A stretch of 43,482 bases of DNA from a virus. The notes beneath the pieces were generated by a model. It did not search any database, had not been told where the DNA came from, and worked only from the letters and a program-made list of their open reading frames with translations. The position numbers and the translations under genes were made by a program. The stretch lies in IMG/VR virus record IMGVR_UViG_3300045974_000421, positions 1 through 43,482 of that record, one strand, 5' to 3'. Positions 1 to 43,482 of the stretch are shown here, piece by piece. How positions within the stretch are numbered: position 1 is the first letter of the stretch; each line of letters opens with the position of its first letter.

Positions 1-3000
1 GGCAGTCTTCCCTCTTCAACCTTCCCGCCCCATTGCTTGATGTACTTACCCACTGCTGTCTGCACTATCTTGTCGTAGAATGCTTTCATGCCTTCACCGC
101 CGACTTTTAGGTCCAGTCCACGGTAATCTCGCACAGTCATTTCAGGATCAGCCTGAAACTCAGTGGCCACTTTTTCGGCCAGCTCTTTGCCGATATACTC
201 TGGAAGTTTATCCAGCGGGACATTCCAGGCAATCTCCTGGGACCTTGCCGAGTCTTTGCCTGTTGCGGAGACAAAAAAAGTATTTCCTCTGAAGTCGCCT
301 TTTCGGATACTAACTTCTGAGATTTGTTTTGCAAGGTCATACCGCTCGGCCTGCGTCTCGCCTTTGGTCCATCCGACCCAGGTCTTGCCTTCGGCCACAG
401 CGTCGCGGATGACCCGCTTGACGAGTTGGAGTGGCCAGTCTTTTTTGTAGGGAGCGTCTGGGATTGCCTGCCTGTGGTCAGCAATGATCTGGCCATTTCT
501 TTGTAGCTTATCGGTAAGAAAGTCAAGACGGGCCTGGTCTTCTTGGCCGAGCTTTCCCCGGGCAGACTTTCCCCCGAGAGCTAGTCCCTCCTGCCATTCG
601 GCATCTGTGATAGGTTGCTCCTTAAGGTCCCCCTTGTACCCCTTGTCCCGTCCCTCCTGGTGCAACTTGCTCTGCAACTCGTCCATGAGAAATCCCTTCT
701 CTCCCTTGGCATCGACCCGTGTGTCGTAGCGCACCCAGGCGAGAGCTTTGAGGTCGCTGTAGTGCGTGGTGTCGCTGGAGGAGAATGGGTATTTTGTGTC
801 GTCGTGGTATTCTTCTGGGACCAAGTCTTTTGCGTCTTCTAGCGACTCCACTGGTCGCTTGTTAATCTTTCTTCCATCTAAGTAGGTGAAGAACCCTTCT
901 GGAGTCTGCTCAAATCTAGTTCTTTTTTCACCAGCAGGAGCCTTCAGCACCAGCTCGGTCTTGTTTGTGCCGCCTGGAGTAGTGTAGCGGGTGTTGCGTG
1001 GCTCTCCGTCGAGGGCTCCAAGTTCATCCACTTCTTCCTCATGAAATTGAATCTCTATTTCATCTCGATAATTCTGTTTCTCGTCTTCTGATAGTTCCTC
1101 CCAAGGAGTCTCATTGTCTTCGTATTCGTAAGCATCTCTGGCCATCCTTTCTAGTTTGTCTTCACTAGATGATTCAGGAGTTCCAAGTCGCACCTCCTCA
1201 ATCGGTAGGGCGTTCTCAGCCAAGTGCTTCATCAACTCTTCCTTCGGCACCTTGCCGCCATTCGCTGCAGCAATGTCGTCGATAGCTTGGTTGAACCCGC
1301 TCCACTTGAGCTCCTCCTCATTCGTGGACTTGGCTCCTAGGGCTTTGGCCTGCTCGGGAGAGAAGACTTTTTGCTGGTCTTTTTCTACAGCATTTTGAAG
1401 CTTGGAGTAGAAACCATTTGTGTCAGTTCCCGGCATGAAATTAAGGCCAGGCGCTTTTATTGAGGGCCCAACAAAAATTTCGTTCTCTCCCCTATTCCCT
1501 TCAATGTGCCCGCCGTGAAAATATGGCTGGTTGCTAATGTCAAGTCCAAGCCGCTGCGAAAGAGCATCAAGCGTGTCGCTATCAATTAACGGGAAATCTT
1601 TTACCGGTACTTTAATAATACTGTTGGCATAGTCAAAATTTTTTCGTTTTGATTTACTTACATTATCCAGCTTTGCCTCAAACACCACTTCTGCAAAACT
1701 TGGGGCAGTTGTGAAAGAGCTTGGGACCTGGCCCCGTTCTCTAGGGTTTAGAGAAACGGCCCGAGTAATGCTAGGAATGCCCGCTTTAAGCAAATCTTGT
1801 CGCGATTCGGCCAGTAACTGATGAAAGATTGAATTGTCTTTTAGCCGATAAAATACCGGAGCAAGAACCTTTGCCCTAGTATCTCCTCGTCTATGCAAAT
1901 TTATTAACTCAATACCTGCGATCATTTCCGCTGCCTCTTTAGTAGGTTCAACTGACGTCAAGAGGTTCCCCACTCTCCAAAAATCACCTTCCTTAGTTAC
2001 TTTTGGGCTGAAGGGTTTTTGCTGAGACTCTGGCACATATTTTTTTAAAGCTTCCGCGTCTAGTAACTCGCTAGCCTTTTGGGGCACTCCAAAATCAGAT
2101 AAATTATCCTGCTGGTATTCTCCGCCGGGCATGAAGTTGATCTTCATCTTGCCGTAGTCAACCGGCAACGGCTGGGCATTCGACTTTATCATGTCATTGA
2201 TGCGGTCCATACGGACACTCATGATGAGGCGGTCGGCGGAATCTTGGCCTTTACGAGTTGGCAGCTTGCTTCGATCGGGATTCAAGCTTTCAGTCTGCTT
2301 GTCAAACAAGTTGAAGAAGTCGTTGATCCGGTTTTTCTTTTGCAGCGCTAGTTCTGGGTCTTTGTCAAGAAGAGTTTCTGATCTTGCTGAGTCGCCTTCT
2401 GCATGAATTCCCTGAGCGTGGTTATTCAGGACTTTCGTGACATCTTCCCAGAAGCGAGTTTGATCGCGGGCCCACAAATCAAGACGCTCGGGAGTCTTAG
2501 CGCTCCAAGCGTTCATTTTGTCAAACATTCGGGAAACTGAAATGGTCGTCGCCAAAAAATTTCCATCTTGACTGAAGTGGTAACCAATTGGCACAACGTC
2601 ACGAATCCTCGGAGCAATAGCTTTATACTTGCCACCACGCAAAGCTGCTTGATATTCAATAACCATGCGCTGGCCGTTCTTCTGCTGAAGAATTTCGTTA
2701 AAGGCAGCGATATTTTTCTTAATTCTCGGAGCTACGATGTCATTCGGTAAAGCGATAATTGCGGCAAGCTGAGAAGGAGACAAAACTCCTCGGTAAGTTC
2801 CGTTTCCTACATCGCGGAGGCGGTCGGCGAAGTTATCGTCCGGAGCTTTGTCAATGGCATTCCGGATGGCTTCAGTCCTCTGCTTGGCTCTTGACTTGAT
2901 TTCTTTATTGGTGAGCACTTGCGGCGAGCCGTCAGGATTCCGCACGATTTCATTGTCGAGAGAAAGCCTTGCCCCGTCGGGCATGCCGGTCAAATCTATT

Positions 3001-6000
3001 TCTGGGGCCAGTGTCATCGGCGTTCCGTTTTCATCAACTAGCTTGCCGTTCTGCATCCGATATTCGCCGACCAGCTGGTTGGCGTTGATGTCAGACGGGA
3101 CTGTCGCCTGATGGATAATATTGCCGGCCTTGTCTCGAACGGTAATCACTTGCTCGTGCCGGAAAAGCTCAGAGTGTTTGTACTGCTCTTGCAAAGCTCG
3201 GTTTGTCATCAAGTCTTTCCAAGAAATATCTGGCACGTCGTGCCCGCCTTTTTCGGAAAATGACATCGAGCCGTTAAAGTCCCGCTGCTGCCGTTGGTAA
3301 TTCCGGAGCATAGCAAGAAGCTGCGGCTCGAGCTGCTGGCCGGTGATTTCAGACACTCCATACTCAGGATGTTCAATTCCGGCGTTTACCAGAGCTTCGT
3401 AGGTTTTTCCGAGCAACGTGTTTGACTTCTTCGAGGCCAGCCAGTCCATGGCAGCTTGCCCTGGGCTGTCTAACGAAGCCCGCCCGCCTGTCACTGCAGA
3501 CCATCCCGCGTGTTCTGCCAGAATTTCTTCCTGCATGTACGCCTTCAAATCTTCCGGGGACATTTTATCAGCAAAAGCAGAAGCTCCGGGTCCTAGTTTT
3601 CGCAGGTAGTTGCTCTTGAATTTTTCTTGATATTCATCTGTGATTAGGCCGTCGTCTAGTTTAACAGTTGTGCCATCCGGGCGGGTGACTGTTTTGCCAA
3701 AAGCAGCCTCGCGAAGCGGCTGGAAAAGAGCTTTGGATTCTTGAAAGTTTTGAAGAGCATGGAAAATTTCATGATTCAGCGTCCAAGCATATGGGGCAAC
3801 TCCTCGAAAAGACTGCTGAGCGTCTGCATTGATTAAAACATGCGCACCAGTGACTCCGGGCATTTGCAGATGCGCTGGAGTTTGGAGCGAGCTGTCTGCG
3901 TTGAGTTTCGTATAGTCGCCTTTTGAAATTTGCATGCCCCGAGTATTTTGGGCACCTTGCAGTTGTTGTCGGAAAGTGTTTATGACTTGATCGGACAGCT
4001 GGAGAGTCTTGTTCTCTGAGTCAGACAGAGATTTAAGCTGGCTAAGACGTGCGGAGTCTGCTTCTGCCTGGGTTAATTTATTTCCCCACTTAGCTCGCAG
4101 CCAGCCTTCAATAGCATGCTGAGGAAGCACTACGACTTCTGTCTGGCCTAGCCCCAAAACTTGACCGGTTGTTTTCATCTGCTCTAAAGCATCTGTCGTA
4201 GCAAGCAAGTGCAGCCGGACACGCTCAGCCAATTGAGCTGGGGTGTAGCTATTCCAGTTCTTTAGTTGCTGCTGAAGTTCTGTTTTAGCTTGCAAAGATT
4301 CGCGAGTCGGAGGAGCGGCGTCGATCGCTGCGATACGGGCTTTGGTTTCTTTACTCTTGGCCTGCGGCGCTGACATATTCTTGATGTTGTCAATCATCGC
4401 GGGATCTGCTGCCTTAACCATGCGAGCAATATCAGCGTCTTCTTCAGCTCTGCGGCTAGACATATCCCGAGCAAGGATTGCGTCAAGTTTTTCTGCTCCG
4501 GTTGTGTGCGGGTTAAGCGTCGTCCCAAGAGCATGGGCTGTGTAATGAGCCCCACCTAGCGCCAAGCCCATTCCAGCGCCTTGCAAGCCTGCCTTAAAAG
4601 CTTCTTCTGGCGTTTCAAAATCAGGGAGCCCGAGCAACGTGTTTATCGCTCCAGCAGAGGCTCCTGATTGAGCAGCCCGATTTACAGCGGAGAAGGTCGC
4701 GTCAAGCGCACGTGCTCGAACAGTCCCTGATGCCTTTGCAGCATTGTTGATAGCCGCGGAAGCTCGGGCTGCGAAATTTTGAGTGGTTTCTCCGACTTCT
4801 TGCTCGATGGCTTTGGCTGCTTGCTGCCCAAAGACGTTTTTGATCCATGTGTCTGGTGCCGCTTCGCGGCCGATCCTTTCGATGAGCCCTGTCCGTGATT
4901 TGAGTCCGCCTTCATTGATTTGTTTTCCTATCGCTGTTGCTGCATCTCCTAAAACCCCTGTAACTTTGGCCAGCGGCCTAAGAGGCACAGCTGACACAAA
5001 AGAGGCATGCTTAAGAAGCTGGCCTTCCGGACCGAAAACGGCTTCCCCACCTTTCTCAGCAGCGTTGCTGATAAAGTCCTGTGTGGCGTTGGCTCCTCGA
5101 CTTAGCCAAGAAAGTGGCGCACCTGTTTTCCCGAGTCCTTTAAGGCCCAACTCAGTGGCTCCCTCAACACCGGCTCTTACTAATGGACGCGCCAAGCCCA
5201 TCGCTTCGTTCACTCCAATAAATGGCGTGCCAAGCGCTGCAGTTGACTCAATACTTGGGTTGACAGTCTGCTTAGCTTCTTGAGCAAAAACGGCTCTTGT
5301 CGCAGGTTCGACGTCAGAAAGCGGCTGGCCAGTAATGTCAGAAATTCCTGCAGCCACCACATTCCCAAGGGGGCCTTTTGCCACTGACCAAGCCAGGCGG
5401 TCGGGGTTTGCTTGAGCGTCTTCAGCGACCCGTTGGTTTGTCATTTGCCGCTGGATATACCGCTCACGGAGTTCTTTTTCAGTCGGAACGACGTAAGGGT
5501 TTTTCCCTTGCAGCGCTTGCACTCCAGCATATCCTAACCCTTTGACATACAGATGCTCGTCAATCCAATCTTGTAGAGCACTTCCGTTAACAGCCATTTT
5601 GGTGACCCCGCCAGCAACGTCTCCAATAAATTTTGCAACCCCAGAACCCACTGACCGGTAAGCTTCTTTCTGTTTCAGTCTTGCTGCTTCGGCTTCAGCC
5701 AAAGCTTTTTCTTGAGCATCCCACGCTTCTTTGCTGCTTGGGTCTGCTTTTACTGCGTCCTGTGCATCCTGGGAATGAAGCGTTTTGCGGACAGCATCGA
5801 CATTGGCAGCTCCGAATTCGTACGCTCCCACAATAGGCTGTTTGGCTCCCTCCCATATGACCCCAGGAGCCTCGCTAAGGACTTCCCCAACAGACTGAGC
5901 CATCGACTTTTGCCGGTGATGATCGAAGACAAGCCCGTGTTGTTCCGCCGTCAACGGTCTCCCTTGCGATTGGAGTTTTGCCAGTTCCTCGGGGCGGGTT

Positions 6001-6212
6001 TCTTCTTCTACTGCTGCTTTTTCAAAAAGCTGGTCAGTTAAACTCGGCTTTTCTTTAGCTTTCGGAGCTTCTTCAGCGGGTTCTGAAAATAGCTTGTCCG
6101 TCAATGACATTGCGGGTTTTGCTGCAGTATCTCTGGGAAGATTAGGTGCTGGCAAATCATCTTGTTTAGCCGGAGTTTCCGCTTCTGCAAATAGTTGGTT
6201 AGTGAGACTCAT
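1..6212 (-). CDS. Giant polyvalent virion protein with metallopeptidase motif, 3' end missing
   Basis: An uninterrupted minus-strand frame runs from an ATG at 6212 to the left edge, giving at least 2070 residues; the C terminus is outside the window. Residues 1-63 hold three copies of SLTxxLF (2-8, 36-42, 57-63). HEIFH at 814-818 with EEILAE at 895-900 looks like a HExxH...E zinc metallopeptidase. Further on come stretches I recognise from phage and plasmid polyvalent proteins: EELKWSGF near 1633-1640, DELQSKLHQEGRDKGY near 1844, DAPYKKDWPLQL near 1917, WTKGETQAERYDLAKQIS near 1948, and GGEGMKAFYDKI near 2038. In that family such proteins are packaged and injected with DNA to act against host functions; this role is inferred here. 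It overlaps the upstream gene by 14 bp and lies at the end of the virion-gene series, next to internal-protein genes. The SD is weak (AGGAAA about 15 bases upstream). Confidence 0.85.
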   Translation of the reverse strand, partial: MSLTNQLFAEAETPAKQDDLPAPNLPRDTAAKPAMSLTDKLFSEPAEEAPKAKEKPSLTDQLFEKAAVEEETRPEELAKLQSQGRPLTAEQHGLVFDHHRQKSMAQSVGEVLSEAPGVIWEGAKQPIVGAYEFGAANVDAVRKTLHSQDAQDAVKADPSSKEAWDAQEKALAEAEAARLKQKEAYRSVGSGVAKFIGDVAGGVTKMAVNGSALQDWIDEHLYVKGLGYAGVQALQGKNPYVVPTEKELRERYIQRQMTNQRVAEDAQANPDRLAWSVAKGPLGNVVAAGISDITGQPLSDVEPATRAVFAQEAKQTVNPSIESTAALGTPFIGVNEAMGLARPLVRAGVEGATELGLKGLGKTGAPLSWLSRGANATQDFISNAAEKGGEAVFGPEGQLLKHASFVSAVPLRPLAKVTGVLGDAATAIGKQINEGGLKSRTGLIERIGREAAPDTWIKNVFGQQAAKAIEQEVGETTQNFAARASAAINNAAKASGTVRARALDATFSAVNRAAQSGASAGAINTLLGLPDFETPEEAFKAGLQGAGMGLALGGAHYTAHALGTTLNPHTTGAEKLDAILARDMSSRRAEEDADIARMVKAADPAMIDNIKNMSAPQAKSKETKARIAAIDAAPPTRESLQAKTELQQQLKNWNSYTPAQLAERVRLHLLATTDALEQMKTTGQVLGLGQTEVVVLPQHAIEGWLRAKWGNKLTQAEADSARLSQLKSLSDSENKTLQLSDQVINTFRQQLQGAQNTRGMQISKGDYTKLNADSSLQTPAHLQMPGVTGAHVLINADAQQSFRGVAPYAWTLNHEIFHALQNFQESKALFQPLREAAFGKTVTRPDGTTVKLDDGLITDEYQEKFKSNYLRKLGPGASAFADKMSPEDLKAYMQEEILAEHAGWSAVTGGRASLDSPGQAAMDWLASKKSNTLLGKTYEALVNAGIEHPEYGVSEITGQQLEPQLLAMLRNYQRQQRDFNGSMSFSEKGGHDVPDISWKDLMTNRALQEQYKHSELFRHEQVITVRDKAGNIIHQATVPSDINANQLVGEYRMQNGKLVDENGTPMTLAPEIDLTGMPDGARLSLDNEIVRNPDGSPQVLTNKEIKSRAKQRTEAIRNAIDKAPDDNFADRLRDVGNGTYRGVLSPSQLAAIIALPNDIVAPRIKKNIAAFNEILQQKNGQRMVIEYQAALRGGKYKAIAPRIRDVVPIGYHFSQDGNFLATTISVSRMFDKMNAWSAKTPERLDLWARDQTRFWEDVTKVLNNHAQGIHAEGDSARSETLLDKDPELALQKKNRINDFFNLFDKQTESLNPDRSKLPTRKGQDSADRLIMSVRMDRINDMIKSNAQPLPVDYGKMKINFMPGGEYQQDNLSDFGVPQKASELLDAEALKKYVPESQQKPFSPKVTKEGDFWRVGNLLTSVEPTKEAAEMIAGIELINLHRRGDTRAKVLAPVFYRLKDNSIFHQLLAESRQDLLKAGIPSITRAVSLNPRERGQVPSSFTTAPSFAEVVFEAKLDNVSKSKRKNFDYANSIIKVPVKDFPLIDSDTLDALSQRLGLDISNQPYFHGGHIEGNRGENEIFVGPSIKAPGLNFMPGTDTNGFYSKLQNAVEKDQQKVFSPEQAKALGAKSTNEEELKWSGFNQAIDDIAAANGGKVPKEELMKHLAENALPIEEVRLGTPESSSEDKLERMARDAYEYEDNETPWEELSEDEKQNYRDEIEIQFHEEEVDELGALDGEPRNTRYTTPGGTNKTELVLKAPAGEKRTRFEQTPEGFFTYLDGRKINKRPVESLEDAKDLVPEEYHDDTKYPFSSSDTTHYSDLKALAWVRYDTRVDAKGEKGFLMDELQSKLHQEGRDKGYKGDLKEQPITDAEWQEGLALGGKSARGKLGQEDQARLDFLTDKLQRNGQIIADHRQAIPDAPYKKDWPLQLVKRVIRDAVAEGKTWVGWTKGETQAERYDLAKQISEVSIRKGDFRGNTFFVSATGKDSARSQEIAWNVPLDKLPEYIGKELAEKVATEFQADPEMTVRDYRGLDLKVGGEGMKAFYDKIVQTAVGKYIKQWGGKVEEGRL

Positions 6213-8265
6213 TGAGGTAGCTTAAATTTCCTGGTGTATTTGAATCAGCTCCTCCGACGGCTCCTTGGAATGTGTCCAGCATCTCGTCTTCGTTTGTGAG
6301 GAACTTTTTGGACTTCATTTCTTGATTTATTTTCTTCCGCTTTTCGAGAAGCGGCTGCAAGGCTTGATGAACTTCTTTATCTCCGCCGCCTTTTTGCCGA
6401 ACAGCTGCTTCGACTTGATTGCCTTCGGCCTGGAGTTTTTCTAAGCCTTCTTTCAAAGAAGCCTGCGTATGCAAAAGGACATACGGCTGCGGCAAGAAAG
6501 TTTCGTCGGTAATGCCTTGCGCCAAATGCTGTTTGCGAAGTTGTGAAACGACTCCATTTCCTTGCCGGGCACCCATGTTGTAGGCTTCGGTTATTGAAGA
6601 AGCCATTGCATCTCGATTATCATCAGCGAGGGCTCGGCCATTCAATGGTTTTCCAAAAGCAATCTGAAATTTATCAGCTAAGCTATTAGCTTGAAGAATC
6701 AAGTGGGCTTGGTCCACTGTTACACGGCCGCCACCTAAAGCTCTTGCATAAGCATCTAGCAGACCGATGTCGTAGATGCCTTGCGCCCGTCCTTTCGGGT
6801 CAGCCCGAAGTTTGTCATATTCAGCAAAGAATCTGCCGATCATCGGGCGAGCTCCCGAAACAGCTTCGAAGTTTTTAATGACAGGCGTCTGGTAAAATTT
6901 CGAATTTTCGAATTGGGCCAATCGCTGCTTGCGTATATCTTCGGTGCTTTTAGCGATAGCTGCAGAATTTTTCATCCGCTCCTTACTTTCAGTGCGAGCC
7001 AAAGTTCGGTCTTCGTCTCTCTTCTGTTGCTCCAAGTCTTTATAGTCCGCGTCTTGACGCTTCTGCACTTCTTTTTCTGGGATTAGCTTGTTGCTCTTGT
7101 CTACTACAACAGTTTGCCCAGCGTTAGGCCCGGAAGAAATCGTAATTTCTCGAAGCCCTTGCATGTGGCGACCCACAGTTGGTACTGGAGCTTGAGCTAA
7201 ACCAGCCTTTGCCGGAGTTGCTGGAATAACGAGATTCTGCTGCGTTAAATCTACGGGCGAAACTGGACTCTCTGCAGCTGTAGCGAATACTGGTTTCCCG
7301 GCGGCTATTCTTTCTTTAGCATGCGCTGCTGCTTTTTGCACGATACCGTCAAACATTTTAGAATCAGCTGAATCTAGTTTTTCAACTGGGGTAGTCAGTA
7401 AATAGTTAACTTCTTTTCTGCTAAGCGTTGGCACCATAGAAGGAACTTCGACTTCTTTGCCTCCAATTTCTACGCCAACAGAAAGCTCAGAAGACACACC
7501 ACCATCTGGGCGTTTAAGAACGCCAAGAAAGCCATTCCCTTTCTGCGAGCCGTCCGCACGTAAATCATTAGCGTTTGGTTTCCATTCTGCTTGAGTAGGC
7601 GAAGCCGCATTAGCCAATCCCAGGGTGGGACCGCCAGGAGTTGCCGGAAGAGGCGCTTCAACTGCGGGCATTCCATCTGGAGACTTGCCATTGGGCACTC
7701 CGACTTTGATACTTGGTTTTGCCGTAGGGGCTGAAACGTTGCCCAACGGAATAGGCACATCCCCCTGTACAACTTCTTGCTGTGGTGAAAGACTGTTTTG
7801 AAGAGCTGGCTGGACTGGTTGACTTGAGTCTTGTCGCGGACTTTGCAAATCTTCTGGAGGGATGGTTGGGTGCTGCTCTTGAAACTCAACAGCTTTTTGG
7901 GCCATGTCTTGCTGTATTCTAGCCAATTCAGCTTGCTGTAGAGGTGTTAGAACTTTTTCATGATTCAGCCGCATTTCTTCCATCCGCATGGATTCCGCGT
8001 GTTGCTGTTTTTGCTGGGCGAGCGTCTCGTCGTGCTCTTTCTTTTGCTGGTCAAGTTCCGTCTTCCGAGTCAGTCCTTTGGCGATCCCCTCAACTCCGAC
8101 CATAATTCCGGCACCAAGATCATGAAGTCCGGCAGTATATTTCTCAATCCCGGAAGTCGGCACCAAGCTTTCACCGCTAACGAAAGAAAGCGGATGCTGC
8201 TGAACTTGGATTTGGTCGTGCGCAAATTGCGGGGAGAAATTAAATCCTCCGGTTTGAATAGCCAT
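6199..8265 (-). CDS. Internal virion protein candidate with conserved phage domain
   Basis: 688 residues. Residues 66-130 are a charged, Gln/Glu/Lys-rich probable coiled coil, and 135-225 are Pro/Ser/Gln-rich and look disordered. Residues about 233-328 form a domain I recognise from many phage internal or tail proteins: GNGFLGVLKRPDG, then a segment on SVGVEIGGKEVEVPSMVPT, ending in VQKAAAHAKERIAAGKPVFA. Its function is not known to me; it commonly sits in podoviral virion proteins. The C-terminal 300 residues are mostly helical and charged with no motif I can name. It follows small Ala/Gly-rich genes and overlaps the giant polyvalent gene, so a place in the ejected internal core is likely but inferred. 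Confidence 0.75.
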   Translation of the reverse strand: MAIQTGGFNFSPQFAHDQIQVQQHPLSFVSGESLVPTSGIEKYTAGLHDLGAGIMVGVEGIAKGLTRKTELDQQKKEHDETLAQQKQQHAESMRMEEMRLNHEKVLTPLQQAELARIQQDMAQKAVEFQEQHPTIPPEDLQSPRQDSSQPVQPALQNSLSPQQEVVQGDVPIPLGNVSAPTAKPSIKVGVPNGKSPDGMPAVEAPLPATPGGPTLGLANAASPTQAEWKPNANDLRADGSQKGNGFLGVLKRPDGGVSSELSVGVEIGGKEVEVPSMVPTLSRKEVNYLLTTPVEKLDSADSKMFDGIVQKAAAHAKERIAAGKPVFATAAESPVSPVDLTQQNLVIPATPAKAGLAQAPVPTVGRHMQGLREITISSGPNAGQTVVVDKSNKLIPEKEVQKRQDADYKDLEQQKRDEDRTLARTESKERMKNSAAIAKSTEDIRKQRLAQFENSKFYQTPVIKNFEAVSGARPMIGRFFAEYDKLRADPKGRAQGIYDIGLLDAYARALGGGRVTVDQAHLILQANSLADKFQIAFGKPLNGRALADDNRDAMASSITEAYNMGARQGNGVVSQLRKQHLAQGITDETFLPQPYVLLHTQASLKEGLEKLQAEGNQVEAAVRQKGGGDKEVHQALQPLLEKRKKINQEMKSKKFLTNEDEMLDTFQGAVGGADSNTPGNLSYLNESH

Positions 8266-8278
8266 AAATTAAGACAAG

Positions 8279-8710
8279 TTAGCTCCCGCCTAGTTTTACA
8301 TTGGATGGAGAGTAAAAAGAATTTCCGGCTTTAAGAATCGCTTGGGCAAACGGAGTCGCATTTGGCGTTAGCCCGGGAGCAGTCTGAGCGCCTGGCGAAG
8401 CCAGATTCCCCGCGGCATTTCCAGCAATCGGTGCGTTGGCTCCGGTCGCTTGGCTTCCGGCTGCTTGGTTTGTTGCTGATTGATTTGTCAACGCTGTTTT
8501 GTCAGCGGCTTGCTGGACTGAATCATGCGTTGCTTGAACACGGGCTGCTTCATCAGCCGCTGCTTGTGCGGCAGCTGCTGCTTGCTGCTTGTTTAAGCTA
8601 TCCTGATAAGCTTGAATCTGCTGCTGTTGAGCTTGCTGTTGAGCTGCCATCTGTGCCGCCCATTCTTTGCTGCTGTTGTTATTCCCGCCGCTACTTTTGC
8701 TGCCGCCCAT
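8279..8710 (-). CDS. Small Ala/Gln-rich virion protein candidate
   Basis: 143 residues, starting MGGSKSSGGNNN. The middle is a low-complexity Gln/Ala helix (QQQAQQQQ and AAAAAQAAADEAA), followed by an Ala/Gly/Pro/Thr-rich tail. There is no enzyme motif, signal peptide or membrane segment. The Gly-start and low-complexity style match the 244-residue protein encoded at 9859-10593, and both sit in the internal-protein part of the late series, so a minor internal virion role is the best guess. A 13-bp gap separates it from the 688-residue gene. No homologue is recognised by eye. Confidence 0.6.
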   Translation of the reverse strand: MGGSKSSGGNNNSSKEWAAQMAAQQQAQQQQIQAYQDSLNKQQAAAAAQAAADEAARVQATHDSVQQAADKTALTNQSATNQAAGSQATGANAPIAGNAAGNLASPGAQTAPGLTPNATPFAQAILKAGNSFYSPSNVKLGGS

Positions 8711-8714
8711 ATAT

Positions 8715-9026
8715 TTACTGCGCTCCTTTCGTTTGTATGTTAAGAACCCGGTCTCGTGCTTCTAGGCAGAGGGTTGATCCGGGTTTGAAATTTTTGCATG
8801 CGCTCGGCCGGTGTTCATAAACCGTGCAATGGACGCAGTGTCCAACCGAGCCGGAAAGCGCTGCGCAACGATTTCCAACTGTCTGCATGAGTGGCAAGTC
8901 GGCGCGGATGAGAAACGAGGGAATACCCGTGGCGTCCGAGCGATCGCGTTTGAGGACAGGCCAGCTCCAGCGGTAAGCGCAACATGCTCCACAACGTGTG
9001 CAGTCATATTCATTGGCAGAAAGCAT
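8715..9026 (-). CDS. CxxCxxCC (YkgJ-type) metal-cluster protein
   Basis: 103 residues from the ATG at 9026. A TTG start at 9080 would add 18 residues but would overlap the preceding gene by 71 bp; the ATG overlaps by only 17 bp. C9, C12, C15 and C16 form the CxxCxxCC signature, and a later group reads CVHCTVYEHRPSACKNF, the C-x-YE-x-RP-x-x-C pattern of the YkgJ family. These small proteins are thought to bind zinc or an iron-sulphur cluster; no reaction is established. The gene comes straight after a PAPS-reductase-like gene with overlapping ends, so the two are probably translated together. Paired function is an inference. Confidence 0.8.
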   Translation of the reverse strand: MLSANEYDCTRCGACCAYRWSWPVLKRDRSDATGIPSFLIRADLPLMQTVGNRCAALSGSVGHCVHCTVYEHRPSACKNFKPGSTLCLEARDRVLNIQTKGAQ

Positions 9027-9855
9027 GGGTTTCCGATTTCTTTGAATCTCGTAAAGAGCAGTAGCGGGCGGAAGGCTCAAACCACTCGACGGCTTTCGGG
9101 TTGTTGTTCATGACGACATTATATTTCGGGCAGCGGACAAACTCGGGGCCTTTCTTGTCGCAGCAAGCAAAGCAGGCGTGGTAATAATCTGGGTTATACC
9201 GAGTGTTGGGCAGAACTTTATGCTTTTCAACGTCGTAGCGAGTTTTGTCGTACGGGATCTGATGCCCGTGAATATAGTCAAAAATATCGTCGTCAGTCCA
9301 ATGACGAAGAGGAAAAATTGCGGACGCAGAAAGGGGGTTCTGCATAATGTCGGTCCGCAACGGCATCTCGCCAGAAGTCGGATCTACATCGCATGACTTA
9401 TGCCCATGGAACAGCGAGTCCCAGGGAAAGTTGAACGTGCCCAAGGGCCGTGATAGGAACGTTTCTACACCGCAAAGGTAGGGCTGATTTTTTTCTGGCT
9501 TTTCAGTGCCACGGGCCAAAGTGATAAAATCGGGAGCTGTAATCCCGGGCATGTTTATCTGGTAAGAATTTAGGACATCTATCCGGCCGTTTCCCGAACA
9601 CAACTTAACATGCGAAGGAGCCCAGTCCCATACTTCGAGTTGCCAGTCTTGAATGACCGAATTGGCAAAAGCTTGTTTTTCAGGAAACCAAGGTTCTTTG
9701 AAGCAGATACACGGCAAGTTGTGGAATAACTGAAACTTGATGAGATGCAGCAAGACCATTGAGTCTTTACCGCCGCTCCAAAGAACTGCTGGGCGCTTGA
9801 ACTTGTCAAGAGCTTGTTCAATGACACGGCAAGATTCTTTGACGATTTCTTTCAT
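9010..9855 (-). CDS. PAPS-reductase-like PP-loop enzyme
   Basis: 281 residues. SGGKDS at 27-32 is the PP-loop of the adenine nucleotide alpha-hydrolase / PAPS reductase fold. Later features also fit the family: the FPLRHWTDDDIFDYI segment, and a C-terminal Cys group HACFACCDKKG with RCPKY. The family uses ATP- or PAPS-like substrates in sulphur transfer or reduction. Phages carry many divergent members with unknown substrates, so assimilatory sulphate reduction should not be assumed. It lies inside a block of virion genes, three bases after the 244-residue gene, and is followed by the overlapping CxxCxxCC gene. This looks like a cargo gene in the late series. Confidence 0.85.
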   Translation of the reverse strand: MKEIVKESCRVIEQALDKFKRPAVLWSGGKDSMVLLHLIKFQLFHNLPCICFKEPWFPEKQAFANSVIQDWQLEVWDWAPSHVKLCSGNGRIDVLNSYQINMPGITAPDFITLARGTEKPEKNQPYLCGVETFLSRPLGTFNFPWDSLFHGHKSCDVDPTSGEMPLRTDIMQNPLSASAIFPLRHWTDDDIFDYIHGHQIPYDKTRYDVEKHKVLPNTRYNPDYYHACFACCDKKGPEFVRCPKYNVVMNNNPKAVEWFEPSARYCSLRDSKKSETHAFCQ

Positions 9856-9858
9856 GGC

Positions 9859-10593
9859 TTAAAAAGCTATTAGACCCCCACCGATAGCCCCAGCAGCTCC
9901 GATTCCCGCACCGCCAAGACCCAGCATCGAGCCGGACATAGCGTTGTTTGCACTGGAAGCTCCCGAACGTCGAGCGGCTTCCATCTGCATAGCTTGCTGA
10001 AAGCCATTCATAACATTCTGGCTTTCGTTGCCAAGAGCTCCCAAAACATTCTGCGTGTAGTTATTCAAAGCGTTTGTGTTCCCTGACTCAACGCCCGTCT
10101 TGTACGAAGCCAAAGTTCCAGGGTCAAGTCCAGTCACTGGAAGAGGATTCGCTGAAAGTAATGAAGCAGCCTTTGCTTGCTGGGCATCCCGATTTTGATA
10201 ATAGTCTTGCCGGGTAGTATCTGCGAGAGCCGACCGAGCAAAAGTTCCATCAGCATTTGCTCCCGTGGCAATGGTATCTCCAAGGCCTTGCTTCAACCAC
10301 TCGTTAGAAAGCTGAACGCTTGGCCCGCCATTCAAATCTTCATTGACTTGCTTCGAGAGTCCCGCTCGAGTCGCGGCAATGTCTGGAGTCAGTTGCTGTT
10401 CACGAGCAGCAGCGTCGAGAGCATTCTTGAGGGACTCGTTTCCGACCATAGTCTGCAGCCCATTGATGTCCATGTTCTGAAGCACCGGGGCTGCCGCGAT
10501 TGTTGCGTTTGTGACGCCGTTAGTAAGGTTAAGACCAGAAAATAAATTCTGGTTGTAACCTTGAATTGGTGCTGCTGTAGAGGCTCCGCCCAT
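9859..10593 (-). CDS. Internal virion protein candidate, Gly/Ala-rich C terminus
   Basis: 244 residues starting MGGASTAAPIQ. The body is polar and rich in Asn, Gln, Ala and Ser, with predicted helices around 55-125 and 180-210. The last 25 residues are a Gly/Ala-rich hydrophobic stretch (GLGGAGIGAAGAIGGG, then LIAF) that could insert into a membrane. Small internal or injection proteins of podoviruses often have this mix, but no specific family is recognised. It sits between the possible acyltransferase gene and the PAPS-reductase-like gene. The Gly-rich start resembles the protein encoded at 8279-8710. Confidence 0.65.
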   Translation of the reverse strand: MGGASTAAPIQGYNQNLFSGLNLTNGVTNATIAAAPVLQNMDINGLQTMVGNESLKNALDAAAREQQLTPDIAATRAGLSKQVNEDLNGGPSVQLSNEWLKQGLGDTIATGANADGTFARSALADTTRQDYYQNRDAQQAKAASLLSANPLPVTGLDPGTLASYKTGVESGNTNALNNYTQNVLGALGNESQNVMNGFQQAMQMEAARRSGASSANNAMSGSMLGLGGAGIGAAGAIGGGLIAF

Positions 10594-10605
10594 AATTTTG
10601 GTATT

Positions 10606-10992
10606 CTATTTTGTTTGTTCTAAAGAGTAAATCTCTCTTTTCATCGCAGAAAATCCGGCTTTTTCAATTTGTGCTGCCGGGAAAGTCTTTCGGTCTTCAG
10701 CGAGGGGTACGCCGATCAAACCTTCGCCGCCGTGGGTTATCTCGCAAGCACTTTTCCAGCCTTGCAGTGTCTCAACAACATCCCGTGGAGTAGTGCTTCT
10801 TGGGTCAAAAGCTGGAAAAGCGACCGGGACGTACAAAACATCTGCATACCCGAAGACTCGCTGATCCCGGTAAAAAGCAAATAGTTTCCCGTTGCGCATC
10901 GGTTCGATATGATGACCGAAAGACTTCGCAAAGATTTGCATCTTAGCAAAGTTTTCAGTGAACTGCGGGACTTCTACAAAAGAGGCTCTCAT
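10606..10992 (-). CDS. Hypothetical protein, possibly GNAT-like acyltransferase
   Basis: 128 residues. The order of features (FAFYRDQRVFGYADVLYVPVA, a Pro-rich turn, a helix DVVETLQGW, strand EGLIGVPLA and a C-terminal IEKAGFSAMKREIYSL) resembles a small GNAT fold. The usual acetyl-CoA loop (Q/R-x-x-G-x-G/A) is not evident. Several podoviruses carry a small acyltransferase gene at this point between tail and internal-protein genes, which supports the guess. No metal or catalytic motif is seen. The gene has five- and twelve-base gaps to its neighbours. Confidence 0.55.
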   Translation of the reverse strand: MRASFVEVPQFTENFAKMQIFAKSFGHHIEPMRNGKLFAFYRDQRVFGYADVLYVPVAFPAFDPRSTTPRDVVETLQGWKSACEITHGGEGLIGVPLAEDRKTFPAAQIEKAGFSAMKREIYSLEQTK

Positions 10993-10997
10993 GGTAT

Positions 10998-11276
10998 TTA
11001 TGGGGTTGGGACTGGCGGAATAACAGGGGCTGTTTCTGTCAAGGCATTAGTTATATCATTCACCCGAACTTGCGAAACTGAAAGTTCTGCCAGGAAATCC
11101 GCTAAAGCTTGCTGGCGAAGATCCGTTTGCGCACAAGGAATACAAGACGCTGCGTTGCGGTTTCCAGACACAGTCAAAGACGAGTAAAATGAAAGCGGTG
11201 GACGATCGGTGAATGCACTAACAAACGCCTTAGCCGACGGCAGCAAAATAATTACGTTATTGGCAATGTTTGGCAT
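10998..11276 (-). CDS. Small CxxC protein related to the next lectin-like gene
   Basis: 92 residues. The core reads NRNAASCIPCAQTDLRQQAL followed by ADFLAELSVSQV. The same layout, a hydrophobic FVS segment, SLxYS-like motif, CxxCA and then an amphipathic helix, occurs at the start of the protein encoded at 11276-12238. It ends in a Pro-rich tail (PVIPPVPTP), like the linker between the two domains of that larger protein. It therefore looks like a stand-alone copy of that N-terminal module. Start and stop codons of the two genes overlap by one base (TAATG). Function is unknown; a structural or attachment role is likely from position. Confidence 0.65.
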   Translation of the reverse strand: MPNIANNVIILLPSAKAFVSAFTDRPPLSFYSSLTVSGNRNAASCIPCAQTDLRQQALADFLAELSVSQVRVNDITNALTETAPVIPPVPTP

Positions 11277-12238
11277 TACGTTGGAAGATACAGTTTAAAC
11301 TGACTTATATACCCACCCCAAGAAAATGAATACGGCCCATTGTACTCGGCGGAGCCGAGATTATATGTTATGGCACCTTCGCCATTTTCGAGGTAAGTAT
11401 AACCAGAATACTGGGCTTTGAGAACGTTGTTTTGGTACAATTTAATTGTCTGTGAAAGTAAGTCATACTCTGCTCGCACATGAACCCAAGCGTCTAGCGG
11501 GAAAGCTTCGGCAGCCCAGGCAATATTCTGGCTAGACTGCATAGCCAGTTCTCGCAAACCAGTATCGCTATTGTAAAAAACTCCGAATCTTGGCGCACCA
11601 GAATCAGGCGCGCCGCCGCCATAAATAATATTTGGCACTGGGGTTCCATCAAGGTCCGGGTTAATACCTGAAGCCGGCAAATAAACTTGTACGTCGATGA
11701 TAAAGTTGGTCCCATTAATTGAACATCCCAAGTAGTTCCCAAACTCCCACCGAGAGCCGAGCATAATAGATTGACTTGGAGAATACCCGGCCCAAGATTT
11801 GCCTGGCAACACTATGCCGGACTGCATCACAGCCCCAACTTTTGGCGTTGGCGTAAACCCATGCCCAGATATATCCACCGGGTCCGCTCCAGACGAGTCC
11901 ATCGGAAGCCAAATGCTTAGCGGGACGGACAAGACAGGCCCGACGGGCCCAACAGGCGGATCTATCAAAATTGGAATGTCCGGAGTTGTTTCAGCCGGTG
12001 CTACGTCATTAAACTTGTAATTTTTCAAAGCTAACGCCGGATCAATAGAAGCCGAAGCGATAAATTTCGCAATTTCTGTTTGGTCTAGCGTCAGTTCGGC
12101 GCAAGATAAACACTGAGTTTTGCTATTTGTTTTTCGCAATGGGATGGCTGAGTAAAGACTAGCCGCGCTGTAAGTAGAGATTGGGCTTACAAAGCCTGGG
12201 TTAGCCAAAAAGATTTGCACATCTGTAATGGACGCCAT
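11276..12238 (-). CDS. CxxC module plus LamG-like (concanavalin A) domain, tail-associated
   Basis: 320 residues from the ATG at 12238, five bases after the preceding stop; the longer 344-residue frame would overlap that gene by 68 bases. Residues 1-75 carry the CxxC module (TQCLSCAELTLDQTEIAKFI) shared with the next gene. A Pro-rich linker (near 85-105) leads into a beta-rich domain of about 210 residues. Typical LamG / concanavalin A-like pieces include LPMDSSGADPVDISGHG, WVHVRAEYDLLSQTIKLY and YISQFKLYLP at the C terminus. Such domains bind carbohydrate and are frequent in phage tail proteins. Position after the propeller protein supports a virion attachment part. Confidence 0.75.
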   Translation of the reverse strand: MASITDVQIFLANPGFVSPISTYSAASLYSAIPLRKTNSKTQCLSCAELTLDQTEIAKFIASASIDPALALKNYKFNDVAPAETTPDIPILIDPPVGPVGPVLSVPLSIWLPMDSSGADPVDISGHGFTPTPKVGAVMQSGIVLPGKSWAGYSPSQSIMLGSRWEFGNYLGCSINGTNFIIDVQVYLPASGINPDLDGTPVPNIIYGGGAPDSGAPRFGVFYNSDTGLRELAMQSSQNIAWAAEAFPLDAWVHVRAEYDLLSQTIKLYQNNVLKAQYSGYTYLENGEGAITYNLGSAEYNGPYSFSWGGYISQFKLYLPT

Positions 12239-12242
12239 AACA

Positions 12243-15200
12243 TTAAGCGCAAGGCAAAGCTGCAACGGCTTTCTGATTGGCCAAAGCCAAGGCCTGAGTA
12301 TTAGCATCAACTTGACTAATAGAACTTCGGGCGGCTCCTCCTTGAGTCGTTTGAACGGCGTTTGAAATTAGCGCCCCTGTGTAGTCGATACGAGCCCAAT
12401 AAGCTGCGCCGGAAGTACCATTATATGACGTGAAACTGCCTCCGATATGAATCATGCTAGAGATTTCATCCAAGACTAAAGTATTAACTGAACCTCCAGC
12501 AAAAGTTTGCGCTGTAAATCCGCCAAGCAATCCCCCAGTGCTTGTTAGGCCAAGCAAGTATGAAGCGGCTAAACTATTGTACGTCGTAAAAGCACCTCCT
12601 AAAAACACAGCCCCATCTGAACGAATCTTAAGACTTTTAGCTGCTAAGTTTAACCCAGTTCCTACATTGAAAGCTGCGTCGATAACTCCGGCGTTAGTAA
12701 GCCGAACTAGATTCTTTCCGCTGTTAGCTCCTGCAAAGGACACTACCACAGATTGGTCAGCTTGGATTGCGCAAGAGGCAAAACCTGGATCTGAAGTCGT
12801 TACTTCATAAGCTGTGAATGTCCCGTCTACAGCTCCTGCGGCTGTTGTTAAACGCACAACACGCGCTTTTCCAGAAACTGAAGAATACCCGACAACCACA
12901 ATTTTATCGTTAACGCTGTCGTATGCCACAGCGTAAACTTTAGTAAAACCTATAGGCGTAAATGTCCCATCAAGAGTTCCAGCGGCCGTAACTCTCACAA
13001 GAGGCACCGAAACAGAGATTCCTAAAGCCGAAGTGAACGAGCCCCCGACAATGACCATATCAGTTAAGGAATGAGGCGACCAGCATGAACAAACTGGAGC
13101 GACATCAAAGCCGCCTGTGAGAACAGCCGTCGGGTCAATTTCTCCAGTAGGCAAAAGCTTACAGACACGCACTCTCGACTGGTTAGTGTACTGGGTAAAT
13201 TCCCCAAAAATCATGACGTACCCGCCACTCATTTCTGACATTGTTGTGACTTGTCGGCTTGTCGGCTCATCACTTCCTACTGGAATCGTTGAGCTCAAAA
13301 ACCCATTCTGCACTGCCCAGGCTACGTCCGGAGTACCATCAGGATTTCTACGGGCAATTTTTCCTTGAATTGTTGGAGTTGAAGAGCCAACATTAGTTGA
13401 CCGCCAAAAAGAACCGCCAAGAATCGTTCCCGGCGAGGGCGGGTTAACTGACGGGATATGAATCCCCCAGTATGTCTGGATGATTATCGCGTTGACTGCC
13501 GCGTTTAGCGTCGCATAGCAAGACCTCGTAACATATTCTACTGAATCCCAGAAGCATGGATATTGAGTGCGAAGATAGGCGATTTGACTCAATGCTGACT
13601 GAGCGGCCGCTGCACTCGCTAAAGTGTCTGCGTCAGCTTGTGAAATACGAGATTTGTAAGATGAAACAGCTGTGACTGAGATAGGTCCAGTAACTGAGCC
13701 AGCGCCACAAGCAAGCGTCTCAGTGTGGCTTTTCTTTGAAATCCAAGCGTGTACTCCGGAAGAAGTATATTGGTCTTCAATCGGCACGAATCCCGGGATG
13801 CGCGAAAAGCTTTGATTCTGCCCGCCTTCGTCAACAAGGCACACTTTAGTTTCATCTTTCTCACAAACGCCATGCACAGTTTCAGGAAAAGCGTCGAGAA
13901 AAACTCGTACTGACTCAACAGCTAATTGCCCGCACCAGCGGACGAGCAGCGAAAAAGCTTTATCCACATTCTCACTGTTAGGACTCTCACACGTTGGGCA
14001 TCCCGCATTAGGGTCCCCTTCTTGGGTAGATATTTTCCGAGTTTGTTTTCGGAGCAACCCCATTTCGACAGCTTGGTCTGCGGTGATCTTGATTCCGGCG
14101 GTAGCCAAATCGATAGGAGCAATCATTTTTTTGCAGGCGATTTGTTTGAAAGCTCCCCGGCGTCCGCGATAATCAATCCGGATATTTGTGTCTCCGGCTA
14201 ATTCGATGATGTCCACTTCTGCGTAAGAAAATTGCTTTAAATCAGGCCCATCTCCGAGCAGCCGAGTCTCGAATTCACAATAGATAGGCTGCACATAAGC
14301 ATTGGTAGTAAAGTCATCTTCCAGCTCAAAAAATGTGTCTTGCCGCTCGGGTACAAAAGCTTCCCAAATATGATTGTGCGAACCGTCAGACAGTGCCGTG
14401 TAATCGACAGACGCACAGAAAGCTCGCCGTTTGGTCCCAATCAGCGCCGACACCCATTGCATAGGCCGAATGCCCGTCCAGACGCTGGACCAGGCCGGCT
14501 GTTTGTCAGAGAGCAACTCTCCCACGACTGAGTAATCAAGCACGAAAGTTTCAGCGTTTAAATTTTGCCCGATGGGCAAAGACATCAATAAATAATTTTC
14601 AAAGCTAAGCCCACAAATTCCTGATTGGTCGTCTGCAAGAAATTGTTTCGAAAAAGCCATCTCGGCATCTTTGAAAGTTATCTGAGAAGTGACATAGCTA
14701 GACGCAGCTGAGTCCGACGAGACCAGCCCGCCTTCGGCGTACCACCACATCAAGCCGGCTTGAAAAACAATGCTATTCCCGGCAACGCAGCCGATACTCG
14801 GAAAGAGCACTGTTTGAAAATTACCGGTAGACGCCCACTTGGTCCGGTCTTTCACTCCTGAGTTAAGCGACGAGACTTGACTTTCGGTAAAAATAATAAC
14901 TGACTCAGTTCGGCTGTCCCCAATAAAACTTGTCAAGCCGGTTATTGTTTTCGGATAAGCAAAATCTCCTCGGCCGATGCCAGCAGTTCGCTCGGTAAAC
15001 TTCAGTGGATCGAGCAAATCCCCCGCAATAAGAATTTTGTCCCGAGCAACCCAAAGCCGGTTGCCTGAAAAAGTCATCCAGTTTCCTCTCGGTGTCTCTA
15101 AGGTTGGGGCCGCTTCAGAAAGATGCCGACTTTCTTCTCCATCCCAGTAAGCGGCCGCGTTCAAGCCATCCTGCATCATCAAAACGTTATACGTCGGGAC

Positions 15201-15623
15201 AATTTGCAAAGTCGAATCAGCAAGCGTCTGCAAAGTTTTCTGTGCAACACAAAAATGGACTTGATTAACATTCGGGTCAAACCCAATTTGCGGGAGTTGA
15301 AACTTGCTCCAGTCTCTTGGTTGAGCTAACGGGAAAGGAATAGCATAAACTAAGCCGTTGACAGCCGCGACAAGATAATCGACGTTCGTGTTATTCTTTG
15401 TTTCTTGAAAATGCGCAATTCCCTGCAGATTTCCTGCCGGCAAGATCAAACGCATTGCAAATCCAGGGCGAGTCTGGGCCACTCCGCCGCGGTTGACAAT
15501 GTTTAGCCCTCTGCGGTACTGAGATTCTTGCAAAAGCCAAGGGTGCCGAAGAGTGTTCATGCCGCTTGTCCATCCGGCATCGACTTTCACCGTTTTTCCG
15601 GACATTATATTTGGACTTTGCAT
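12243..15623 (-). CDS. Large tail protein: N-terminal nozzle-like region, DUF5977-like segments and delta-60 propeller
   Basis: 1126 residues. The N-terminal half starts with VDAGWTSGMNTLRHPWLL and RRGLNIVNRGGVAQTRPGF, the pattern of podoviral tail tube / stabilisation proteins built as beta-propellers. Around 638-672 a Cys/Gly segment with SYKSRISQADADTLA matches the DUF5977 style, and a second partial copy (SSISQVDANTQALALAN) closes the protein. From about 741 to 1081 I count seven repeats of the delta-60 / DUF5122 kind, such as GGSFTSALG, then a strand, then G-x-x-D-x-x-F. Seven repeats would make one seven-bladed propeller. It comes just after the head-tail adaptor gene, as nozzle genes do. 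ATG at 15623 is used; Met7 is an alternative. Confidence 0.8.
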   Translation of the reverse strand: MQSPNIMSGKTVKVDAGWTSGMNTLRHPWLLQESQYRRGLNIVNRGGVAQTRPGFAMRLILPAGNLQGIAHFQETKNNTNVDYLVAAVNGLVYAIPFPLAQPRDWSKFQLPQIGFDPNVNQVHFCVAQKTLQTLADSTLQIVPTYNVLMMQDGLNAAAYWDGEESRHLSEAAPTLETPRGNWMTFSGNRLWVARDKILIAGDLLDPLKFTERTAGIGRGDFAYPKTITGLTSFIGDSRTESVIIFTESQVSSLNSGVKDRTKWASTGNFQTVLFPSIGCVAGNSIVFQAGLMWWYAEGGLVSSDSAASSYVTSQITFKDAEMAFSKQFLADDQSGICGLSFENYLLMSLPIGQNLNAETFVLDYSVVGELLSDKQPAWSSVWTGIRPMQWVSALIGTKRRAFCASVDYTALSDGSHNHIWEAFVPERQDTFFELEDDFTTNAYVQPIYCEFETRLLGDGPDLKQFSYAEVDIIELAGDTNIRIDYRGRRGAFKQIACKKMIAPIDLATAGIKITADQAVEMGLLRKQTRKISTQEGDPNAGCPTCESPNSENVDKAFSLLVRWCGQLAVESVRVFLDAFPETVHGVCEKDETKVCLVDEGGQNQSFSRIPGFVPIEDQYTSSGVHAWISKKSHTETLACGAGSVTGPISVTAVSSYKSRISQADADTLASAAAAQSALSQIAYLRTQYPCFWDSVEYVTRSCYATLNAAVNAIIIQTYWGIHIPSVNPPSPGTILGGSFWRSTNVGSSTPTIQGKIARRNPDGTPDVAWAVQNGFLSSTIPVGSDEPTSRQVTTMSEMSGGYVMIFGEFTQYTNQSRVRVCKLLPTGEIDPTAVLTGGFDVAPVCSCWSPHSLTDMVIVGGSFTSALGISVSVPLVRVTAAGTLDGTFTPIGFTKVYAVAYDSVNDKIVVVGYSSVSGKARVVRLTTAAGAVDGTFTAYEVTTSDPGFASCAIQADQSVVVSFAGANSGKNLVRLTNAGVIDAAFNVGTGLNLAAKSLKIRSDGAVFLGGAFTTYNSLAASYLLGLTSTGGLLGGFTAQTFAGGSVNTLVLDEISSMIHIGGSFTSYNGTSGAAYWARIDYTGALISNAVQTTQGGAARSSISQVDANTQALALANQKAVAALPCA

Positions 15624-15627
15624 GATG

Positions 15628-18600
15628 TTACTCCATAAAATCGTCTGGGCGGTTCATTACTTCCGCATCAATTTGGATGTTGCAGGTCCTCGGGCCATCC
15701 AAAGCTCGGTTGCGCTTGTTAAGATACTCAACCGAGATGACCCGGTACCGCTCAGCTTCATCCGCAAAGCGTTTGATAAGCAAATCCTGAGATTGGACCA
15801 TCATCATAATGGCCATTTTAGAATCCAAGTTGATAAAGTCCCGGACAGACGTTATTGCGATGCTACGCTTCCGGTATTTCATCCGCACCCACTGTGTCTT
15901 TTCAGCGATTTTGATGCGCCGGTAAGCTGGATTTGTTTCCGTCGGGTGCAAGTCTCCGAGCAAGACTAAATTCGTAATCTGGCTCGTGTCCCAGCCGTAC
16001 ACCCGAACATACCCATCAGTTACAGGCTTTTCCATCTGCGTAACTTCCGCAATCTGGTACGGTGGTAATATCTGCGTTGTTACATGGTTGCCCGTTCCGG
16101 TAGACAAGAAAGTCACAACGCCAGCAGTGCTAGAAATGTTCGTAGCATGCCCTAGAGTATCGTAAAGGACGACTGAGTTGAAATCCAGCGGGCGGGCATA
16201 ATAGGTCGTAGCCGGTACCAAAGGGGACGGTAAGGTATTGTCAGACAAAACAGTCAAAGCATCTCCAAGGTTGAACTGCTGGTCGGGAATATCTAAACTT
16301 TGCGAGGGCACTACTGAAAGTGTACGATTGACAACCAGGTTATGCTGGCCCGTGCCAATTCCTGTCAGCGTGATGACTGCTGAACTTGTGTCGTAGATGG
16401 CTAATGCCCCATTGACTATAGAGACAAGATAGTCCGTGCTTGTAGCGAGCGGGGACGGCAATGTGCCCGTCGTAGTGAACTGCACTTTCGTGAAATCTGC
16501 GATGTAGCCGTAAGATTCGATGTCTAGAAAATTATCCCGGACAATAGGCACGACAGATTCTAACGTGGAAAAATACATAGCCCCTTGGCCAAGTGCGACA
16601 GTCGAGATTCTACCAGCTGTAGTGCTTAAACTAATAGCATTGGCATTCGTGTCGTAAACTTCAACAATGGTGTTGCTAATTTTCCGGAAATAATATAGGG
16701 TAGATGGATTGATCTGAATTGGCGTCGGGCTTGACGAGGTCGTCGGAAGCATTCCCTGCGTAAAAAAGTTAATGCTTTGCCCAGTAATAAAATTCGTGGC
16801 ATCCGTCTGCCATTGCGGCAAAAATCCTAAGGTAAACGCTCGGCTGATCGTTACAAACAATTGACCACTGCCCAAAGAAGTCAAAGCGACTGGAGCTGGC
16901 ACAGTCGAGTTCAGCGTAAACGTTGTCGCCGTCATTGGAGCTTCTGCCCGATAAACTGTGCCTTGAGTAATTGGGGCCGGGAAAGTTCCGTCTGAAGTGA
17001 AGCTAACTAAACTCCCGCCCGCTGGAGTGATGGTTACTGTGGGAGTGGAGGTGTACCCCGTGCCGCCAGCAATGATTTGAAACCCAGTAATGACCCCACC
17101 AGAAACAGTCGCTGACGCATAAGCCTGTGTGCCGCTTCCACCAGGAGCAGAAATAGTGACAATCGGCGAAGCTGTGTAGCCTGTCCCGCCGTTAGAAACT
17201 GCTATGCCCGTTATCGACTGGGCCACCAGCGTGACAGTTCCAGCAACACCGCCAGAGCCGCTTGGAAGACTTAAATTATGCGCAACTGAAGTGACAATGT
17301 TTCCAGTTGGTCCGAGCGTCACCGTAGCGGGGATAACTTTCACCAGTGCATTTACGCCGGACCCAACGTTGGTCATCACTATCGGGTTCACGCCAGTTGC
17401 AGATTCAGTTGTCGAAGAATGCAACGTCACTGTGTTGGCATCTAGCACGTGCACATAATACGTCGTTCCGGAAAGCAATGGCGCAGGAAGCGAACCGCCT
17501 GAATTTGTAACAGTGACTTGGTCATTCGTCAAAAAGTTATGCGGGACTGTGAAAGCGAATGTTGTCACCGGGGTGCAAACTTTCAAAGCTTGCATTGTCA
17601 CAGCCGTTCCCGGAGTTGACACGTTAACGACATTGGTTAAAGCCGTGGCGTCAGTCACACTGTTATAGATAGAAAGAGCGTTCGCTCCGTTCACCCGAGA
17701 GACGTACGTTTGGCCAGAGTTAAGCGGCGAAGGCAGCGTCGTTCCGCCAAATGTCACAAGATCAAAATCTGCTAAATTTGTTGGGTTTGCCGAAGGGTTT
17801 GTCTGGAACTGAGTCCGCGAAGAAACCGCTCGGGTGTCCGTCAAAAGCAAACTTGTAGTAGCTCCAGTGCTTGTGATGTCAATTTCATTCTGGCCGGTAG
17901 TCGCGTCAAGCCGAGCGGCATACAAAGACACGTGCGTGGCGTCAATCGCCCGCACATAATAGTAACTACCGTTGAGCAACGGCGTTGGGAAAGTTCCCGC
18001 TAGCAAACTGAGCTGCATATAAGCCCCAGTCGTCAGCTGATGAGCCGCGCTAGAAACTAACTGGCTCATCGGAGTGATGACAAAACTACGATGCTGAAAC
18101 CGATTAGCCGGCGGGGCTGAAGGAACGCCAGAAATAAACTGTGCCGGAAAAGTTACTCCGTCAATCCAAGACCCGTCAAGCTGCTGTTCGCGGAGGATTC
18201 GGCCATTTGGGTCTTTGCCAAGAATTCTTAGCAAAATGCCTGCATCATTCGCCAAGTCGCAATAGACAAGAACCGGGCCCGGCGTGCCGAAGTCCATAAA
18301 GGTCGGGACAGTCCGCAAATCATCCCATACCCAGTGCACCGTTCGGTCATCTGCTAAACCGTCGCCATTCAAATGGAACCGGGCAAACTCGTCCCGCATA
18401 AAAACGGGAATGCCATCTAGTGTGACGGCTAGAGGAGTCTCAACATCTCTCGGCAAGGTAACCCGAGTGCCATCAGCAAAAGTCCGAATGTCAACGGCCC
18501 CGATATTAGCATTCCAGTCGCCTTCATCCTGCAAAGCCGAAACGGCGTCACTAATTTTCTTCAGCGCCCGAGTTTGGTCGCAACGCCCAAGAACCTCGAT

Positions 18601-18630
18601 GACGTCATCGATGATTTCTGAGACAAACAT
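15628..18630 (-). CDS. Head-tail adaptor protein expanded by repeat domains
   Basis: 1000 residues. The first ~180 ([20 protein letters not shown], then ALQDEGDW) and the last ~130 ([20 protein letters not shown] and an ending on [11 protein letters not shown]) together resemble a podoviral adaptor / tail tubular protein A. Between them lie about seven diverged copies of a beta unit: LPxPLxxGTxYYVxxxDxxTVxLY followed by an I-x-L-x-x-x-GxG strand. There are also Gly-rich segments near 480-535 with GGTGYTxxPxVTI. Ordinary adaptors are a few hundred residues long, so the middle looks inserted or expanded. The repeats may decorate the neck surface; that is inference. Seven bases separate it from the upstream gene. 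Confidence 0.75.
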
Positions 18631-18636
18631 GGCAAT

Positions 18637-18885
18637 TTATTGCATTGGCCCCATGCCGAGTCCCCGGTTGCTTGCCGCGTTCAGCTCATTGCCAAAGTCT
18701 TCAAGCCCGGGAGTCTGCGGCGGATTCATGAGGTCGCCCATTTCACCGTGGGCCCCCGCCATTTTTTCGTCAGCTTTGATCTTGGAATCTGCTGCGTCCA
18801 TGATCTGCGTGAAAGCTTTCATGAAAGAGCGAAATTGGTCAAAAGTCGCCCGAGGAACTGATAGTGTGATGTCGCCGTCGGCCAT
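18637..18885 (-). CDS. Small virion-assembly candidate
   Basis: 82 residues from the ATG at 18885 (MADGDITLSVPRATFDQF), four bases after the preceding stop; a 128-residue version would overlap that gene heavily and has an implausible basic start. The helix FRSFMKAFTQIMDAADSKIK is followed by a Met/Gly/Pro/Asn-rich tail. No family is recognised. Its place between the endolysin block and the adaptor gene suggests a small head- or neck-completion protein. Confidence 0.6.
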   Translation of the reverse strand: MADGDITLSVPRATFDQFRSFMKAFTQIMDAADSKIKADEKMAGAHGEMGDLMNPPQTPGLEDFGNELNAASNRGLGMGPMQ

Positions 18886-18889
18886 AATG

Positions 18890-19249
18890 TTATTCTTCTT
18901 GTGTTTCTGCGTTGTCTGTAGTTTCATCTGCTTTTTCTGCGTCTGAAAGTCCGGCTTCAATCTCATCGTCTTGCAGGGACGAGTCTGAGGAAGTTCCGCT
19001 AAAAGAAATACCCAGAATCTCAAGCTCTACTGATTCAGAAAGACCTTTACTTTTGTCTTCTCGCTTACTTTTTGAAGCAACCCGAAACTTAATAGTTGCG
19101 GTTCCTTCTTTACCCGTTTCTGGAGCTGAACTGAGTCCTTCTTTGTCCGACAAATAAAGCGAAGGATAATACTTTTCTGAAGAGTCTTTGCCAGCTTCGA
19201 CTGGCATACTTGACTCTTCTGGGCTCGTACCAAGATCAATCATTTTCAT
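18890..19249 (-). CDS. Small acidic phage protein, virion-assembly candidate
   Basis: 119 residues, strongly acidic. A conserved-looking beta portion runs from YYPSLYLSDKEGL through GTATIKFRVASKSKRED to SVELEILGI; I recall similar short proteins next to structural genes in other phages, but no function. The C-terminal 30 residues are acidic and include DDEIEAGLSDAE, nearly the same as the end of the scaffold-like protein (DEDAIEAGLSEAE). It is the first gene after the endolysin. The 44-bp gap upstream contains a 6-bp hairpin (GAGTTT/AAACTC) that may end or attenuate lysis transcripts. Confidence 0.65.
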   Translation of the reverse strand: MKMIDLGTSPEESSMPVEAGKDSSEKYYPSLYLSDKEGLSSAPETGKEGTATIKFRVASKSKREDKSKGLSESVELEILGISFSGTSSDSSLQDDEIEAGLSDAEKADETTDNAETQEE

Positions 19250-19293
19250 ATTTTTATACTATTACAGTTCGACGAGTTTAACACTGAAAAACT

Positions 19294-19725
19294 CTATGCA
19301 ATTTTTAAGAACTTTCTCAAATCATTCGTCCGGTTTGTCCACCCTTTAAGATATTTGGCTGACTTTGGTTTTGCTTCTGCCAATCGCTCATAGAAGGCTT
19401 GCTGTGCATCAAGGAAAGTTCCCGCTGAACGAGTCTTAGCCATGAGCTGGTCAGCTCGGTATTTTCCGACATTCACGCACGCATTGAAATAAACTTCTCC
19501 CAGCGGAAAGGGAAGGCGCTCACAATTGTCAGAATTCCACTCTTCCGAGTAAATTTCGTCTGCTTGCTCCTCGGTTAAGTCTCGGATGTTGACGGCTGGG
19601 TGGCTTCTCTGGTCAATCCCAAACTTGGTTGCTCCACCAGGATCATCGGGATCATTCTCGAACACCTTCCCTTCCCATTTGTAGAGCCAAGGGAGGAAAG
19701 CTAAAAATCGTTTTGAGAATGTCAT
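19294..19725 (-). CDS. Endolysin, GH108-type lysozyme
   Basis: 143 residues. WEGKVFENDPDDPGGATKFGI, split here as W17-E18-G19 and DPGGATKFGI, is the hallmark of GH108 muramidases; E18 is the expected catalytic acid. The second half fits the C-terminal peptidoglycan-binding-3 part of the family (FNACVNVG and a helix with AKPKSAKYLKGWTNR). There is no signal peptide, so export depends on the holin. It overlaps the upstream holin-like gene by the four bases ATGA, giving coupled translation. Length is close to the usual 150-180 residues of single-domain members. Confidence 0.9.
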   Translation of the reverse strand: MTFSKRFLAFLPWLYKWEGKVFENDPDDPGGATKFGIDQRSHPAVNIRDLTEEQADEIYSEEWNSDNCERLPFPLGEVYFNACVNVGKYRADQLMAKTRSAGTFLDAQQAFYERLAEAKPKSAKYLKGWTNRTNDLRKFLKIA

Positions 19726-20054
19726 GGATCAAGACCCTCCCCACCATCATCAAAGTGGCTGGCTTTTGGAGCGCGAATGACTTCAATGATTTCTTCCTTG
19801 GAGTGCTCAACCTGTGACACTGTGTTTTGGATTGACTCTGTGCGATTGCTCCACTCGTAGACAAGTCTCCCAGTGACCATGAATATTACGATGGCCGAAA
19901 TTACATACATGGCATTGGTTGTGATCGCTGTGAATGAAGATAGAGCCGCCTCCGGCAATGTGTATAGGTGGCCTACCGACCAGCGCCATACTGCCAGCAC
20001 AATTAGAATGCCGAACAGTGACAGCGTGAGTCGTTGCCAAGGTGTACGCTTCAT
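19722..20054 (-). CDS. Holin-like protein with two membrane helices
   Basis: 110 residues from the ATG at 20054, which gives an ATGA overlap with the upstream gene; a 160-residue version would run far into that gene. Membrane helices are likely at 8-25 (SLFGILIVLAVW) and 46-64 (TNAMYVISAIVIFMV). A cytoplasmic-type charged helix (QNTVSQVEHSKEEIIEVI) and acidic tail follow. Small size, membrane helices and translational coupling to the endolysin support a holin. No sequence family is recognised. Confidence 0.7.
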   Translation of the reverse strand: MKRTPWQRLTLSLFGILIVLAVWRWSVGHLYTLPEAALSSFTAITTNAMYVISAIVIFMVTGRLVYEWSNRTESIQNTVSQVEHSKEEIIEVIRAPKASHFDDGGEGLDP

Positions 20055-20620
20055 AACTTCGATGCGATGACAGCAAGCACGCCCCGCGCCGCGCCATACG
20101 CAGCCCAAAATGTAGCTACCGCTACACCAACCATAATCAACAGTCCAAACGGGGCGGCTGCTGGCATGATCTTTGTGACAAATCCGAGCACTTGTCCATA
20201 ACATGCGACGACTACCAATGCTGCCGCAAATGCAAACGCATACAGTATGATGTCCCGTTCGACGGCATTGCGATGCGCTTCGGCTTTTGATTTCTCCAAC
20301 TTTTGCGTGAGAGTTGCGATTGTCGTCTGCAAGGTCGTCACCTGATTCTGTAGCTGGTCCCGCTCTTTTGCGAGCGAGTCGATCTGTGACTTGAGTTCGG
20401 CAATGTCAGCAACCGCTTTCTGCCGTTGGCTCTCACTGGTTGCAAGGTCAGACTGAGCCTGAGTTGCCAGCGCGTCGGCTTGATCGGCTTTTCCTTTGAG
20501 TTGTTCGATCCACTCGATGAGCTGAGTGCGCTTGTTAAGGTCGTATTGCGATACTATGGATGTCGGAACAGCTCCATATGAAAGGGAGACTGATACAAGA
20601 AGTATGAGGAGAGTTTTCAT
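20051..20620 (-). CDS. Coiled-coil membrane protein of the lysis block
   Basis: 189 residues. A probable signal peptide covers 1-17 (MKTLLILLVSVSLSYGA). Residues 35-118 are a long coiled coil (KSQIDSLAKERDQLQNQVTT). Two membrane helices follow at about 124-146 and 153-179. A secreted coiled coil anchored in the inner membrane is reminiscent of spanins, but a C-terminal double anchor is not the classic Rz layout. It lies one base after the small lipoprotein gene and overlaps the holin-like gene by ATGA. Confidence 0.65.
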   Translation of the reverse strand: MKTLLILLVSVSLSYGAVPTSIVSQYDLNKRTQLIEWIEQLKGKADQADALATQAQSDLATSESQRQKAVADIAELKSQIDSLAKERDQLQNQVTTLQTTIATLTQKLEKSKAEAHRNAVERDIILYAFAFAAALVVVACYGQVLGFVTKIMPAAAPFGLLIMVGVAVATFWAAYGAARGVLAVIASKL

Positions 20621-20621
20621 A

Positions 20622-20861
20622 TTACCAGTTGCGGATTGATTCTTGAATTCGGACAGCCTTTGCGTCCACTTCGGAGAGCTTTGCGCGGGTTGCGTCCACG
20701 TTCTTTTTGGCTGAGTCCAAGGACTGCGATAGCTTGTCGAGATCCGCGCCGACCGCTGCCGTGCTTGGAGTTATGGACGACTTGATCGGCTTGACTGTGT
20801 GGCATCCAGCCAGCGCATAGGCTGCGAAAAGGATAGCTGCTGCGATGTTTTTGTTTTTCAT
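20622..20861 (-). CDS. Small lipoprotein, outer-membrane spanin candidate
   Basis: 79 residues. A short basic start and hydrophobic segment end in the lipobox LAGC, so C20 would be the lipidated residue. The mature part (about 60 residues) is a helical, Asp/Lys/Ser-rich coiled coil (DLDKLSQSLDSAKKNVDATR). Size, lipobox and position next to the endolysin fit an o-spanin. It could pair with the membrane-anchored coiled-coil protein encoded directly after it. The spanin role is inferred. Confidence 0.7.
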   Translation of the reverse strand: MKNKNIAAAILFAAYALAGCHTVKPIKSSITPSTAAVGADLDKLSQSLDSAKKNVDATRAKLSEVDAKAVRIQESIRNW

Positions 20862-20864
20862 ATG

Positions 20865-21242
20865 TCAGTCTAAAAATGCCCCCTTCAACTCTGGCTTTCC
20901 CTGCCACTTTCCCCAGGCGTTTGCGATTGACTGTGCATCGTCCCTGTAGGCATTGAGCCGATTAGAACCCCAGTAAGCATCCCACACCCAAAGCTGATTC
21001 TCCCCGCGAGGGTACATATAGACGCAGACCGCATGACCGAAGCTTGGTCCTTGCAGTGCGAGAACATCGGCGTCGATGCCTTTGTCGCGCAATCCCTCGC
21101 ACATGGCAATGGCCTGAGGAAGACAGTCGTTCCCGTACACGTCCTTCAGTCCTTTGGCTCCTTCGGGAGCTTTAGTGGCACAGCTTCCCATATACATCAA
21201 GATAATGCTCAGTGCGTACAGTGTGTAAGTTTTAGCTTTCAT
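20865..21242 (-). CDS. Lipoprotein with Cys-His-Asp transglutaminase/papain-like motif
   Basis: 125 residues from the ATG at 21242; the longer 142-residue start overlaps the upstream gene by 62 bases, this one by 11. A signal sequence ends at MGSC, giving a lipobox with C21. The mature part contains NDCLPQAIAMCEGL (C40), FGHAVCVY (H70) and LWVWDAYWG (D88), the order and spacing of a Cys-His-Asp triad in transglutaminase-like or papain-like folds. I cannot name the family. A periplasmic enzyme acting on the peptidoglycan peptide or lipoprotein anchor would fit its place in the lysis block, but that is inference. Confidence 0.6.
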   Translation of the reverse strand: MKAKTYTLYALSIILMYMGSCATKAPEGAKGLKDVYGNDCLPQAIAMCEGLRDKGIDADVLALQGPSFGHAVCVYMYPRGENQLWVWDAYWGSNRLNAYRDDAQSIANAWGKWQGKPELKGAFLD

Positions 21243-21570
21243 TGGTGTCAAGTTTGTCGAGTGGGATGAATGATCCTTCATGCTCAATGGCAAGTCGTTT
21301 TAGCGGACAGTACCCTTGATTTCTCCGCATTTGGCACAACTCGTCTGCCGCTCGGCGTTTTGCCTCGTCTATCTCTTTCTGGTTAGCAAGCCGCGATTCG
21401 CGCATCTTTCTGCCGTAGTCGATGAGCCCGTTGGCAATGAGAACAACGGAAAGCACGATGGAAAGAACCAGCGCAATCAGCCCAAGATGAGGCTGTGCTT
21501 TGTCAATCCATGTCCCGGCTACGCCGAGACTTGAGCTTGCTACCAGCCCGAGTATTCCGTTTTTTCCCAT
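21232..21570 (-). CDS. Small membrane protein of the lysis block
   Basis: 112 residues. One clear membrane helix at about 29-50 (LGLIALVLSIVLSVVLIANG) follows a weaker hydrophobic segment at 5-20. A charged helical tail (RKMRESRLANQKEIDEAKRR) then ends with two cysteines (C79, C88). It could be a second holin-type protein or an antiholin. It sits at the upstream end of the lysis genes, three bases after the 100-residue gene, and overlaps the next lipoprotein gene. Confidence 0.6.
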   Translation of the reverse strand: MGKNGILGLVASSSLGVAGTWIDKAQPHLGLIALVLSIVLSVVLIANGLIDYGRKMRESRLANQKEIDEAKRRAADELCQMRRNQGYCPLKRLAIEHEGSFIPLDKLDTNES

Positions 21571-21573
21571 TTG

Positions 21574-21876
21574 TTAGTTGATGGTTACGCTGCCGTCTGT
21601 GTTGATTGTGTGAGGGGGAATCTGGCTCATGCGTTCGGACGTGTACCCGGGAGAGTAGGAGTCGATGAACTCCGCGAATTTCACAAGCACGTTCAGAAGC
21701 GGGCCTGCTTGTGTTCCGTACCCAGCTACAAATTGGGAAGGGTTTCGCAGAAGCGTGTCGAGGATTTCGTTGAATGCTTGCTTATCGCTTTCAACGACAT
21801 TGGAGATTCGTTGAGTAGTCCCCGTGAGTGTTGCGTGGACCGAGATGATGTTTGTGAGGTTTGCTTCTAGTGACAT
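21574..21876 (-). CDS. Hypothetical protein between fibre and lysis genes
   Basis: 100 residues from the ATG at 21876, two bases after the fibre-gene stop. It reads as a mostly helical soluble protein (IISVHATLTGTTQRISNVVE, NEILDTLLRNPSQFV) with a short beta-like end (HTINTDGSVTIN). No signal, membrane helix or known motif is present. It may be a fibre-tip or chaperone-like protein or the first lysis-block gene. The 131-residue alternative would overlap the fibre gene by 91 bases. Confidence 0.6.
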   Translation of the reverse strand: MSLEANLTNIISVHATLTGTTQRISNVVESDKQAFNEILDTLLRNPSQFVAGYGTQAGPLLNVLVKFAEFIDSYSPGYTSERMSQIPPHTINTDGSVTIN

Positions 21877-21878
21877 AT

Positions 21879-24680
21879 TTATTGTGCGTTGATTGCGGTG
21901 TAGGTGACTCCGTAGGCTGTTCCACCTGAGGATGCTGTTGTGACGATGAGCCGGGCGTAGCGGTAGCATCCCGTCAAAGCTAGGTCTGAGGAGAACGTAC
22001 CTGCTGCTGTCGGAGACATCGTGCAGGAGGTAGATTTCCAGTTCGTTGCATCCTGCGAAACTTGAAGCGTGTACACCGGAGCGGTTGTCGGCGTGCCTCC
22101 GGTAAATACTCCGCTGATCGTGATGTTTTTATAACTTTCGATGATGCACGGTGATGAGGTGCTCGAAAGGGTTGTGGAAACTAATGCGCTCGCAACTGTC
22201 ACCCCATTGATTACCGACGCGCTTGGATTCGTTGCTGAATACACGTCCACGAATTGCGTCGAACCGGGATACACGCAGGGCAGTTCTTGCGCCGTGATCG
22301 TCGCCGGAACGGTTGATGACGTGCCGCCGACCGAGTGCATACACCAACGCCTGCGACCACGAATCGGGATAGCTGGCATTCTGATATGCTGGGATGTCGT
22401 AAATGGAGTGGAAAACCAAATGTCAGAGTATGTCGCCCCACTGTCGTAACTTTCTTGCAGGATGAAAATCAGTGCTGTCGCAGAGTTTAGCGTCGTCACC
22501 GTCACGTTAATATCCGCAGATATCGAAACTCCCGTTCCACCCCCAGACGCGACTAAAGTACCATTGACTCGTCCAGCTCCCGCAAATGCTACAGCATTCG
22601 CGTCGGTATTTGGCGTGCATGATCCAAGAACAACTGACATTATTCTGTTGGTTGCTCCATTACCGTAAGCCGACACAATCGTTGATCCCGAAAGCTGGTT
22701 GATAGACACTGGGAAATACGTGCTGTTGTCCGATGGGGAAACCAGCACCACAGAGTTCGGTCCAACTGACTTCGATGATTGTAGCGCAACAGGAAGCGAC
22801 GCGAACTCCTCAACGCGCACCAACTGAAATACACCAGTCGTAGATGACGCTGGTGCCGATGTTCCGTTCAGCACCCGAATCTGGATATAAAGCGGGACTG
22901 TAGGATCTGGAATATTGATTACTCGCGTCGCACGATTAGCGGTCTGTTTTACAGTCGAGCTGATTGTCGCTTGGTCCATCAATGAAACAATGCCGTCCTC
23001 AACAGCAAGAATCCCCATTAGGCCGGGGAGTGCTGTTGAAGTTCCCTGTGTGATTCCTGTTTCTCCAGCGAACCAACCTTTTCGACCGCAATCAAAATAC
23101 GAGTTTGCTGCGACGGTTCCATAATATGCGGACCTGTAAAAATTCCAGCCGAATAGCGAGCATGTTCCTGTTCCGAAAGTTCCCGATTGGCCCTGAGAAA
23201 CAAATGTCACATTGTTCCCGCTGACTGCTGCAATCGCAACGCGCTGCGGGAGGATGACCGGAGATGATCCACCAGCCAGCGCAATCGCGCCCATCGACAT
23301 GGCCTGGCCTACGTTTGCTGAGGTGAATGGATTGCTGGGAATCGTGACCGTCAATCCATAAGCCGTTGTGTACGTATTCGCTGCTGAGGTTCCCGAAGTC
23401 GCTCCTGCGTTCGAGCACACAAAAGTAAATGTGTTCTGGTCAACCACCGTGACCGTTTTGGCTCCTGTTGCGAATGCTGCTGCGTCGGATGTTACAGTTA
23501 CAGAAATTGAGTTTCCTGTAGCCAGTCCATGCCCCGGCTCGTTTACTGTGCAAACGGTCGTTGTGCGAGTCCAGTTGAACCCGTGAGTCGTCGTAGCGGC
23601 TGCAGCTGCAATCGTGAGTCCGTCCCCAATCACGTCCACCATTTCAACAAAAAAGTTGTTCTGAGCAATCCTCTGCGAGCACGCTATCCCGTATCGGAGC
23701 GAAAAAGCATCCATCCATGAGCGAGTTGAACGAAGGATCGTTTCTGAGTTGACCGTTGTTCCGGCGATAATATTTAAGTTGGATGCGGATTGGCTAACCG
23801 TCATTCCCGTTCCGGTTTGGATCGTTGTGAAATATGTCGAATCCGTACCCGATTGCGAATTAGCGAAGCTGCAATTCCACACGCCCTGCGGCTTCGGTGT
23901 GACCGGGAGCGCATAAGCTGTTTCGGAAACTGGACCAGTCGGCATTGTGCCTTCAATCCGCTCGATGCAGATATTCACCGCGCCGTCACTGTCCACGTCG
24001 ATGGGCCTGAAATTCCCGCTGCCATCCACGCCGCCTACCAGCTCGCCTTTTGAGGGTATTGCAGAACCGGGCGTGCCGTTGACCGCATTGGTGTTTGCTG
24101 CGATGGTTGCGAGGTTCCCTCCTGTTTCGTAGGCAGCATTTGCCGAAGTGACTTTCAAATTGTCCGACCCATCGACTTGCAGAAGATCAAATGTGCCTCC
24201 TGGGTTTTGCGCCGAAAGCACCGAGAGCGTCCTCAATCTATTAAGAGCTGCGGAAATTCCACTTGCTGCAGCAGTAGACATCGATATGCCTTGGACATTC
24301 CCCGAGGTGTCTTTCCCACCAAGGACAGCTACAGTTGATGCGCTCGTCCCGCCAGTCGCAGCATAGGCACCTACGATCACATTTGCAATCGCAGCCAGTG
24401 CTGCGTCTGCGACTGCGAGCGAGGCATTGTCATCGTAGATGATCGTAAGTTTATCAGCTGAATTGTGGGACGACGTATCGACATTGAGCACGATTGTGCT
24501 GTTTGTTCCTTGCGAATATGACGCAGGAGCGAGGGACGCAAAATCGTAATACTCAACCCCACGAATCGGGTTAGTGATAACCATGATGTTGCTGAGCGGA
24601 ACATTAACGCCTGTAAGCACAATGTTTCCGACTCCAGCAACTCCTGGGGTGAAAGTGTAGGTCTGAAGTTTCTTTGTCAT
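21879..24680 (-). CDS. Large beta-rich tail fibre or receptor-binding protein
   Basis: 933 residues, rich in Ser, Thr, Gly, Val and Ala and poor in Lys, as typical of extracellular phage fibres. The N terminus (YTFTPGVAGVGNIVLTGVNV) and a DGSGNFRPIDVDSDGAVNI segment suggest a virion-binding platform. Near 375-435 is a HGLATGNSISVTV / TVTVVDQNTFTFVCSNAG unit similar in style to the adaptor repeats. The C-terminal third has jelly-roll-like strands with QVSQDATNWKS and YRYARLIVTTASSGGTAYGV, which I associate with carbohydrate- or virion-binding domains. It overlaps the small fibre gene before it by ATGA. Confidence 0.75.
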   Translation of the reverse strand: MTKKLQTYTFTPGVAGVGNIVLTGVNVPLSNIMVITNPIRGVEYYDFASLAPASYSQGTNSTIVLNVDTSSHNSADKLTIIYDDNASLAVADAALAAIANVIVGAYAATGGTSASTVAVLGGKDTSGNVQGISMSTAAASGISAALNRLRTLSVLSAQNPGGTFDLLQVDGSDNLKVTSANAAYETGGNLATIAANTNAVNGTPGSAIPSKGELVGGVDGSGNFRPIDVDSDGAVNICIERIEGTMPTGPVSETAYALPVTPKPQGVWNCSFANSQSGTDSTYFTTIQTGTGMTVSQSASNLNIIAGTTVNSETILRSTRSWMDAFSLRYGIACSQRIAQNNFFVEMVDVIGDGLTIAAAAATTTHGFNWTRTTTVCTVNEPGHGLATGNSISVTVTSDAAAFATGAKTVTVVDQNTFTFVCSNAGATSGTSAANTYTTAYGLTVTIPSNPFTSANVGQAMSMGAIALAGGSSPVILPQRVAIAAVSGNNVTFVSQGQSGTFGTGTCSLFGWNFYRSAYYGTVAANSYFDCGRKGWFAGETGITQGTSTALPGLMGILAVEDGIVSLMDQATISSTVKQTANRATRVINIPDPTVPLYIQIRVLNGTSAPASSTTGVFQLVRVEEFASLPVALQSSKSVGPNSVVLVSPSDNSTYFPVSINQLSGSTIVSAYGNGATNRIMSVVLGSCTPNTDANAVAFAGAGRVNGTLVASGGGTGVSISADINVTVTTLNSATALIFILQESYDSGATYSDIWFSTPFTTSQHIRMPAIPIRGRRRWCMHSVGGTSSTVPATITAQELPCVYPGSTQFVDVYSATNPSASVINGVTVASALVSTTLSSTSSPCIIESYKNITISGVFTGGTPTTAPVYTLQVSQDATNWKSTSCTMSPTAAGTFSSDLALTGCYRYARLIVTTASSGGTAYGVTYTAINAQ

Positions 24681-24970
24681 AATCCTAGAGCTGCGGCCAT
24701 TGCGATCGAGAAGCCTTTACTTGCGGCACCAACATTCGCAGCTGTGAGTGTTACATTTCCTGCTCCATCGGGCAGTTGGCTATTGACTGAGCTGACGGCT
24801 CCTCCGCCGCCTCCGCCAGTTCCTGGCACCCATTCATTGATGGCTGCGTTGTATTTTAAGATCTGCCCATCCGAAGGCGTAACTGCTGCTCCGCTAATCG
24901 GGACGCCTTGAAGATAAAGCGCATTCGAGGTTCCACTATCTGGATAGAGTTGTGTAATTCCTCCGGCCAT
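24677..24970 (-). CDS. Small tail-fibre-type protein
   Basis: 97 residues. It has the common fibre pattern GQILKYNAAINEWVPGTG, a run of glycines, then SSVNSQLPDGAGNVTLTAAN and VGAA, as seen in many phage side-fibre proteins. These segments usually form short trimeric beta elements. It probably acts as a connector between larger fibre proteins. It overlaps the 933-residue gene by four bases (ATGA) and lies six bases after the repeat-containing fibre gene. Confidence 0.7.
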   Translation of the reverse strand: MAGGITQLYPDSGTSNALYLQGVPISGAAVTPSDGQILKYNAAINEWVPGTGGGGGGAVSSVNSQLPDGAGNVTLTAANVGAASKGFSIAMAAALGL

Positions 24971-24976
24971 GATAAA

Positions 24977-25828
24977 TTAAAGGTAGCCAACCGTGAAGAA
25001 TGAATTGACTCCGCCAAGAGTCTTTGTCGGCCCGGTGCTGGAGTTGCAAATGTAAATTCCATTGGAAAATGGCAAGCCAACCCCGCCGAAATCAAAGTAA
25101 ACAGACGACTGTGCAGGCAAAGCGAAGATCATTGCTGGTGCTACGCCATCAGCAGGAGCTGAGGCTGCGTCGTGGAGTTGCAAGAATTGAGCCGGTCCAG
25201 AGTTGTACGCACTAACATTAAATGCTCGACCAGAAGAATTCTTCACCAGTCGTCCAGCTTCGTAGGCAGTGGAGTTTGCTCGGGTGATGCTGACGGGAGT
25301 CGCAATGATGTTGCCAGAGCTTACCACTGTGGCTCCAGTGTTAACTGCCGTCACCTTGGCGTTCAGTGCTGCCAGAGTCGCTTCGGTAGAAGCTCCCGCA
25401 GTTTGCTTTGCCAGAATAGCCTGCAACGAAGAATCCAGCGCAACTTTTCCACTGATGGTGGACAAAGTTCCATTGGTCGTTCCCTGCAAGGTTGCTGTGG
25501 AAGGATCGCCAGTAATCTTAGCCAGGATTGAAGCCAGGGAAGTGTTTCCTGTCCCTTGAAGTGTTCCCGTGGCAGGATCCCCAGAGATCTTAGCCAGAAC
25601 AGCTGCAAGGGTGTCCTGCTGTGCGGCATTTGTGGGAAGGACGGACGCAATGATCCTCACAGCATCGCTGACTCCTGGGTTTGAATGATCGATGGAAATT
25701 GCGCCAAGAGTAATCCCTCCAGTGAAGTTTACCCCAGTGACAGTCACTCCATTTGGTCCAAGAGCCTGAAGAACAAGCTTGCGGAATGTTGCATCGTCAA
25801 TGATTGGTGGGACAGAAATAGAGGACAT
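24977..25828 (-). CDS. Tail fibre protein with short repeats
   Basis: 283 residues. Residues about 74-150 hold repeated units of the form L-x-x-I/V-L-A-K-I-x-GDP-x-T-x-TLQGT (for example LASILAKITGDPSTATLQGT), a style frequent in phage fibre shafts. The C-terminal ~120 residues (AYEAGRLVKNSSGRAFNVSA, then PFSNGIYICNSSTGPTKT) look like a compact beta domain found at the end of phage virion proteins. A virion attachment protein is likely; the receptor is unknown. Confidence 0.7.
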   Translation of the reverse strand: MSSISVPPIIDDATFRKLVLQALGPNGVTVTGVNFTGGITLGAISIDHSNPGVSDAVRIIASVLPTNAAQQDTLAAVLAKISGDPATGTLQGTGNTSLASILAKITGDPSTATLQGTTNGTLSTISGKVALDSSLQAILAKQTAGASTEATLAALNAKVTAVNTGATVVSSGNIIATPVSITRANSTAYEAGRLVKNSSGRAFNVSAYNSGPAQFLQLHDAASAPADGVAPAMIFALPAQSSVYFDFGGVGLPFSNGIYICNSSTGPTKTLGGVNSFFTVGYL

Positions 25829-25830
25829 AA

Positions 25831-26010
25831 TTATTTGGGTTCGTTAAATGGAGCGAAGGCATCATTTGGATCGTTGAGATTCATCCGCGCTGCCTCTGCT
25901 TTGCAGGCATCAAGGGTTCCTGTGAAGACGGTGAATATCGTTCCAGTGTTACCGATGTCTTCAACTACAACGATGATATCTGTGTCAGAGTGAACGAGTC
26001 GGTAGTTCAT
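25831..26010 (-). CDS. 59-residue protein in the fibre gene block
   Basis: ATG at 26010, TAA at 25831. The protein starts MNYRLVHSDTDIIVVVED and continues through GTIFTVFTGTLDACKAEAAR, ending in FNEPK. The spacing is tight on both sides (3 bases after the leucine-rich-repeat gene, 2 before the fibre gene), which supports it as a real gene despite its size. The beta-beta-helix pattern looks folded. No family is recognised. Confidence 0.6.
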   Translation of the reverse strand: MNYRLVHSDTDIIVVVEDIGNTGTIFTVFTGTLDACKAEAARMNLNDPNDAFAPFNEPK

Positions 26011-26013
26011 AAA

Positions 26014-27201
26014 TTAGTTTGTCGTGATGGTTGCGCCGCGCCCAACAAGCGTTGCTTTGTCAGTGATGCCTTGTCCGCTTGGCGCTGCATTCGTGCCACC
26101 ATTGATCGTGAGAGCTTTTCCTGTTCCCCAGAGCGTTGTGCCGTTCGTACCATCGAGCGAAACGAGAAGTGCTAGCAGCGCATTGACGCTTGCAGCATTT
26201 AGCTTGAGTCCTGAAAGTGTGATGTTTCCTGGGATAAATTTCAAAGTTCCGATAGTTCCTAGGACCAAAAAACTAAGATTAGTTGCGCTTGAAATTGAAA
26301 TGGATCCGCTGTACTGCACCATTGTTGGAAGAGTAATTGTCAGAGCAGCAGTCCCCATCGATGGAGTGAAATTTCCTCCAATATACTGCAACGACGGGAA
26401 ACTGTACGTAGGACAATTCGTTGTTCCGCTTATTGCAAAAAAGTTTCCTCCCACAGAACTAAGATTGGGAAAGTTAATGCTTGTTAGATTTAGTCCTCCT
26501 GAAAACACGCCAAAATTTCCGCCGACAGCTACAAGCGAAGGGAAGCTAAAGGAAGTAAATAAAGAAGAGAAAAAGTTCACCACCAAAGCACCGCCAATTA
26601 CCACCAAATTAGGCACATTGAGCGTGGCTAGAGAAGAGATATTTCCTGAGTCTAAGTTTCCCGTCAAAATTTTCAACGCTGGACAAGAAATAGTCCCTAA
26701 ACTGGCTGCATTAGAAATGTAAAAATTTCCGTAGATCCCAGCAAGATCGTTAAACTGCAAAGAAGTCAATCCCTTTGCGGAACTTCCTTCAACGTAATAA
26801 AATCCATTTATCCATGGCCCTGCACCAATTGGCAGTTGACTGTTTCCTAGTTGAACCGAGTTGGAAGGAATAATAACAAAAGGATATTTATATTGCCAGA
26901 CACCAGCAGTTATAACGCTCAGTGCTTGTGCTAGTGGTGCGTAGCCAGGAATGGTAAGATTGCTCTGCCAAACAGCAGCACCTGGTTGCGAGTCAGTGCA
27001 GGTGTAAACAGTTCCTCCATAAATCCAGACTGATCCACGGTGAAAACCTTGATTCTGGTCGTCAGTCGCTGCGGGAGCGCGTTGCGCCAATAAGTTATTC
27101 TGGCGAAAGATTTCTGTCGAACCGCCCACCGAATGATCCCAGTCTCGAATCTCTGTGGCTCCGGGAATAACTTCAGAAGGACTGATTTGAGATTGAGGCA
27201 T
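26014..27201 (-). CDS. Leucine-rich-repeat tail or adhesin protein
   Basis: 395 residues. The first ~100 form a small virion-type domain (HRGSVWIYGGTVYTCTDSQP, AAVWQSN). From about 145 to 330 there are some eight leucine-rich units of 22-24 residues with the core L-x-S-I/F-x-F-P-x-L-x-x-V/I-GGNF, related in style to BspA or receptor-L-domain repeats. The end (LNAASVNALLALLVSLDG and an APSGQGITDKATL segment) is a capping pattern I associate with such phage repeat proteins. This is likely a receptor-binding or attachment protein. It is the first gene after the capsid terminator. Confidence 0.7.
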   Translation of the reverse strand: MPQSQISPSEVIPGATEIRDWDHSVGGSTEIFRQNNLLAQRAPAATDDQNQGFHRGSVWIYGGTVYTCTDSQPGAAVWQSNLTIPGYAPLAQALSVITAGVWQYKYPFVIIPSNSVQLGNSQLPIGAGPWINGFYYVEGSSAKGLTSLQFNDLAGIYGNFYISNAASLGTISCPALKILTGNLDSGNISSLATLNVPNLVVIGGALVVNFFSSLFTSFSFPSLVAVGGNFGVFSGGLNLTSINFPNLSSVGGNFFAISGTTNCPTYSFPSLQYIGGNFTPSMGTAALTITLPTMVQYSGSISISSATNLSFLVLGTIGTLKFIPGNITLSGLKLNAASVNALLALLVSLDGTNGTTLWGTGKALTINGGTNAAPSGQGITDKATLVGRGATITTN

Positions 27202-27225
27202 ATTATTTCAAAAAGTAAATCTCCT

Positions 27226-27283
27226 GGGTTCTGCCAGACGCTTCACGTCATGAGCTGCGCGAAGTCATCTGGCAGAGGCACCC
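27226..27283 (-). terminator. Stem-loop after the major capsid gene
   Basis: Between the capsid stop (27296) and the next start (27201), GGGTTCTGCCAGA pairs with TCTGGCAGAGGCACCC, and an inner CTTC/GAAG can extend the stem. Read leftward it is followed by ATTTACTTTTTGAAA. The T-run is short and set off from the stem, so it may be a partial terminator or an mRNA-stabilising hairpin that raises capsid expression over the fibre genes. Confidence 0.55.
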
Positions 27284-27295
27284 AGAAGAAGTTTG

Positions 27296-28501
27296 TTACA
27301 GGCCAGTCGAGCTGGTCAAGCAGCTTGCAAGTCCGGTGTCGAAGGCACAACGCTTGTAGCTGAACGGCACGACGGCGTGCGGGCGAAGCGGCTGGTAGGC
27401 ACGGCTGATCTGATAGATATGCTGGCCAAAGTCGAGGAACAAGTTACAATCATTGTCCCGGACAGACACCCACTCGAGTTCACCCATAGAGAGCTGAGGC
27501 GCGAACTTGAAGGTACCTTCACCAGAATAACGCTCTGGCGTTAAGCGGGAGAAGGATTCGCCGCCGACGATAAACCCAATCTCGTAGTTAGCCGACACCC
27601 AAGCTGGGTTACGGCGAGCTGCAACACCGTTAGTCGTGGCCACACTAATTTCTGGCTCAATGAGAATTGGCTTTCCGTTTCCGTCAAGCGCGTTAAATCG
27701 CAGGGGCTGCGAATCAACACCCAAAGCAAACCCGCGATAGCCTTGGAACTGATACCCAGAGATTGACTGCTCGCCGAGCTTGAAGCTTCCCGCAGTAAGA
27801 TACTTGAGATCTTCTTTGACGTCCGCGCTGTTGCGGAAGTTCTCAATCTGGTCAATAGAGGCAATGACCATGAAGAAGTCGCCGCTCTCAGTTCCAAAAG
27901 GCTCGACGAGGAGATCCTCACGGAGCAGAGAACCAAGCTTATACAGCGTCTTGAAGTTCATCGGCGCATCGGGAAGAACCGGATAGAACGCCGTATCGAT
28001 AGCCTGAGCTTCGCCAGTCACCAGGCTAGAAAATGGAACGCCAGTTTTGGCGACAAATTTCACACCTGAGCGGTTAAGCAACGTGGCTCGAATATCAGCA
28101 TTCATAACCTGCAGAACACCTTTTTCCAAGGCCATCTGCGCTTGCAGATACGCGCCTTTGAAAGCCGTGCGACTGGTTTTGATACAGACACGAGGCCCAA
28201 GACCCCGCAACGACTGGAGCTGGTACTGATACTCGGTCGAGCCGACTTGATCCGGAGTTGCACCAGTTCCGCAAAGCGAAACATCATTGGTGAATACCGG
28301 AGCCGCCAAGCTGGAAGCCATAACAGCCCGCTCTTGAACAACCGACCGCACGACGTCTGAAACGTTGGGGATCGAGCCGCCCTTGAGGATGTTGATATAC
28401 GGCGATTTACGGGCCAAGACTTTGGCAATCTGCCCTATGATTCGGTTTGTGTCTTTCGCGGCGAAGTTTTGGACCGCGGAAAGAGAAATACAATCTGACA
28501 T
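27296..28501 (-). CDS. Major capsid protein
   Basis: 401 residues. The composition and layout fit a podoviral / HK97-fold major capsid protein: a helical N-terminal region (NRIIGQIAKVLARKSPYINI), a long helix-rich middle with FKTLYKLGSLLREDLLVEPF, then strands. The C-terminal part has NPAWVSANYEIGFIVGGESF and a region ending FGQHIYQISRAYQPLRPHA. No single diagnostic motif exists, so the call rests mainly on size, position between the scaffold/portal region and the tail genes, and the flanking terminator-like and promoter-like gaps that give it its own unit. The SD is weak (AGAAAG). Confidence 0.75.
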   Translation of the reverse strand: MSDCISLSAVQNFAAKDTNRIIGQIAKVLARKSPYINILKGGSIPNVSDVVRSVVQERAVMASSLAAPVFTNDVSLCGTGATPDQVGSTEYQYQLQSLRGLGPRVCIKTSRTAFKGAYLQAQMALEKGVLQVMNADIRATLLNRSGVKFVAKTGVPFSSLVTGEAQAIDTAFYPVLPDAPMNFKTLYKLGSLLREDLLVEPFGTESGDFFMVIASIDQIENFRNSADVKEDLKYLTAGSFKLGEQSISGYQFQGYRGFALGVDSQPLRFNALDGNGKPILIEPEISVATTNGVAARRNPAWVSANYEIGFIVGGESFSRLTPERYSGEGTFKFAPQLSMGELEWVSVRDNDCNLFLDFGQHIYQISRAYQPLRPHAVVPFSYKRCAFDTGLASCLTSSTGL

Positions 28502-28738
28502 ATTTTTGTTCTTTCTGCTTGATCGCGGTCAAGTAATTGGTTGGATGACCACGAAATGTTAAGTGTCGCCGGAGATTATTCCCCCGCGGTTGACTAAGTG
28601 CCCTCGGACGAGTGGCTCGTTTGGTCGTCCTCTTCGCCTGCTCTTACCCTTGCTGGCCTGGGAGTTCGTGCGTGAACCATTCGAAGGTTAAATGCTATTT
28701 ATTAAAAATTTGTATTTTTGTAAATAAAAATTTACTGC
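28502..28738 (-). promoter_or_regulatory. 237-bp gap upstream of the capsid gene
   Basis: No convincing gene is seen. The right part (28695-28735) is very AT-rich and includes a GTAAAT/ATTTAC hairpin at 28720-28735, perhaps the end of the glycosyltransferase unit or an upstream promoter element. At 28675-28689 AACCATTCGAAGGTT forms a 4-bp stem with a 7-base loop, and nearly the same motif lies upstream of the small terminase gene. At 28602-28626 overlapping inverted repeats (ACGAG/CTCGT and GGACGA/TCGTCC) occur. A leftward capsid promoter probably lies here, but I cannot pick its boxes with confidence. Confidence 0.5.
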
Positions 28739-29503
28739 TTAGAAAAATTGACTATGCTCCCACTTTGTCCCGATCAAAGGACTTGTTTTAGCCGGAGTAT
28801 GCTGGGAGACCCAGTCACGCACAGAGCTGTCCTTAATGCCATGCAACCAAACAGTGCCTTGTCGGACTAACCCGAGAATAAAGTCCGCAGAAACTGTTGG
28901 GGTTTGCCACATAGAATAAAACCGAGAATCCCCTTTCCAGCCTAGCCGCTCGAATAATCGGGCGTGGTAAACATCCCATGGCTGATTGGCGTCGCAGCCC
29001 CAAAGTTGCACTGACTCGTTGAAAAGCGTTGCCTCGAAAAGAGCGTTGCCGTTAACATGCCCGGGCTCGCAAGGAGACGGATGCCAATACCCCACTATTT
29101 TGGAGTCCTGCCGCTCTTCCCAGGCTTGCTGCAGTTGCACGTCCCAATTTCCGACAAGCGGGCACGCATCAGCTTCTGTCGTCAGTACGCTAGAATAGTC
29201 CATTTCGCCACGTTTTATCGACTCCGCAACCCATTGAATCGTGCCGTGCCAAAGTCCGTTGCATCCCCCTGGATAACCCGTTTCTTTACGTGGAGAAGTA
29301 AACAGCAAAACTTGCCCAAACACTTCTTGCAAATCTTGCACCAACCGGGTAGAAAATTTCCGACAATCGAATCGAGTGACTAAAGCGAGATCGGCAGCTT
29401 TGTACCCGTTTTCTGGAGCAAGCCGGAGCAAAACTTTACACAAAGACTCGCCGTCTTTAATATCTCCCTCCCACACTTGGAGAGCAAGCAAGAACTTTTT
29501 CAT
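28739..29503 (-). CDS. Glycosyltransferase-like protein (GT-A fold)
   Basis: 254 residues from the ATG at 29503, giving an ATGA overlap with the methyltransferase gene; the 290-residue start would overlap it by 112 bases. The start LLALQVWEGD, the DLALVTRFDC strand, and VLTTEADACPL (E110-A111-D112 as a DxD-like metal site) suggest a nucleotide-sugar transferase fold. GYPGGCNGLWHGT and the later WDVYHARLFERLGW look like acceptor-side elements. It is the last gene of the sugar/methyl block before the capsid gap. The exact family is not recognised. Confidence 0.6.
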   Translation of the reverse strand: MKKFLLALQVWEGDIKDGESLCKVLLRLAPENGYKAADLALVTRFDCRKFSTRLVQDLQEVFGQVLLFTSPRKETGYPGGCNGLWHGTIQWVAESIKRGEMDYSSVLTTEADACPLVGNWDVQLQQAWEERQDSKIVGYWHPSPCEPGHVNGNALFEATLFNESVQLWGCDANQPWDVYHARLFERLGWKGDSRFYSMWQTPTVSADFILGLVRQGTVWLHGIKDSSVRDWVSQHTPAKTSPLIGTKWEHSQFF

Positions 29504-30069
29504 GCCGGCAACTGTATCCACCAAGATTTGTCTAGCTCGTCGGCCATGGTTGTATGCAGGGAAAGATTGCGATCGGCAGTGAATTTCGTCACAGTTGACT
29601 TTACCTCGCACTTATAATACGGCTCGTCAAGGTCATAAAAATCATGCCCGCCAAAGATTCCACCCGGTTTGACTTTCTGGATCCAGCCATCAAGATCACG
29701 CTTGAGTTGCGGGTTGTGGTGGTTGCCGTCAATGTAAACAAAATCAAGCGACTTGTCTGCTACTCGCAACAACGCCTCATCGCTCGTCATGCGCAAGGCA
29801 ATCGTGCGTGATGGGAACTTGGCGAGCCGCTCAATGCAGTGGTTGTATGCGCCATCGAAGTCAATGTTCGCCGAGCCATCAACATATTCCCCACACGCCT
29901 TACGATCCCACGGATCGACGAGCAACAATCCGTGACCCTGCCATAATTTTAGAATCTGCTCGGCATTCTCTCCATATGCCACGCCAATCTCAGCTCCAAT
30001 GTTCTTTAGCCTAAGCTGGTTGAGCAGCAGCCCGAGTCCCTTGCGATTTGTTAAGTCTGTCAATCTCAT
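29500..30069 (-). CDS. Class I SAM-dependent methyltransferase
   Basis: 189 residues from the ATG at 30069, which gives an ATGA overlap with the upstream gene; a start 12 bases earlier is possible. Motif I is GAEIGVAYGENAEQIL (25-40). LLLVDPWD is the acidic strand-2 end, and LDFVYIDGNHHNPQLKRDL with the KPGGIFGGHDF post-motif identifies the Methyltransf_24 / FkbM-like Rossmann type. Members commonly methylate sugars or small molecules. Set between three glycosyltransferase-like genes, it may cap or modify the glycan they make. Confidence 0.8.
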   Translation of the reverse strand: MRLTDLTNRKGLGLLLNQLRLKNIGAEIGVAYGENAEQILKLWQGHGLLLVDPWDRKACGEYVDGSANIDFDGAYNHCIERLAKFPSRTIALRMTSDEALLRVADKSLDFVYIDGNHHNPQLKRDLDGWIQKVKPGGIFGGHDFYDLDEPYYKCEVKSTVTKFTADRNLSLHTTMADELDKSWWIQLPA

Positions 30070-30785
30070 AGTCCGCTCCATTTCTTCAGCTCAGGCACAA
30101 AATCCTGAATGTTTCCGTGACTCCAAAACTGCCGCACCTTACGGAAAGACTTCGGAATTGTTTCCATATCATGACAGTCACGCCATTCATACAAATCCCA
30201 TTGGCGGTTGAAAGCTAGCGTCCCTAAGCAGTTGAATTCTGAAAAGCGACAAACGTGTTGTAAATACGCATCCAGTGACATCTGATGCGCATTGATGATA
30301 TACGCTTCGAGAGCTTCATAAGTTTCCCGGTGAAGAATGAAGGGGAAGCACCGCATGAATTCTTTCCCAACCCAGTCTTTGTGTTGAAAGAAGACTGCCT
30401 TCGTGGCTTCCTCCCATGCCGCTTGCGCGTCTGGCACCTCGTAATAGTTCTGCCAAGGCCATATAGGTTTTCCCTGGTAGAACAACTCAGAAAGATCTAT
30501 CGGCTCAATGACCATGACATCAGAGTCGATATGGCAAACAAATTCAGCGTCCGTCCAGCTCCAGGCTCTAATCTTTACCCACTGTTGCCAGTGGTACCCT
30601 TGGCCTGGCCAGTCAGGAATAAAATGCCACTCGACTCCTTTAATATGCTCGAACAAATGCTTGTCGCAATCTGGGGCGACGGCCATAATTTTTCGGTAGC
30701 CCGTCATGCTTTTCTGCACGCTGGCTAAAGAAAACTTGAACCATTCCAAGTCGTCTCTGAAAGTCACATAGAGAATGTCAATCAT
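30066..30785 (-). CDS. Glycosyltransferase, DUF6492-like
   Basis: 239 residues from the ATG at 30785 (ATGA overlap with the gene before); a 294-residue frame would begin deep inside that gene. The start IDILYVTFRDDLEWFKFSL, the middle GYHWQQWVKIRAWSWTDAEF, and CHIDSDVMVIEP (D87-S88-D89, the metal/UDP-sugar site) match a family of GT-A enzymes I know as DUF6492. The sugar donor and acceptor cannot be told from sequence. Coupled translation on both sides suggests the block works as one unit. Confidence 0.75.
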   Translation of the reverse strand: MIDILYVTFRDDLEWFKFSLASVQKSMTGYRKIMAVAPDCDKHLFEHIKGVEWHFIPDWPGQGYHWQQWVKIRAWSWTDAEFVCHIDSDVMVIEPIDLSELFYQGKPIWPWQNYYEVPDAQAAWEEATKAVFFQHKDWVGKEFMRCFPFILHRETYEALEAYIINAHQMSLDAYLQHVCRFSEFNCLGTLAFNRQWDLYEWRDCHDMETIPKSFRKVRQFWSHGNIQDFVPELKKWSGL

Positions 30786-31705
30786 AATAGTCCTTGACGA
30801 AAGGCCGTGTGAACGCCGTAAGTCCCGTAACCCACGTGAATAGCCTGGAGTTGAGTGTCCACATACGGCTGAATCCCCACTTCCCGAGCCCGAGCACAAA
30901 AAGCAATATCCTCCCCGCGTCCGTCCGTCATCGGTTGAAAAAAGTTCCATGGCATGTCTGCTGAAGTTGGTGCAAGTTCAGGGAAAGAGAACATCATTTT
31001 CTTGAAAACGTTGCGATGAATTAAAAGGCATCCCGTCCCAACCCAATCGCAAGGCATACAGTAGTTGCCAAAAGACTGAGCCCTTTCGAGGTAAGTTTGA
31101 TCTTGCCAGAGACTGTTGATGGTTCTTCCCCCTGGATGCCGAGCGAAATAAGTGGCCCCGACTAATTCTTGGCGATGCTGAATGAGACGCCGCACGGTAT
31201 TTAATGAAGCTGCTTCTTGCGAGTAAGAATCTGGAAGCCGTGCCATCTGCATCAGAAAATTGGAGCGGCCGATGGGCACGATCATGTCATCGTCAAGAAA
31301 TAAAAGCCACTCAGCTTCTGTCTCAAGAAACTTCATGGCCAACCGATTCCTCGCATGATAAATCATCGCATCGCCAATTTCCATGTCAAAACGAATCTTC
31401 TCTGGGCCAAAGTCAAGAGCCATCGCGACGAGACACCACGCTGTTACTGGATTTGTTTGTTTGTAGCAAGGAAACCCGACAAAAACATTCCGGCCAGTCC
31501 ACTCGTCTTTTGCTGATTTATCTACGAAGTCAGGTTTATAGTAATCACGGTCTTCTTCGGGCTCTATGGGAGCCTGGGTGTCCTCGCGAGTCTCAACTTG
31601 AATATCCACCTGCTTTTCAGATTGAGAAGCTTCTACAACTGTTTCTACTGGCTCCGTCGAGATTTTCTTCTGCCGCTTGGGGACAAGATTTAATTTAGTG
31701 GCCAT
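30782..31705 (-). CDS. Glycosyltransferase with disordered N terminus
   Basis: 307 residues. Residues 1-68 are charged and Glu/Val/Thr-rich, probably disordered. The enzyme part starts at NVFVGFPCYKQTNP, continues with YHARNRLAMKFLETEAEWLL and FLDDDMIVP (D138-D140 as DxD), and has a GTGCLLIHRNVF strand and GEDIAFCARAREVG, the acceptor-loop pattern (ED) of GT-A family-2-type enzymes. It follows the scaffold gene by three bases and is the first gene of the sugar/methyl block. The tail could serve to bind another virion protein; that is a guess. Confidence 0.75.
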   Translation of the reverse strand: MATKLNLVPKRQKKISTEPVETVVEASQSEKQVDIQVETREDTQAPIEPEEDRDYYKPDFVDKSAKDEWTGRNVFVGFPCYKQTNPVTAWCLVAMALDFGPEKIRFDMEIGDAMIYHARNRLAMKFLETEAEWLLFLDDDMIVPIGRSNFLMQMARLPDSYSQEAASLNTVRRLIQHRQELVGATYFARHPGGRTINSLWQDQTYLERAQSFGNYCMPCDWVGTGCLLIHRNVFKKMMFSFPELAPTSADMPWNFFQPMTDGRGEDIAFCARAREVGIQPYVDTQLQAIHVGYGTYGVHTAFRQGLL

Positions 31706-31708
31706 GGG

Positions 31709-32989
31709 TTAATCTCCTTCAGCTTCAGAAAGGCCGGCTTCAATGGCGTCTTCATCGGGCATGGCCAGACGATTCTTCTGCTCAGATGGAGCTGTACGAT
31801 TACCAGCAACCCGTGACGTAGGTGGTCTTCCGGCTGCTTTAATCGAGTCAAGCTCTTTCTGGAGTTTGCCGTTCGCTTCGGTAAGTTCTTTGACTTGCAG
31901 CGCCGTGTGGTCCAACGCCGCAGCAAGCTTGATTGACGCCACAGCGGCACCCGCAACTTCTGCTCGGTCTTTGGGCGTCGCAGGATACAAAGCTGCTCGG
32001 AAATGTTCGTGCATCTGCTGCACTTCAGCGTTGTGGGCTTCAATTTTTTTCTTTTCGTCCTTGCTAGCTTTCTCTGGGATTTCTTGCAAACGCGCCCACG
32101 GAACGTTAGCAGTCATCTGCTCAAGATGCTTATCGATTTCTTGCTGCTGTTGCTCGAAGCTTTTGACGAGATTATTCTGCCTCTCGGCAAGAACTTCGTC
32201 ACGCCGCCCGCTGAACTTCTCAATCTCTGCAGACTTCTGCTCCGAAATATCCGCCCGCTCGGCCAAACGCTTTTGTACGCGTTCGCGATCAACGAAGGGA
32301 AGATTCGGCAGGATGGTTTTCTCCCACCACTCGACGTTGGCCTTCTCCACGCCAATCGCTCGCAAAGACTTCTCAGCTTCTTCTGGCAAGCCGTTCTTTT
32401 TAAGAATAGCAAGCACCTCGTCGTCCAAGCTGCTTAGTTTTGAATTGAATTGCTTTTGAAAATCGGGATCGTTTTCAATATCGAAAACTTTACGGAAGTT
32501 TCTCAATTCGCTTAGCTCTTTCTCAACTTCAGGCGTGATGCCTTTCGGCTGAGTAGAAAGCTCGGCAATTTTCTTTTCGAGCGTCGGGATAGCCGCAGCT
32601 TGGTCCTTGTAATGCTTGGCAACTTCCCGCAGCTTGGTGAAATTGACGGCATTCTTGGGACTGATTCCTTTTGGCGCTTGAACGGCATCGAGATCCAACT
32701 GCTCGAGATCTTTAATCCGTTGCGCTTCGGCTTCTTCCGGGGTAGAATCAGCAGGCTTTTGCTCGGCTTGAGCTTCTGGGGTTTCGGCGGGCGTCTGCTC
32801 GGGCGTCTGCTCGGGCGTCTGCTCTGCGGGCTTAATCTCCGGAGCTTGCTGCTCTGAAGATTCAACTCCAGCATCGTCAAGCGCCGAATCGATCGCGGCC
32901 ATGTCGTCTGCTGTAGGCTGCGTCGAGTTTCCAAGGTCCATCTCGGAAGATAGACCGTCTGTTACGGATGGTTCATTATCGTCTGGCAT
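31709..32989 (-). CDS. Scaffold-like protein
   Basis: 426 residues, acidic and Glu/Gln/Ala-rich. Residues about 45-80 contain EQTPEQTPEQTPAETPE from a 12-bp tandem repeat. The middle (about 125-340) is a long series of charged helices suggestive of coiled coil (ADISEQKSAEIEKFSGRRDE). The end is basic-then-acidic: a PTSRVAGNRTAPSEQKNRLA segment followed by DEDAIEAGLSEAEGD. Composition, length and position between portal and capsid fit a capsid scaffold. The C-terminal motif recurs in the protein encoded at 18890-19249. Confidence 0.7.
   Translation of the reverse strand: MPDDNEPSVTDGLSSEMDLGNSTQPTADDMAAIDSALDDAGVESSEQQAPEIKPAEQTPEQTPEQTPAETPEAQAEQKPADSTPEEAEAQRIKDLEQLDLDAVQAPKGISPKNAVNFTKLREVAKHYKDQAAAIPTLEKKIAELSTQPKGITPEVEKELSELRNFRKVFDIENDPDFQKQFNSKLSSLDDEVLAILKKNGLPEEAEKSLRAIGVEKANVEWWEKTILPNLPFVDRERVQKRLAERADISEQKSAEIEKFSGRRDEVLAERQNNLVKSFEQQQQEIDKHLEQMTANVPWARLQEIPEKASKDEKKKIEAHNAEVQQMHEHFRAALYPATPKDRAEVAGAAVASIKLAAALDHTALQVKELTEANGKLQKELDSIKAAGRPPTSRVAGNRTAPSEQKNRLAMPDEDAIEAGLSEAEGD
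32789..32824. repeat. Three perfect 12-bp tandem repeats in the scaffold gene
   Basis: The unit GGGCGTCTGCTC occurs three times end to end with no mismatch. On the minus strand it encodes EQTP repeated, in a Pro/Glu/Thr-rich presumably flexible part of the scaffold. Changes in copy number would keep the frame. Confidence 0.9.
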
Positions 32990-32990
32990 A

Positions 32991-33257
32991 TTATGTCATG
33001 TCTTTGTAGGATGCTTCTGGTGTGGTTTGAGGGGAAATTGCTGCAAGGTTAATAAGAGCTTCTTCGTAAGCCTCCCAGCCGGCTTTCATCGCAGCGATTC
33101 GCGCGACGCCTTCTGCAGTTCCTTTGATGAGGAGCTCGGTAGTTATCTGCGCCATGCACTGGTCTTTCATTAAGCTGCTCAGCTTTTCTTGCGGCACAAT
33201 CTTAAAGAACTGACGCAACGCGACGCCGTCTTCCTGTCTCCAATTAAATTTGCTCAT
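32991..33257 (-). CDS. Small hypothetical protein between portal and scaffold
   Basis: 88 residues. It starts MSKFNWRQEDGVALRQFF and is mostly helical (SLMKDQCMAQITTELLIKGT, AAMKAGWEAYEEALINLA), with a Thr/Pro-rich end. There is no signal or membrane helix. It sits one base before the scaffold start and 19 bases after the portal stop. Small proteins in this position are sometimes head-assembly factors; nothing more can be said. Confidence 0.65.
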   Translation of the reverse strand: MSKFNWRQEDGVALRQFFKIVPQEKLSSLMKDQCMAQITTELLIKGTAEGVARIAAMKAGWEAYEEALINLAAISPQTTPEASYKDMT

Positions 33258-33276
33258 GATGATAAGTAATGAAAGT

Positions 33277-35595
33277 TTAACCTGTAGCTATTGGCGGGGT
33301 CTTCATCGGCCCTGGACGGACCGGGTTCGCCACGTCTGAAATCACCTGATGCGGATTTAACACCGGCGCCGGAGCAACTGCGCTTAACGGCCCGCCGCTC
33401 GGCGAAAGTGCTTGCGCTGCCATTGCAGCCGGTGCAACTCCTGGCCCAGTTGCTTGGTTGACAGCCTGCGCGGCTTGCTGGTCGAGCGGTTGAAGCTGGA
33501 CATACTTCTGGAGCATCGTCAGCATTTGAGTCGCTTGAGCTACTTGATCCGGCTTGACGCCTTTCTTTTGGGCAGCCTGAAGATGCAGCCCGGTGTGCGT
33601 GATAACATGCTTGAGAAATTCCTGGCTCGTCGTCAGCGGGCTGATGTTTTTGTCTTGGATCATTGGAGCGATGCGAGACGAGATAACATTCAGATGCAGA
33701 ACATCGTTGTCGGTCGGATCCACAGGCGTGTCATTGCCGAGCATCATTGTCGTGAGCTCCTGTAACTGCTGCCGCTGCTGTTTGATGTCTGAAAGCGGGT
33801 TCAAATCGACATTCATCAGGCGAGTCGCGGCATCGGCTCCCAGTTTGGCAGAAATATCCCGACGCTTAAGCTCAGTCGTGTCAACGAGGGGATCGATTGC
33901 GTACCGAGCAACAATCATGTCAAGAATTCCAGACTGTGAAGCGATAGCATCTTCAACATTTGCACGACTTGAAGACTGCGCGAGCACCAAGATTTGTTTT
34001 GGACTCAACTTTTTGACGAGCATCTCCAAAACGCATTGAACGGCATCCGGTTCAAGGTGACGAGGCACTTCAAAATGCCTGAAGCCTTCCGTCGCTTGGG
34101 CTGCTTCCAGCGATGCCCAAAGGCTGCTCTCAAATACCGGGATGGCATCCGGAGTAGTTTGTAGTTGCTCGAAAACATGAGAAGCAAAAAGCACAGTCTC
34201 TGCAGAACAAATCCGGCGTTGGAGTTGATCGATAAGCGAGAAGATTTGATCCGCAAATCGGGCGAGCGTTCCGGCACGGATCTGCGCATCGACGCTGGCC
34301 ACATAGTTGACTTCGCTCGCCGTACGCTTGGCGCCTTTTGCGTTTTGAGCTTGGCCGGGCATGAAAGCTCCGATCAGCACTTCTGCTTGGGCCGTCGCAT
34401 GCTGGTCGAGCGTCATGAATGCTTCGGCGTTGATTTCAAACTTTACAGACTCTAAAACTTCGTAGCCTTCGCCGACAATTGCAAACGGGTGGTTGACTGT
34501 TAGCCCGGGAGTTTCGAGGCTGCCGTGCCCGAGTTTCTGAGTCCGCTTTAGAAGCAAGAGCCCCGACAGATGCAAAGCATCCTGAACAAGATTGCGTGCT
34601 TGCTCGACCGAAACATGCGTGTTGTAAAGAATTTTACCCGCGCCACGCGAGCCGTGAAGCGTCCGGTCGCCGACTTCTGCCGAGAAAAGAGTAAGAACCT
34701 CTTCCATTCCTGCGAAGCGGTTTCTCCGGAAAAATAAACCGGTACCATCCTGGCGTTCAACAATGTAGTGGTCGACCCCACCTTGCGGATTGACTGCGAA
34801 AACATGCGCAGCTTTAATAACCCGAATGGTTGAGCTGAACGTGGCAGACAAGTTGTTTTCTCGGACGAGGTCTTCATAAACACGGGCATTCTCCTCATTC
34901 GCTCGATCGTCAAACTGCTGGCCGGAATTATTAAGATGCTTTGCAAGATGCTGCACACGCCAGCCGGCTGAAGCCGCCGAAATTGGATTCTTGAGCACTT
35001 CGACCATCTCGTCGACGTAAAGGTCTTCCTTCAACGCCCAGATTTTACATTCTTCGGCTCGCTGAGGACAGCCCACATAAAACATCGCTTCATCGGAGCG
35101 CCAAACCTTAGGCTTCCACGAATACTCGTCTTTTCGGCCAACGGCTGCATAGCCATATGTGATGTCTTCGTCAATAAGCTGCTGAATAAAGTCGCTCCAG
35201 CCTGGCCAAGCTCGAAACGTGTCTGTGATTTCTTTACGGAAGATGTCTCTTTCTCGATCAGTGCCTAGGGATTCATAAGGAAAATTGCTGTAGGTAAGCA
35301 ACGAAAGCTGGTCGATCATCTGCTTGTATGGAGGAGTGACACGCTTGAGCAGTGAGCTCATAAATCCTGTCGGGCGGTTGCTCCTCCACGATTGGTTGCT
35401 TGCCTTGAGCTTCTTTGGTCTCCAGGGCTGCTCCGAATTAAGCTTGCGGGCGACTGCGGCGTTCTTGTTGTTGCGGTCGCGGTTATCTGTGACAAAGTTT
35501 TTATAAACTTCGTAGACTTGCTCAAACGTCATGACAGCCGGCAAGGGATGCCCAGACTCAGCGTCAACGATCTTATCGGAAGCAGTCGAGTTCAT
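33277..35595 (-). CDS. Portal protein
   Basis: 772 residues. Large size, position after the terminase genes and before the scaffold, and sequence layout fit a podoviral portal. The N-terminal part has NRPTGFMSSLLKRVTPPYKQ and a WSDFIQQLIDEDITYGYAAV region. The middle is a beta-rich wing (VIKAAHVFAVNPQGGVDHYI), then the helical stem region EQARNLVQDALHLSGLLLLK. AKGAKRTASEVNYVASVDAQ recalls portal crown/stem segments. The last ~130 residues are Gln/Ala/Pro-rich, like the barrel and tail end of podoviral portals. It forms the dodecameric vertex for DNA entry in known phages. Confidence 0.85.
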   Translation of the reverse strand: MNSTASDKIVDAESGHPLPAVMTFEQVYEVYKNFVTDNRDRNNKNAAVARKLNSEQPWRPKKLKASNQSWRSNRPTGFMSSLLKRVTPPYKQMIDQLSLLTYSNFPYESLGTDRERDIFRKEITDTFRAWPGWSDFIQQLIDEDITYGYAAVGRKDEYSWKPKVWRSDEAMFYVGCPQRAEECKIWALKEDLYVDEMVEVLKNPISAASAGWRVQHLAKHLNNSGQQFDDRANEENARVYEDLVRENNLSATFSSTIRVIKAAHVFAVNPQGGVDHYIVERQDGTGLFFRRNRFAGMEEVLTLFSAEVGDRTLHGSRGAGKILYNTHVSVEQARNLVQDALHLSGLLLLKRTQKLGHGSLETPGLTVNHPFAIVGEGYEVLESVKFEINAEAFMTLDQHATAQAEVLIGAFMPGQAQNAKGAKRTASEVNYVASVDAQIRAGTLARFADQIFSLIDQLQRRICSAETVLFASHVFEQLQTTPDAIPVFESSLWASLEAAQATEGFRHFEVPRHLEPDAVQCVLEMLVKKLSPKQILVLAQSSSRANVEDAIASQSGILDMIVARYAIDPLVDTTELKRRDISAKLGADAATRLMNVDLNPLSDIKQQRQQLQELTTMMLGNDTPVDPTDNDVLHLNVISSRIAPMIQDKNISPLTTSQEFLKHVITHTGLHLQAAQKKGVKPDQVAQATQMLTMLQKYVQLQPLDQQAAQAVNQATGPGVAPAAMAAQALSPSGGPLSAVAPAPVLNPHQVISDVANPVRPGPMKTPPIATG

Positions 35596-35598
35596 AGC

Positions 35599-35829
35599 TT
35601 AGAACTTACCTTTCGGGCAGTGCTTCGAGCGGATCATGGATATTCCGAGAGTAGAGCATTCGCATATCGTGCATTGAATATGGTCTCTATACTCGCAACT
35701 TTCGCAAATAGACATCTTTTTTTCTCTCTCAGCTTTGTCAGTCATTATCGGGTCTCCGACTAAAAAGTCTTTCGTCGCAGCTTTTACGGCGTCAATTAAA
35801 CTTTCAACAGCGACATGAGTAAGCTTCAT
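35599..35829 (-). CDS. Small zinc-ribbon-like phage protein
   Basis: 76 residues. After a short helix, C42, C45, C53, C56, C58 and C71 fall in ICESCEYRDHIQCTICEC and CPKGKF. Short phage proteins ending in C-P-x-GKW/F with this Cys spacing are very common next to terminase/portal genes; they probably bind zinc, and no reaction is known. The start overlaps the preceding Cys-rich gene by ATGA, and the stop is three bases before the portal start. Confidence 0.75.
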   Translation of the reverse strand: MKLTHVAVESLIDAVKAATKDFLVGDPIMTDKAEREKKMSICESCEYRDHIQCTICECSTLGISMIRSKHCPKGKF

Positions 35830-36428
35830 TTACGGGCCCAACAGAAGTTAGGAAGATCTGGGCTTGACCCAACATTTTCATTTTTTAACCAAATAGCCGC
35901 TCGATTCTCGTGGCCAAGAAGTTGACAAGCTTTTAATTTATCGCTTCCATGAACATCATTCCCGAAGCGAAGAATTGTGCTCATGCGGTTTACTGCTTCT
36001 GAGCACGTTCCGCAATTTGAATTCCAGTTCACATTATACTGGCAGCTGCAGCAAATCTCTGCACGGCGCCGGGCTTCACTCTGAAGCTCAAGCTTGTTCA
36101 CCGAGTGGTCTCTGATGCGGCTATCCAGCCATTGAAGAAGTTTGTCCGTGATTTCTTGAATTGGCGAAGGCCCGCGCTCAAAAAAAATTGAGACTTCTGC
36201 GCCATAAACTTGATGACACATATGCGGATACGTTTCGCAAAGCCATGACTCGAGCTCCGACTCAACGTTACCGATGGGGATGATATTATCAGAGCGAAAC
36301 TTGATGATCGCCGCGATAAGCTGGCGGTATGTGTCTGCTCGCACAGTAATACCGTCTCTTCCCAAGCGGTCTTTTTCTGGCTTGTGCCATCCACCTGGCA
36401 TGATAACGGACTCGATAACGCGACTCAT
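35826..36428 (-). CDS. Cys-rich phage protein near terminase
   Basis: 200 residues. MPGGWHKPEKD, then RADTYRQLIAAIIKFRSDN and a VESELESWLCETYPHMC segment, is a phage pattern I have seen near terminase genes. The C-terminal part has C126-C127-x-C129, C139-x-x-C142 and C168, similar in spacing to the next gene's zinc-like domain. The role is unknown; a DNA-packaging or head-joining accessory is possible from context. Confidence 0.65.
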   Translation of the reverse strand: MSRVIESVIMPGGWHKPEKDRLGRDGITVRADTYRQLIAAIIKFRSDNIIPIGNVESELESWLCETYPHMCHQVYGAEVSIFFERGPSPIQEITDKLLQWLDSRIRDHSVNKLELQSEARRRAEICCSCQYNVNWNSNCGTCSEAVNRMSTILRFGNDVHGSDKLKACQLLGHENRAAIWLKNENVGSSPDLPNFCWARK

Positions 36429-36473
36429 AACTTAACATCCAAACTACATTTACCGGGCTTTGTAAACCTAAAA

Positions 36474-38417
36474 CTACTGTGTAGAAAAGTCTATGAAATC
36501 GAGTGTGTCTACAATCCCATGCTGGATAGGCTCGCGAGATACGATAGACTTGACTGGGTTTTCTATCAAGACACCGCTCATCCCTTCGTTCATTCTCACA
36601 CCATGAACTGCAACAATCAACGAGTCAAAGTTGTCTGGGCTCTCCCCGCTATGCCGCTTTTTGTAGTCACCTTTCTTTTCAAGGCGTAAAATCCCCCTTC
36701 CGACTTGCTTGTACCGACGAGTCACTGTCTGCTTCTCGAGGCGGTTCCAACTGATAGCTGGGTTGAGCTTAATAAGGTCTGCTTCTGCGAACTTTCGAAA
36801 AGCGAATGCCATTTCCGTAATGATGTCGTGGTACCGCTCCGAGCAGACTTCGCTATCGTCGTTAAGAATCCTCGTATCAGTGGGAGCCCACCCGAACATG
36901 ATGCCGAAGACTTCTTGTCCATACAAACTTTTCAAAGCGTCATGCAACCCAGTCCCATTGCCGGTGCGGTCAGTCGCGAGCCAACGAGGCTTAATTCCGA
37001 AATCTTTCGCTAAACGGATAACAGCCCGCGCTTGCTCGAGCGTGTCCTTCTTTTCCATGAGAATCTGCTGCTCGACTTGAATGACTCGCCGCTCGCTCGC
37101 AAACCGGTGAAACTCTCCATTCTGGCTTGTCCATCCTGTAGCGACTCCGCTTCGCAAGCAGGTAAAAGGCATCAAGTCATTGCCTTCAAAAGCCGGGTCA
37201 ATCCCGCCGGCAGTAATCGTCGGGCCCGAAAACGAATAAATCCCCTTCATGCTTGTAAACATGCTCGGGCTAATGATGACGACCTGCGCCGAGTCTTCGG
37301 GGAACCACCCGCGAGCCATCGTAAAGTACTCGGGGTTGTCCGTTCCCAAACGCAGTAAATTATCGAAGCCTTCTTTCGTTTGAAGTCCGGGGAACACAAT
37401 CTTGCCCTGTTCAACATTCTCGCATCGAGCACCATCTAACCGCACGACGTTCCATCCAGCGGTGCTTTCCCAGCCTTCGTCGATATCAATATCCACGCTC
37501 GCCCACCCATGCTTTGGCTCTGCTTTTTGGCCGAACTTGCTTAAGCGGTCTTTCGGGTTCGTCGCGGCCATCACTTTCACGTGGCTGTCATCAGCTTCTT
37601 CTGTGAGCAAGACGTTGTTGACATCTTCCCACACGCCGCCTGGGATTTCTTCGGCTTCATCGAGCAGGAGCACAATGCGAGACAAACGGCCAAACCGAGA
37701 ATGCTTTTTTGGTCTGGGCACGGGGTGGAAACCGCGCAGCCGGCCTTTCCCATCATCTCCCGTCGGAATGGACACGAGGTGGATTCCCTGCTTATCATCG
37801 TTGTTTACCCGGATGGACTCTGTCTTGATGATCAGCCCTGGAACTGGGACGATCGTGCTCTGCAAGAGATTCTTTAAGTGCGCAAAGATGTTGGTAACAG
37901 CATGAGCAGCAGTAACCGACATCACCTTGATGCAAGTCCATTCGGGATCACGCAAGTAATCTAGCCCGAAATAAACTGCGCCAGAGTAGCTCTTCGACAA
38001 CGACCCGCCGCCCATCACGAGATTCTTGCTTTTTTCTCTCAAAGCTTTCCACACTAATTGGGTGCAATGCGGCTCAGGCGTGAAGAGCTCGGGGCCCCAG
38101 CAGACGACCGCCGCTGCTTGATATTCGTCAATCTCGAGCAGATACTGGATGTAACGCCACACAACATATTCTGCTTCCTTCATCGTAAGGCGGATTGATT
38201 CGGTCGGGGTTTTCTTCGAGCAATTACGCAAGATATACTCAGCGGGACCGAAGACATCACCGCTTTTCGAGTGAGCCTCTCGAATCCGATAAGCGTGTTG
38301 CAAGTAAACTTCGCTGGCTGAGATCATACCAAGCTCGCGCTGCCTTTCGAGGGGGATCAACTTTTCAGCAGGAATGCGCGGGCGGCCAAAGTTGTTGTGC
38401 CGACGGCCGTCGCTCAT
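36474..38417 (-). CDS. Terminase large subunit
   Basis: 647 residues. The ATPase domain has a Walker-A-like loop GGGSLSKS (136-143), Walker B IVLLLDEAEE with D253-E254, and motif III AATNP (284-288). The nuclease domain, a RNase-H-like fold, begins GGIDPAFEGND (D407), continues ATDRTGNG (D483) and ends with SPDNFDSLIVAVHG (D595/D598). These residues match the DNA translocation and headful- or site-specific cutting roles of the family. It overlaps the small subunit by ATGA. A 45-bp gap follows before the Cys-rich gene. Confidence 0.92.
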   Translation of the reverse strand: MSDGRRHNNFGRPRIPAEKLIPLERQRELGMISASEVYLQHAYRIREAHSKSGDVFGPAEYILRNCSKKTPTESIRLTMKEAEYVVWRYIQYLLEIDEYQAAAVVCWGPELFTPEPHCTQLVWKALREKSKNLVMGGGSLSKSYSGAVYFGLDYLRDPEWTCIKVMSVTAAHAVTNIFAHLKNLLQSTIVPVPGLIIKTESIRVNNDDKQGIHLVSIPTGDDGKGRLRGFHPVPRPKKHSRFGRLSRIVLLLDEAEEIPGGVWEDVNNVLLTEEADDSHVKVMAATNPKDRLSKFGQKAEPKHGWASVDIDIDEGWESTAGWNVVRLDGARCENVEQGKIVFPGLQTKEGFDNLLRLGTDNPEYFTMARGWFPEDSAQVVIISPSMFTSMKGIYSFSGPTITAGGIDPAFEGNDLMPFTCLRSGVATGWTSQNGEFHRFASERRVIQVEQQILMEKKDTLEQARAVIRLAKDFGIKPRWLATDRTGNGTGLHDALKSLYGQEVFGIMFGWAPTDTRILNDDSEVCSERYHDIITEMAFAFRKFAEADLIKLNPAISWNRLEKQTVTRRYKQVGRGILRLEKKGDYKKRHSGESPDNFDSLIVAVHGVRMNEGMSGVLIENPVKSIVSREPIQHGIVDTLDFIDFSTQ

Positions 38418-38914
38418 TTGAAAGCCTTTGTGAAGTCCAAGACTTTCTCGCTTACTTCGAGCCGCATCGAATCTCTGAATTCACCCTGCAAGCGAGCGTC
38501 GAGTTCGATAGCGTTAAGCTTCCCAGGCATTTTAATAGTCGTGGAACCATCTGGCCCGTACCGAATTTCCTGCGCTAATGGGGATTCTTCATCCACTTGC
38601 CCGACTGGCGTACGCACGACATCAGCCAAAAATTTCCGCTTTTCTTCAAGTGAGAGGAAAGCCTTGCGAGTGCCCATCTCTTCTAAGCTTTTCTCGAGCT
38701 TCGCTACGTATTCCATCACGTACCATTTTTTCAGGATTCGGCTAGCTGCGCTAGAAGCTCGGACATCCCGCTTAATGTCTGGGCGTTTCTCGCAATAAGC
38801 ATTCAATTCGTCTTGAAAAATAGCGCAATAAGCTCGATACTGCGTCATGCCTTTAACGACAATCAGGCGGCAGAATTCTTTCTCATTAGCAGTGCATTTC
38901 GTTCGCTTGTTCAT
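38414..38914 (-). CDS. Terminase small subunit
   Basis: 166 residues. The start MNKRTKCTANEKEFCRLIVV with GMTQYRAYC is the helix-turn-helix region of Terminase_2-like small subunits, which recognise packaging DNA. The SSAASRILKKWYVMEYVAKL helix and a central coiled region follow. The C-terminal part (LNAIELDARLQGEFRD) is a typical end. It precedes the large subunit with an ATGA overlap. A purine-rich AAAAGGAA lies upstream of the ATG and is the clearest SD-like signal of the late genes. Confidence 0.8.
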   Translation of the reverse strand: MNKRTKCTANEKEFCRLIVVKGMTQYRAYCAIFQDELNAYCEKRPDIKRDVRASSAASRILKKWYVMEYVAKLEKSLEEMGTRKAFLSLEEKRKFLADVVRTPVGQVDEESPLAQEIRYGPDGSTTIKMPGKLNAIELDARLQGEFRDSMRLEVSEKVLDFTKAFK

Positions 38915-39050
38915 AAAGAAAGTTATTCCTTTTCTCGTAAAGATGTAAAATAAAAAAGATCTCGAATAATAGCCTAGATGGATGGAACCCTTAATCGAGC
39001 CATTCGAAAGGTTTCTACGGTCTTACCATACCCGAAGAAACAATTGCACC
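38915..39050 (-). promoter_or_regulatory. 136-bp gap between resolvase and small terminase genes
   Basis: No gene is seen. Near its right end CCATTCGAAAGGTT at 39001-39014 almost repeats the motif upstream of the capsid gene (28677-28689). An AT-rich tract lies between it and the SD-like AAAAGGAA. A leftward late promoter probably lies here, but no -35/-10 pair is clear enough to name. Confidence 0.45.
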
Positions 39051-39572
39051 TTATGACTCCTCGTCGGCTGTTTCTAACCGAATACCAGCTTCAGCGATCA
39101 ACGGAGCATCACACAGGGCTTGAGTCCACTTCCATTCAGGCCAGAATTCTTGAGCTTTTCGCTGCAGTTGATGCTTGCGCTCTGAGCGGTCTCGGCTTCT
39201 CTCACGTTGCGGAATGATCTGATTCATCCACTTGAGCAGCGAGAGCTCTTTAACGGTAAAATCGGGATGCTCGAGCGAGTACATCTGGGCTGCTCCCAAA
39301 ATGAATTTATAGTTCCCGTAAAGCACGCACATTCGAGCCGCGCTTTGATCCTGCCCGGCAAACGTCGGAACCTGCTCGATAAAGAGGACGCGAGAACACG
39401 AGAACAGCTCGCTCAAAAGCGCAACAAGATCTCTCTCGGCAAAATGCTCTAACATGTTTTCCCCTCGAACAACGCGAGTCCGAATCGCAGCGTTCTTTTT
39501 GCTTACCGACTCGCATAGCGTTAGCCCGCCATTCTTTCCGGGGTCGCAGCCGATGATGAATCTACGTTGCAT
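39051..39572 (-). CDS. RuvC-like Holliday-junction resolvase
   Basis: 173 residues. RFIIGCDPGKNGGL (D10), LFIEQVP (E66) and ALCDAPLIAEAG (D155, E161) are the acidic residues of the RNase-H-fold resolvase family in its phage form. Helix ARMCVLYGNYKFILGAAQ and basic DRSERKHQLQRKAQEF fit too. In phages these enzymes cut branched DNA before packaging or during recombination. It lies directly left of the control region and is the first leftward gene; the 136-bp gap after it suggests a short unit of its own. Confidence 0.85.
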   Translation of the reverse strand: MQRRFIIGCDPGKNGGLTLCESVSKKNAAIRTRVVRGENMLEHFAERDLVALLSELFSCSRVLFIEQVPTFAGQDQSAARMCVLYGNYKFILGAAQMYSLEHPDFTVKELSLLKWMNQIIPQRERSRDRSERKHQLQRKAQEFWPEWKWTQALCDAPLIAEAGIRLETADEES

Positions 39573-39619
39573 GCTTCGAAATCATACCTGGCTTCTCGGG
39601 AAACGGAAACTGAAATTAG

Positions 39620-39704
39620 TTAACCTCCCTTAACAATTAACCTCCCTTAACAATTAACCTCCCTTAACAATTAACCAAGATTAAATATAAACCAAGATTA
39701 ACCA
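39620..39704. repeat. Five phased 17-bp tandem repeats (iteron-like)
   Basis: Three perfect copies of TTAACCTCCCTTAACAA begin at 39620, 39637 and 39654. Two diverged copies, containing AACCAAGATTAA, begin at 39671 and 39688 in the same 17-bp phase. Each perfect unit has a TTAA at both sides of CCTCCC. They could bind a replication initiator or a repressor. Confidence 0.85.
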
Positions 39705-39780
39705 ATCTAAGAAGCAATAAAAAACAATAGAATATAATACAGGAGAAGAAAAAATTATTATACAGCAATAGGGGTTATAG

Positions 39781-39808
39781 TACCTAGATAGGTAGAACCT
39801 GGTATACC
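39781..39808. promoter_or_regulatory. Operator-like palindromes
   Basis: TACCTAGATAGGTA (39781-39794) is an inverted repeat with 6-bp arms. GGTATACC (39801-39808) is fully self-complementary. They lie 17-45 bp upstream of a -35-like TGTACA, a usual place for regulator binding. Confidence 0.55.
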
Positions 39809-39824
39809 CCCATAGCAATAGTAA

Positions 39825-39852
39825 TGTACAATTATTTTTTTTATGGTATACT
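39825..39852 (+). promoter_or_regulatory. Rightward promoter of the early block
   Basis: TGTACA (39825-39830), a 16-bp T-rich spacer and TATACT (39847-39852) form a sigma70-like promoter 36 bp before the ATG at 39889. Immediately after lies GACTGTCAGTC (39857-39867), a palindrome that could be an operator. The same box pair occurs at 41011 and 42356. Confidence 0.65.
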
Positions 39853-39888
39853 TCAAGACTGTCAGTCGAAAATAAACACTACCACCCA

Positions 39889-41007
39889 ATGAAAACTACT
39901 AAAAAACTCGTATTGAAACGTCTACAACCCACAGCAAATCAAGCACTTGAACCGCACGCAAATAAGCCAAGAAAGTTCTTTGATGAGGACCCGAAAGCTG
40001 CGTACGACTTTAAAAGATCCGCTTTTCTTACGCTTGTCATACAGCATTCTAAAGAAAAAGCGGATCTCGCTCGCTGCCATGCTATAGAAAAACATGCGCA
40101 GCAGTGCGAAATTGCCAAAGAAAAAAGTAAATTCATACCAGCTCAAGTAGCCTATGGCAAGAAAAACCAGCTAAAACTCGCCATGGACCCTAACCGAACT
40201 CAGCCGGTCGAAGACCTTTTAAAGCTTCTCGGGCCTACCCCGGCCGAAATAACAGAGAGCATCCGAGGCAAAGAGGAAGTCTTAATGCAGCTTCGTTTGC
40301 AGCATACGCTTGAAAAAAGCGAGTTAATCTCTAGACAAGCCAGCGAAAGAAGCCAAGCCCAAGCTGAAATTTTGCAACTCCGGCATGCTATGCTTGACGT
40401 GCGCAGTTCAAAAGACCTTGAAAAAAGTTTAGAAAAAAATGCCAAGCAAAGTAAACGCGAGCACATAGACGCTTTCAAAAAACGTTTGCGGGATCTTAAA
40501 AACCCGCGTAGAATCGTCCAAGGCATAAGAAGGCAAGTCTGGCTCGCTACGCAAAACGCCGAAATGACGGCCGCAGCTTTGGACGATGAGCAGTTTAACT
40601 TTTTTGAAGAACACCGGCATCCGAAAGAAGGCATGGAGCATTTTGTCATGCGGATGTTAAAACACTTTGACCAACTCGAAGCTGAAGCTGAGTCTAATAT
40701 CTCTGAAGCGAAAGCCGGAGTGTTAGCGCCTGACATCTTAAAAGTCTTGTCTCCACTTTTCCCAGAAGTAGAAGACGCTGAACACGAGGATACCAGCCGA
40801 CTCGTGTACGTTGGCGGTACAAATCCCATGACTTCATTTCAACGGATCATTAAGAAAAACCAAACAGCACTTGAAGAGACTCCCAAAGAAAACGGCGAAC
40901 CACTTCAACTCGAGGATACAGAGACCGCTAGACTAGAAGATGCTCGAGCGCAACGACTCCTTCGGATTAAAGCCGAGTGCGAAGAAACTGAAAATTCCCA
41001 AAAATAA
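39889..41007 (+). CDS. Coiled-coil protein of unknown function, first rightward gene
   Basis: 372 residues, highly charged and helical. Two related helical segments, about 48-76 (LVIQHSKEKADLARCHAIEK) and 135-162 (LRLQHTLEKSELISRQASER), share L-x-x-QH-x-x-EK-x-x-L, pointing to an internal duplication. Residues 180-215 are very basic (AKQSKREHIDAFKKRLRDLK) and could bind nucleic acid. The C-terminal part is acidic. No known family is recognised. As the first gene after the control region it may be an early regulator or a replication partner. No clear SD precedes the ATG. Confidence 0.7.
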   Translation: MKTTKKLVLKRLQPTANQALEPHANKPRKFFDEDPKAAYDFKRSAFLTLVIQHSKEKADLARCHAIEKHAQQCEIAKEKSKFIPAQVAYGKKNQLKLAMDPNRTQPVEDLLKLLGPTPAEITESIRGKEEVLMQLRLQHTLEKSELISRQASERSQAQAEILQLRHAMLDVRSSKDLEKSLEKNAKQSKREHIDAFKKRLRDLKNPRRIVQGIRRQVWLATQNAEMTAAALDDEQFNFFEEHRHPKEGMEHFVMRMLKHFDQLEAEAESNISEAKAGVLAPDILKVLSPLFPEVEDAEHEDTSRLVYVGGTNPMTSFQRIIKKNQTALEETPKENGEPLQLEDTETARLEDARAQRLLRIKAECEETENSQK

Positions 41008-41010
41008 TTG

Positions 41011-41039
41011 TGTACATCTAACAAACAGTTAGTTATACT
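41011..41039 (+). promoter_or_regulatory. Second TGTACA-type promoter with palindromic spacer
   Basis: TGTACA, 17 bp, TATACT. The spacer carries CTAAC-AAACA-GTTAG, a 5-bp-arm inverted repeat that could be an operator. It starts four bases after the preceding stop codon, and the first ATG follows the -10 box by only nine bases. Confidence 0.7.
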
Positions 41040-41048
41040 ACACCAATC

Positions 41049-41078
41049 ATGAGAAATTCTACGCCGACTAACAAATGA
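41049..41078 (+). CDS. Nine-residue leader peptide
   Basis: ATG at 41049 starts MRNSTPTNK and stops at TGA, overlapping the next ATG by ATGA. Its first codons match the start of the gene at 42395 (MRNTT), which lies behind the same kind of promoter. This suggests a translated leader that couples to the next gene, or a duplicated promoter-plus-start segment. Expression is inferred only. Confidence 0.45.
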   Translation: MRNSTPTNK

Positions 41079-41380
41079 GTTCGTCCGCATTTTTAGACAT
41101 ACCCGATTCTTTCGAAAGTGTGATGGACGAGAACAACCGGCTTCCCCTCGGTTATCTTCCCGCTGATTGGCTGGTGCTTATTTGCACCAACCCATCTACT
41201 GGAGAGTACGGCTTCACCAAGGGCGAGAGCCTTCACCGGAACTGGGAGTCCGGAAGACACCACCGTTTTTATGCGGCCAAGAGCATTCCGCCCAACGCGA
41301 TCCAAGTCGCATGCCCGGACGGAACGATCCTGGCGATTAAAATTTCTTCTTATGGCGTGGATAAGAAGAGAAAAAACTAA
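41075..41380 (+). CDS. Hypothetical early protein
   Basis: 101 residues. It reads as a compact alpha/beta protein with YLPADWLVLICTNPSTGEYG, a basic patch GRHHRFYAAK and strands on IQVACPDGTILAIKI. No catalytic motif, signal or membrane helix is present. Its ATG overlaps the TGA of a nine-residue leader, so translation is probably coupled; no SD is seen. Possibly a DNA- or host-protein-binding early protein. Confidence 0.65.
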   Translation: MSSSAFLDIPDSFESVMDENNRLPLGYLPADWLVLICTNPSTGEYGFTKGESLHRNWESGRHHRFYAAKSIPPNAIQVACPDGTILAIKISSYGVDKKRKN

Positions 41381-41411
41381 ACAACACGCAAACAACCTAC
41401 AAAATAAACAC

Positions 41412-41819
41412 ATGAGCACAAAGCCAGTAAAGAAAGCGGTTGCCCCTAAAGCAGACGCCCCAGCAGACGCCCCCGTCGCCGCTAAAGTCGCAAAGACCAA
41501 AGCGCCGACAAAGAAAGAAAAAGACGACACGAAGTTGACCGCGGCCATCGCCGCCAAAGCAGCTCCGTCAAAATCGTCCGAGCCCAAGCCGGCTCGCAAC
41601 CCCGCATTAAAAATCCCGTACAACTGGCGCATCCGCTCGCTGGCTCGGTTTATCACCAACGCCATCGAAGAGGGCCCCGATCGTACTGCGGCTCGTAAAG
41701 AGCTCCGCGAGATGCGGCAGCTGCCCGACGTGAAGGACTTCGTAGCCCGCACGTGCGGCGCCGACCAATGGGACGACATCCTCACGGGATGGTTCGGAGC
41801 CACGGACAAAGAAGACTAA
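41412..41819 (+). CDS. Early protein with histone-H1-like basic tail
   Basis: 135 residues from the ATG at 41412; a longer 182-residue frame would overlap the preceding gene in another frame. Residues 1-65 are almost only Lys, Ala, Pro and Thr with some Asp (KPVKKAVAPKADAPADAPVA), like bacterial histone-H1 or AlgP-type tails. Residues 70-135 form a folded part (PYNWRIRSLARFITNAIEEG, REMRQLPDVKDFVARTCGAD). A DNA-binding nucleoid or takeover protein is plausible. No SD precedes the start. Confidence 0.65.
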   Translation: MSTKPVKKAVAPKADAPADAPVAAKVAKTKAPTKKEKDDTKLTAAIAAKAAPSKSSEPKPARNPALKIPYNWRIRSLARFITNAIEEGPDRTAARKELREMRQLPDVKDFVARTCGADQWDDILTGWFGATDKED

Positions 41820-41835
41820 TTCCCCAACAGCCATG

Positions 41836-41869
41836 CTGGCGCAGCTAAGTCCCATCCTTTCTGCGCCAG
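41836..41869 (+). repeat. Perfect 9-bp inverted repeat between early genes
   Basis: CTGGCGCAG and CTGCGCCAG flank a 16-base loop in the 65-bp gap between two early genes. There is no T-run after it, so it is not a classic terminator. A 19-codon open frame (41833-41892) spans it and overlaps the next start, so it may regulate translation. Confidence 0.65.
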
Positions 41870-41884
41870 ACAAATTTCCATATT

Positions 41885-42118
41885 ATGACTAAAATTATTT
41901 GGACACCGAAAGATCGAGAACGAGAAATCAAACGTTTAAGAAAACTGCTGGGCGAAGGCAAGTTCACTGTCACCGAGATGGCCAGCCTTCGCGGAAAGAT
42001 TGGCGGCTTGTCTGGAGCGGGCAACCCCGGGCGGAAAGCCGGCGGACTAGCCAGCGCATTTAAGCGCTGGGGTTACAAACCGGCAGACATTCAATTCCCA
42101 GAAAAAAAGAATGCTTAA
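41885..42118 (+). CDS. Small basic hypothetical protein
   Basis: 77 residues, rich in Lys, Arg and Gly. It reads KDREREIKRLRKLLGEGKFT, a Gly-rich loop (GGLSGAGNPGRKAGGL), then FKRWGYKPADIQFP. The charge and Gly loop would suit nucleic-acid binding. It overlaps the next gene by eight bases. No family is recognised. Confidence 0.6.
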   Translation: MTKIIWTPKDREREIKRLRKLLGEGKFTVTEMASLRGKIGGLSGAGNPGRKAGGLASAFKRWGYKPADIQFPEKKNA

Positions 42119-42326
42119 GACTATCTATTTTGGAAATAGCGTAGGCGTATACGTTTGGGCCAAAGACGAGACAGAGCGAAGAAACCACGTCCGGATTTTC
42201 TGGGAATCCCACGGACCGGCAACGCTAGCGGAAGCTGAAAGATTTGTGGCCCGGATGAAAGAAGCTTTGGAGTTCTCCCATAAGATTGAAGCGGACATGG
42301 CGTTGGGCGTCCCCATAAGGCTTTGA
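42111..42326 (+). CDS. Small hypothetical protein
   Basis: 71 residues. The start LKTIYFGNSVGVYVWAKDE looks like a beta hairpin, followed by a helix (LAEAERFVARMKEALEFSHK). The 8-bp overlap with the previous gene and a stop just before the third TGTACA-type promoter define its unit. Function unknown. Confidence 0.6.
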   Translation: MLKTIYFGNSVGVYVWAKDETERRNHVRIFWESHGPATLAEAERFVARMKEALEFSHKIEADMALGVPIRL

Positions 42327-42355
42327 GGAAAGATGAAAATAGTTTCACTTTTTTG

Positions 42356-42384
42356 TGTACATATGACAAGCAGTCAGTTATTCT
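42356..42384 (+). promoter_or_regulatory. Third TGTACA-type promoter with palindromic spacer
   Basis: TGTACA, 17 bp, TATTCT. The spacer contains TGAC-AAGCA-GTCA, an inverted repeat in the same place as the one in the 41011 site. The ATG at 42395 is ten bases after the -10 box, so the transcript would have almost no leader. Confidence 0.7.
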
Positions 42385-42394
42385 TTATCTTGTC

Positions 42395-42643
42395 ATGAGA
42401 AATACTACCTCTAAAAAAGAAGAGCCAAAAGCTCTTGTCCCGCGAGTCGTCCAACGTTCGTACAATGAAGCTCTCAAAGAGCTAACTGAGCTGGTTCTGT
42501 TCTTGAGCAGCGCTAAGCCGAAAGAATTAAAACACAACCCCGATATGTTAGTGCAGATCCAAGCCTTCGTGGAAGTCGCACACCAACTAAAGCTGGTCAA
42601 CCGCAACCTCAATCTTTACCGGAAAGAGCTTATCCCATCATGA
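42395..42643 (+). CDS. Small helical early protein
   Basis: 82 residues from the ATG at 42395, placed just after the promoter; a 106-residue version would start upstream of the promoter. It begins MRNTTSKKEEPK and continues as helices (RSYNEALKELTELVLFLSSA, LVQIQAFVEVAHQLKLVNRN). The stop overlaps the next ATG (ATGA). No known family. It may be a small dimeric regulator. Confidence 0.65.
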   Translation: MRNTTSKKEEPKALVPRVVQRSYNEALKELTELVLFLSSAKPKELKHNPDMLVQIQAFVEVAHQLKLVNRNLNLYRKELIPS

Positions 42644-42987
42644 GACCGCTCCCACAAAAATTCACGAAAAACGGTTTCACTTTTGAAGTTCTCAACCGGA
42701 ATGACAGATACGCCATCCTAAAAAAAACGCGCCTTCCGCAGGGAAAATGGTACGGGTTTGAAGTCATCGAAATCCAAAGGCACAACGGCTTTGACTATGA
42801 AGGCGCATCAGTCCCGCCCAGCGAATACCTGCCCGCGATTACTGAATGGGGATTGAAAGGCTTCACCTTTACAGCAGACGACCGCGCCGGAGCAGACAAA
42901 AAATTCAGCCAGCTTACAAACTTCGTCCCAACCAAAACTGGCCACAGCCGCTCGCTGCGCTTAACACTTAACTTACAGAAAAAATGA
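42640..42987 (+). CDS. Hypothetical early protein
   Basis: 115 residues. Strand-rich start (FTKNGFTFEVLNRNDRYAIL) with KWYGFEVIEIQRHNGFDYEG, then an Ala/Lys-rich helix. The pattern of a small phage protein describing how a residue is read (G-F-x-Y-E-G) is one I have seen in phage early regions, without a function. It overlaps both neighbours by ATGA. Confidence 0.65.
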   Translation: MRPLPQKFTKNGFTFEVLNRNDRYAILKKTRLPQGKWYGFEVIEIQRHNGFDYEGASVPPSEYLPAITEWGLKGFTFTADDRAGADKKFSQLTNFVPTKTGHSRSLRLTLNLQKK

Positions 42988-43319
42988 CAAAGACGATTAT
43001 CACCCTAACTCCAGAAGGAGCTCGCAATTATCGCGCGCTAAAGATCAGCCAAATCGGCATGAATTTACGGCTGTTCACCGTGCCAAACGTAGAATATTCG
43101 CCGGACATGATCAAAGGCCGCGAAGTATTAGAAGCGCAGCAAGACGAGTGGCGGAAAGCTTCTTTGGACGAGTTATCGACCCACATTTTCGACGGAGCCG
43201 TACGTGGACTCACCGCGCTAAGCCAACTTGGGTTCAACTGCAACAAGCCGGGCGCGGCGAAGTATATCCACAACATAACTGTCGAAACAGAAGCTTCTTT
43301 GAGCCCTATACCAGCCTAG
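42984..43319 (+). CDS. Hypothetical early protein
   Basis: 111 residues. It starts TKTIITLTPEGARNYRALKI and has a helical middle (GREVLEAQQDEWRKASLDEL) and an end with FDGAVRGLTALSQLGFNCNK. No motif is recognised. The ATG overlaps the stop of the gene before it (ATGA), which extends the coupled series from 42395. Confidence 0.65.
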   Translation: MTKTIITLTPEGARNYRALKISQIGMNLRLFTVPNVEYSPDMIKGREVLEAQQDEWRKASLDELSTHIFDGAVRGLTALSQLGFNCNKPGAAKYIHNITVETEASLSPIPA

Positions 43320-43349
43320 AAGCCTTCCTAACTTTAAACTAAGGTAAAC

Positions 43350-43482
43350 ATGCTCTCAGCTATATTATTCTTCTGGCAAGAAAACGGAATTCTTCTTGGC
43401 CTATTTCTATTATTCATCGCGTTCTCCATCGGCTCGGCCCGTTGGCTGTGGTGGCTTTATTGGAAAGCCCTTGCCAAGCGGC
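43350..43482 (+). CDS. Membrane protein, C-terminal part outside the window
   Basis: Open frame of 44 complete codons from the ATG at 43350 to the right edge. It starts MLSAILFFWQENG and continues with a strong membrane helix (ILLGLFLLFIAFSIG) and a Trp-rich basic edge (RWLWWLYWKALAKR). An AAGG lies seven bases before the start. The full length and role cannot be told. Confidence 0.6.
   Translation, partial: MLSAILFFWQENGILLGLFLLFIAFSIGSARWLWWLYWKALAKR

Follow-up and report, generated by a model that had tools for sequence, protein, structure and literature searches.

A giant phage protein of the polyvalent class with lineage-specific linkers, N-terminal repeats and a predicted GNAT-fold domain

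Introduction

An open question, since 2017 at the latest, is how the giant proteins that phages inject come to be packed, cut and diversified. A virus contig of 43,482 bases (hereafter the window) bears on this question. Its largest gene in the list of open reading frames starts with an ATG at 6212 and runs through 2070 stop-free codons to the contig edge. A preliminary description of the sequence had read the gene as a single frame of at least 2070 residues, placed after internal virion genes and missing its C terminus, in which a peptidase-like motif pair is joined to a chain of domains known from polyvalent proteins of phages and plasmids. What kind of protein does this gene encode, and how might such a chain be built and used?

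The giant gene, its neighbourhood and its orthologues

The frame was borne out on the minus strand, with no stop up to the contig end.

3..6212, minus strand: giant polyvalent-type protein gene, 2070 aa, 3' end lost at the contig edge
6199..8265, minus strand: gene for a 688-aa probable internal virion protein, upstream of the giant gene, with a 14-base overlap with the giant's start
2010..5723, minus strand: conserved chassis, residues 164-1401 of the giant, 34% identity to the orthologues L038 and L039

When the giant was used as the query, we recovered 33 viral and 3 genome loci, and every match fell within about residues 1559-2070. A scan with residues 1010-1600 yielded two orthologues, L038 and L039, both of which are complete (3936 and 3874 aa). 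The loss of the C terminus from the window is thereby confirmed, and because the complete orthologues are about 3,900 aa long, the window probably carries only about half of the protein. Beyond residue 1401 the window and its orthologues diverge, and the C-terminal modules of L038 and L039 are not those of the window. A third, more distant member of the family is L119, the only sequence that a viral scan with the A2 query gained besides L038 and L039.

The giant's ATG sits within the last 14 bases, that is the stop region, of the upstream 688-aa gene. The position after internal virion genes held as well: the upstream genes at 6199-8265, 8279-8710, 9010-9855 and 9859-10593 are in the same order in the L038 and L039 phages, where the synteny also takes in a tail-type 1126-aa gene and small virion-type genes. 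The N-terminal 78 residues of the 688-aa protein are conserved in these two phages, and a viral scan using this protein as the query gave no match. The window's portal-like protein had no match among 50,697 phage records.

Assignment to the polyvalent class

The giant belongs with the phage polyvalent proteins, an assignment that leans on its relatives and their sequences. In sampled giant relatives of the C-terminal domain, Pfam recognised ART-PolyVal, LPD38, LPD3 and LPD23. A location near late or virion genes, which counts among the marks of the class, is given by the synteny with L038 and L039. Furthermore, disparate kinds of domain stand in one polypeptide, namely a zincin-type region with an invariant motif and a predicted GNAT-fold domain. 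The domain search that the preliminary description had called for was run with Pfam, and it gave no model match for the window protein, including the curated LPD and ART-PolyVal models, while the sampled relatives carried the polyvalent domains above. The class as defined by Iyer et al. 2017 (PMC5512222) comprises 131 domain types, and LPD or ART-PolyVal domains are not obligatory in it.

The proposed chain of phage and plasmid polyvalent domains thus stands in part. At the sequence level it holds for the C-terminal domain only. For the rest, besides the blank Pfam result, tblastn of residues 561-1600 returned nothing from the plasmid collection, and its only matches in the phage collection, all to crAssphage, were not significant. 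The chassis of L038 likewise had no match in the 50,697 phage records, among which no member of this lineage turned up.

A zincin-type region in the chassis

The motif pair was found at exactly the residues first reported.

3213..4352, minus strand: zincin-type region, residues 621-1000, recognised by motif conservation
3759..3773, minus strand: HEIFH, residues 814-818, with H814 and H818 as predicted Zn ligands and E815 as the predicted base
3513..3530, minus strand: EEILAE, residues 895-900, second-helix Glu motif

H814, E815, H818, E895, E896 and E900 are invariant in four sequences (A3: the window, L038, L039 and L119), even though L038, L039 and L119 share only 23-32% identity with the window in this comparison. 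From composition, HExxH is expected 0.04 times in the window protein. Globally, 47 HExxH motifs were observed in 70 non-redundant giants against 3.5 expected, a 13-fold excess, and a motif resembling EE.hA[ED] occurs 48-93 residues past HExxH also in L009, L030, L053, L116, L117 and L119. The conservation in relatives and the excess in giants support the zincin-type reading of the motif pair, and on this sequence evidence the presence of a zincin in the giant's chassis is supported.

Whether HEIFH and the Glu residues meet at one metal site, as had been asked, was addressed with an AF2 model of residues 621-1000, which was built from only four sequences and reached a pLDDT of 53; the weakness of the model is most likely due to the lack of sequences. 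This low-confidence model places a helix at 886-908 over EEILAE, and its uninformative Foldseek and VIA matches fall on helices outside the HEIFH region. No match came from Pfam on residues 734-1000 at E<=10 or from a viral scan with the zincin region alone. In the 50,697 phage records, the region's main match was crAssphage gp45, an RNAP-associated protein fused to a zincin protease, which aligned on the second-helix-motif stretch at a nonsignificant E of 0.5.

A widespread C-terminal domain with a predicted GNAT fold

15..1415, minus strand: C-terminal domain, residues 1600-2066, predicted GNAT fold with large insertions and an invariant E1845-x-Q1847-S1848

A profile scan with the C-terminal domain returned more than 500 viral stretches, of which 80 were retained. 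Among 113 recovered ORFs, its carriers include giants of 1.2-5.3 kaa as well as ORFs of about 410-1000 aa, and no Pfam or NCBIfam model matches it. Across 47 sequences E1845, Q1847 and S1848 do not vary, and an AF2 model built with 47 sequences had a pLDDT mostly of 80-98 over its well-predicted parts. In VIA-align, the top 50 rows were with few exceptions GNATs (Z 7.4-8.3), spanning NatA, NatC, NatD, SSAT, TacT, AtaT and Eis; the best row had Z 8.3 and rmsd 3.3 over 108 aligned residues, and the GNAT alignments were mostly of 102-131 residues, spread over model residues 217-699. A Foldseek search against the PDB gave nothing significant, with many acetyltransferases among the weak matches. 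Conservation in the family is among the highest on the strand that matches beta-4 and in the loop that follows, and this strand carries the invariant Glu. The consensus after beta-4 (QSDWxQEGKKKGF) matches the pyrophosphate loop [RQ]xxGx[GA] only partially, and a variable, large insertion follows beta-4 where acetyl-CoA would bind. When hhalign was used to compare the domain with the GNAT modules of L038 and L039, no sequence-profile similarity was found (E 0.54).

An alternative is that residues 1600-2066 have an unrelated fold that shares a common alpha-beta arrangement. The lack of a sequence-level match to GNATs and the partial loop would both fit this reading, as would the tool's own note that chance arrangements occur at Z of about 8. 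Against it, GNATs of many subfamilies make up almost the whole of the top 50 rows, and the invariant Glu lies on the strand that matches beta-4; we consider an unrelated fold unlikely. The model is a confident one and its predicted fold is that of GNATs, which concerns the fold only: because sequence-profile similarity to known GNATs was not found, we describe the domain as GNAT-fold and not as a GNAT enzyme. Two families of RimI-like GNATs are among the domains that Iyer et al. 2017 (PMC5512222) described for polyvalent proteins; one of the two is as a rule beside an ART.

Linkers border the modules and differ between lineages

2127..2138, minus strand: linker NFMP, residues 1359-1362, near the chassis end, with the orthologous site in L038 at 1342
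1443..2126, minus strand: module between the linkers, residues 1363-1590, read by sequence inspection only
1431..1442, minus strand: linker NFMP, residues 1591-1594, preceding the predicted GNAT-fold domain

Between the two linkers of the window lies a module in which YRL, SFTT and ENEI look motif-like by eye, so that it is possibly an ART of the R-S-E type. Its AF2 pLDDT is mostly 25-68, Pfam at E<=10 on residues 1362-1595 gave no match, and hhalign against the L038 ART was not significant. In L038, Pfam identified a GNAT at 3534-3601 and an ADPrib_exo_Tox ART at 3643-3816. Its linkers are SFMP 3496, SYMP 3640 and SYMP 3873, the second of which parts the GNAT from the ART. In L039, GNAT modules follow SFMP 3280 and SYMP 3467, and a third segment, ART-like by eye, lies between SYMP 3621 and DFMP 3779.

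To quantify the enrichment of the linker, we compared observed and expected counts. Three family members contain 11 copies of [FY]MP against 0.66 expected, a comparison in which the FMP motif was picked after inspection, not beforehand, and the site at 1360 was inherited from the common ancestor. In 67 other giants [FY]MP showed no excess (10 against 13 expected). By contrast, FSR occurred 56 times in these giants against 21 expected, and 53 against 21 were left after the removal of three copies in LPD38-like sequence; many FSR copies trail the C-terminal end of the GNAT-fold domain and are thus not independent of it. Just before the GNAT-fold domain, F[SM][RKPN] was found in 8 of 35 windows, compared with 2.5% of random windows. 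In the window the domain comes after NFMP, and in L005, L016 and L053 FSR flanks it on both sides, so differing linkers stand ahead of one domain across lineages. The linker is lineage-specific, [SND][FY]MP in the window family and FSR-type in other giants, and it borders modules.

The notion of one universal linker was rejected, as FMP is enriched only in the window family. A tie between FSR linkers and a zincin in the same protein was likewise unsupported (p 0.38): HExxH is missing from 4 of the 16 giants with two or more FSR, so cis-cleavage by a zincin is not a general rule.

Cassette exchange between L038 and L039

The DNA of L038 and L039 is about 91-92% identical over most of the gene. 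This homology ends at L038 residue 3517 and returns at 3834, and in between, the sole shared DNA consists of a 45-bp and a 30-bp island on the SYMP linkers. This is direct evidence that C-terminal GNAT/ART cassettes were exchanged between L038 and L039 with the linkers as joints. The codons of the linkers vary, with TTC, TTT or TAT for the first residue and CCA, CCC, CCG or CCT for the proline, and the flanks vary too. Such variable codon choice makes selection on the linker peptide likely as well.

Tandem repeats at the N terminus

6024..6209, minus strand: three N-terminal repeats SLTNQLF/SLTDKLF/SLTDQLF, residues 2-63, candidate capsid-targeting tags

The N terminus of the window protein consists of three short tandem copies of the pattern SLTxxLF. 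The corresponding units are ASEEIRKRL, ASEQIREKL and SEIIRRKK in L038, and PPDEQIKRNK, SPEDQIAENK and PPDQQIAQNK in L119. Overall, N-terminal repeats were detected in 14 of 56 giants (25%; shuffle test, p<=0.02), with units such as FFDALDSI, LDFDPFE, PDLLDDVAS and LPPGFVVQ. In the controls they were detected in 7 of 210 internal windows and 5 of 122 other ORFs (3-4%). The excess in giants corresponds to 8-10 fold odds (Fisher p 3e-6 against internal windows and 8e-5 against other ORFs). The unit was rarely present in other proteins of the same phages, and the sole convincing extra copy, in L086, opens an adjacent 245-aa ORF.

According to PMC9024508, capsid targeting of P1 DarB needs only its first 30 residues, and the Dar proteins were reported there to have no consensus. 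By analogy, the N-terminal repeats of the giants fit a capsid-targeting role such as that shown for the DarB N terminus. If the tag were multivalent and differed between lineages, the N-terminal targeting of DarB and the lack of a Dar consensus would both be accounted for. One could argue that the repeats are incidental duplications without function, as their unit sequences differ between lineages and 42 of the 56 giants have none by the shuffle test. We regard this as improbable, given the excess over both controls and given that the window, L038 and L119 all keep three copies despite the change of the unit itself.

A model of the giant and its alternatives

Taken together, we think it probable that the giant is a capsid-targeted, injected polyvalent effector chain with exchangeable modules and linkers that are perhaps cut; we infer packaging, injection, cleavage, catalysis and targets. 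In this model, the N-terminal repeats would tag the chain for packing in the phage head, and the packed chain would exit with the DNA into the host. The conserved chassis with its zincin (about residues 160-1400) would lead into a row of effector modules that can be exchanged, a possible ART and the GNAT-fold domain in the window and GNAT and ART modules in the relatives. These modules may act on host proteins by acetylation and ADP-ribosylation, and could thereby blunt defences or redirect the cell. The linkers would allow module exchange by recombination, and they would be the likeliest cut sites, either for the giant's own zincin or for a phage maturation protease, so that the modules separate in the host. 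The linkers are thus exact predicted cut sites, and the N-terminal repeats are exact predicted packaging tags. Cleavage at the linkers is plausible because a zincin is part of the chain. Counting against it, the HExxH-bearing vRNAP of N4 is packaged unprocessed (Iyer et al. 2017, PMC5512222).

A bolder form of the model, which we put forward only tentatively and rate as rather doubtful, holds that polyvalent proteins carry a readable code, in which lineage-specific repeated tags direct the chain to the capsid in a multivalent manner and a linker word (FMP or FSR) marks both a module border and the cut site of the resident protease or of a phage protease. If this were true, modules would be traded via linkers and the giant would be a programmable chain of injected effectors.

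The closest competitor, to which we give slightly less than an even chance, is that the linkers, as short conserved stretches, serve solely as joints for recombination and as flexible spacers, with no proteolysis, and that the protein is injected as beads on a string like N4 vRNAP. In its favour, the linkers are the sole shared islands in the L038/L039 exchange, and N4 vRNAP, which is uncut, has been described as flexibly linked subdomains. On the other hand, the third codon positions and the flanks of the linkers vary, so that more than local DNA homology preserves the peptide motif, in members down to 23-34% identity. A more distant competitor is that the giant is mainly a structural ejection protein of the core or ejectosome, with a non-proteolytic HExxH, as may hold for N4 vRNAP C1. 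The giant adjoins internal virion genes, and the N4 HExxH domain does sit in a packaged, uncut protein; nevertheless, the exchange of GNAT and ART modules between near-identical genes better fits effectors under diversifying selection, and we find a mainly structural role quite unlikely. The effector chain thus remains our preferred reading.

Comparison with known systems

While the protein class is known, the linkers, the N-terminal tags and the widespread GNAT-fold module appear to be undescribed. Like the polyvalent proteins of Iyer et al. 2017 (PMC5512222), the giant is multidomain, lies beside late virion genes and has a zincin-type HExxH, and through its relatives it shares ART, GNAT, ART-PolyVal, LPD38, LPD3 and LPD23; unlike them, the window protein itself has no Pfam LPD match. 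The searched text of that paper yielded neither lineage-specific linkers nor N-terminal tandem tags nor this predicted GNAT-fold domain, and in the open-licence literature we found no description of the linkers and tandem tags. The domain of more than 500 viral contigs, for which there is no family model, now has a predicted fold.

P1 DarB is a very large, injected multidomain protein, as the giant probably is, with packaging directed by N-terminal residues. In contrast to the giant, DarB has helicase-methylase domains, and the passages of PMC9024508 that deal with it do not describe tandem repeats. N4 vRNAP (gp50, PMC12633501), from a short-tailed phage, is a giant ejected protein, as the giant of the window probably is, and has an HExxH domain in its C-terminal part; it differs in being packaged unprocessed and in its RNA polymerase, which we did not find in the window protein. 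With the polymorphic toxins, as portrayed in parts of PMC3482391, the giant shares a conserved N-terminal chassis and swappable C-terminal enzyme cassettes, whereas its effector modules are serial, it is phage-encoded beside virion genes, and no immunity gene was seen. The swapping between near-identical genes suggests that these chains diversify as polymorphic toxins do.

Variable and shared parts of the giants

The complete orthologues of the window giant in L038 and L039 possess a second variable site, which lies within the proteins:

L038 residues 1980-2490 and L039 residues 1981-2287, internal variable stretch

A short sequence recurs inside this stretch in both giants, and segments of approximately 90-200 aa present in the L038 protein are missing from that of L039. 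The GNAT-fold domain also occurred in many ORFs that are not giants, of just 620-890 aa, among the 80 viral stretches kept from more than 500. In L086, another viral locus encoding a giant, an ORF adjoins that gene:

L086:4328-5065, 245-aa ORF starting with PDLLDDV

This opening is the unit repeated in tandem at the N-terminus of the adjoining giant, and the common unit is possibly a shared packaging tag.

Other genes of the window

9010-9855 (-), PAPS-reductase-type gene (PF01507, E 5.8e-9)
12243-15623 (-), 1126-aa probable tail protein with DUF5122 beta-propeller repeats
27296-28501, capsid-type gene
28739-31705 (-), methyltransferase-like (phrog_2675) and sugar-transferase-like (assigned by eye) genes
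33277-35595 (-), 772-aa portal-like protein

The phage lineage seems to be missing from a collection of 50,697 phage records, because the portal-like protein had no match there. The tail protein is kept in viral loci L117-L119. The PAPS-reductase-type gene is enclosed by the virion gene run; its counterparts are 42-43% identical in the L038 and L039 phages and 34% identical in the more distant L119. The methyltransferase-like and sugar-transferase-like genes are unusually located, being flanked by the capsid-type gene and a scaffold-like 426-aa gene.
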